From Erysipelotrichaceae bacterium (GTDB lineage Bacteria > Bacillota_I > Bacilli_A > Erysipelotrichales > Erysipelotrichaceae), in contig JAUNEN010000024.1 in assembly GCA_030525525.1 (NCBI GenBank), positions 5,522 to 38,266 of the forward strand: a DNA stretch of 32,745 nt. The letters are read 5' to 3'. Every line of letters starts with the position of its first letter. The first letter of the stretch is position 1. Both the position numbers and the translations under genes were made by a program. Under the pieces are notes generated by a model. The model ran no database searches and had not been told where the DNA came from. It saw nothing but the letters and a program-made list of their open reading frames with translations. Shown one piece after another: positions 1 through 32,745 of the stretch.

Positions 1-770
1 TTATCGGAAAAGAAAAAGCATGTGTCGTTGATACAGCTTACGGATTCGCGGATCTGAAAACATATATCAGGGAATTCACGGATCTGCCGCTGATTGTATT
101 CAATACACACGGTCATATCGATCATACCGGCGGAAACTTCTGGTTCAATGCACCGGTACACATTCATGAAAAAGACGCACCGATCTATAAGCAGCACAAT
201 GAGCCTTCATTCCACCGCTACATGGAGAAAACGCTGAAAGTGTTCAATAAAATCTTCTTCTGGCGGATTCTGGTGCCGAAGCATCCCGAAGACACGGATG
301 AAGGAAGAATGAATTTTTCCAACTGGCATTTCGTCAAAGAAGGAGACACGTTTGACCTGGGAGACCTGACTGTGCAGGTCATTGAGATTCCGGGTCACAC
401 ACAGGGCAGTATCGCGGTTTACTTCAAAGAGAAGAAACTGATGATTACATCCGATGGCGCAAATCCCGCCACATGGCTCTATCTGCCGGAATCCACGGAT
501 ACCGCGGCATACGCTGCCAGTCTTCACAAACTGGAGAAATATGATTTTGAAACCATTCTGACCGGACATAGCCTGCAGCTGTTTGGCCGCAAAGATCTCA
601 AAGACTGGATCCATGTGGCAGAACATCCCGGATTCTCACATGGGAAAAAGCAGAAAGGCGGTGCATTCGCTCCGGGCGTCACACCGCTGCAGGTATGGGC
701 TGAAGAAGACACAAAACACAAGGGACCTTCGATTGTAATCGATCCCGTTAAAGAAGGCTTGAGGCGGTAA
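1..770 (+). CDS. MBL-fold metallo-hydrolase, 5' partial
   Basis: The reading frame is open from base 3 to the TAA at 768-770. About 255 residues are visible and the N-terminus lies outside the window. The metallo-beta-lactamase signature HGHIDH is encoded at 108-125. The next metal-ligand histidine is in IPGHTQGS (codon 396-398), the bridging aspartate is in TSDG (453-455) and a late histidine is in LTGHS (567-569). All expected ligands of a dinuclear metal site are therefore present. This fold covers thioesterases, lactonases and glyoxalase II-like hydrolases, and the sequence does not say which. No signal peptide can be judged. The next gene starts 3 bases after the stop, so the gene is the first visible member of the esterase/transporter operon. 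Hydrolysis of an ester or lactone intermediate would fit that context, but this is inference. Confidence 0.88.
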   Translation, partial: IGKEKACVVDTAYGFADLKTYIREFTDLPLIVFNTHGHIDHTGGNFWFNAPVHIHEKDAPIYKQHNEPSFHRYMEKTLKVFNKIFFWRILVPKHPEDTDEGRMNFSNWHFVKEGDTFDLGDLTVQVIEIPGHTQGSIAVYFKEKKLMITSDGANPATWLYLPESTDTAAYAASLHKLEKYDFETILTGHSLQLFGRKDLKDWIHVAEHPGFSHGKKQKGGAFAPGVTPLQVWAEEDTKHKGPSIVIDPVKEGLRR

Positions 771-773
771 GAG

Positions 774-1922
774 ATGAAACTGGAACAATGGGAAAAAGAG
801 CCGTTATGGCTGAAAGTGCTGACACCGTATCTGAAAAAGAAACGTCTGCCTCAGCTGAAGGGAAAACCGGAAACAGGTAAATGGGTGCGGATCCCTCTGG
901 ATGGCTGCCTGGCTGCCAATGGGGAAAAGACCTACGCGGATTTCAGACTGGGCAGTGAAAACAGACTTCTGATCTTCTTCATGGGAGGCGGCGTCAGCTG
1001 GAATGAGTACACCGCTGCTCATCCCGCTTCTCTTTATTCAAAAGACAGAGACCTTGGCTTCTATACCATCCATATGGATCTGTTTACGGATCTCAGATTG
1101 AACAGCGGGATCTTCGCGGAAAGAAACGAGAATCCTTTCCGGGACTGGTCGAAACTGATTCTGATCTACGATACCGGTGATTTCCATGCCGGAACAGGAG
1201 ACTTCCCTTACACAGCCCAGGATGGCTCACAGAGGATCTGCCATCACCATGGCTATACCAATTACCGCAAGGCAATGGAAACCGTCATGAAGTTTGTGCC
1301 CGATCCTGAATGCATCGCCGTTACCGGCTGCTCGGGAGGCGCCTTCGGAGCAGCGCTGTTGACAGACGATGTCATGGAGCTTTATCCGGAATGCGGAAAC
1401 ATCATCAGCGTGATTGACAGCGGCTTCTTCCCGCTTCAAGGCTGGCATGACATCGCAGAGAATGTCTGGAAATCCCCCGAAAAGATTACAGACCGGATTC
1501 ATTCGGACAGCATCACACTCGACGCCCTGCAGGCTTTAAGCAAGGAGAGACAGGACAGAGTGAAAATCCTGGTGACCTGCTCAATACGTGATGAAGGCTT
1601 GTCCAGGATGATCAACTATATTGAAAACGGACAATTCACTTTCACAAAAGAAAGCGGTCAAAGATTTCAGGAATGGTTTGCCGCAACTGTGAAGGAAATG
1701 AAAGAAACAATCCCGCAGGCACAGTTTTATATCACTGACTGTCCTGAGAAAAAACAGAAGGAAACAGGTCTTACAAAGCACTGCCTCCTGCAGGATCCGG
1801 TCTTCTATGATTACCGGATCGAAGGAACCAGCTGCGCACAGTGGATCAAAGAGGCAATCCTGGGAAAACAGGAAAATATCGGAATGAAACTGCTGGAGGA
1901 CACATATGAGCAGATGGATTAA
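774..1922 (+). CDS. Pectin-acetylesterase-like (CE13/Notum fold) hydrolase, copy 1
   Basis: A 382-residue alpha/beta-hydrolase. It resembles the pectinacetylesterase/Notum family: a GGGVSW oxyanion-type loop (71-76), a YDTGDFHAG segment (132-140), HHHGYTNY (157-164) and the nucleophile elbow GCSGG with Ser187. Asp273 (CSIRDEG) and His336 (TKHC) are the best candidates to complete the triad. The family removes acyl, usually acetyl, groups from polysaccharides or other acceptors. Secreted relatives carry signal peptides and disulfides; this one starts with a charged, non-hydrophobic N-terminus and so is probably cytoplasmic. It starts 3 bases after the MBL gene and its 3' end overlaps the next gene by 17 bases. 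A paralogue with the same motifs lies at 5798-6928. The family call rests on motif pattern only; the substrate is unknown. Confidence 0.8.
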   Translation: MKLEQWEKEPLWLKVLTPYLKKKRLPQLKGKPETGKWVRIPLDGCLAANGEKTYADFRLGSENRLLIFFMGGGVSWNEYTAAHPASLYSKDRDLGFYTIHMDLFTDLRLNSGIFAERNENPFRDWSKLILIYDTGDFHAGTGDFPYTAQDGSQRICHHHGYTNYRKAMETVMKFVPDPECIAVTGCSGGAFGAALLTDDVMELYPECGNIISVIDSGFFPLQGWHDIAENVWKSPEKITDRIHSDSITLDALQALSKERQDRVKILVTCSIRDEGLSRMINYIENGQFTFTKESGQRFQEWFAATVKEMKETIPQAQFYITDCPEKKQKETGLTKHCLLQDPVFYDYRIEGTSCAQWIKEAILGKQENIGMKLLEDTYEQMD

Positions 1923-2868
1923 CGACATGATCTGCAGAGGACTGCAGAAAATAATTTACTCAACAGCATACAAGGGGCATAAGCCGAATGAATGGAACCC
2001 CTGGAAAGAACCGGGAAAAGTTCAGATGGATAACGGCGTGATCCTGCATAACGATGTCTGCTATGGAAAGAATTATCCCAACAGCTTCGCGGACATCTGG
2101 CTGCCGGACAATACAGATCAAAAGTATCCGGTCGTTGTTTATCTCCATGGCGGCGGCTTCATCTTCGGAAACAAAAGCTCTGGTGATCCTCTTTCGGCAG
2201 GAGAAGAAAAGACAGGCAAACTGATGAAGATCATTGAACAGGGATACGCGCTGGTCAACGCGGACTACGCACTGGCGCCACAGTACAGATTTCCTTCCCA
2301 GATCCGCCAGCTGGATGAGCTGTTCCGTTTCCTTCTGGATCATCAGGAGGAATACAGACTTGATATGAACCATGTATGCCTGTCAGGCGGCAGCGCCGGA
2401 GCGGACATGACTGAAATCTACGCTGCCTGCGTATGCAGTGATGAGTATGCCGGCAAGCTGGACGTGAAGCCGGTCATGACAAAAGAAAACCTCAGAGTTC
2501 TGGCAATCGATGAAGCGGCTCTTGATTCATCCGTATTTGATTCAAAGATGTATGCCATGCTGGGCTGCTGGACCGGGGCGAAGAAGAACACGCCGGAAGA
2601 TACGGCAATGATCAACGCAAAGAACTATCTCAGGGATTCCTATATTCCAAGCTGGATCAATGCTTCCAATGAGGGAGGGGATAACGGCTTCTTTATCAAA
2701 GAGGGAAGAGAGCTGAAGAAAGTGCTGGATCAGATTCATGTACCGAACGATCTGGTGTATTTTCCGTCAGAAAACCTTCCCCATGGATATATGGACAACG
2801 TTGGAAAAGAACCTCACGCAGACGAAGCATTTAACAGAATGATGTCATTTATTGAAAAACATATTTAG
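1906..2868 (+). CDS. Alpha/beta-hydrolase (HSL/BD-FAE-type esterase) 1
   Basis: A 320-residue esterase-like protein. It has the HGGG oxyanion-hole motif (81-84, in VVVYLHGGGFIFG), the NADYALAP strand typical of hormone-sensitive-lipase-type esterases, and a GGSAG nucleophile elbow with Ser163. A histidine near the C-terminus (LPHGYMD) is the likely catalytic base; the acid is not obvious. The ATG at 1906 follows a GGAGG at about 1895 and lies inside the end of the upstream gene, which suggests translational coupling. No signal peptide is visible. It probably removes an acyl group from the imported glycoside; the exact ester (acetyl, cinnamoyl or other) cannot be read from sequence. Confidence 0.87.
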   Translation: MSRWINDMICRGLQKIIYSTAYKGHKPNEWNPWKEPGKVQMDNGVILHNDVCYGKNYPNSFADIWLPDNTDQKYPVVVYLHGGGFIFGNKSSGDPLSAGEEKTGKLMKIIEQGYALVNADYALAPQYRFPSQIRQLDELFRFLLDHQEEYRLDMNHVCLSGGSAGADMTEIYAACVCSDEYAGKLDVKPVMTKENLRVLAIDEAALDSSVFDSKMYAMLGCWTGAKKNTPEDTAMINAKNYLRDSYIPSWINASNEGGDNGFFIKEGRELKKVLDQIHVPNDLVYFPSENLPHGYMDNVGKEPHADEAFNRMMSFIEKHI

Positions 2869-2879
2869 GGAGAAAGACA

Positions 2880-4355
2880 ATGGCAAAGGAAAAAATCAAC
2901 AAGCATCCGGACTGGCAGCTCAGTCGTTCGGAAAAGAACTGGTATTATGTCGGCGACACAGCACGTCTGTTCTGCACTTCACTGGTCGGATCATACATGA
3001 CCATGTTCCTTATGTTCCAGGGAATCAGTACCGTGTCACTGGCCACTTCGATCCTGTTTGTCAAAATCATTGACTCAGTGGATGATGTGCTGTTTGGCTT
3101 CATTATCGACAAAATTGATATTAAAAAATGGAAACTGGTTCAGCGGTTTGCCGGCAAAGGAAAGTACATGCCATGGTATCGTCTGTTCTTCTGGACTTTC
3201 CCTTTTGCGACAATTTTGTTCTTCATGATGCCGAAGAATGCACCGGATTCAGTGAAGATTATCTGGTTCTTTGTGACATATCTGCTTTATGACTTTACAT
3301 GCACACTTACAGAGGTGCCGATGCAGTCCATGATCACAACGCTTACGGACAGTCCATCCGAGAGAAACAGCATTCTGACCGTGAAGGGTGTCATCACAGT
3401 CATCGCCGCGATCGGAATGTCAGTGGTCGTTTCCGCACTGTTAAGCGAAAGATTCGGTGTTCCTCTGAAAAATATCGGTGTCGGCGGCGCATTGATCTTC
3501 CTGGTCTTCATGATTCCTATGGTGTTCAAGGTACAGGAACATAATACAGAACTTAAGAATGTTGAAAACGAGGGATCGCAGGAAAAGTATTCCTTCAAAG
3601 ACATGATCAACTGTGTATTCACAAACAAATACATCATGGTTTATTTCCTGGCCGTTATCATTTCAACCCTTCTCTGCACGCGTACTGCCGTGGAAGGTTT
3701 TATCGGCTTCTATATTTTCCACGATTCCATGATATTGACTTACGTTATGCTGATAGGGTTTGTGCCGGGTATTATTCTCAGCGCCTTCTGCGGCAAACTG
3801 GCAGATAAGTTCGGCAAGAGAAATCTTCTCGCATTCATCTTCGTCCTGCTGGCAGCTGCGACTCTGATTATTTACTTCTTCTGCCGCGACAACAAAATAC
3901 TGTTCATTGTTCTCGGCGGCCTGTGCGCAATCCCCAACGCACTCATCAGTGTGGTCAGAACATACATTGCGCCGGACACAATTGAATATACACGGTATAA
4001 AACAGGTAAAGACTGTTCGGGAATCTTCTATTCACTGCAGTCATTCCTGAACAAAGCGTTAACAGGTCTGGTCGGCTCTGTTGCCCTGTACATTCTTGCG
4101 GCCTCCGGCTGGAAGGAAGTCGTCGGGGACAGCTTCGCTGACCTGGCTGCCCAGGGCGTGACACAGTCGGCGGCTGCGCTCAATACTCTCTGGAATCTTG
4201 GCTATCTCATCCCTGCGGCCGGATTCGGAATCTCAGCAGTTCTGCTCTATCTGTTCTATAACCTGAAGGACAAAGACGCTGAACTGATGTCCAAATGCAA
4301 TGCCGGGCAGATTACACGTGAAGAGTGTGAGGCTCAGCTGAGCAGAAAGTATTAA
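2880..4355 (+). CDS. GPH-family (MelB-like) glycoside:cation symporter
   Basis: A 491-residue polytopic membrane protein with about 12 hydrophobic helices. The first helices hold the GPH-type acidic pattern IIDSVDDVLFGFIIDKID, comparable to the cation/sugar-binding Asp residues of helix II in MelB, followed by a basic cytoplasmic loop (KGKYMPWYR). The C-terminal part has the second inverted half (FCGKLADKFGKRN). This family imports glycosides, pentosides or hexuronides with Na+ or H+. It is the only transporter in the catabolic locus. Because its neighbours lack signal peptides, it presumably brings the whole acylated glycoside into the cytoplasm. The ATG at 2880 follows AGGGAGA 11 bases after the upstream stop. 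Confidence 0.92.
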   Translation: MAKEKINKHPDWQLSRSEKNWYYVGDTARLFCTSLVGSYMTMFLMFQGISTVSLATSILFVKIIDSVDDVLFGFIIDKIDIKKWKLVQRFAGKGKYMPWYRLFFWTFPFATILFFMMPKNAPDSVKIIWFFVTYLLYDFTCTLTEVPMQSMITTLTDSPSERNSILTVKGVITVIAAIGMSVVVSALLSERFGVPLKNIGVGGALIFLVFMIPMVFKVQEHNTELKNVENEGSQEKYSFKDMINCVFTNKYIMVYFLAVIISTLLCTRTAVEGFIGFYIFHDSMILTYVMLIGFVPGIILSAFCGKLADKFGKRNLLAFIFVLLAAATLIIYFFCRDNKILFIVLGGLCAIPNALISVVRTYIAPDTIEYTRYKTGKDCSGIFYSLQSFLNKALTGLVGSVALYILAASGWKEVVGDSFADLAAQGVTQSAAALNTLWNLGYLIPAAGFGISAVLLYLFYNLKDKDAELMSKCNAGQITREECEAQLSRKY

Positions 4356-4371
4356 TGACAGGTGAGTGATC

Positions 4372-5796
4372 ATGACCGATCTGAAAGAAAGACTGACGCG
4401 CTTTCTGCCGGAAAACTGTGAAATCACCCGGGCGGAAACGGTTCCTGCCGGTGACGATAAAAGCATTCCGGTGATGCCGATGAAAAACATTCCTGAGCAT
4501 GTTGCCGTCTGTGTAACGGCAAGACCTGTTTCGGAAAGCAATATCAGAATTGAACTGTGGCTGCCGGTTTCCGGATGGAACGGCGATCTGGCCGGCGTCG
4601 GCAATGGCGGTGCAGCCGGAATGATCCTGCCGATGATGCTGGCGGGTCCCCTGAAACTGGGATTTGCCGCAGTCACAACGGATCTGGGCACTTCCGCAGG
4701 TCCGGACTGCGGTATTGACAACAAAGCGGTCTGGAATGACTTCGGGCACCGCGCCACTCATATCATGACTGCTGTGGGCAAGGCCCTTACGGCAGGATAC
4801 TATGGCGAACAGGTCCGTCATTCCTACTTTATCGGCGGATCAACAGGGGGACAGCAGGCGCTGAGCGAAGCGCAGCGTTATCCGGAGGATTATGATGGCA
4901 TTCTGGCATGTGCGCCGGCTTATGACCGCGTTAATCTGCACCTGGCATTTCTTTGGGACTGGCAGCGTCTGAATGCCGAAGGAGTCCGTCCTTTTACGAA
5001 AAGACAGGAAAAGAAGCTGGTCAGAACTTTCCTGAAGAAATGCGCTGCAGAAGGGCAGCGCCGCAATAAAGATAAATTCTTTTACAGGCCTGACAAGATC
5101 ATGGTTACCCGCGAACTGCTGAAAGATGCCGGCGTGGATAAGACACAGCTTGATGCATTAATGGCGGTATATAAAGGCCTGCCGGGCGTCTATGAGGGAA
5201 CACTTACACCGGGAAGCGAAGGAAGCGGGATGGCGCTGGTCCATCGCTGTGAAAAGGAAAACTTTGACAAAAGCTTTTTCTACCTGTTCCGCTGGGTACT
5301 TGGTGAAGACTTCAATTTCATGGACTTTGATCTGAACCGGGATGGGAAACTTGTGCGTGAAGCACTGTCTTCCCATCTGGATGCGGTCAGTACTGATTTA
5401 ACGGCCTTTAAAAACCATGGCGGAAAACTTCTGCTCGTGCACGGCACAGCTGATCCGATCATCCCGATGACCAGTTCCATCCGTTATTACAAAGATGTTC
5501 AGAGGACAATGGGAGATACGTCTGATTTCTTCCGCATGTTCTTACTGCCGGGCATGGCCCATATCACCGGCGGCCCGGGTGTTCAGGACTTTGTCTACGG
5601 AATGCCGGCTGTACCGAAGGATGAAAAGCATCTGGGGTTATTAACTTTAAAGGCCTGGGTTGAAGAAGGCAAAGCACCGGATGAAATCTGTCCGGTCGCC
5701 TTTAAAAAGTTCCCGCCGCTCGCCGCTTTCAAAGAAAACGGAATAGCATGGGAGCGAAAGGTAATACCGTTCAAAAAAGATGACGGGGAAGAGTGA
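4372..5796 (+). CDS. Tannase/feruloyl esterase family hydrolase lacking the CS-D-HC cysteines
   Basis: A 474-residue member of the tannase family. Diagnostic segments are the LPVSGWNG strand, VTTDLGTSAG, the nucleophile block SYFIGGSTGG then AQRYPEDYDGILACAPA (Ser157), LLLVHGTADPIIP (Asp361) and LLPGMAHITGG (His397). A long insertion of about 185-345 corresponds to the lid domain. Characterised fungal members use a CS-D-HC arrangement in which a cysteine just before the serine bonds a cysteine just after the histidine. Here both positions are non-cysteine (Gly156 and Ile398), while Ser-Asp-His is kept. That fits a cytoplasmic enzyme, as does the absence of a signal peptide. I chose the ATG at 4372, five bases after AGGTGAG, over the GTG at 4366. 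The likely substrates are aromatic (galloyl or hydroxycinnamoyl) esters. Confidence 0.88.
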   Translation: MTDLKERLTRFLPENCEITRAETVPAGDDKSIPVMPMKNIPEHVAVCVTARPVSESNIRIELWLPVSGWNGDLAGVGNGGAAGMILPMMLAGPLKLGFAAVTTDLGTSAGPDCGIDNKAVWNDFGHRATHIMTAVGKALTAGYYGEQVRHSYFIGGSTGGQQALSEAQRYPEDYDGILACAPAYDRVNLHLAFLWDWQRLNAEGVRPFTKRQEKKLVRTFLKKCAAEGQRRNKDKFFYRPDKIMVTRELLKDAGVDKTQLDALMAVYKGLPGVYEGTLTPGSEGSGMALVHRCEKENFDKSFFYLFRWVLGEDFNFMDFDLNRDGKLVREALSSHLDAVSTDLTAFKNHGGKLLLVHGTADPIIPMTSSIRYYKDVQRTMGDTSDFFRMFLLPGMAHITGGPGVQDFVYGMPAVPKDEKHLGLLTLKAWVEEGKAPDEICPVAFKKFPPLAAFKENGIAWERKVIPFKKDDGEE

Positions 5797-5797
5797 T

Positions 5798-6928
5798 ATG
5801 AGAAAACATAAAATCATTCCGGATACCGGCGGCTGGACTCTGAAAGACAGACTGGTTTACCGTCTGATTACGGCCTTCCGTTATCCTGAGCTGCCTGAAA
5901 CGCCTGAAATCGGCAAGGGCTATGAGTATTGGCCGCAAGGAGCCGTAACAGCTGAAAACAAGCCGGTTTACGGCTGCATCCGTCCGGGAAAAGAAAACAA
6001 ACTGATGCTGTCATTCTGCGGCGGAGGCGTCTCTTTCAATGAGTATACAGCAGCCCGGCCGAATAAACCGGGAAACAGAGATAAGCAGAACTTCTATGCC
6101 GTTGAGGCGGAAACTGCCGACATTCTGCTGCGTACAGGAACCAACGGACGCTCAAAAAAGAATCCGTTCCGTGACTGGATGGTTGCCGTGTTTCCCTATA
6201 CTACGGGCGACTTCCACTGCGGCCGCAATGATTATCCCTATACGGACCTGAATGGAAACTCTCAGATTCTCAGACATCACGGATACATCAATTACAGGCT
6301 GCTGCTTGAAAAAGTCAGGGAACTGGTTCCAAATCCTGAAAAGCTGATTATCACCGGTTTTTCCGCCGGCGCATTCGGAACGGCACTGCTGGCAGATGAT
6401 ATCATCGGTGAATTTCCGGCCTGTCATGATGTTACGGTTATATGCGACAGTGCCATGATGCACAATAACTGGCAGACCATTGCGCGCGAAGTCTGGGATG
6501 CACCGGAAGAGATCAGCGCAAGACTGACCGGTACGGAAATCGTCACCGACAGTCTCATTGCCCTGCATAACAAACGCCCGGAAGTTAAAATCATGTACTG
6601 CTGCTCCAGCCGTGACTGGGCTTTGACCCAGTATGTCGGCTATCTGGAAGAAGACGGAAACTGGAATCCGGCAAGGAAAACAGGTGACCGTTTTCAGAAG
6701 CATCTTGTGGATATGGCAGATGCTCTTATGGCCGCAATTCCTGACATAGGACTGTTTTACTTTTACAAACCTGAACCCGCTTATAAGGAGGCGGATCTCA
6801 CAGCACACTGCATCCTGGCAAGTTCCGCCGCCTTCACTGTCCGTGAAGAAGGCATCACAGCAGCTGAATGGATGGAAAAAGGGGTCAATGGTGAAATGCT
6901 GAAGATCGGCCTGGCGCACCTGCGGTGA
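5798..6928 (+). CDS. Pectin-acetylesterase-like (CE13/Notum fold) hydrolase, copy 2
   Basis: A 376-residue paralogue of the protein at 774-1922. It has the same ordered motifs: GGGVSFNEYT, NPFRDW, YTTGDFHCG, HHGYINY, the nucleophile elbow GFSAG (Ser189), SSRDWALTQY (Asp273) and LTAHC (His337). The spacing of Ser, Asp and His is nearly identical in the two copies, which supports the triad assignment. I chose the ATG at 5798, just after GGGGAAGAG and the upstream stop, over an in-frame ATG at 5780 that lies inside the upstream gene. No signal peptide is seen. It is the last gene before the terminator at 6954-7003. Two diverged copies in one operon suggest two acyl positions or two acyl donors, which is inference. 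Confidence 0.8.
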   Translation: MRKHKIIPDTGGWTLKDRLVYRLITAFRYPELPETPEIGKGYEYWPQGAVTAENKPVYGCIRPGKENKLMLSFCGGGVSFNEYTAARPNKPGNRDKQNFYAVEAETADILLRTGTNGRSKKNPFRDWMVAVFPYTTGDFHCGRNDYPYTDLNGNSQILRHHGYINYRLLLEKVRELVPNPEKLIITGFSAGAFGTALLADDIIGEFPACHDVTVICDSAMMHNNWQTIAREVWDAPEEISARLTGTEIVTDSLIALHNKRPEVKIMYCCSSRDWALTQYVGYLEEDGNWNPARKTGDRFQKHLVDMADALMAAIPDIGLFYFYKPEPAYKEADLTAHCILASSAAFTVREEGITAAEWMEKGVNGEMLKIGLAHLR

Positions 6929-6953
6929 AAAAACCAATCAGAACAGCGCATAT

Positions 6954-7003
6954 GATATGTATCCTCTTACCGGCTCCGGCCTGCCTGGGTACATATCTTT
7001 TTT
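6954..7003 (+). terminator. Rho-independent terminator of block A
   Basis: An 11-base-pair stem (6954-6964 with 6987-6997, one G-U pair) encloses a GC-rich loop of about 22 bases and is followed directly by TTTTTT (6998-7003). It starts 25 bases after the stop of the second pectin-acetylesterase-like gene, so block A and block B are probably separate transcripts. Confidence 0.82.
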
Positions 7004-7143
7004 ATGCCAGTTCTCTGACATGATTTCTTTGGATGCATCTGATACAAACACCTTTCCGGTGTCTCATTTTCTATGAAACAATTGTCTCATAAGATACCGC
7101 TGTGATACATTTGTATCAGATGAAAACGGGGAGGGACAGACTT
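7004..7143 (+). promoter_or_regulatory. Control region of block B with nested inverted repeats
   Basis: Three symmetric elements are nested here. A perfect 13-base inverted repeat, CATCTGATACAAA (7036-7048) and TTTGTATCAGATG (7110-7122), flanks an 18-base palindrome ATGAAACAATTGTCTCAT (7073-7090, 8 of 9 pairs). The right arm also belongs to a local palindrome TGATACATTTGTATCA (7103-7118). The two larger structures share nearly the same centre (about 7079 and 7081). A weak promoter match is TTGTCT (7082-7087) with TACATT (7106-7111), which would place operators over both boxes. No regulator gene lies next to it. Confidence 0.6.
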
Positions 7144-9462
7144 ATGAAAAAGGAAAGATTCAATGAGGAATGGCTGTATCAGAAAGGCATCGGGACAGCG
7201 CTTGAAAAAACGATCCGGGGAGAAACAGCGGCAGAGAAAGTAACACTTCCTCATGACGCGATGATCCGTCAGAAGCGGGATGAACATGCACCCGCCGGCA
7301 ATGCGTCAGGATACTATCCATATACATCCGCCTGTTATACAAAGACATTCACTGTGGATGATGTATCTGAAACACTCTTCCTTGAATTTGAAGGAATCTA
7401 TAAAAACGCTTCCGTTTATCTCAACGGCAGCCTGATTGCACAGCACGCAAACGGATATACGCCGCTGCTGACAGATCTGTCTCAATATGTCAGACAGGGT
7501 TCAAACTTACTGAAAGTACTGGTCAGAAACAGTGTTCCTTCTTCACGCTGGTATCCGGGAACCGGCATCTACCGGGATGTCTGGCTGTACAGGGGAAAAG
7601 ATGTATTCATTGTGCCCCATGGTGTGAAAGTGACAGTCCTGCATGCGGACAAAGAATCAGCTGAGCTGAACATCAGCACTGAAATCGCTAACCGTCTGAG
7701 ATCACGCGCATCTTTACAGCTTGCACACCGGATCGGAAACGAAGAAATCAGAACGACAGTCACAATGGAACCGGGAGAAACAAAGACGGTAATACTTCGT
7801 TTCCATATAAAGAATCCGCGCCTGTGGAGTACTGAAAACCCGTCTCTGTATGAATGTCAGACAGAACTGTGCGGATATGACACCGAAACAGTCCGTTTCG
7901 GAATCCGTACCCTCTCTCTGGATCCGTTCAGAGGATTGCGGATCAATGGCGAGGAAACAAAACTCCGCGGCGGCTGCGTTCACCAGGATCATGGAATCAT
8001 CGGTGGAATCGAACATAAAGAGATGACATACCGGCGGATCAGAAAACTCAAAGAAGCCGGATACAATGCCATCCGCTGCGCCCATTTCCCCACAAGCCGG
8101 ACTGTGCTGGAAGCCTGCGATGAGCTGGGCATGCTGGTGATGCTGGAATTGTGCGACGCATGGACTGCTCCGAAAGTGGAAGGAGATTACTCCTGTGAAT
8201 TCCGCAGTGACTGGAAGCAGGATACGGAAGATATGGTGAGGCTGGCGTACAATCATCCTTCTGTCATCATCTACTCCATCGGCAATGAAATCTGTGAGGT
8301 CAGCGATCCTCATGAAGTGCAGTACGGCAGAAAAATCTCTGACCTGATCCGCAGCCTGGATCAGACAAGATATACAGTCAACTCCATCAATATGATTCTT
8401 GCCATGCTGGATAAAATACCTGAACTTGCCGTAAAAGCAGGAGTTGATATCAATTCCATTCTCAACGGCAATATGGAGGAACTCTACAAAGTTCTGATGT
8501 CAGATGAAATGGAAGAACCATTGGAAGAAGCTTTCAGCCAGACTGACATCGCCGGATACAACTACGCTGAATTCCGCTATGAAACGGATATCAGAAAGTA
8601 TCCGCAGCGTATCATTCTGGGAACTGAGTGCTATCCTGCCGCCCTGTATGAAAACTGGCGGCTGTGCATGAAACATCCGCAGATCATCGGCGACTTCGGC
8701 TGGGCAGCCTGGGATTATCTGGGTGAGGCCGGCGTCGGCCAGCTCCGCTATGGCGAGGGCGACAGCAATGATCTTTACGGAAAATATCCCTGGCGCTCAG
8801 CCGGCTGCGGAGATTTTGATCTGATTGGAAACCGCAGACCTGTCTCTTATTGGCGAGAGATTGTCTGGGGACTCAGAAAAGAACCTTATATCGCCGTACA
8901 GAATCCAGCCCATTACGGTGAGAAACAGGCACCGACAAAATGGGGATGGAGCGATGCGGAAAGACGCTGGAATTACCGCGGACAGGAAGGAAACCCGGTC
9001 ACAGTGGAAGTCTATTCCGATGCGGATGAAGTGGAACTCTATATCAATGAAAGACTGATCGGGAAAGAAAAGACCGTCTGTGACAAAGCTTTCTTTACAG
9101 CCGTGTTTGAACCGGGAATCATCAGAGCTGTCAACTTCCGCAATGGACAGCCGGCAGAAACAGATGAACTGGTTTCCGCTTCTTATGATGTGCATGTGGA
9201 ACAGAAAGAAACAGCAGAAGGAATCATTGAATTCACAGTCGTGGATGATTCAGGAATTCTGAATCCGGATGTGACTGTGAAAGTGACGGTCAGTAAAGAA
9301 AACAATCCGGAACTTCTGGGGCTTGGATCAGCTGACCCGGAAAGTGATGAAGACTATTTTGGAAGAACCATAAAAACCTGGCAGGGACGGGCAGCGGCCG
9401 TGATCAGGGGAACAGGCAAATTGGAAATTGAGGCAGAATATGAATCCGATGAACTTCATTAA
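7144..9462 (+). CDS. Glycoside hydrolase family 2 enzyme
   Basis: A 772-residue GH2 protein. The N-terminal jelly roll (about 1-155) has the sugar-binding fold segments LEFEGIYKNASVYLNG and RWYPGTGIYRDVW. An Ig-like domain (about 160-258) follows, then the TIM barrel (about 262-560) with LRGGCVHQDHG, YNAIRCAHFP, the acid/base motif SIGNE (Glu382) and the nucleophile motif ILGTECY (Glu495). A C-terminal Ig-like domain has VEVYSDADEVELYING-type sequence (here LYINERL). This GH2 subgroup includes beta-galactosidases and related exo-glycosidases; the sugar specificity is not decided. The ATG at 7144 follows GGGGAGG (7128-7134); an in-frame GTG at 7102 lies in the operator and is unlikely. There is no signal peptide. 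It is the first gene of block B and overlaps the next by 23 bases. Confidence 0.92.
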   Translation: MKKERFNEEWLYQKGIGTALEKTIRGETAAEKVTLPHDAMIRQKRDEHAPAGNASGYYPYTSACYTKTFTVDDVSETLFLEFEGIYKNASVYLNGSLIAQHANGYTPLLTDLSQYVRQGSNLLKVLVRNSVPSSRWYPGTGIYRDVWLYRGKDVFIVPHGVKVTVLHADKESAELNISTEIANRLRSRASLQLAHRIGNEEIRTTVTMEPGETKTVILRFHIKNPRLWSTENPSLYECQTELCGYDTETVRFGIRTLSLDPFRGLRINGEETKLRGGCVHQDHGIIGGIEHKEMTYRRIRKLKEAGYNAIRCAHFPTSRTVLEACDELGMLVMLELCDAWTAPKVEGDYSCEFRSDWKQDTEDMVRLAYNHPSVIIYSIGNEICEVSDPHEVQYGRKISDLIRSLDQTRYTVNSINMILAMLDKIPELAVKAGVDINSILNGNMEELYKVLMSDEMEEPLEEAFSQTDIAGYNYAEFRYETDIRKYPQRIILGTECYPAALYENWRLCMKHPQIIGDFGWAAWDYLGEAGVGQLRYGEGDSNDLYGKYPWRSAGCGDFDLIGNRRPVSYWREIVWGLRKEPYIAVQNPAHYGEKQAPTKWGWSDAERRWNYRGQEGNPVTVEVYSDADEVELYINERLIGKEKTVCDKAFFTAVFEPGIIRAVNFRNGQPAETDELVSASYDVHVEQKETAEGIIEFTVVDDSGILNPDVTVKVTVSKENNPELLGLGSADPESDEDYFGRTIKTWQGRAAAVIRGTGKLEIEAEYESDELH

Positions 9463-10339
9463 AAAGACAATATTCAACGCACGCTTTCACAGGGTCAATA
9501 AGCATTATGCGACGGATCCTGTCATCGGCCAGAGGGCAAAAATAGAACGGGAAGGCAAAGAGCCGGTGGAAGTGATTCTTTACTTTCCGAAGGAACAGAA
9601 AAACGCTCCGGTGTTTGTACAGATCCATGGCGGCGCCTGGGTCGGCATGGACGCGGTTGATGATGATCGCTACTGCCAGAGATTGAGCGAAGAGCTGGGA
9701 GCCTTTGTTGTCAACGTCAATTACAAAAGGCTGTACGACAGGAGTTTCCCGTATCCCCAGGAAGAGGTCGTCGATACGGTGAAATGGCTGAAGAAAAACG
9801 CGGAACAGCTCGGCATTGATCCGGACAGAATCGTGCTTTCCGGCGGCAGCGCCGGCGGCCATCTCACAGCCGGATCGGCGATCCTGCTGGCAAAGGAAGA
9901 TATTCAGATTGCCGGACAGATCATGGAAGTGCCTTTCCTGGATTTCACCGGAAGTATCCCGGTTGATTTCCCGGAAGGAAACAAACTGTATGACATGATG
10001 TTTTCCCTCTATCCGCCGGAGATTCCTCTGGACAGTGAAGTTCTTTCCCCGGCGGCCAGGATCACAGAAGAAACCCTGGAAAAGCTGTCTCCGGCTGTCA
10101 TCATCGTCTGCGGGAAAGATCCTCTGCATCCCCAGGGAGAGCGCTATGCGCAGCTGCTCAGAGCACACGGAAAACTTGCTGATCTGAAAAAATACGAAGA
10201 GGGCTATCACGGTTTCGGCACGGACAAAGCGGAAGAAATGCCGCTGCAGAACAGGCTCAGAGAAGACTGTTTCCGCTACAAGGCGGATATGGCCCGCCGT
10301 CTGTACGGAATGTATGGGCAGAAGAAAACGGAAGGATAA
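9440..10339 (+). CDS. Alpha/beta-hydrolase (BD-FAE-type esterase) 2
   Basis: A 299-residue esterase with HGGAW (63-67), the nucleophile elbow GGSAGGH (Ser137), VCGKDPL (Asp227) and GYHGF (His257), giving a complete Ser-Asp-His triad. The pattern fits the BD-FAE / acetyl-esterase group, which removes acyl or hydroxycinnamoyl groups from sugars. The ATG at 9440 is inside the end of the GH2 gene; an earlier TTG at 9428 is less likely. The next gene encodes a close paralogue: IHGGAWVG, an N-x-NY strand, PFPYPQ-like and PFLDFT segments are shared in the same order, so the two probably arose by tandem duplication. No signal peptide. Confidence 0.88.
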   Translation: MNPMNFIKKTIFNARFHRVNKHYATDPVIGQRAKIEREGKEPVEVILYFPKEQKNAPVFVQIHGGAWVGMDAVDDDRYCQRLSEELGAFVVNVNYKRLYDRSFPYPQEEVVDTVKWLKKNAEQLGIDPDRIVLSGGSAGGHLTAGSAILLAKEDIQIAGQIMEVPFLDFTGSIPVDFPEGNKLYDMMFSLYPPEIPLDSEVLSPAARITEETLEKLSPAVIIVCGKDPLHPQGERYAQLLRAHGKLADLKKYEEGYHGFGTDKAEEMPLQNRLREDCFRYKADMARRLYGMYGQKKTEG

Positions 10340-10343
10340 GCAT

Positions 10344-11225
10344 ATGAGCCTGAAAACGGAAATGATGAAAAAGATGATCCGCCTCAAAAGAGAACAGGAA
10401 GTGTGGAAAGACACAAAAGGGGAAATGCTTCAGGTCAAAAGAAAAAATGCGGATCCTGTGAATGTCTTCCTGTACCGTCCGCACAATACAGAAGCGCCTT
10501 ACCCGGTGATCTTCAACATCCATGGCGGTGCCTGGGTCGGCTGCGACGCCAGCGAGCTGGATTCCTATTGCCTGGACATGGCGGAAAAGTGCGGTGCCTT
10601 TATTGTCAACATCAATTACACCAAACTGGATATCCATCCGTTTCCGTATCCGCAGAATGAGATTGCGGATACAGTGAAATACTTCCTGGATCACAGCGAA
10701 GAATATCAGCTCGACAAAGGGAGATTTGCTGTCATGGGATTCTCAGCCGGCGGCCATCTGGCCGCGGCATCCACGCTGATCCTCCATGATCAGGGCATTG
10801 ATCTTTCTGCCCAGGTGTTGTGCTATCCGTTCCTGGATTTCACGAAATTCAACGGCCTGCTCGATGATAAGACCATGGATGTCATGAAAGAGGTCTTCTT
10901 CCCGGAAGGCGTATCGGCAAATGATCCGTATATTTCACCTGTTGCTGCTGCCGGAGAACAGCTGAAAGGAATCGCGCCGGCTGTCTTTGCGTGCTGCGGG
11001 ACAGATCCGCTGACAGAACATTCGCGAAAATACAATGAACTGCTGAAAGAAGCGGGAGTCAGTACAGAATTCAGAGTGTGGGAAAAAGCACTGCACGGAT
11101 TCCTTGAAGTCAACCATAAAGAATACCCTGATCAGGACGCGAAAAATCCCGCGCAGGAAGCTTACGCAAAAGAAGCAGAAAACTATATTGCCGAAGAATT
11201 GAAAAAGATCTGGAGGAAAGCATGA
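10344..11225 (+). CDS. Alpha/beta-hydrolase (BD-FAE-type esterase) 3
   Basis: A 293-residue paralogue of the preceding gene. Motifs are IHGGAWVGCDA (HGGAW at 60-64), GFSAGGH (Ser134), CCGTDPL (Asp221) and ALHGF (His251), a complete triad. The chosen ATG at 10344 lies 4 bases after the previous stop, with GGAAGGA (10330-10336) as the ribosome-binding site; the in-frame ATG at 10314 lies within the upstream gene. Its stop overlaps the next start as ATGA. The N-terminal 25 residues are basic and helical, not a signal peptide. It is probably a cytoplasmic acyl esterase with a specificity different from its twin, since the regions between motifs have diverged. Confidence 0.88.
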   Translation: MSLKTEMMKKMIRLKREQEVWKDTKGEMLQVKRKNADPVNVFLYRPHNTEAPYPVIFNIHGGAWVGCDASELDSYCLDMAEKCGAFIVNINYTKLDIHPFPYPQNEIADTVKYFLDHSEEYQLDKGRFAVMGFSAGGHLAAASTLILHDQGIDLSAQVLCYPFLDFTKFNGLLDDKTMDVMKEVFFPEGVSANDPYISPVAAAGEQLKGIAPAVFACCGTDPLTEHSRKYNELLKEAGVSTEFRVWEKALHGFLEVNHKEYPDQDAKNPAQEAYAKEAENYIAEELKKIWRKA

Positions 11226-12253
11226 TGAAAAGCGAAGTGATCGTAATGAACGAAGAAAGAAATGTCACTCTGACCGCATATATTCAGGAAGCAGGCGGAG
11301 AATTCGGTTTTGAGAAACGTCCGGCCATGCTGGTAATGCCGGGCGGCGGTTATGCCATGTGCTCCGACAGGGAAGCGGATCCGGTCGCCATGACATATCT
11401 TCAGGCCGGCTATCAGGCCTTTATCCTGAGATACACCACCAACAAAAAGGGAAAGTGGCCGATGCCTCTGGAAGATTATGAAGAAGCGATGGAAATCATC
11501 CGGAGCAGAAGCGAAGAATGGCATATCGATGCTGATAAGATCGTCATTTCCGGTTTCTCCGCCGGTGGCCATCTGGCGGCTGTCGCTGCCACTCAGGCAA
11601 AGCACAGACCTGCCGCCGCGGTTCTGGTCTATCCTGCGATTCTTGAAGATATCGTGGATATGTGCCAGCCCGGCATGCCGTATCCGTATCAGAATGTCAC
11701 AAGGGAAACATGTCCGTGCTTCTTCGCTGCCTGCCGTGATGACAAGACAGTGGATATCACAAACACTCTGCGCATGGAACTTGCGTTAGCCGAACACGAT
11801 ATTCCGTTTGAAAGCCATATTTATTCTTTCGGCAGCCATGGTTTCTCGACCGGTGAAGACTGGGTCATCACCAACGGCGTCTCGGAAAGAGTTCCCAACT
11901 GGACAAAAGACAGTATCGGCTGGCTGAAAGAGACACTCGGAAAACTGACCTATCACGGCTTTGAAGAGCCGGAACAGAGAGTGTCGCTGAATGCGGACTA
12001 TGCTCCGGTATTGAGTATCGCATGTTCGCTTGGCCATATGAAAAAACAGAATGAGGAAGTCCAGACTTTGCTCAGACCGATGTACGACGGCATGGCTCTT
12101 GTCGCAAAGGCAAGAGGCTACCAGCTGGAAGGACTGCAGCTTGTCTTAAGCAAAAACACGGTCAGTGAGATCATGGAAATGCTGCAGATGGCACCGAAGG
12201 AAATCAAAGAGATTGATACCGTTCTGCACGGTATTGTCAATGAACTGGAATGA
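11222..12253 (+). CDS. Alpha/beta-hydrolase 4 with C-terminal helical extension
   Basis: A 343-residue protein. Residues 1 to about 243 form an alpha/beta-hydrolase of the acetyl-xylan-esterase-like type: LVMPGGGYAMCSDRE (oxyanion loop PGGGY at 40-44), GFSAGGHLAA (Ser113), AACRDDKTV (Asp173 or Asp174) and FGSHGF (His206). The catalytic fold normally ends near the WLKETLG helix (about 235-240). Here about 100 more residues follow, of which roughly 257-342 are predicted helical and rich in Met, Leu, Lys and Glu, with no family I recognise. Tandem ATG codons stand at 11222 and 11225, the first forming an ATGA overlap with the upstream stop, after GGAGG (11212-11216). The extension may mediate oligomerisation or partner binding (inference). 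Confidence 0.85.
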   Translation: MMKSEVIVMNEERNVTLTAYIQEAGGEFGFEKRPAMLVMPGGGYAMCSDREADPVAMTYLQAGYQAFILRYTTNKKGKWPMPLEDYEEAMEIIRSRSEEWHIDADKIVISGFSAGGHLAAVAATQAKHRPAAAVLVYPAILEDIVDMCQPGMPYPYQNVTRETCPCFFAACRDDKTVDITNTLRMELALAEHDIPFESHIYSFGSHGFSTGEDWVITNGVSERVPNWTKDSIGWLKETLGKLTYHGFEEPEQRVSLNADYAPVLSIACSLGHMKKQNEEVQTLLRPMYDGMALVAKARGYQLEGLQLVLSKNTVSEIMEMLQMAPKEIKEIDTVLHGIVNELE

Positions 12254-12264
12254 GGAGAACAGAC

Positions 12265-14700
12265 ATGCAGAGATTCACAGACAAGACAGTCAGAGATTTT
12301 GAAATCAGACATAACGAAGCACTCAGAATAATCGCTCCGGAGTGCACCGTTCTTTTAAAGAAAAACGGTGACTTTCCTTTGAACGGACCGTGTAAACTCG
12401 CTTTATACGGCAGCGGCGCCAGACAGACCATAAAAGGCGGAACCGGCTCCGGCGATGTGAACGTCCGTCATTTTACGACCTGCGAAGAAGGCATGGAAAA
12501 AGCAGGCTTTACGATCGTCTCGAAAGACTGGATGGACAGATATGACGCATGCAAAGCGGATAATACCGTAAAGTTTTACCGGCAGATCAGGGAAGAAGCG
12601 GAAAAGAAAAAGATACCGGTGATTGCGGCGGCACTTGGCAAAACGCCGGATGAACCGGAATATGATTTTCCGATCGATTCCGATGCGGATGTCTGCGTTT
12701 ACGTTCTGGCAAGAAACAGCGGCGAAGGATCCGACCGGCAGATCAAGAAAGGTGATTATCTTCTGACGGATGATGAAGTCAGAGACATTCACCGCTGCGC
12801 TGAGAAATATGCAAGGTTCCTTCTTGTATTGAATGTGGGCGGTCCGGTTGATCTTTCACCAGTTACAGACAGCGTTGAAAACATTCTGCTGCTGGGACAG
12901 CTGGGGACGGTAACCGGCGATGTGCTGGCTGATATTATCCTTGGCAAAAGCTTTCCTTCCGGAAAACTTACTGCCACCTGGATCAAAGCGGAAGATTGTG
13001 ATGTGATTCAGAATTACGATCTCAACGATACCTGCTACAAAGAAGGAATCTATGCCGGCTACCGTTATTATGACACAGCAGACTGCAAGCCCCTGTTCCC
13101 GTTCGGCTATGGAATCAGCTATACGGAATTTACCAAAGAAATCACTCACACAGAGCTGAAAGACAATGAGCTCTCTGTCACTGTCAGAGTTATGAACACA
13201 GGCAATTTCCAGGGAAAGGAAGCGGTTCTTCTTTATTACAGTGCTCCCAAGGGAACACTGAACAAGCCGCTGAAGGAACTTGGAACCTATGGAAAGACAC
13301 ATGAATTGCAGCCGGGTGAAAGTGAGGAGATCACACTTCGTCTGCCACTGGAAAACATGGCTTCTTACAGTGAGGAACAGTCTGCCTGGATTCTGGAAAA
13401 AGGAGATTACCGGATCATCGCGGACAGTATGAACGTCTGCGCAGTCAGAGTAAATGAGACTGTCAACGTCCTTGAAACAACAGCTCTGCATATCAATACC
13501 GGTTTTGAAGACAGATCCGTTCTTCTTCCTGAAACGGATGAAGAAGGACTGAAAGTCTTCGAGGCGGATGTTCGGGGACTGAAAGACATCGGTCACTTTG
13601 ACAGAAACAGGATGCCATATCCTGAGAACGAACAGATCGCTCTCTCTGGTTTTACGGATGAAGAACTGATTCGGACATGTATCGGCAGATTTGATGAAAA
13701 CAGCAGTACTTCCATTATCGGAAATGCCGGCAACGCGGTGGCAGGCGCAGCTGCGGAAAGCCCGGATTTCTTCAGCGAAAAAGGCTTTGGAAAACTGATC
13801 CTTGCGGACGGTCCGGCCGGATTGCGTCTGGCAACCAGCTACATCCTCAAAGACGGTGCGGCTTTCGGCAATGAATTTGCGGCGATGGAAAACATTGTGC
13901 AGTTTCTTGATGAACCGCTCAGATCTGTTGTGCAGGCAAAGATCGACACGATCAGAAAAATCAGTGAATCTGAGAAAAAGTATTATCAGTTCACTACCGC
14001 AATTCCGATCGGTACTGCGCTTGCCCAGGCTTTCAATCCGCAGGTTCCGGAAATCTGCGGGGATATCGTCGGCGAAGAAATGGAAATTTACGGAATCAAT
14101 ATCTGGTTGGCTCCAGCTCTGAATATTCAGAGAATGCCGTTATGCGGCCGCAATTTTGAATACTGCTCTGAGGATCCGGTGGTATCGGGTCTGACAGCGG
14201 CAGCGGTTGTCAGAGGTGTTCAGAAACATGAGAAATGTTCCGTGACGATCAAGCACTTTGCCTGCAATAACCAGGAATACAACCGCTTTGGCTCCAACAG
14301 TATCGTTTCCGAAAGAGCTTTGAGAGAAATCTATTTAAAAGGATTTGAGCTCTGCATCAAGCAGTCAGCACCCAAATGCATCATGTCTTCCTACAATCTT
14401 CTTAACGGAACTCATACCGCAAACCATTATGATCTTCTGACAACCGTTCTGAGAAAAGAATGGGGCTTCGGAGGAGTCGTCATGACTGACTGGGGAACAA
14501 CCAGTGACCGTCTGAATCTTGGAACCTATGGCGCAAGTGACGCCGCACTGTGTATCAAAAGCGGCAATGACTGGATTATGCCGGGCTCACAGCCTGACTG
14601 CGACCGGATCGCACAAGCACTGGAAAACAAAGAAATCTCAAGAGAGGATCTTGAAACATGCGCCGCCAGAATTCTGGCACTCAGCAGGGAGTTATCATGA
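12265..14700 (+). CDS. GH3 beta-glycosidase with swapped domain order
   Basis: An 811-residue GH3 enzyme with the sandwich domain first and the catalytic barrel last. Residues about 10-240 form the (alpha/beta)6 sandwich, with LALYGSGARQTIKGGTGSGDVN and RNSGEGSDRQ, whose Glu is the candidate acid/base. Residues about 300-395 form the FnIII-like domain (VTVRVMNTGNFQGKEAVLLYY). Residues about 450-810 form the TIM barrel with LADGPAGLRL, GRNFEYCSEDP, IKHFACNNQE and VMTDWGT (nucleophile Asp742). Canonical GH3 enzymes have the barrel first; this order is known from some rumen and gut Firmicutes beta-glucosidases. The ATG at 12265 follows GAGGAG; an ATG at 12250 overlaps the previous stop. No signal peptide. 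It probably removes beta-glucose from the deacylated glycoside. Confidence 0.93.
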   Translation: MQRFTDKTVRDFEIRHNEALRIIAPECTVLLKKNGDFPLNGPCKLALYGSGARQTIKGGTGSGDVNVRHFTTCEEGMEKAGFTIVSKDWMDRYDACKADNTVKFYRQIREEAEKKKIPVIAAALGKTPDEPEYDFPIDSDADVCVYVLARNSGEGSDRQIKKGDYLLTDDEVRDIHRCAEKYARFLLVLNVGGPVDLSPVTDSVENILLLGQLGTVTGDVLADIILGKSFPSGKLTATWIKAEDCDVIQNYDLNDTCYKEGIYAGYRYYDTADCKPLFPFGYGISYTEFTKEITHTELKDNELSVTVRVMNTGNFQGKEAVLLYYSAPKGTLNKPLKELGTYGKTHELQPGESEEITLRLPLENMASYSEEQSAWILEKGDYRIIADSMNVCAVRVNETVNVLETTALHINTGFEDRSVLLPETDEEGLKVFEADVRGLKDIGHFDRNRMPYPENEQIALSGFTDEELIRTCIGRFDENSSTSIIGNAGNAVAGAAAESPDFFSEKGFGKLILADGPAGLRLATSYILKDGAAFGNEFAAMENIVQFLDEPLRSVVQAKIDTIRKISESEKKYYQFTTAIPIGTALAQAFNPQVPEICGDIVGEEMEIYGINIWLAPALNIQRMPLCGRNFEYCSEDPVVSGLTAAAVVRGVQKHEKCSVTIKHFACNNQEYNRFGSNSIVSERALREIYLKGFELCIKQSAPKCIMSSYNLLNGTHTANHYDLLTTVLRKEWGFGGVVMTDWGTTSDRLNLGTYGASDAALCIKSGNDWIMPGSQPDCDRIAQALENKEISREDLETCAARILALSRELS

Positions 14701-17066
14701 TCAGCACAAATGCGCTGTGGATCTCACATCCGCAGGACACAAAACAGAATCCGCTGATTCCGGTATTCCGGAAGTCATTTGAAGTCAGAGCAGGGCTTCT
14801 TTCCGCTTCTGTGACGGTGACTTCTCACGGAATCTACCATACTGAGATCAATGGCAGAGAAGTGACAGATCACCGGTTCACGCCCGGCTTTACCAGCTAT
14901 TATCACCGGATTCAGTATCAGACCTATGACATTACAGCTCTTGTAAACGAAGGGACAAATGTCTGGCAGACAACAGTCGGGGACGGCTGGTGGAGATGGC
15001 ATAACAATTTCGGTTATACACTTTCCTTAAAAGGCGAGATCACACTCCGCTATGAAAGCGAAACAGTCACCATTCCGACAGATACATCGTTTGATGTCAC
15101 TGCCGGAAAATTGATTTCTTCTGATTATCTCAAAGGTGAAGTCTTCGATCACCGAAGAGAACTGAACAGCTGGGTCAAAGCTGCTGTGTGCCATGAACAT
15201 ACAGAAGGAACACTCATTGAAACGGAAGGCGTTCCGGTCACTGAGCACGAAGTGTTTGAAGGCAAACCTTTCAAAGACGCATCGGGAAATCTGGTAATTG
15301 ACTTCGGCCAGAACATCGCAGGCTATGTATCCATGAAACTGTTCCATACAAAGCCGGGTCAGACAGTCCGTCTGAAACATGGCGAGGGTCTGGATCTGAA
15401 TGGAAACTTCTCCACTGCCAACTGCGATGGCGGTCTGGATCGTTTTCAGGAGGTCACCTATATCTGCAAAGGCGCAGAGGCGGAAGAATACAAACCGTAT
15501 TTCACATGGTTCGGATTTCGATATGTACTTGTGGAAGGTATTGAAGATGCAGAGTTCAAAGCCATCGCCGTCTATTCCGACATGGAAGAAACCGGTGATT
15601 TCAGATGTTCCGATGAACTGATCAACAAACTGGTTGAAAATGCCAGATGGTCGCAGAAAGGCAATTTTCTGGATGTCGCAACAGACTGCCCGACCAGGGA
15701 AAAGAACGCATGGACAGGAGACGCGGCAATCTATTGCCGTACTTCCGCATATTTCATGAATGTTAAGACTTTCTATGAAAAGTGGCTGAAGGATCAGACC
15801 ATAGAACAGTTTGCCTCCGGAAAGCTCGGAATCACTTTTCCGTCCACTTCAAGTGTTCACAATCCGGATGAACTGATCGAAGTCCGGAAAACAAGGCCGG
15901 ATATGGCTCTTGCCGGTCCGCAGGGAGAGGGCAATATCGGCGAAGACTCGGTGGGCTGGGGTGACAGTTCAGTCGTGATTCCGTATCAGCTCTATCAGAT
16001 GTATGGAGACAAAACAATTCTGGCAAACCACTATGAAACCGCCAAGAGGTGGGTAAACTTCTCTCTGAACTGCATGAAGGAAGCCAATCCTCTCTATAAA
16101 GAGGAGGAGTGGTACAAAAACGCGGAAGGTGATCTGATCTATGACACCCGATTTCATTATGGTGAATGGAATGAGCCGCTTCCTCCGGCAAAAGAAGTCA
16201 TTGAATTATTCGCAAACGGCGGCAAACCGGAAGACTTCGTCCGTCATATGGCAAAGTATGGCAAACCTGAAACAGCGACCGCCTGTACAAAACACAGTTG
16301 TGATCTGCTTGCTTATATGGCAGAAGTGCTGGGAAAGACAGAAGATGCGAAATTCTATAAACAGAAGGCAGCCCAGCTGAAGTATGCCTATGACCGCTAT
16401 CTGATCGCAGAAGACGGTACCATTCAGGAAGGCCATCAGGCCGCCTATGTCAGGGCGCTTGCCTATGACATGGTCAGCGAAGAAAAAAAGCCGCTGGTGA
16501 TTCGGCAGCTGAAAAAAGAAATCGAAGCGGCGGAATATCATCTGAATACCGGATTTCTTTCCACAGGAATCTTATTGCCAGTGCTGTGTGACAGCGGATT
16601 AAAAGAAGAAGCTTTTAAGCTGCTGGAACAGAAAGCCGCTCCCTCCTGGCTTCATCCCGTCACACTCGGTGCGACCACAATGCTGGAAAACTGGAACGGC
16701 ATGGATGTCTTCAGGGACAGTTTCAACCACTATTCCTTAGGCGCGGTATGTCAGTTCCTGTTTGAGTACGTGGCAGGGATCAGACCTGTAAAACCGGGAT
16801 TTAAGGAATTTGAACTGAGTCCCGTGACCGGAGGAAGTCTGACCTGGGCTGAGGGCAGCTATAAGACTCAATGCGGAACAATCCTCTCCCGCTGGCAGCG
16901 CGATGGCGATCATGTCAGTTATACGTGTCAGGTTCCATCCGGAACAGAAGCGCATCTGACACTGCCGGACAATCAGGAATACAGTCTTACCGCCGGAACA
17001 TATCATTTTCAATTCAATCTTCAAAATAAAGAGATGCACATGACAGAAATGGAGGAGTGTATATGA
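14697..17066 (+). CDS. GH78 alpha-L-rhamnosidase
   Basis: A 789-residue GH78 enzyme. The N-terminal beta domain (about 15-115) has LLSASVTVTSHGIYHTEING and a YDITALV segment; a second beta domain contains VIDFGQNIAGYVS (about 200). The (alpha/alpha)6 catalytic barrel has DCPTREKNAWTGDA (Asp330, Glu335 in the general-acid region), GWGDSSVVIPY, and TTMLENWNG (Glu664, matching the general-base WE-x-W motif) followed by SFNHYSLGAV, and then the C-terminal beta domain. It releases terminal alpha-L-rhamnose. The ATG at 14697 overlaps the GH3 stop as ATGA. No signal peptide, so it acts on imported substrate. No rhamnose isomerase, kinase or aldolase genes are in the window, so rhamnose must be handled elsewhere or exported. 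Confidence 0.92.
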   Translation: MISTNALWISHPQDTKQNPLIPVFRKSFEVRAGLLSASVTVTSHGIYHTEINGREVTDHRFTPGFTSYYHRIQYQTYDITALVNEGTNVWQTTVGDGWWRWHNNFGYTLSLKGEITLRYESETVTIPTDTSFDVTAGKLISSDYLKGEVFDHRRELNSWVKAAVCHEHTEGTLIETEGVPVTEHEVFEGKPFKDASGNLVIDFGQNIAGYVSMKLFHTKPGQTVRLKHGEGLDLNGNFSTANCDGGLDRFQEVTYICKGAEAEEYKPYFTWFGFRYVLVEGIEDAEFKAIAVYSDMEETGDFRCSDELINKLVENARWSQKGNFLDVATDCPTREKNAWTGDAAIYCRTSAYFMNVKTFYEKWLKDQTIEQFASGKLGITFPSTSSVHNPDELIEVRKTRPDMALAGPQGEGNIGEDSVGWGDSSVVIPYQLYQMYGDKTILANHYETAKRWVNFSLNCMKEANPLYKEEEWYKNAEGDLIYDTRFHYGEWNEPLPPAKEVIELFANGGKPEDFVRHMAKYGKPETATACTKHSCDLLAYMAEVLGKTEDAKFYKQKAAQLKYAYDRYLIAEDGTIQEGHQAAYVRALAYDMVSEEKKPLVIRQLKKEIEAAEYHLNTGFLSTGILLPVLCDSGLKEEAFKLLEQKAAPSWLHPVTLGATTMLENWNGMDVFRDSFNHYSLGAVCQFLFEYVAGIRPVKPGFKEFELSPVTGGSLTWAEGSYKTQCGTILSRWQRDGDHVSYTCQVPSGTEAHLTLPDNQEYSLTAGTYHFQFNLQNKEMHMTEMEECI

Positions 17067-17941
17067 GTATACTGGCGCTGGATATTGGCGGAACATTCAT
17101 TAAATGGGCGTCCGCAGAGGGGTATCGGCTGTGCGAAAAAGGGAAAGTACCCACGCCGCGCAAAAGCCTCGACGATTTCACCGCATGCATTGATGAGCTG
17201 TTCCATGCCGGAAAGTATGACGGCATTGCAATCAGCCTTCCTGGCACGATCGATCCTGACACGGGGATGATCTCGCAGGGCGGTGCCTTGCAGTACAACA
17301 ACAATGTCAACATGATTGAGTTTCTGGGAAGCAGATATCATGTACCGGTAAGCATCGAAAATGACGCGAGATGCGCTGCCCTTGCGGAAGCGGAAAACGG
17401 CACTTTGAAAGACGAAGAGTTCGGTCTTGTGATCGTGGTGGGCACCGGAATCGGATCGGCTCTGGTACACAAAGGTGAAATTCTTCGCGGTTCACACAAT
17501 TACGCAGGTGAACTATCCATGGCGCTCTGCGGCAGTGCACAGGATTTCGGGTTCAGTTTATTTTTCGGCAATCAGTGCGGAATGGAAGGATTTACACAGA
17601 CATTCAGAAACCAGCTGTCAGATCCGTCACTGACCGGAGAAAGCTTTATGGCAATGGTGGAATCCGGTCATGAGGAGGCTTCAACTCTGTTTGAATCCTA
17701 TTGCAGGAAATTTGCGGGAGTCCTGTTTACACTGCAGTTTGCGTATGATCCCGGAACAATCGTGATCGGCGGTGGAATCAGCGCAAACCCGCTGTTCATT
17801 GAGGGCATACAAAAACAATTTGAACAGTTATTCTCAGTTTTCCCGTTTAAGGTAAGGCATGCGGAAATCACAGCTTCCAGACAGGGAAACGACGCCAATC
17901 TCAGCGGTGCACTGGCAAACTATTACCGCCGGCACTGCTGA
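17063..17941 (+). CDS. ROK-family sugar kinase without the usual zinc motif
   Basis: A 292-residue ROK protein: phosphate loop ALDIGGT (5-11), AISLPGTID (57-64), the catalytic-base segment SIENDARCAALAEA (Asp101), GTGIGSALV (128-135) and VIGGGISAN near the C-terminus. There is no N-terminal helix-turn-helix, so it is a kinase and not a NagC-type repressor. The zinc site of typical ROK kinases (a GH pair after AGE, then CxCGxxGC) is not seen: AGELSMALCGS is followed by a different sequence. This resembles the zinc-free subgroup. The ATG at 17063, after GGAGGAG, overlaps the GH78 stop as ATGA. It ends the operon and probably phosphorylates the hexose (glucose or similar) released by GH3 or GH2. 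Confidence 0.9.
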   Translation: MSILALDIGGTFIKWASAEGYRLCEKGKVPTPRKSLDDFTACIDELFHAGKYDGIAISLPGTIDPDTGMISQGGALQYNNNVNMIEFLGSRYHVPVSIENDARCAALAEAENGTLKDEEFGLVIVVGTGIGSALVHKGEILRGSHNYAGELSMALCGSAQDFGFSLFFGNQCGMEGFTQTFRNQLSDPSLTGESFMAMVESGHEEASTLFESYCRKFAGVLFTLQFAYDPGTIVIGGGISANPLFIEGIQKQFEQLFSVFPFKVRHAEITASRQGNDANLSGALANYYRRHC

Positions 17942-18312
17942 TAAAGAATCAGTTCCTTATGCGTAAGAATCGGAAGCGGTATCACAGGACATGGAGAATA
18001 CATCCCGGAACCTACTTATTCTTTGAGCACCTGGACATATTCCTGCATTCTCTCCAGTCTCAGCCATTGCCTGATACCACACTCTGATACCATTTCGCTG
18101 CCATGCGGATCGAAAAGAGGCAGATGTGAGTGAATATCGTAGATATAAATGCATGAAATATATCAAAACGTAAATCATTTACTTTACTTTTAAGAAATCA
18201 TTATTGAGTGGGAGTGAGGTACTATTCATCTACCCCACCGATTATCCAAAAATCTGCGCTTTGAAATATCCTTTTCCAATCTTGCGAAAGGGATGCGAAA
18301 GATGAATGTAAG

Positions 18313-18341
18313 AGCCTTGCGAAACAACCGCAGGGCTTTTT
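18313..18341 (+). terminator. Intrinsic terminator in the junction
   Basis: AGCCTTGCG (18313-18321) pairs with CGCAGGGCT (18329-18337) through one G-U pair, with a 7-base loop and a T-run at 18337-18341. It lies 372 bases after the ROK stop. It could end block B, which would then have a long 3' untranslated region, or end a transcript arising in the junction. Confidence 0.68.
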
Positions 18342-18368
18342 GCCGTTATCAGAGATGATATGAGCCGT

Positions 18369-18485
18369 TTACAGCTTATTTTTGAAAGCTTTGACTATGA
18401 CATGAGCCGCCGCATTAAGGCGATTGTCTTTTCCATACTCTTTGAGTGCCTGAGTGACAAAATCACTGAATGTCCGTATGAACAT
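18369..18485 (-). pseudogene. Short coding-like remnant
   Basis: A 38-codon minus-strand frame starts at the ATG 18485-18483 and has a protein-like composition (DFVTQALKEYGKDNRLNAAA). It has no good ribosome-binding site. The bases upstream on the same strand carry another protein-like stretch in a different frame, broken by a stop. I do not recognise the family. It may be the tail of a decayed gene, or chance. Confidence 0.22.
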
Positions 18486-18638
18486 TGAAGGTCACCATCC
18501 TGACTGACCTCAACAATCACATGTACCTGTTTAGTGGAATGTATTTGTATTTGGCAGTACGATCTGCGACAATATCACCATGGTCCACGGATTCGCGGAA
18601 ACGGGATACTTCTGCTGATATCAACAGAGGCTGTTTTC

Positions 18639-18758
18639 ATGAAGATGGCGAATGCGGAAGAAAGGACTTTTGTGCTCAGACTGACAGATGTGCCGGACGA
18701 TACAGTCTTTGAAATTGCAAAGGATCTGTGTGTTTTAATCAGGAGAGCGTTAAGGTAA
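18639..18758 (+). CDS. Possible 39-residue small protein upstream of the phosphatase
   Basis: The frame starts at ATG 18639 and ends at TAA 18756-18758. The product is mixed-charge and protein-like (ERTFVLRLTDVPDDTVFEIA) and ends with a basic LIRRALR. There is no convincing ribosome-binding site. It ends 40 bases before the -10 box of the next gene. It could be a truncated partner of the phosphatase or a relic; there is no recognisable domain. Confidence 0.25.
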   Translation: MKMANAEERTFVLRLTDVPDDTVFEIAKDLCVLIRRALR

Positions 18759-18797
18759 CCCTGAATTCTGCCTCAGTGTTTTTTGTTAAAGAAAGCT

Positions 18798-18803
18798 TAT
18801 AAT
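18798..18803 (+). promoter_or_regulatory. -10 box of the phosphatase gene
   Basis: A perfect TATAAT lies 21 bases upstream of the start. No good -35 box is seen at 16-18 bases spacing (sequence around 18774-18781 is CAGTGTTT), so the promoter may need an activator. Confidence 0.5.
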
Positions 18804-18823
18804 AAAGAGAGAAAGCCGAAGAG

Positions 18824-20347
18824 ATGATGCTTAAGAAATTGAAAAACCACAGTGTGTTATTGGGCCTGATCGTTACTGCCGCTTCCATGCTGGTTTGCTT
18901 TGCTCTGACCTGGATATTCTTCAGAGAAGACGTTTTCGTGCGGATGCAGAAATATTTATTCGACTGCGGCGTAGATGTCATGGGGGCGTTCACCTGCGCA
19001 GCGCTGTATTACGGCACCATGAAGCAGGAAGGAGAAGGCGCGAAGGCTTTCCGGACTCTGACCGTCATGGTAAGTGCAAGCTTTGTGGTAAATGCGCTTA
19101 TGTATTACACAATATCCCTGCCGGGAAAGGGCGGCTACAGCTTTGCTTTTGTTATGCTCAGCAAGCTGCTTGACCTTGCAATGATCTATTTTTTTTACCA
19201 ATATGTTAAAATCACACTCGATTTCAGGGGAAAACTGGCACGGTGGGCTGACAAAGGACTCCCTGTTCTGCTTTCGCTGCAGACCCTGATCATTTTGTTT
19301 AATATAATCTATCCGATCACGTTCATGGTCGATGTGAACGGAAATTATCAGTCGACGGGTTTCTTCATTGCAGAGGACGTTTTTTTAATCATATCGTCCG
19401 TCATAGCAACGATCCTGATTATCCGGAGTCAGAACCCCCGCAATCAGAAGGCTGCCGCACTGACGTTCATATTCTTGCCGCTCATGAATTACGTCATGAC
19501 TTTGGGTGAGTTCGGCAATGCGTCAAATTACGGGATGATCCTGATGTCGCTGATCGTTATGTATTGCATTATCTTTAACTACAATAGTTCCAAACTGTCA
19601 TCCACACAGGCAGAGCTTGGCGTGGCCAGAGAGATTCAGGCGAGCATGCTGCCATCCATATTTCCGGCTTTTCCGAACAGAGATGAGTTTGATCTGTGTG
19701 CGAGTATGGACCCCGCGAAGGAAGTCGGCGGGGACTTCTATGATTTCTTCATGATCGATGATGATCACCTCGCTGTCGTGATCGCGGACGTCAGCGGCAA
19801 GGGCGTGCCTGCTGCTCTCTTTATGATGATCTCCAGAACGATCATTCAGAATTTTGCAACCCTTGGGATCAGTGCGGCAGAGATTCTGAACAAAGCAAAT
19901 GCATCTCTCTGCACTCAGAATAAAATGGAAATGTTCGTGACGGCATGGATCGGTATTCTTGAGCTTTCAACAGGCAGGATGACTTGTGCAAATGCCGGAC
20001 ACGAGTATCCGGCTATATACCGCAACGGCAAATTCAGTTTGTTTAAGGACAGACACGGGTTTGTGCTCGGCGGTATGGAAGGATTAAGATACAGGGATTA
20101 TGAGATTCTGCTCCGCAAAGGAGATAAGATATTTGTTTACACTGACGGTGTGCCGGAGGCAAAAAATGTCAATTCCGAGATGTTCGGAACGGATAGAATG
20201 ATTGCTGCGCTCAATACCGCCGGGACAGCCGATCCGAAAGAGACGCTCAGGATTGTTCGTGCTTCGGTGGATGAATTCGTGGGCGTTGCCAAACAATTCG
20301 ACGATCTGACAATGCTTTGCCTGGAATACAGAGGTGCAGATGTCTGA
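18824..20347 (+). CDS. Membrane-anchored SpoIIE/RsbU-type PP2C serine phosphatase
   Basis: A 507-residue protein. Residues 1 to about 250 contain about seven hydrophobic helices forming an uncharacterised membrane sensor. A short linker helix (LGVAREIQASMLPSIFP) is typical of RsbU-like proteins. The PP2C domain (about 275-505) has metal-binding motifs KEVGGDFYDFF, VVIADVSGKGVPAALFM, TCANAGHEYPAIY, FVYTDGVPEAKN and QFDDLTMLCLE. The family dephosphorylates anti-anti-sigma (STAS) proteins to switch sigma factors in response to a signal. No STAS or anti-sigma kinase gene is adjacent, so it is an orphan here. The start is ATGATG (18824 or 18827) with a weak ribosome-binding site. Confidence 0.92.
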   Translation: MMLKKLKNHSVLLGLIVTAASMLVCFALTWIFFREDVFVRMQKYLFDCGVDVMGAFTCAALYYGTMKQEGEGAKAFRTLTVMVSASFVVNALMYYTISLPGKGGYSFAFVMLSKLLDLAMIYFFYQYVKITLDFRGKLARWADKGLPVLLSLQTLIILFNIIYPITFMVDVNGNYQSTGFFIAEDVFLIISSVIATILIIRSQNPRNQKAAALTFIFLPLMNYVMTLGEFGNASNYGMILMSLIVMYCIIFNYNSSKLSSTQAELGVAREIQASMLPSIFPAFPNRDEFDLCASMDPAKEVGGDFYDFFMIDDDHLAVVIADVSGKGVPAALFMMISRTIIQNFATLGISAAEILNKANASLCTQNKMEMFVTAWIGILELSTGRMTCANAGHEYPAIYRNGKFSLFKDRHGFVLGGMEGLRYRDYEILLRKGDKIFVYTDGVPEAKNVNSEMFGTDRMIAALNTAGTADPKETLRIVRASVDEFVGVAKQFDDLTMLCLEYRGADV

Positions 20348-20394
20348 TTGCAGAAGAGCAGTGAAACGGTGCCCAAACCAAAACCATTTGAAAA

Positions 20395-20453
20395 GGATCT
20401 GACAGTCGAGCAGCATACAGCTGTTCAAAGAAGTCAGATCCTCTGTTTTTTTT
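20395..20453 (+). terminator. Terminator between the phosphatase and the minus-strand lipoprotein
   Basis: GGATCTGAC (20395-20403) pairs perfectly with GTCAGATCC (20433-20441). The loop contains an inner CAGC/GCTG pairing, and TTTTTTTT follows at 20446-20453. On the opposite strand the same stem is followed by TTTT, so it may serve both converging genes. Confidence 0.82.
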
Positions 20454-20525
20454 GCAGGCTGTCAGAGCATCTCTGATGTTTCTGTATGGCGGCAGAAGAA
20501 TGTATTACAAACCGGCAGCGATCCG

Positions 20526-21008
20526 TCAATATCCGCTCTGCTCTGCCTGATAGCCGGTTTGTCGATCACCGGTAATGGTGATGTGATATGTTTCACCGAA
20601 GTCTGCCGGGAAAGAAACCGGATTGAGTAAAACCGTATATTCTTCAGGGTAGATGTTTTCGTAATTCGGATCAAAGTATTGTGTAATAACCCTGAACCGT
20701 ACAGACAGATCAACGGTTTCAGGAAGGTTCTCATAAGTCTGCCTGCTGAATGTCCAGTACAAAACTTCATCGTGCTTCAGCATGGTTCTGTCAGCATTGG
20801 ATATCCCTCCGCTTGTTTCAGAACCGCTCAGATTCTGATCAAGAACCAAAAGACCGATATCCTCTTTCAGATCCAGCTGGATGACCAGCATGATTTCATC
20901 TTCTGCGGCTTTCGGCGGTGCATCATCTGATTGACTGCAGCCGGAAATACAGAATGCAAGCACCATAACGAGGATGGTGAAAAACTGAAGCCATGCTTTC
21001 TTTTTCAT
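20526..21008 (-). CDS. Small lipoprotein of unknown function
   Basis: A 160-residue protein with a classic lipoprotein signal: a basic MKKKAW start, a hydrophobic core, and the lipobox ISGC (Cys about 23). The mature part is acidic and beta-rich, with no recognised domain. The ATG (21006-21008) overlaps the upstream regulator's stop by 3 bases and is preceded by AAGGAGAA, so the two genes are co-translated. It is probably anchored to the outer face of the membrane. A link to signalling by the membrane-attached XRE regulator is inferred from the overlap only. Confidence 0.82.
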   Translation of the reverse strand: MKKKAWLQFFTILVMVLAFCISGCSQSDDAPPKAAEDEIMLVIQLDLKEDIGLLVLDQNLSGSETSGGISNADRTMLKHDEVLYWTFSRQTYENLPETVDLSVRFRVITQYFDPNYENIYPEEYTVLLNPVSFPADFGETYHITITGDRQTGYQAEQSGY

Positions 21009-21517
21009 CTGTCTTTTCTCCTTGTCATGATGATTCCGATGATTGATCCGATCAGGATGATCGGTGCAATACGGACAAATAACCATTCAAAAGAATGGAA
21101 CGCAGTCCCGAGAACTGCTGTTTCAGGATCGCTGTAATTCCATCCTGAATACGGGCTCTTGAGATCAAATAAGATGGCACTTAAGAGGACAATCACAATT
21201 GCCGATGAGATGAAAAGCCAGTGAGCTGTCTTTCGCCTTGCCTGCTGCTTTTTGGAGAGCTGAAGATTGATCACTTCCAGCTTTTCGGCAATTGCTTTCA
21301 GATCATCTGCTTCGGGTTCGGTAATCTTTTCTGACAGCATAGTGCTGACAGGTGTTTCAAGTGCCTCTGATAATGCAACAAGCATTTCAGCATCCGGAAC
21401 AGACAGACCCTGTTCCCATTTGGAAATTGTCTGCCGGACAACATTCAGCTTTACTGCAAGTTCTTCCTGGGAAAGGCCTTTTGATTTTCTGAGTGTCTTG
21501 ATGTTTTCACTTAACAT
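21005..21517 (-). CDS. XRE-family regulator with C-terminal membrane helices
   Basis: A 170-residue protein. Residues 1-60 form a lambda-repressor-type helix-turn-helix (LRKSKGLSQEELAVKLNVVRQTISKWEQG). A short helical linker leads to two hydrophobic segments (about 105-127 and 147-166), so it is predicted to be tethered in the membrane. The ATG at 21517-21515 follows AAAGGAGG at good spacing; longer upstream extensions lack this. Such XRE proteins are common in gut Firmicutes and usually regulate their own operon. The downstream lipoprotein gene overlaps its stop. Confidence 0.88.
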   Translation of the reverse strand: MLSENIKTLRKSKGLSQEELAVKLNVVRQTISKWEQGLSVPDAEMLVALSEALETPVSTMLSEKITEPEADDLKAIAEKLEVINLQLSKKQQARRKTAHWLFISSAIVIVLLSAILFDLKSPYSGWNYSDPETAVLGTAFHSFEWLFVRIAPIILIGSIIGIIMTRRKDR

Positions 21518-21856
21518 GGCAGAAGCCTCCTTTCGCACTTCATGGTATGTCCGGCAGCTGTAAAACCTCAAGCAACAGAGATTAACATCGGTGCAATGCA
21601 GAATATTTTCCGGAATTATGCTGCTTTTACGGCAGTTTTCTGTTTCCGTTAACAGCACGCATATACGAATGCTCGTTTTTTTAATCTTACTCTTACGGCT
21701 GTTCTGCTTCAACCTGCGCAGAAACAGGATGAATCTGAAGGTGAAATCCGATCTTTTGAGAATCTGTATTCCATATGTGCAGTAAAAAGGCGTATCCCTG
21801 AACGGGGTACGCCTCTATGCAGTCTGTCAGAGAAAAGTGACTTTTGATCAGAACTG
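21518..21856 (-). promoter_or_regulatory. Leader and upstream region of the XRE-lipoprotein operon
   Basis: These 339 bases lie between the M56 gene's 3' end and the XRE start. They contain the M56 terminator (21784-21814), the AAAGGAGG site next to 21517, and an AT-rich stretch around 21660-21710. No clear -35/-10 pair could be fixed and no further gene is supported. Confidence 0.4.
21784..21814 (-). terminator. Terminator of the BlaI-M56 operon
   Basis: On the minus strand an 11-base-pair stem (21814-21804 with 21798-21788, one G-U pair, 5-base loop) is followed by TTTTT (21788-21784). It starts 43 bases after the M56 stop. Confidence 0.82.
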
Positions 21857-23893
21857 TTATTCCAACGTGTCCGATCTTGACCAGAGAACAAAGATCTCAT
21901 CCGGATGCTGTTCAAAGATTTCCGGTGTCATTTCCTCATAGTATTCATCACTCAGCAATGCATATATGTACAGCACATCTTTCTTCGCATATCCGAAGTC
22001 TTCGTTTTTCTTCTGTTCAATAAAATACATATACTTCTTCGTCAGGGAAGTGATCTTTGGTACACCGAAGGTATCCCGAGTATTGTCGATCGTAAGATGA
22101 TATAAGCTGCCGTCATAATGTACGGTTGTATAGATGACATCTCCTTCATGCGTGTAATTCGCAACGATGACATCCGCCGGTTTTCCTTCCCATCTTTTTT
22201 CCGTGAACTGATTCCACACATCCTCATTCACCAATCCGTCATGCGAATTGATGAAGATCGGATCTCCTTTTTCGGGGACATCAGGCAGTACATAATCGGA
22301 TATATCCTGTTCCGTCACAAATGTATACCATTGACCTTCAATCAGAATGATCACAGTCTGCTCATCTTCAATCTGGTAAGCATAACCGCTGCCGAAATTG
22401 GACTGATCGTTTTTTGACGGATTGCTCAGAGAAGAAACAGCAGAAACAATCTTTCCGTCTGCGGCCGAACGTGCCGGCGGAACTGCTGTGCCTTTCAGAT
22501 GATACAGCCTGCCGTTGATCATGACTGTTGCTGTTGCGCCGTCGATGATCCTGAGCTTTGCATGGGAAACCTGTACAGTAACAATGCGGTCTTCTCCTGT
22601 ATTGTTTTCAGCATATATGCCTGCACGGTACCAGCTGTGAGGTTCTGTTTCCATTTTGACAGGAAGCCCCGGTGTGATATATGAATATTCACAATCAACA
22701 GTTATTTCACTGCCGCTTTCATTCAGCAGCCTGACACCATATCCCTGTTCTGTCCGTAACGGAAAGAAGGCAGGCGTTCCGTTCAGATAGTAAACTTCGT
22801 TATTGTCATGAAGCTCGGCAGGAGTCAGAACAAATTCCGAATCCCCGTCATCATAGCTTGCAGTCAGTTTGAATAACGATGAAGATGATGCGATCTGCTC
22901 ATCGGCATAATATACACCTGCCGGTGAATTTGCAGGAATTGTGATATTCAGTTCAAACTGATCCTGTTTTCTCTCAGTCATAAAGCATCCTGCCGTAAAC
23001 ATGCACAGAATCACACCGGCTATGCTCAGCCATTTTGCAGGTTTCCGGTATTCGAGAATTCTGTGTATTCTGCCTTTAATGCCGTTTTTCGCAAATGCAC
23101 TGTGATATACCGGTATATATTTCTGATGCATACTGCAGCACAGAAGTGCCTTTGCATATGCAATTCTTCCTTCATGGTCCATTTCCCGTATGACTTTTTC
23201 ATCGCATGCGGCTTCCATATCTTCACTGAAAAGATGAAAGCCCAGCCAGACAAACGGATTGAACCAGTGGATCATGCATACAAGAAAACCGATGGCCTTC
23301 AGCAGCTGATCATGACGCGCAATATGCGCTTTCTCATGCGCTATGACATGATTTCTGTTTTCGTCAGGCAATGATGAAGGCAGATAGATTCCCGGTCTGA
23401 TGATTCCGAAGACAAACGGTGAATCGATACGGTCGCAGATATAGACATTATCTTCACAGAGAACAGATTCATCCAGTTTTCTTCTGTATCTGATCATCTG
23501 CAACAGCATATACCCCGATAAGCCGATCATGCCGATGATCCATATGACAGTTCCTGCATCCGTAAGATCAGGCATCTTTTCTTCCTTCACGGTTACCGGC
23601 ATGGATGGCTCTTTGATCTCTGTTTGTATTGCAGGCTCATCGGAGATAACAGGCTCATTCACGGTATTATCCGTATATACGACACTGACGGGTACTTCCT
23701 GCCGTGAAGGCATCAGACTGTATTCTGTTGTGAGCGTAAACGGCATGATCAGTCTGAGACCTGCCGCACACCATAACAGAACATGGATCCATTTCGGCAT
23801 TTTCACCATCAGCTTCCGCAGAACAAGGATGATCAATATGATCCATATTCCGGAAATACTCATATTCAGCACTTTCAGAAATACATCATTCAT
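21857..23893 (-). CDS. M56-family (BlaR1/MecR1-like) membrane metallopeptidase sensor
   Basis: A 678-residue protein. Hydrophobic helices lie near 10-30, 36-55, 115-133 and 198-220. The zinc-protease motif HEKAH (186-190) and a downstream EDMEAACDE (Glu224 or Glu227 as third ligand) mark the M56 domain. Another hydrophobic segment (about 283-303, ending in a lipobox-like TAGC) leads to a large extracellular region of about 370 residues, mostly beta. Its last 100 residues (VIVANYTHEGDVIYTTVHYDG) resemble a small domain seen on other Firmicutes M56 proteins (DUF4362-like). The penicillin-binding domain of true BlaR1 is not recognisable, so the signal is probably not a beta-lactam. The gene overlaps the end of the BlaI gene by 8 bases. 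Confidence 0.88.
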   Translation of the reverse strand: MNDVFLKVLNMSISGIWIILIILVLRKLMVKMPKWIHVLLWCAAGLRLIMPFTLTTEYSLMPSRQEVPVSVVYTDNTVNEPVISDEPAIQTEIKEPSMPVTVKEEKMPDLTDAGTVIWIIGMIGLSGYMLLQMIRYRRKLDESVLCEDNVYICDRIDSPFVFGIIRPGIYLPSSLPDENRNHVIAHEKAHIARHDQLLKAIGFLVCMIHWFNPFVWLGFHLFSEDMEAACDEKVIREMDHEGRIAYAKALLCCSMHQKYIPVYHSAFAKNGIKGRIHRILEYRKPAKWLSIAGVILCMFTAGCFMTERKQDQFELNITIPANSPAGVYYADEQIASSSSLFKLTASYDDGDSEFVLTPAELHDNNEVYYLNGTPAFFPLRTEQGYGVRLLNESGSEITVDCEYSYITPGLPVKMETEPHSWYRAGIYAENNTGEDRIVTVQVSHAKLRIIDGATATVMINGRLYHLKGTAVPPARSAADGKIVSAVSSLSNPSKNDQSNFGSGYAYQIEDEQTVIILIEGQWYTFVTEQDISDYVLPDVPEKGDPIFINSHDGLVNEDVWNQFTEKRWEGKPADVIVANYTHEGDVIYTTVHYDGSLYHLTIDNTRDTFGVPKITSLTKKYMYFIEQKKNEDFGYAKKDVLYIYALLSDEYYEEMTPEIFEQHPDEIFVLWSRSDTLE

Positions 23894-24248
23894 GTTCCAC
23901 CGCCCGGTCGATCATTTTCCTGATTTCTTCTGCTTCTTCCGCACTCAGCTTTCTGCCGTTTGTGAATGCGGCGAAGAATGCCGGCAGCGATCCTGCAAAA
24001 GAATCATCCACATATTTTCTGCTCTGCATCGCATACAGTCTGTCTCTGGAAATCAGAGATGTTACAACCCCTTTGTTGTTGACAAACAATCCTTTTTCAC
24101 AGAGTCTTTTGATTACCGTATGCGTGGTTGTCCGTTTCCAGCTGAAGGCATCTTCCGCCAGTTTTACAAGCTGCGAAGTCGTGACCGGTTCATTTTCCCA
24201 GATCATATCCGCAAATCTGCTTTCAACTGCACCAAGCTGTATTTCCAT
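23886..24248 (-). CDS. blaI: BlaI/MecI/CopY-family transcriptional repressor
   Basis: A 120-residue winged-helix repressor: LGAVESRFADMIWENEPVTTSQLVKLAED is followed by WKRTTTHTVIKRLCEKGLF, the recognition region of the family, and a C-terminal helical dimerisation part. The family blocks its own operon until cleaved after activation of the partner M56 sensor, which is encoded immediately downstream with an 8-base overlap. The ATG at 24248-24246 sits 7 bases after GGAGG; a GTG at 24254 is less likely. Twin dyads just upstream fit autoregulation. The symbol is used at family level only. Confidence 0.9.
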   Translation of the reverse strand: MEIQLGAVESRFADMIWENEPVTTSQLVKLAEDAFSWKRTTTHTVIKRLCEKGLFVNNKGVVTSLISRDRLYAMQSRKYVDDSFAGSLPAFFAAFTNGRKLSAEEAEEIRKMIDRAVEHE

Positions 24249-24261
24249 GATCACACCTCCG

Positions 24262-24315
24262 AGACTACAACTTGTAGTCTAATCACATACTACATGTTGT
24301 AGTCTCTCTTGTCAA
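24262..24315 (-). promoter_or_regulatory. BlaI promoter with two ACTACA-N3-TGTAGT operators
   Basis: On the minus strand the -35 box TTGACA (24315-24310) and -10 box TAGTAT (24292-24287) are 17 bases apart. Two dyads of identical 6-3-6 geometry occur: ACTACA-N3-TGTAGT at 24289-24303, between and over the promoter boxes, and at 24264-24278, downstream of the -10. The second extends to a 19-base palindrome (24262-24280). Their centres are 25 bases apart. TACA/TGTA dyads are the known BlaI/MecI/CopY operator type. Confidence 0.85.
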
Positions 24316-24348
24316 TAAAAGATCCTGAAGAAACAGATCTTCAGGATC
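24313..24348 (-). terminator. Terminator of the signal-peptide membrane protein gene
   Basis: On the minus strand a perfect 11-base-pair stem (24348-24338 with 24331-24321, 6-base loop) is followed by TTTTATTG. It lies 12 bases after the stop at 24360 and just ahead of the BlaI -35 box, insulating the two units. Confidence 0.85.
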
Positions 24349-24359
24349 GCTGCATGCAA

Positions 24360-25241
24360 TCACATGGGAAAGACCGGTATGGCTGACATCGCTAACAGTC
24401 CCAGAACATAAGATGAAACATTTGCGGCGGCAGAACAGATGAACGGATTTTTCAGCTGTTCACGGGGAATCCATTTTCTGTAGATCAGCCATTCCGCCGC
24501 AATGATGACAAGCTCTGCGATCAATAGTGAAATCAGATAGACCGGTGTGCCGCTTCCGTATTTCATGGTCGCTGCGGAGAGGATGCCGTTAAGGAAAAGC
24601 TGTGTGATGATATTGGCTAGAATCAGCACGATTCTGCTCTTTGATGTATGTTTCATAAATATCATGGAAACAAGATATTCAATCACAATTGTGAGGATGA
24701 TTCTTGCAAGGATTCCTGAAAAGGAAGGGAATGCAGAACTGACATCCTTAATGATGAGACCGTCTTCGGAATATGTGCATTGGTAATGAGTCCGGAATGC
24801 TTTTCTTGTATATGTTTCTTCAGAAAGAAGGAACTGACCGGAGTCTTCCATGTAAATCAGGATTCTAAACTCCTCCGGAGGCCAGTATCCGAATAGATAT
24901 TCTTCCGAGCACTTTGTGACAACACCCCAGAAATAACAGGGTGTGCCTGCTTCTCTTTCCTGCCGTGCTTTCTCACTGATCGCTTCGTAAACTTCCCGGC
25001 TGATTGTGCGGGTTGCGAAATAATCATCATCGTGTTCCTTTGAATCCCATGGGCTGTTAGGGCCGTAATCACTGACTGTTGAAAGAACAGTCACATAGGA
25101 GTTTTCCGGAAAACCTTCACATTGAATGCTGAGAGAAGGTTTCGGACCGGAGTCCGCATGAACAGGAATCATTGCACAGAAAAAGAACATGATCAGAACG
25201 GATAATTTGCAAATGATCTCTTTATTAATGTTTGTTTTCAT
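24360..25241 (-). CDS. Membrane protein with signal peptide and extracellular domain, unknown family
   Basis: A 293-residue protein: an N-terminal signal sequence (about 1-29, ending PVHADS), an extracellular acidic domain of about 145 residues with several cysteines and aromatic residues (PCYFWGVV, YLFGYWPPEEF), and a C-terminal half with about four hydrophobic helices (about 176-290). I do not recognise a family. Similar sensor-like proteins often stand near BlaI/M56 or XRE genes, but its own terminator and promoter separate it from them. No ribosome-binding site is obvious before the ATG at 25241, so translation may be weak or leaderless. Confidence 0.75.
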   Translation of the reverse strand: MKTNINKEIICKLSVLIMFFFCAMIPVHADSGPKPSLSIQCEGFPENSYVTVLSTVSDYGPNSPWDSKEHDDDYFATRTISREVYEAISEKARQEREAGTPCYFWGVVTKCSEEYLFGYWPPEEFRILIYMEDSGQFLLSEETYTRKAFRTHYQCTYSEDGLIIKDVSSAFPSFSGILARIILTIVIEYLVSMIFMKHTSKSRIVLILANIITQLFLNGILSAATMKYGSGTPVYLISLLIAELVIIAAEWLIYRKWIPREQLKNPFICSAAANVSSYVLGLLAMSAIPVFPM

Positions 25242-25404
25242 AAATCAACTGTATCACATGCAGGAGGGAAATCACTGAATTACATTGTGATGAAGATGAA
25301 TATTTGATCTTTATATTCGGGATTCAATGCATATGCATACATGTTTTTTGCCCATAAACCTGTCGCATTTGTCGATAGATTTATTTTCTGTACGTAGTAA
25401 TGTT

Positions 25405-25427
25405 CATAATCGGAATTCTGAATTCCG
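25405..25427 (+). promoter_or_regulatory. MATE gene promoter -10 and palindromic operator
   Basis: A CATAAT box (25405-25410) is followed directly by CGGAATTC-T-GAATTCCG (25411-25427), a perfect palindrome with 8-base arms. This places a protein-binding-type dyad at the expected transcription start, 17 bases before the ATG. No good -35 box is seen. Confidence 0.5.
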
Positions 25428-25443
25428 TCGGAGCGTGATAACT

Positions 25444-26823
25444 ATGAAAGCAGCACTTTCGAAAAGAGATGAGATATTTCTGGAAAAAAGCCTGAATGAA
25501 AAGATGTGGAAAGTCATATTGATGATCGGTACACCATTGGCTTTATATCAGGGACTGCAGCAGATTTTCTCAATCCTGGATACCATGATGGCGGCTCATA
25601 TCAGTAAGGAATCAGTGTCTGCAGTTGCTTATCTGTCTCAGCTGAATCATCTGCTTTCTGCAGTCGGCGACGGTCTTGCGGTCGGTGCAGGCATCCAGAT
25701 TTCAAGAGCATTCGGAGAAGGGGATTATGAATTGGTTCAAAAGCGGGTCAGCAGCCTTTATGCACTGAGCTTCACAGTCGGTGCAGCAATGCTTGCGATC
25801 ATTCTTCCGTTTACCGGTCAGTTTCTGAAACTTGCCGGTACCCCGGAAACATTGATTTCGGTCGGCATGCGTTATTTCATTGTTCAATTGTTTACGATGG
25901 TTGTTACATTTCTCAACAATGTCTATATCGCTGTGGAAAGGGCAAGGGGAAATGCCGGCAGGATTTTCAGACTCAATCTCGGTGTGATTGCACTGAAGCT
26001 GAGTCTCACAGCTGTATTTGTCTATTTTCTTAACGGCGACCTCTTCATGATCGGACTTGCCAGTCTGCTCTCACAGATCTTTCTGCTCTGCTTCGCACTC
26101 AAAAACAGCTTCTTCGATCAGGGTGTCTTCAGCTTCTCTCTGAAAGCTGTCACCGCAGAAGGCAGGGTTATCGGACCGATGCTGAAAAGATCGTGGCCGG
26201 TCATTACCGAAAAAGCTCTGTTCTCATTCGGTAAGACTATCGTGAATTCGATGTGCACACTGTACGGGGACACGATGGTCGGTGCGATGGGTGTATCCAA
26301 CAATCTCGGCGGATTTACAACCAATCCTCAGAACGGCTTTCAGGAAGGAGCCGCTTCCATCATTTCCCAGAATCTCGGAGCAGGAAAACACAGGCGTGTT
26401 CTTGAAGCGTTCAAAGCTGTGCTCATCGTCAACATCATCATCGGCGCTGTCTTCTCTTCAATTGAGCTGTGGCAGCTTGACTTGCTGGCATCCCTGTTTG
26501 ATTCAGGAAGTCCTGAATTTCATAACATGATCATGACGGTTTACCGCTTTGAAGCTCTCGGTGCAGTGCCGCTTGGCATCAATGCATCCGTGATGGCTCT
26601 GCTGTATGGTCTTGGTGAAACCAAACTGACACTGATCATCAATCTTTCCAGAGTCTTTGTCTTCCGCATTCCGGTTTTCTGGTTCCTGCAGAACTGCACG
26701 GATTTCGGTGAAGCGAGTGTCGGTATTGTCATGATGGTTTCCAATGTTTCGGTTGCAGTATTATCTTCATTGATTGCCTGGATTGTAATCCGCAATTTCA
26801 AAAGAACATACGCAACCGGCTGA
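25444..26823 (+). CDS. MATE-family multidrug/metabolite exporter
   Basis: A 459-residue protein with about 12 hydrophobic helices in two repeats and MATE-type segments (LYQGLQQIFSILDTMMAAHISKESVSAVA; GAMGVSNNLGGFTTNPQNGFQEGAASIISQNLGAGKHRR). The family exports cationic drugs or metabolites in exchange for Na+ or H+. The ATG at 25444 fits the start of the family better than the upstream frame from 25327, which adds about 39 non-family residues; the ribosome-binding site GGAG (25430-25433) is modest. It stands alone, with its own terminator. Confidence 0.9.
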   Translation: MKAALSKRDEIFLEKSLNEKMWKVILMIGTPLALYQGLQQIFSILDTMMAAHISKESVSAVAYLSQLNHLLSAVGDGLAVGAGIQISRAFGEGDYELVQKRVSSLYALSFTVGAAMLAIILPFTGQFLKLAGTPETLISVGMRYFIVQLFTMVVTFLNNVYIAVERARGNAGRIFRLNLGVIALKLSLTAVFVYFLNGDLFMIGLASLLSQIFLLCFALKNSFFDQGVFSFSLKAVTAEGRVIGPMLKRSWPVITEKALFSFGKTIVNSMCTLYGDTMVGAMGVSNNLGGFTTNPQNGFQEGAASIISQNLGAGKHRRVLEAFKAVLIVNIIIGAVFSSIELWQLDLLASLFDSGSPEFHNMIMTVYRFEALGAVPLGINASVMALLYGLGETKLTLIINLSRVFVFRIPVFWFLQNCTDFGEASVGIVMMVSNVSVAVLSSLIAWIVIRNFKRTYATG

Positions 26824-26867
26824 GAATGTCTGAGATTGAAGACAGTTTTCCCGAAGCTGCCAACATG

Positions 26868-26899
26868 AATCACAGATCCTTTGATGTCTGTGATTTTTT
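26868..26899 (+). terminator. Terminator of the MATE gene
   Basis: AATCACAGA (26868-26876) pairs perfectly with TCTGTGATT (26887-26895), with a 10-base loop and a run of T to 26899. Confidence 0.85.
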
Positions 26900-26964
26900 G
26901 ACTCCCGGACTGCACTGTATTTCAGACATAAGAAAAGCTTAAAGATTCTGTTCACAGGAAAGTA

Positions 26965-27036
26965 TTGAAGTTCATGTAGATCATGATATGATTCAACAGG
27001 CGCCGAAAGTGGATAAATATGACTAAAAACGGCGCC
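26965..27036 (+). promoter_or_regulatory. licD promoter and 5' leader hairpin
   Basis: TTGAAG (26965-26970) and TATGAT (26987-26992) are 16 bases apart. GGCGCCG (26999-27005) pairs perfectly with CGGCGCC (27030-27036), leaving a 24-base AT-rich loop, so the hairpin would begin at the predicted transcription start. It may stabilise the mRNA or be an operator. Confidence 0.55.
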
Positions 27037-27056
27037 GCCGAAAACAAGAGGTTCAT

Positions 27057-27887
27057 ATGAAAGATTATGAGATAGCGACAAATCCGGACGGATCGACTGT
27101 TACGGTCAGAGATGTCCAGGAATATCTGCTGATCATGTTAAAAGATATCGACGCTGCAATGCGTAAGAATAATATTCCTTACTTTCTTGATTCCGGAACG
27201 GCTCTCGGTGCCATCCGTCATCACGGATTCATTCCCTGGGATGATGATGCGGATATCGGAATTCTGAAAAAGGACTTCGGAAAGCTCCTTGAGGCAATGG
27301 AAAAGGATCTCAACGAAAAATATATCATCCAGTGCTTTGAAAAGGATGACAGATATAACGTACTGATTCCCGGCGCAAAGATCCGTATGAAGGGAACATA
27401 TATCAGAGAAAAGAATGTGCTGCTTTCCAACCGCTGCACCGGTTATGACGGCAGTGACGGAATCTTTGTGGATGTATTGATCTACGACAATGTCAGCCTG
27501 CACAAAACAACCGGTCTGAAATACAGACTGTTCAACTATGCACTCACACTGGAGGAGCTCATCATTGACAATGTGTTCCATATCAATCCGGTCGCTGTCA
27601 AAAGGCAGTTTCTGAAAAATGCGGATAAGTATTCAGAACTTGCACGTGAAGAACATTCCGAATACTACGGACTTGATCTGACATGGATGTGGAACGGATT
27701 CTATCCGCCGTATCATTACACGGAAGAAGAATTATTCCCGGTCCGCTATGTCAGATTTGAAGATACCTATCTTCCGGTTCCGAATAACTACGATGCATAT
27801 CTGAGAAGATGTTTCGGAGATGACTACATGCAGGAGCCGCCTGTTTCGATGAGAAAGGGAAAGCATATCGCAGAGATCAGAATCTGA
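27057..27887 (+). CDS. LicD-family phosphotransferase/nucleotidyltransferase-fold protein
   Basis: A 276-residue LicD-family protein. Its signature is PYFLDSGTALGAIRHHGFIPWDDDADIGI (41-69), holding the Gly-Ser-type loop and the metal-binding acidic cluster Asp62-63-64 and Asp66, followed by GIFVDVLIYDN (about 142) and a YGLDLTWMWNG region. Family members transfer phosphocholine or related groups to teichoic acids, capsule or other surface glycans. There is no signal peptide or membrane helix, so it acts at the cytoplasmic face. No choline uptake or activation genes are adjacent, so the transferred group is unknown. Confidence 0.87.
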   Translation: MKDYEIATNPDGSTVTVRDVQEYLLIMLKDIDAAMRKNNIPYFLDSGTALGAIRHHGFIPWDDDADIGILKKDFGKLLEAMEKDLNEKYIIQCFEKDDRYNVLIPGAKIRMKGTYIREKNVLLSNRCTGYDGSDGIFVDVLIYDNVSLHKTTGLKYRLFNYALTLEELIIDNVFHINPVAVKRQFLKNADKYSELAREEHSEYYGLDLTWMWNGFYPPYHYTEEELFPVRYVRFEDTYLPVPNNYDAYLRRCFGDDYMQEPPVSMRKGKHIAEIRI

Positions 27888-27949
27888 ATGCAGGCAGGCT
27901 TTCTGTCAGTGAGTCCGGTATCGGATCTTATGCAAAAGATTATAGGTTT

Positions 27950-27973
27950 ACCTGCGCAGCCCGCAGGTTTTTT
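27950..27973 (+). terminator. Terminator of licD
   Basis: ACCTGCG (27950-27956), a 5-base loop and CGCAGGT (27962-27968) lead into TTTTTT ending at 27973. Confidence 0.85.
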
Positions 27974-28028
27974 CGTATACATCAGTAGCGCTGAGAAGTT
28001 ATATTAATTACAAGAGATACCTGAATGG

Positions 28029-28045
28029 TGCAAAGCCGCTTTGCA
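28029..28045 (+). promoter_or_regulatory. 17-base palindrome abutting the GH27 ribosome-binding site
   Basis: TGCAAAGC-C-GCTTTGCA is a perfect palindrome with 8-base arms. Its end merges with the ribosome-binding sequence AAGAGGAGAG (28045-28054). A TATATT box lies about 30 bases upstream (near 27993-27998). It could be a LacI/GalR-type operator in the leader, or an RNA hairpin controlling translation. Confidence 0.55.
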
Positions 28046-28059
28046 AGAGGAGAGAATGT

Positions 28060-29211
28060 ATGTCTGAAAAATCATTATGTGCACTGCCTCCCATGGGCTG
28101 GAACTCATGGAATACATTTACCGACAAGATCAATGAGACATTGATTCTGGAAACTGCGGATGCGATGAAGAAGGAAGGCCTTCTGGACGCAGGCTATGAA
28201 TACATTGTGATCGACGACTGCTGGAGCGAAAAACAGAGAGATGAAAACGGAAGGCTTGTGGCAGATCTGGAGAAATTCCCGAACGGGATTAAATTCCTTT
28301 CCGATGCACTGCATGAAAAAGGATTTAAATTCGGCATGTACAGCTGCTGCGGAACACGGACATGCGCTGATTATCCCGGCTCTTTTGAACATGAATTTGA
28401 AGATGCAAGGCAGTTTGCAGAGTGGGGTGTTGATTATCTGAAATATGACAATTGTTTCAAGCCTCAGCATATGCAGGATGAAACACTCTACCGCAGAATG
28501 CATCTGGCATTATGCGCTTCGGGAAGGGATATTGTCTTCTCTGCCTGCCAGTGGGGAACCGAAAATGTGCATGAGTGGATCCGTACCACAGGTGCCCATC
28601 TGTTCCGCTCGACCATTGACATCAATGATTCCTGGAATTCCATCAAAGAAATTGCCCTGTCGCAGCTGGATAAGCAGATTTATTCAGGGCCGGGATGCCA
28701 CAACGATATGGACATGCTTGTTGTCGGCATGAACGGACGCGGCGGGAATGAATATATCAGTGCCGGCGGATGCACCGAAGATGAATATATGACACACTTT
28801 GCTTTATGGGCATTGATGCGTTCACCGCTCATGATCGGATGTGACGTGCGCAAGATGTCTGATGCTGCGAAGAAGATTCTGCTGAACAGATCATTGATTG
28901 CGATCAACCAGGATCCTGACTGCTGTGCACCGTTTACGGTCAACTGCACAACCAACGGTCCGGAATCAATCGTGATTGTCCGCTTCCTGACAAACGGCGA
29001 TATTGCACTGGGATTATTCAACATGGGAGATGTTCCGGCTCAGGTTGCGGTTGACTTCTTTGATCTGGGTCTGCCATACCGCTCTGGATGCGAACTTGAA
29101 CTCTTTGACTGCATTCATGAAAAGCCATACGGAACAAGGCGTGAAATGCTGAATGAAACAGTCGGAGCTCATGCCTGCAGACTCTACAGATGTAAACTGA
29201 AACAGATCTGA
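28060..29211 (+). CDS. GH27 alpha-galactosidase
   Basis: A 383-residue GH27 enzyme: PPMGWNSWNTF (10-20), IDDCWSEKQRDENGRL (51-66), FGMYSCCGTRTCADYPGS (91-108), the nucleophile motif YLKYDNC (Asp130), and the acid/base region LFRSTIDINDSW (Asp187), then a C-terminal beta domain. It hydrolyses terminal alpha-galactosyl residues such as those of raffinose-family sugars or galactomannan. No signal peptide, so it acts in the cytoplasm. Length is normal for bacterial GH27 enzymes with a short C-terminal beta-sandwich. It is coupled to the next gene by a TGATG overlap at 29209-29213. No transporter is adjacent. Confidence 0.93.
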   Translation: MSEKSLCALPPMGWNSWNTFTDKINETLILETADAMKKEGLLDAGYEYIVIDDCWSEKQRDENGRLVADLEKFPNGIKFLSDALHEKGFKFGMYSCCGTRTCADYPGSFEHEFEDARQFAEWGVDYLKYDNCFKPQHMQDETLYRRMHLALCASGRDIVFSACQWGTENVHEWIRTTGAHLFRSTIDINDSWNSIKEIALSQLDKQIYSGPGCHNDMDMLVVGMNGRGGNEYISAGGCTEDEYMTHFALWALMRSPLMIGCDVRKMSDAAKKILLNRSLIAINQDPDCCAPFTVNCTTNGPESIVIVRFLTNGDIALGLFNMGDVPAQVAVDFFDLGLPYRSGCELELFDCIHEKPYGTRREMLNETVGAHACRLYRCKLKQI

Positions 29212-29450
29212 TGTCTGAATTCACATGTATGAAATGCGGCGCAGTGCTGAAGACGGATGAGATTGCGCTTTACCGCAAACTGATCAGCCGCGGTGCACAG
29301 AAATATTCATGCCTGAACTGCCTGGCAGAATATCTCAATGTCACTAAAGAAGATCTGGAAAAACTGATCGAATATTATCACCGCACCGGCGTGTGCTCAC
29401 TGTTTGCCAAATGGGACGATGAAGATCAGAAGGATCAGACTTTAAAATGA
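29211..29450 (+). CDS. Small zinc-ribbon protein coupled to GH27
   Basis: A 79-residue protein with two CxxC pairs, CMKCG (6-10) and CLNC (34-37), consistent with one structural zinc site, followed by a helical region (VTKEDLEKLIEYY) and an acidic tail. Another Cys occurs in TGVCSLF. The start codon overlaps the GH27 stop by one base, so translation is coupled. No function is assigned; similar small zinc proteins are sometimes assembly or regulatory factors, which is only a guess here. Confidence 0.8.
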   Translation: MSEFTCMKCGAVLKTDEIALYRKLISRGAQKYSCLNCLAEYLNVTKEDLEKLIEYYHRTGVCSLFAKWDDEDQKDQTLK

Positions 29451-29454
29451 ACCG

Positions 29455-29500
29455 GAGAAAAGTTCTTTCCACCCACATTGAAGGAACTTTTCTTCTTTTT
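29455..29500 (+). terminator. Terminator of the GH27 operon
   Basis: A stem of about 12-15 base pairs (29455-29469 with 29480-29494, containing a G-U pair) with a 10-base loop is followed by TTTTT at 29496-29500. Confidence 0.78.
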
Positions 29501-29528
29501 CATCTGAATAAGCAGCAGGCAGAAATAT

Positions 29529-29571
29529 AAAAAACCGCAGAAACTGCAAACGGCAGATTTGCAGTTTTGCG
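29529..29571 (-). terminator. Terminator of the PTS IIB gene
   Basis: AAACTGCAAA (29541-29550) and TTTGCAGTTT (29558-29567) form a perfect 10-base-pair stem, extended by CGCA/TGCG with one bulge. On the minus strand it is followed by GGTTTTTT (29536-29529). It faces the GH27 terminator, so the two units converge. Confidence 0.82.
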
Positions 29572-29641
29572 ATTTATGATTCAGATGAAGAAATTGTCGG
29601 TTGAACAACAACGAAGTTCTGTCTGAAAGATCGTTTATTTC

Positions 29642-29941
29642 TTATTTAAAGAGCTTTTCAGCAATCTTGATGACACCGGCACCATCCATCAGGCCGTATG
29701 TGCGCATGTCGATATCGCTGACAGGAATGTCAGGGAAAGCATCCTTGACTTTCTTCAGTGCATAGCGGACCTGCGGGCCGATCAGAATTGCATCGGATCC
29801 TGCGCCTTTGGCGAGTTCATCGAGTGAGAATGCGGCGATGTCATAATCCTTTCCGTCTTTTTTGGCGATCTGCTGCATTTTTGTGACGAGCATGCTGGTG
29901 GACATACCTGCACAGCAGAAAAGTGTAATTTTACGGCTCAT
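29642..29941 (-). CDS. Orphan PTS IIB component, lactose/chitobiose type
   Basis: A 99-residue protein closely matching ChbB/CelA-type IIB: ITLFCCAGMSTSMLVTKM, with Cys9 aligned to the phosphorylated cysteine of ChbB, and AILIGPQVRYALKKVK further on. IIB passes phosphate from IIA to a sugar entering through IIC. No IIA or IIC gene is in the window, so it either serves a transporter encoded elsewhere or has a regulatory role. It is preceded by a 19-base GTATAC-type palindrome that occupies the ribosome-binding region; the ribosome-binding site itself is poor. Confidence 0.9.
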   Translation of the reverse strand: MSRKITLFCCAGMSTSMLVTKMQQIAKKDGKDYDIAAFSLDELAKGAGSDAILIGPQVRYALKKVKDAFPDIPVSDIDMRTYGLMDGAGVIKIAEKLFK

Positions 29942-29951
29942 TGTTTTTCCC

Positions 29952-29970
29952 GGTATACAAAATGTATACC
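29952..29970 (-). promoter_or_regulatory. GTATAC-type palindromic operator before PTS IIB
   Basis: GGTATACAAAATGTATACC is a perfect palindrome with 8-base arms and a 3-base centre. It ends 10 bases before the start codon. GTATAC-centred dyads are typical binding sites of GntR-family (HutC-subfamily) sugar regulators; no such regulator gene is in the window. Confidence 0.6.
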
Positions 29971-30411
29971 ATTTCCTTTCCTCCCTGTGTTTAGTGTCGG
30001 CAGGGTGCGACTTTTTGGCTGTTCACAAATTATCGGGTGTGAATCATACGCTTTCTGTTTTTTCTATGATGAATTCTGCCGCTTCATCTTTTGAAAACAT
30101 ACAGACAGCAAAATCAATTTTTGTTTGTAATTGCTGAATGGAAAACTTCCGGATGATTGGAAAAAGAGGATGCGATATTCTTCTGTTTTCACTATAGCAC
30201 ATGCTTGCAGAGAAAAGGGGATGTTTGCTTCAGGAAAAAGCAATTCTTATATTTCGGGGATGAAATAAAAAAAGAAAATCAGCAGATCTCAATGAAAAAC
30301 TGCTTGATCCTGATCGGCCCGATGCGTGTTTCAGATCATTTGATCTGCAGGAGTATTGCGCTTCGGTTTTGTGTGTAAAATGTACAACAATATGCAAAAG
30401 GAGTGATTGCG
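29971..30411. other. Intergenic region upstream of PTS IIB and the aldo/keto reductase remnant
   Basis: These 441 bases should hold the PTS IIB promoter (minus) and the promoter of the short remnant at 30412 (plus). A TAAAAT box at 30376-30381 and the ribosome-binding site AAAAGGAG (30396-30403) serve the latter. A minus-strand 52-codon frame (30044-30202) reads partly like protein (FSKDEAAEFIIEKTESV) but has no ribosome-binding site. Nothing else is supported. Confidence 0.4.
30044..30202 (-). pseudogene. Possible short coding remnant upstream of PTS IIB
   Basis: A 52-codon minus-strand frame. The C-terminal half (IDFAVCMFSKDEAAEFIIEK) has plausible protein composition, the N-terminal part much less so. 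It lacks a ribosome-binding site and lies in the same orientation as PTS IIB. It may be the tail of a lost neighbour gene or chance. Confidence 0.2.
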
Positions 30412-30444
30412 ATGAAACAGCGTATATTCGGAAAAACCGGCTGA
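30412..30444 (+). pseudogene. Ten-codon aldo/keto-reductase-like remnant or leader peptide
   Basis: A strong ribosome-binding site (AAAAGGAG, 30396-30403) precedes ATG and the peptide MKQRIFGKTG, then TGA at 30442-30444. K-x-R-x-x-G-x-T-G is how many aldo/keto reductases begin, but nothing of the rest follows in any frame I could see. The stop codon lies inside a perfect hairpin (30436-30456). It is either a relic whose body was deleted or a real leader peptide. Confidence 0.45.
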
Positions 30445-30456
30445 GCTTCAGCCGGT
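30436..30456 (+). repeat. Perfect hairpin over the remnant's stop codon
   Basis: ACCGGCTGA (30436-30444) and TCAGCCGGT (30448-30456) pair perfectly around a 3-base loop. There is no U-run directly after it, so it is not a standard terminator. Confidence 0.7.
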
Positions 30457-30462
30457 CATTGC

Positions 30463-30487
30463 GCATACTTTGAACAGGTATGCTTTT
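30463..30487 (+). terminator. Weak terminator-like hairpin
   Basis: GCATAC (30463-30468), a 9-base loop and GTATGC (30478-30483) are followed by TTTTCC. The stem is short, so termination would be partial. It stands between the remnant and the CotH-family gene. Confidence 0.4.
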
Positions 30488-30580
30488 CCTTATTAAAATG
30501 ATGCACTGCATATGTACGCGAACATTGTTCAGGTGATATAAAAAAGGTAGAAATCTCAGATAACAGGAAAGGACAATCAT

Positions 30581-32745
30581 ATGAAAAACATCATTCGGTC
30601 ACGAAAGCTTTTGTGTCTGATTCTGACGCTTGTAATGGCAGTGAGTATTCTGCCCGGCAGAATCGTCAAAGCTGAAGAAGTAAAACCCGACAACGGCATT
30701 CCTGTGGTTTATCTCAATATTGATGAGTCGCAGGGGACAATTGATGAAATGCTGACAAGCCCCGATCATACCGCATATTGTTACGGGACATTCAGAGTGG
30801 ATGTACCGGAAGGTTTCCACTATTGTGATTTCCCCGACCTTTCATGCGAAAGCATTTCGGAACTTGCCATGAGCATCAGAGGCAGAGGAAACTCGACATG
30901 GCGCAATGCGGACAAGAAACCGTTCAAGATCAAGCTCGACAAGAAAACAGATGTGTTCGGTTTAGGAAAAAACAAGCATTGGGTATTGATTGCCAATGCG
31001 ATGGATCCTTCCCTGATTCAGGACAGAATCAGTGCCTGGCTCGGCGACCAGATGGAATTTGAATTCACCCCGCGCGGTGTTCCTGTGGATGTTGTCATGA
31101 CAGGTGAAAATTTCGGAACGAAGTATCTGGGAAGCTATTATCTCAGCGAAAATGTCAGAGTTGATACAAACCGTCTCGAAATTGATGAACTGAGTGCAGA
31201 AGATACTGAAGAGCCGGATATCACAGGCGGGTATCTTTTACAGAATGCACTTCAGGTCAGAGCAGGCTCACCCGATCGTTTCTATACAAGCAGAGGTGTT
31301 GACTGGGCAACTCATACACCTTCATTTGATACGGAAGAAGACGCAGACCACTCTGAAGAAGTCAGCCTGAACGGACTGAGACAGGAAGAAAACTTCACGG
31401 CTGCAGAGCTGCAGGATGCCTATGAAAATCCTGTCCAGCAGACCTATATCCAGAATCATATCCAGAAGATTGAAGATGCACTCTTTGCCGGAGGCACCTC
31501 ATACCGTGATCTCATGGATGTCGAGTCTGCCGCAAAATACTGGCTGGTGAATGTTTTTGCAATGAATTCAGATGCCTATGTCACCGGCAGTACTTATATC
31601 TATAAGAAGCGTGATGTTGACGGAGTTACCGGCAAGCTTTACTGGGGACCGCTGTGGGATTTTGACTTTGCCTGGAAAACAAGATATATCACCGACGGCT
31701 TTGCTGTTCCTCATGAATGGCTCAAACCGATGTTCTGCGACAGAGGTGAAGGCGGATTTGTCGAAGAAATCAGAAAATACTGGCTGCAGTTCAGAAGTGC
31801 TGTTGTTCAGCTGATTGAAAAAGGCGGCATCATCGATCAGTATTATGAAGAAACAAAGGCATCCGCAATTGCCGATCTGGCTGTCAATCCCAAGGATGAT
31901 GAGGAATTTGATTATCAGACAGCTGTTGAAGATCTGAAGACATGGATCACGGAACGTCTTGCCTGGGTGGATGAACATATTGATGAAGTTGATCAGCTTG
32001 CCCATGAAGTCATCCTGATGGATGGTGAAGAAGTCTATGCGAAGTATTACAAAGCCTTTGATGAAAATCTTGATCTGACCGGTGCGGCTCCTGAAAAAGA
32101 AGGATATATCTTCATCGGATGGACAGATGAAGAAGGAAATATTATGCCGGCTGAATTCACTGCTGAGAAAGATATGGTTTTAACTGCTCAGTATGTACGT
32201 GAAGAAGATGCGACCAGAGCAGAAGACATCGCTTTCCGTAAAAATAATGAAGTCATGTCATATAACCTTCATGCGCTTGTCTATCAGATCGATTATGAAG
32301 TCGTACCTGCCGATGCACAGGACCGCACAGTCATCTGGAGCATGGCGGATGAATCCGATGCGTCAGTTGATGAAAACGGCCTGATCACATTCAAAGCACC
32401 GGGTGTATACAAAGTCAAAGCATCACTGAAAAACGGTGTGGAAAGATTCTTTACTCTGCATGTGATTGAAGGTGAACTTCCTGAGCCGGCTTCCATCAGG
32501 GCTGAGCAGGAAACAGTTGAAATGAAAGTCGGAGAATACTCCGTCATCAGTCTGATCACCGATCCGGAACCTGCGAAAATCTGGGAATATGGCTATGAAT
32601 CCGAAGATGAAGCAGTTGCTGCGGTTGACCGCTATGGCGTTATCACCGCCGTCGGTGAAGGCAGAACAAGAATCAAGGTCAGTGCCAAATCATTTACAGA
32701 TGACAGTGTGGTCGAAACATTTGTCACCGTGATCGTGGGTGATGC
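30581..32745 (+). CDS. Secreted CotH-kinase-family protein with Ig-like repeats, 3' partial
   Basis: The frame runs from ATG 30581, after GGAAAGGA, to the window end: 721 codons without a stop. Residues 1-31 form a signal peptide (cleavage after VKA). The CotH domain spans about 36-470, with SIRGRGNSTWRNADKKPFKIK (98-118) and YWGPLWDFDFAW (354-365); these match the conserved family motifs, including the metal-binding Asp pair. Residues about 475-540 form a beta-repeat of the Listeria/Bacteroides type (GYIFIGWTDEEGNIM). Residues about 545-630 and 636-718 are Big_2-like Ig domains (WSMADESDASVDENGLITF; VAAVDRYGVITAVGEG). CotH proteins are atypical kinases that phosphorylate secreted proteins. 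More domains and perhaps a wall anchor should follow outside the window. Confidence 0.9.
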   Translation, partial: MKNIIRSRKLLCLILTLVMAVSILPGRIVKAEEVKPDNGIPVVYLNIDESQGTIDEMLTSPDHTAYCYGTFRVDVPEGFHYCDFPDLSCESISELAMSIRGRGNSTWRNADKKPFKIKLDKKTDVFGLGKNKHWVLIANAMDPSLIQDRISAWLGDQMEFEFTPRGVPVDVVMTGENFGTKYLGSYYLSENVRVDTNRLEIDELSAEDTEEPDITGGYLLQNALQVRAGSPDRFYTSRGVDWATHTPSFDTEEDADHSEEVSLNGLRQEENFTAAELQDAYENPVQQTYIQNHIQKIEDALFAGGTSYRDLMDVESAAKYWLVNVFAMNSDAYVTGSTYIYKKRDVDGVTGKLYWGPLWDFDFAWKTRYITDGFAVPHEWLKPMFCDRGEGGFVEEIRKYWLQFRSAVVQLIEKGGIIDQYYEETKASAIADLAVNPKDDEEFDYQTAVEDLKTWITERLAWVDEHIDEVDQLAHEVILMDGEEVYAKYYKAFDENLDLTGAAPEKEGYIFIGWTDEEGNIMPAEFTAEKDMVLTAQYVREEDATRAEDIAFRKNNEVMSYNLHALVYQIDYEVVPADAQDRTVIWSMADESDASVDENGLITFKAPGVYKVKASLKNGVERFFTLHVIEGELPEPASIRAEQETVEMKVGEYSVISLITDPEPAKIWEYGYESEDEAVAAVDRYGVITAVGEGRTRIKVSAKSFTDDSVVETFVTVIVGD

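Follow-up and report, generated by a model that had tools for sequence, protein, structure and literature searches.

Does the loss of the active-site disulfide from a tannase-family enzyme mean that the enzyme has moved to the cytoplasm? The question arises at a locus within a 32,745-nucleotide stretch of an Erysipelotrichaceae bacterium genome (contig JAUNEN010000024.1; hereafter, the window). In characterised members of the family, this disulfide, between the cysteines that lie beside the catalytic serine and histidine (CS-D-HC), is described as completely conserved (PMC7070470). A study of MHETase reports the bond as typical of the family and >80% conserved (PMC6461665); as this is not 100%, exceptions are already implied.

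The window protein (474 amino acids) is encoded by an intact open reading frame at 4372-5796 on the + strand and matches the Pfam Tannase family (PF07519) with an E-value of 2.9e-64 and 218.2 bits, against a curated cut-off of 29.8. All three triad contexts of the family (GxSxGG, HGxxD and PGMxH) are present, as YFIG-G156-S157-TGG, HGTA-D361-P and PGMA-H397-I398-TGG. In alignments with solved feruloyl esterases, which contain GCSTGG and GHCSGG, G156 and I398 fall opposite both CS-D-HC cysteines. Thus, the motifs and the alignment bear out the original prediction that Ser157, Asp361 and His397 are retained while Gly156 and Ile398, which are fixed in orthologues, occupy the cysteine positions, and the protein lies outside the classical CS-D-HC group. 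The features of the gene are as follows, with positions within it computed from residue numbers.

4363..4365, + strand: in-frame TGA, 9 bases before the ATG, which excludes an N-terminal signal peptide
4372..5796, + strand: PF07519 tannase-family alpha/beta-hydrolase, without signal peptide, with Gly156/Ile398 at the CS-D-HC cysteine positions
4834..4842, + strand: nucleophile elbow Gly155-Gly156-Ser157, with Gly156 in place of the first cysteine
5452..5454, + strand: catalytic Asp361
5560..5565, + strand: catalytic His397 and Ile398, the latter in the place of the second cysteine

Five same-genus orthologues, whose records bear the names Erysipelotrichaceae or Solobacterium (sheep jejunum and goat ileum appear in two of the titles), are 89-92% identical to the window protein; all have the Gly/Ile pair and lack a signal peptide. 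The same is true of a Ruminococcaceae relative (L009) with 62% identity. Across seven sequences, the window protein and its close relatives, the triad and the GNGG/GSTGG motifs are invariant. The dN/dS values of 0.09-0.12 between the window gene and the five same-genus orthologues show that purifying selection acts on the gene and that the Gly/Ile change is not a sequencing error. AlphaFold models of the window protein had mean pLDDT values of 36.5 (seven closely related sequences) and 35.3 (single sequence).

The best solved matches in a PDB sequence search, with E-values down to 1.5e-42, were fungal feruloyl esterases (AoFaeB, PDB 3wmt; 6g21; chains 6fat/8bhh), which by sequence share the Pfam family, triad and core. 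These enzymes carry the CS-D-HC bond, whereas the window protein lacks a signal peptide and all five family disulfides (see below). Ideonella sakaiensis MHETase (PDB 6qz1, 6qg9 and others; E-value 2.4e-29) belongs to the same family but keeps five bonds and a calcium site; none of the five bonds is present in the window protein. At an E-value threshold of 0.01, the matches comprised feruloyl esterases, MHETase and chains labelled carboxylic ester hydrolase, none of them named as a Lactiplantibacillus tannase. Clostridium butyricum CbTan2 is probably an intracellular tannase (PMC8958541). Like the window protein, CbTan2 is a tannase-type esterase without a signal peptide from an anaerobic member of the Bacillota, but it is of the Lactiplantibacillus type of bacterial tannase, which is separate from the fungal/PF07519 type (PMC8958541, PMC6461665). 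A 2019 review (Rivas et al., as cited in PMC8507159) names a "non-CS-D-HC" class of feruloyl esterases and tannases; by its name this class lacks the motif, as does the window protein, although it may comprise enzymes of other families. In the literature searched, which excluded most subscription journals, a cytosolic PF07519 branch free of disulfides was not described, and nothing on point was found on PF07519 members in Clostridia or on combined cluster functions. In its activity, the window protein may be either a feruloyl esterase or a tannase.

Signal peptides were called by a simple hydrophobicity rule of our own, not by SignalP. The N-terminus of the window protein has no hydrophobic stretch, setting it apart from the secreted enzymes of the classical group. 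The in-frame codons 5′ of the ATG at 4372 are ATC, GTG (an alternative start at 4366) and a TGA stop at 4363, making a hidden upstream signal peptide impossible in this frame.

To define the family cysteines, we took alignment columns with cysteine in at least half of the 31 signal-bearing relatives that have the CS-D-HC pair. This gave ten columns, the same number of cysteines as in the five disulfides of MHETase (PMC7568301). The window protein has lost nine of the ten, and since only C224 is left, with Ile243 at its partner position, all five family disulfides are gone. The four further disulfides conserved in the classical group are thus missing as well, with one of their eight cysteines kept. 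Also absent is the DGxxDG loop, taken here as a calcium loop, which adjoins C224 in many relatives. As read from the alignment, the disulfide loss is therefore larger than first noted, five bonds rather than one.

The window protein retains seven scattered cysteines. Three of these (C113, C180 and C293) never vary within the close clade but are missing from the next cytosolic relative, L045, whose gene was read through a frameshift solely to align it. As they are not common to L045 or L090-L092, we rejected them as a substitute disulfide for the wider clade. C16/C47 was rejected as the N-terminal family bond, as these cysteines are misaligned with the family columns and absent in L009. The alignment revealed no conserved replacement bond in the wider cytosolic clade.

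The tannase-like gene is part of a cluster of thirteen same-strand genes, several of them overlapping, that extends from 222 to 17941. The order is MBL-fold, PAE-like, BD-FAE/Abhydrolase_3 esterase, GPH, tannase-like, PAE-like, GH2, three esterases, GH3, GH78 and ROK.

774..1922, + strand: pectinacetylesterase-like enzyme (PAE, PF03283), conserved in the cluster
1906..2868, + strand: BD-FAE/Abhydrolase_3 esterase
2880..4355, + strand: GPH-type (MFS_2) cation symporter, with 95-98% identity across orthologous clusters
5780..6928, + strand: second PAE-like protein, scoring under the Pfam cut-off; its gene overlaps the last bases of the tannase-like gene
7102..9462, + strand: GH2 glycosidase
9428..12253, + strand: three tandem Abhydrolase_3/BD-FAE esterases (9428-10339, 10314-11225 and 11222-12253)
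12250..14700, + strand: GH3 glycosidase with permuted domain order
14658..17066, + strand: GH78 alpha-L-rhamnosidase
17057..17941, + strand: ROK-family protein, probably a sugar kinase

Five same-genus genomes share this order to the limit of the compared DNA, which in L126 and L127 is the ROK gene; Est3 had no match in the cluster of L007. The gene for the 62% identical relative in L009 is flanked by GH78 and GH3, and that for a 29% identical relative in L124 is adjoined by a GPH symporter, a BD-FAE esterase and GH78. Thus, the association recurs in two further genomes. In the stretches read, no GPH or GH78 neighbours were found beside the genes for signal-less L045, L117-L122 or L125. No member of the cluster has a convincing signal peptide, while a CotH protein of the same window clearly scores as exported. 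Matches to the signal-peptide rule for PAE1 and GH78 involved starts at internal codons or were borderline. The neighbouring cluster proteins contain 3-21 cysteines each, apart from the truncated MBL open reading frame, which has none.

Several other features were seen in and around these loci. In the GH3 protein (12250-14700), the C-terminal domain comes first, followed by an Fn3-like domain and the N-terminal (TIM-barrel) domain. The MBL-fold gene lies at the left edge of the window (1-770), and its same-genus copy in L004 encodes 284 amino acids; matches in this genome span two frames and break just before the window start, indicating a frameshift or an assembly error. On the same contig, ~3.4 kb to the left of the window, is a transposase-like OrfB_IS605/TnpB-type protein with a Cas12f1-like TNB domain (L128:736-2100). 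Between it and the window are a PAE-like gene (L128:2457-3614) and a PETase-like match below the cut-off (L128:3626-4588). Within the window, 21857-23893 (- strand) encodes a BlaR1-type M56 peptidase with a DUF4362 domain, and the exported protein encoded at 30581-32743, which runs off the window end, carries CotH kinase and Big_2 domains. In L045, the tannase-like gene of G543 (L045:7049-8613) is split by a frameshift and adjoins leucine biosynthesis genes.

To relate the cysteines to export, we examined 61 family members. These comprised the window gene and its orthologues, sequences drawn from the Ruminococcaceae record's family, order and class (for the class draws, we infer the label Clostridia), others drawn from the family to which one clostridial genome belongs, and plasmid-borne Pseudomonadota and Actinomycetota members, which make the sample uneven. 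Scans of viral contigs yielded a single relative (L105). Both CS-D-HC cysteines were present in 31 of 39 signal-bearing members and in none of the 22 signal-less ones, two of which keep one cysteine of the pair (Fisher p = 2.6e-10, a value that overstates the association because the rows are related). Signal-less members have four separate origins in a maximum-likelihood tree. The window protein falls in a signal-less Bacillota branch of 14 rows (support 99/96) that is nested among signal-bearing Pseudomonadota proteins with both cysteines; the existence of this signal-less branch supports the original suggestion of an intracellular branch. Both traits change together in 2.5 on average of just four independent contrasts, and never in opposite directions; with only four contrasts, a sign test cannot reach 0.05.

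The plot of cysteines against signal peptides cuts both ways, as the active-site pair is missing from eight of the 39 members with a signal peptide. Seven of these eight belong to the Pseudomonadota and have the following residues at the two positions.

Xanthomonas L024: Ala/Phe, all eight other family cysteines kept
Caballeronia L067: Gly/Ser, all eight other family cysteines kept
Variovorax L112: Gly/Gly, all eight other family cysteines kept
Variovorax L116: Gly/Ala, all eight other family cysteines kept
Microvirga L110: Asn/Gly, all eight other family cysteines kept
Agrobacterium L109: Ile/Gly, all eight other family cysteines kept
Thioclava L108: Asn at the first position, the second ambiguous, six other family cysteines kept

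The Thioclava gene is unannotated in its own record and is possibly a pseudogene. In the other six proteins, the active-site disulfide alone is lost and six different residue pairs take its place. The eighth member, clostridial L080, has a signal peptide and has lost nearly all family cysteines, so disulfide loss is possible in exported proteins. None of the eight shows the exact Gly/Ile pair, and secreted relatives sharing it, which would have counted against the proposed move, were thus not encountered in this set. There are therefore two types of loss: one, in exported enzymes, is confined to the active-site bond, and the other, in Bacillota, takes the entire set. The window protein shows the latter. 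Taken as a sign of the cytoplasm, loss of the pair fares unevenly: the window protein has no signal peptide, has lost five disulfides and has neighbours that look cytoplasmic, but because eight signal-bearing relatives are also pairless, the loss by itself is no mark of the cytoplasm.

All 22 signal-less rows are Bacillota, and all 23 Bacillota rows, signal-bearing L080 included, lack the pair. In this sample, a cytoplasmic location is therefore inseparable from an anaerobic Gram-positive lifestyle. It could be that anaerobic Bacillota drop disulfides in such proteins whether or not they are exported, and that a cytoplasmic location is a separate matter or, given non-classical export, wrong. 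Exported proteins of obligate anaerobes are reported to be kept free of cysteine (PMC12453122), and VKOR was not found in this genome or 59 relatives. We nevertheless regard this explanation as unlikely, as neither the window protein nor its neighbours have a convincing signal peptide and, with seven cysteines in the window protein and 3-21 in each neighbour, the cluster shows no general avoidance of cysteine.

A second explanation, to which we give little credence, is that the active-site bond is dispensable and drifts away repeatedly in any compartment, with Gly/Ile one of many neutral outcomes. This would account for the seven pairless, signal-bearing Pseudomonadota proteins, six with all eight other cysteines, and it fits the >80% conservation noted above (PMC6461665). 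It leaves unexplained both the loss of the other four disulfides from the same protein and the total lack of paired cysteines among signal-less members, and removal of the active-site bond from MHETase resulted in insoluble or unexpressed protein (PMC7568301). That the window protein is a degraded or inactive relic, as its distant kinship to solved members and its loss of the DGxxDG loop and disulfides might suggest, is scarcely credible given the triad and GNGG/GSTGG motifs invariant in seven sequences, a dN/dS of about 0.1 and the conserved cluster.

The model we consider probable is that the window protein is a cytoplasmic PF07519 serine esterase, descended from secreted five-disulfide ancestors, that acts on imported acylated, rhamnose-containing plant glycosides. 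The signal peptide, all five disulfides and the DGxxDG loop would have been lost within the anaerobic Gram-positive lineage in which the gene now occurs. Catalysis would rely on the Ser157-His397-Asp361 triad, and the oxyanion hole would lie close to the GNGG and GST motifs; glycine and a hydrophobic residue would fill the former cystine positions. The cluster suggests import followed by intracellular deacylation and deglycosylation of these glycosides. The GPH symporter would take up a plant glycoside or oligosaccharide that is acylated and contains rhamnose. Aromatic and acetyl esters would be cleaved off by the tannase-like enzyme and the other esterases, and sugars by GH78, GH3 and GH2, while the ROK kinase would phosphorylate a released hexose. 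The data show the sequence, the catalytic residues, the cysteine losses, the lack of a signal peptide, the conserved cluster and the nesting in the tree; the folded enzyme's location, the order of events, the substrate class and the transport specificity are what we infer. Acylated flavonol rhamnosides and acteoside-type glycosides are, we presume, compounds that match the enzyme set of the cluster.

More tentatively, Bacillota may have internalised secreted tannase-family esterases several times, with loss of the signal peptide and the entire set of disulfides on each occasion, and, in this lineage at least, may have recruited them to an import-then-deacylate pathway for acylated, rhamnose-containing plant glycosides. 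Natural disulfide-free members would reveal other means of holding the active site together and should express more easily in the ordinary E. coli cytoplasm, while the cluster points to cytoplasmic handling of acylated plant glycosides in ruminant-gut bacteria.

Follow-up and report, generated by a model that had tools for sequence, protein, structure and literature searches.

The window, by which we mean the whole stretch of 32,745 nucleotides that was analysed, contains a spacer of 639 bp (29942-30580) between a PTS lactose/cellobiose IIB gene on the minus strand, which diverges from it (29642-29941), and a gene on the plus strand encoding a CotH domain as well as a Big_2 domain (30581-32743), which is cut because the window ends at the contig end. 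Within this spacer, the Shine-Dalgarno site AAAGGAG (30397-30403, plus strand), matching the anti-Shine-Dalgarno target over 7 nt, precedes an open reading frame of ten codons on the same strand (30412-30444; ATG at 30412-30414, TGA at 30442-30444), whose product, MKQRIFGKTG, resembles the start of an aldo/keto reductase (AKR). The TGA falls within the left arm of a perfect 9-bp hairpin (hairpin 1, 30436-30456), 30448-30456 being the exact reverse complement of 30436-30444, with the three-base loop GCT between them; this hairpin is terminator-like on the minus strand. The original prediction of a Shine-Dalgarno site followed by MKQRIFGKTG and by a stop codon placed within a perfect 9-base hairpin is thus confirmed to the base. 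A second hairpin on the plus strand, GCATACTTTGAACAGGTATGC (hairpin 2, 30463-30483), is followed by TTTT(CC), together forming a weak terminator-like site (30463-30487); overlapping coordinates are occupied by a promoter-like sequence, TTGAAC-18-TAAAAT (30470-30499, plus strand, 9 of 12 consensus matches), possibly a separate promoter of the CotH gene, although the scan of the spacer region returned three sites of this kind against 2.1 in shuffles.

As regards membership in the AKR family (PF00248), a start of the type M-K-x-R-x-L/F-G-K-T-G is present, and the complete barrel with its catalytic residues is absent, the frame stopping after ten codons. The first ten residues (MKYRTLGKTG) of a 380-aa AKR of the congener G013 were used as reference, picked after the peptide MKQRIFGKTG had been seen; the four solved AKRs shown align with this genus protein from its residue 1 or 4. 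The ten-codon product reaches a BLOSUM62 score of 35 against this reference, which is matched by no other ATG in our own-genome sample (the window plus 40 stretches of the same genome; 691,285 bases with 32,107 ATGs on both strands), the next-best ATGs scoring 31 and 29, both at PF00248 matches. Among 2,000,000 Markov-simulated starts a single one reaches 35, i.e. 5e-7 per ATG, a rough figure from one draw. A look-elsewhere control, in which 520 short Shine-Dalgarno ORFs (10-40 aa) were compared with the starts of 551 ORFs of at least 150 aa, likewise ranks the ten-codon ORF first with 35, the runner-up scoring 32; as a library of all families would be far larger than these 551 starts, the evidence is moderate. 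The typical AKR-like beginning claimed for this peptide is borne out by its position at the top of the 32,107 ATGs and of the 520 short ORFs. A loose tblastn search with the whole G013 AKR on 30000-30700 placed the first ten residues of the query on 30412-30441 as the best match, with 7 of the 10 identical and E 0.16, the next match having E 2.6; with default settings, four AKRs yielded one chance match of 8 residues (E 2.1) on the same segment, the ten codons remaining unlisted. No AKR remnant beyond the ten codons was found by tblastn at 30000-30700.

The codons for GKTG, GGAAAAACCGGC, consist of an A-run and the CCGGC arm, and could also be supplied by a terminator on the minus strand. Since the A-run and GC arm of such a terminator would also give GKTG, only MKQRIFG is independent evidence of an AKR, and terminator sequence may account for some of the likeness. 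Perfect hairpins of the class of hairpin 1 (stem of at least 9 bp, loop of 3-8, at least 5 G+C) occur 24 times in the 691,285 bases of the own-genome sample, compared with means of 5.6 in 5 Markov simulations and 6.7 in 20 simulations, and an A- or T-run accompanies 22 of these 24 versus 19 of 134 simulated ones; the perfect hairpins in the sample are mostly intrinsic terminators. Hairpin 1 is like most of them in its GC-rich 9-bp stem and the adjacent A-run, but unlike typical intrinsic (Rho-independent) terminators its U-run would fall on the minus strand, and no gene of that strand ends there. A T-run is absent on the plus strand, where AAAAA stands ahead of the stem; on the minus strand the full stem is followed by TTTTCC, or by TTTTTCC when the tail is taken to include the last A-T pair. 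Having an A-run only, hairpin 1 therefore points to the minus strand. A terminator scan demanding 5 T omits it and a looser rule accepting A- or T-runs includes it; the fold of the 86-nt plus-strand RNA is only mildly special (z -1.97, 8 of 200 shuffles being equally stable).

These counts, together with the A-run of hairpin 1, also argue for a chance look-alike, i.e. an ordinary spacer with a minus-strand terminator or remnant, in which the A-run and GC arm happen to encode GKTG after a ribosome site and an ATG that are themselves fortuitous. A nearly identical stretch, AAAAACCGGCTGGGTTTCAGCCGGT, in the congener G021 (L039) points in the same direction, as does the fact that no source reductase was found. 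This explanation, which we regard as a serious possibility, has to account for the first seven residues, MKQRIFG, which also fit an AKR start, and for the observation that no other sampled short Shine-Dalgarno ORF fits any gene start as well. Furthermore, a minus-strand ORF ends within 12 bp to the right in four of the five intergenic hairpins of the own-genome sample that have an A-run only, whereas no minus-strand gene ends beside hairpin 1, its right neighbour being the plus-strand CotH gene 124 bp away.

The same A-run and GC-rich 9-bp stem would suit a working minus-strand terminator directed against antisense transcription from the CotH region, the ten-codon ORF being incidental. We consider this unlikely, because upstream of hairpin 1 no convincing minus-strand gene is found, the 116-aa minus-strand ORF at 30230-30580, which runs through the hairpin, looks spurious from its sequence, and the sole promoter-like site on the minus strand at 29900-30700 lies beyond hairpin 1. 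Hairpins 1 and 2 together may be read as back-to-back terminators stripped of their genes. Elsewhere in the window, a perfect 11-bp hairpin with an A-run ahead of it (24321-24348) lies 12 bp from the end of the minus-strand ORF 24360-25241, which has no Pfam match at E 0.001, and looks like the terminator of that ORF.

The spacer occurs only once in its own genome, with no further copies, which rules out a repeat element. In the 69 congeners (70 genus genomes including its own), matches to its segment 30160-30590 do not exceed 50 bases, and in 271 other genomes of the family (272 including its own) those to 30280-30590 do not exceed 37 bases; at most 9 candidates per genome in the genus search and 2 in the family search were scored, so that diverged copies may escape. 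Among 315 genomes of the order, the pattern MKQRxFGKTG is found in the window's own genome and absent from the 314 others. A parent reductase was looked for among the 29 PF00248 matches of the own genome; none of the starts read, those in 15 of the matching loci, is MKQRxFGKTG, some of the start picks being poor. A 21-base match near an AKR on contig C175 of the same genome (E 0.065) was dropped, as the start of that gene differs, and a 27-base match to the ten codons, located in G004, runs antisense within a 249-aa ORF that belongs to a different gene. A mobile origin was also rejected: neither 72,556 plasmid records nor 50,697 phage records gave a match to 30100-30700 at E 1e-5, and the AKR-start pattern has no match in viral contigs.

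In searches restricted to the genus, the IIB gene has relatives of 86-90% identity in five congeners, and CotH is present in 18 of the 70 genus genomes, including its own, the best one elsewhere being 72% identical. A scan of genome contigs gave a sole CotH relative (L045, 56% identical), from a record titled Lachnospiraceae bacterium MAG. An intact reductase in relatives with the same flanks, which according to the original prediction would speak against a leader role, was encountered in none of 15 loci compared, which came from relatives and from the own genome; the IIB and CotH genes of the relatives have other neighbours, and no AKR adjoins them. AKR-like proteins occur in three of the 15 loci, about 2.5 kb (L115) and 8.4 kb (L117) from IIB and 3 kb from CotH (L083); none of them starts with MKQR or adjoins either gene.

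The congener read that retains most of the window neighbourhood is G014. Its IIB and CotH genes both lie near an alpha-galactosidase gene, in an order unlike that of the window, and the IIB gene (L118) is located between an AraC-type gene, with DUF1848 behind it, and a gene which Pfam describes as ROK/IIB. The best match of the own genome to the AraC protein of G014 is 27% identical. Followed from the IIB side, the spacer homology with G014 stops at about 30097, and the spacer containing the ten codons is found, among the genomes searched, only in the present one, with a gene order differing from G014. In G048 (L119), an ORF with a start judged by eye to be similar to that of the G014 ROK/IIB gene occupies the same place; beside the IIB gene of the window (29642-29941) no gene of the ROK/IIB type was seen.

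A junction which is present in no other genome searched, in an assembly of 212 contigs with 4.3% contamination, raises the question of an assembly or binning artefact, in which the contig would join unrelated pieces at the spacer. We consider this very unlikely, as each of the flanking genes has relatives within the genus (up to 90% identity for IIB and up to 72% for CotH in the genus-only searches) and the neighbourhood is partly common to G014.

The arrangement of a good ribosome site, a short ORF ending in a hairpin and a further terminator-like hairpin before the gene recalls a leader peptide or attenuator, in which translation of the ten codons would govern the hairpin and the expression of CotH, as the original prediction had proposed as one of two options. 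In the predicted folds of 86 nt and 106 nt the ATG pairs with a CAU behind the hairpin, and this pairing has a probability of 0.69 in a stretch of 206 nt, but falls to 0.06 in one of 261 nt; in these models it is the one structural point favouring a leader. In the upstream regions (330 bases) of nine CotH homologues, however, neither the mini-ORF nor a 9-bp hairpin was found in any case; for L076, L080 and L083 no ribosome site was found, so that their start is uncertain, and L084 is a paralogue of the own genome. Hairpins 1 and 2 lie side by side and, with pair probabilities from 0.76 to 1, are predicted to form together, so that they are not alternatives; a ribosome at the stop is predicted to melt hairpin 1 and to leave hairpin 2 intact. 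Nor does the ten-codon ORF contain a repeated run of regulatory codons, and no known RNA family reaches the Rfam gathering score in the window, the weak matches at 29930-30700 belonging to unrelated snoRNA, miRNA and sRNA families. One fold showed long-range pairing between the leader and the start of CotH; this was rejected, its probability being about 0.03 at most. Attenuators of the trp type are alike in having a short ORF with a ribosome site before a terminator-like hairpin; unlike them, the present locus has no regulatory codon run and no mutually exclusive hairpins, and the arrangement is absent upstream of the nine homologues. On these grounds the proposed leader role is unsupported, and we regard it as improbable. 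To judge from its title, the one paper found to join CotH, leader peptide and attenuation concerns the sil locus of streptococci. Less probable still is a recent control element, in which a dead AKR start fused to a terminator hairpin would have been co-opted as the translated leader of the CotH-family gene, its ten-codon ORF overlapping a minus-strand terminator and sense translation meeting antisense termination in one element of 21 bp.

The best single reading, which we favour tentatively and with a confidence somewhat short of even, is that of a species-specific, non-functional relic of an AKR start; it is preferred over the chance look-alike, which follows close behind. A deletion or rearrangement would have removed the gene body and left the ribosome site and the first ten AKR codons in the 639-bp spacer, the cut end of the former gene now lying in the terminator-like hairpin 1, where the frame would halt at the TGA of the left arm. 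If the promoter upstream still works, a product of ten residues would be made; transcription would then probably end at or near the terminator-like site at 30463-30487, and CotH would be read from its own promoter. The AKR-like start at the top of its sample, a spacer that is in no other searched genome and a gene order unlike that of G014 count for the relic, and against it count the absence of an intact AKR with these flanks and the fact that a single deletion does not account for how G014 differs. The anatomy, the AKR-like character of the start and its absence from the relatives searched are shown; as the search met no intact reductase between these flanks, the scar is something we infer. 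The former AKR gene, its loss and all transcription are likewise inferred. Of the deletion scar put forward in the original prediction, the start, which is hard to obtain by chance, and the rearranged, species-specific spacer thus stand, and the intact counterpart is missing; strict conservation of the ten codons and the hairpin, which would have spoken against a relic, is not seen, as the element is in no other genome searched. Compared with bacterial gene remnants and pseudogene scars, the locus is alike in presenting a gene start without a body, a lineage-specific spacer and a rearranged neighbourhood, but here the parent gene is deduced from ten residues only and no intact counterpart was found. 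Among papers on gene remnants, those listed deal with pseudogenes and spacers.

Most likely, the feature either is the ordinary residue of a lost gene or resembles a gene start by chance, and is not a switch for the next gene. As a relic it would be a small and ordinary case of gene loss that leaves a start signal behind, and it would matter only if left-over starts proved to be reused as leaders. Annotators should refrain from naming the ten-codon ORF as a gene and, on present evidence, from describing CotH as leader-controlled.

At the other end of the spacer, a palindrome, GGTATACAAAATGTATACC (29952-29970), separates the ribosome site of the PTS-IIB gene from its ATG. A hairpin whose arms are similar but whose loop is different is found in the same place in three of the five congener IIB genes compared (L118, L115, L116); the remaining two (L117, L119) have no such hairpin, and their ribosome site directly adjoins the ATG. 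The palindrome may represent a repressor operator or a hairpin controlling translation.
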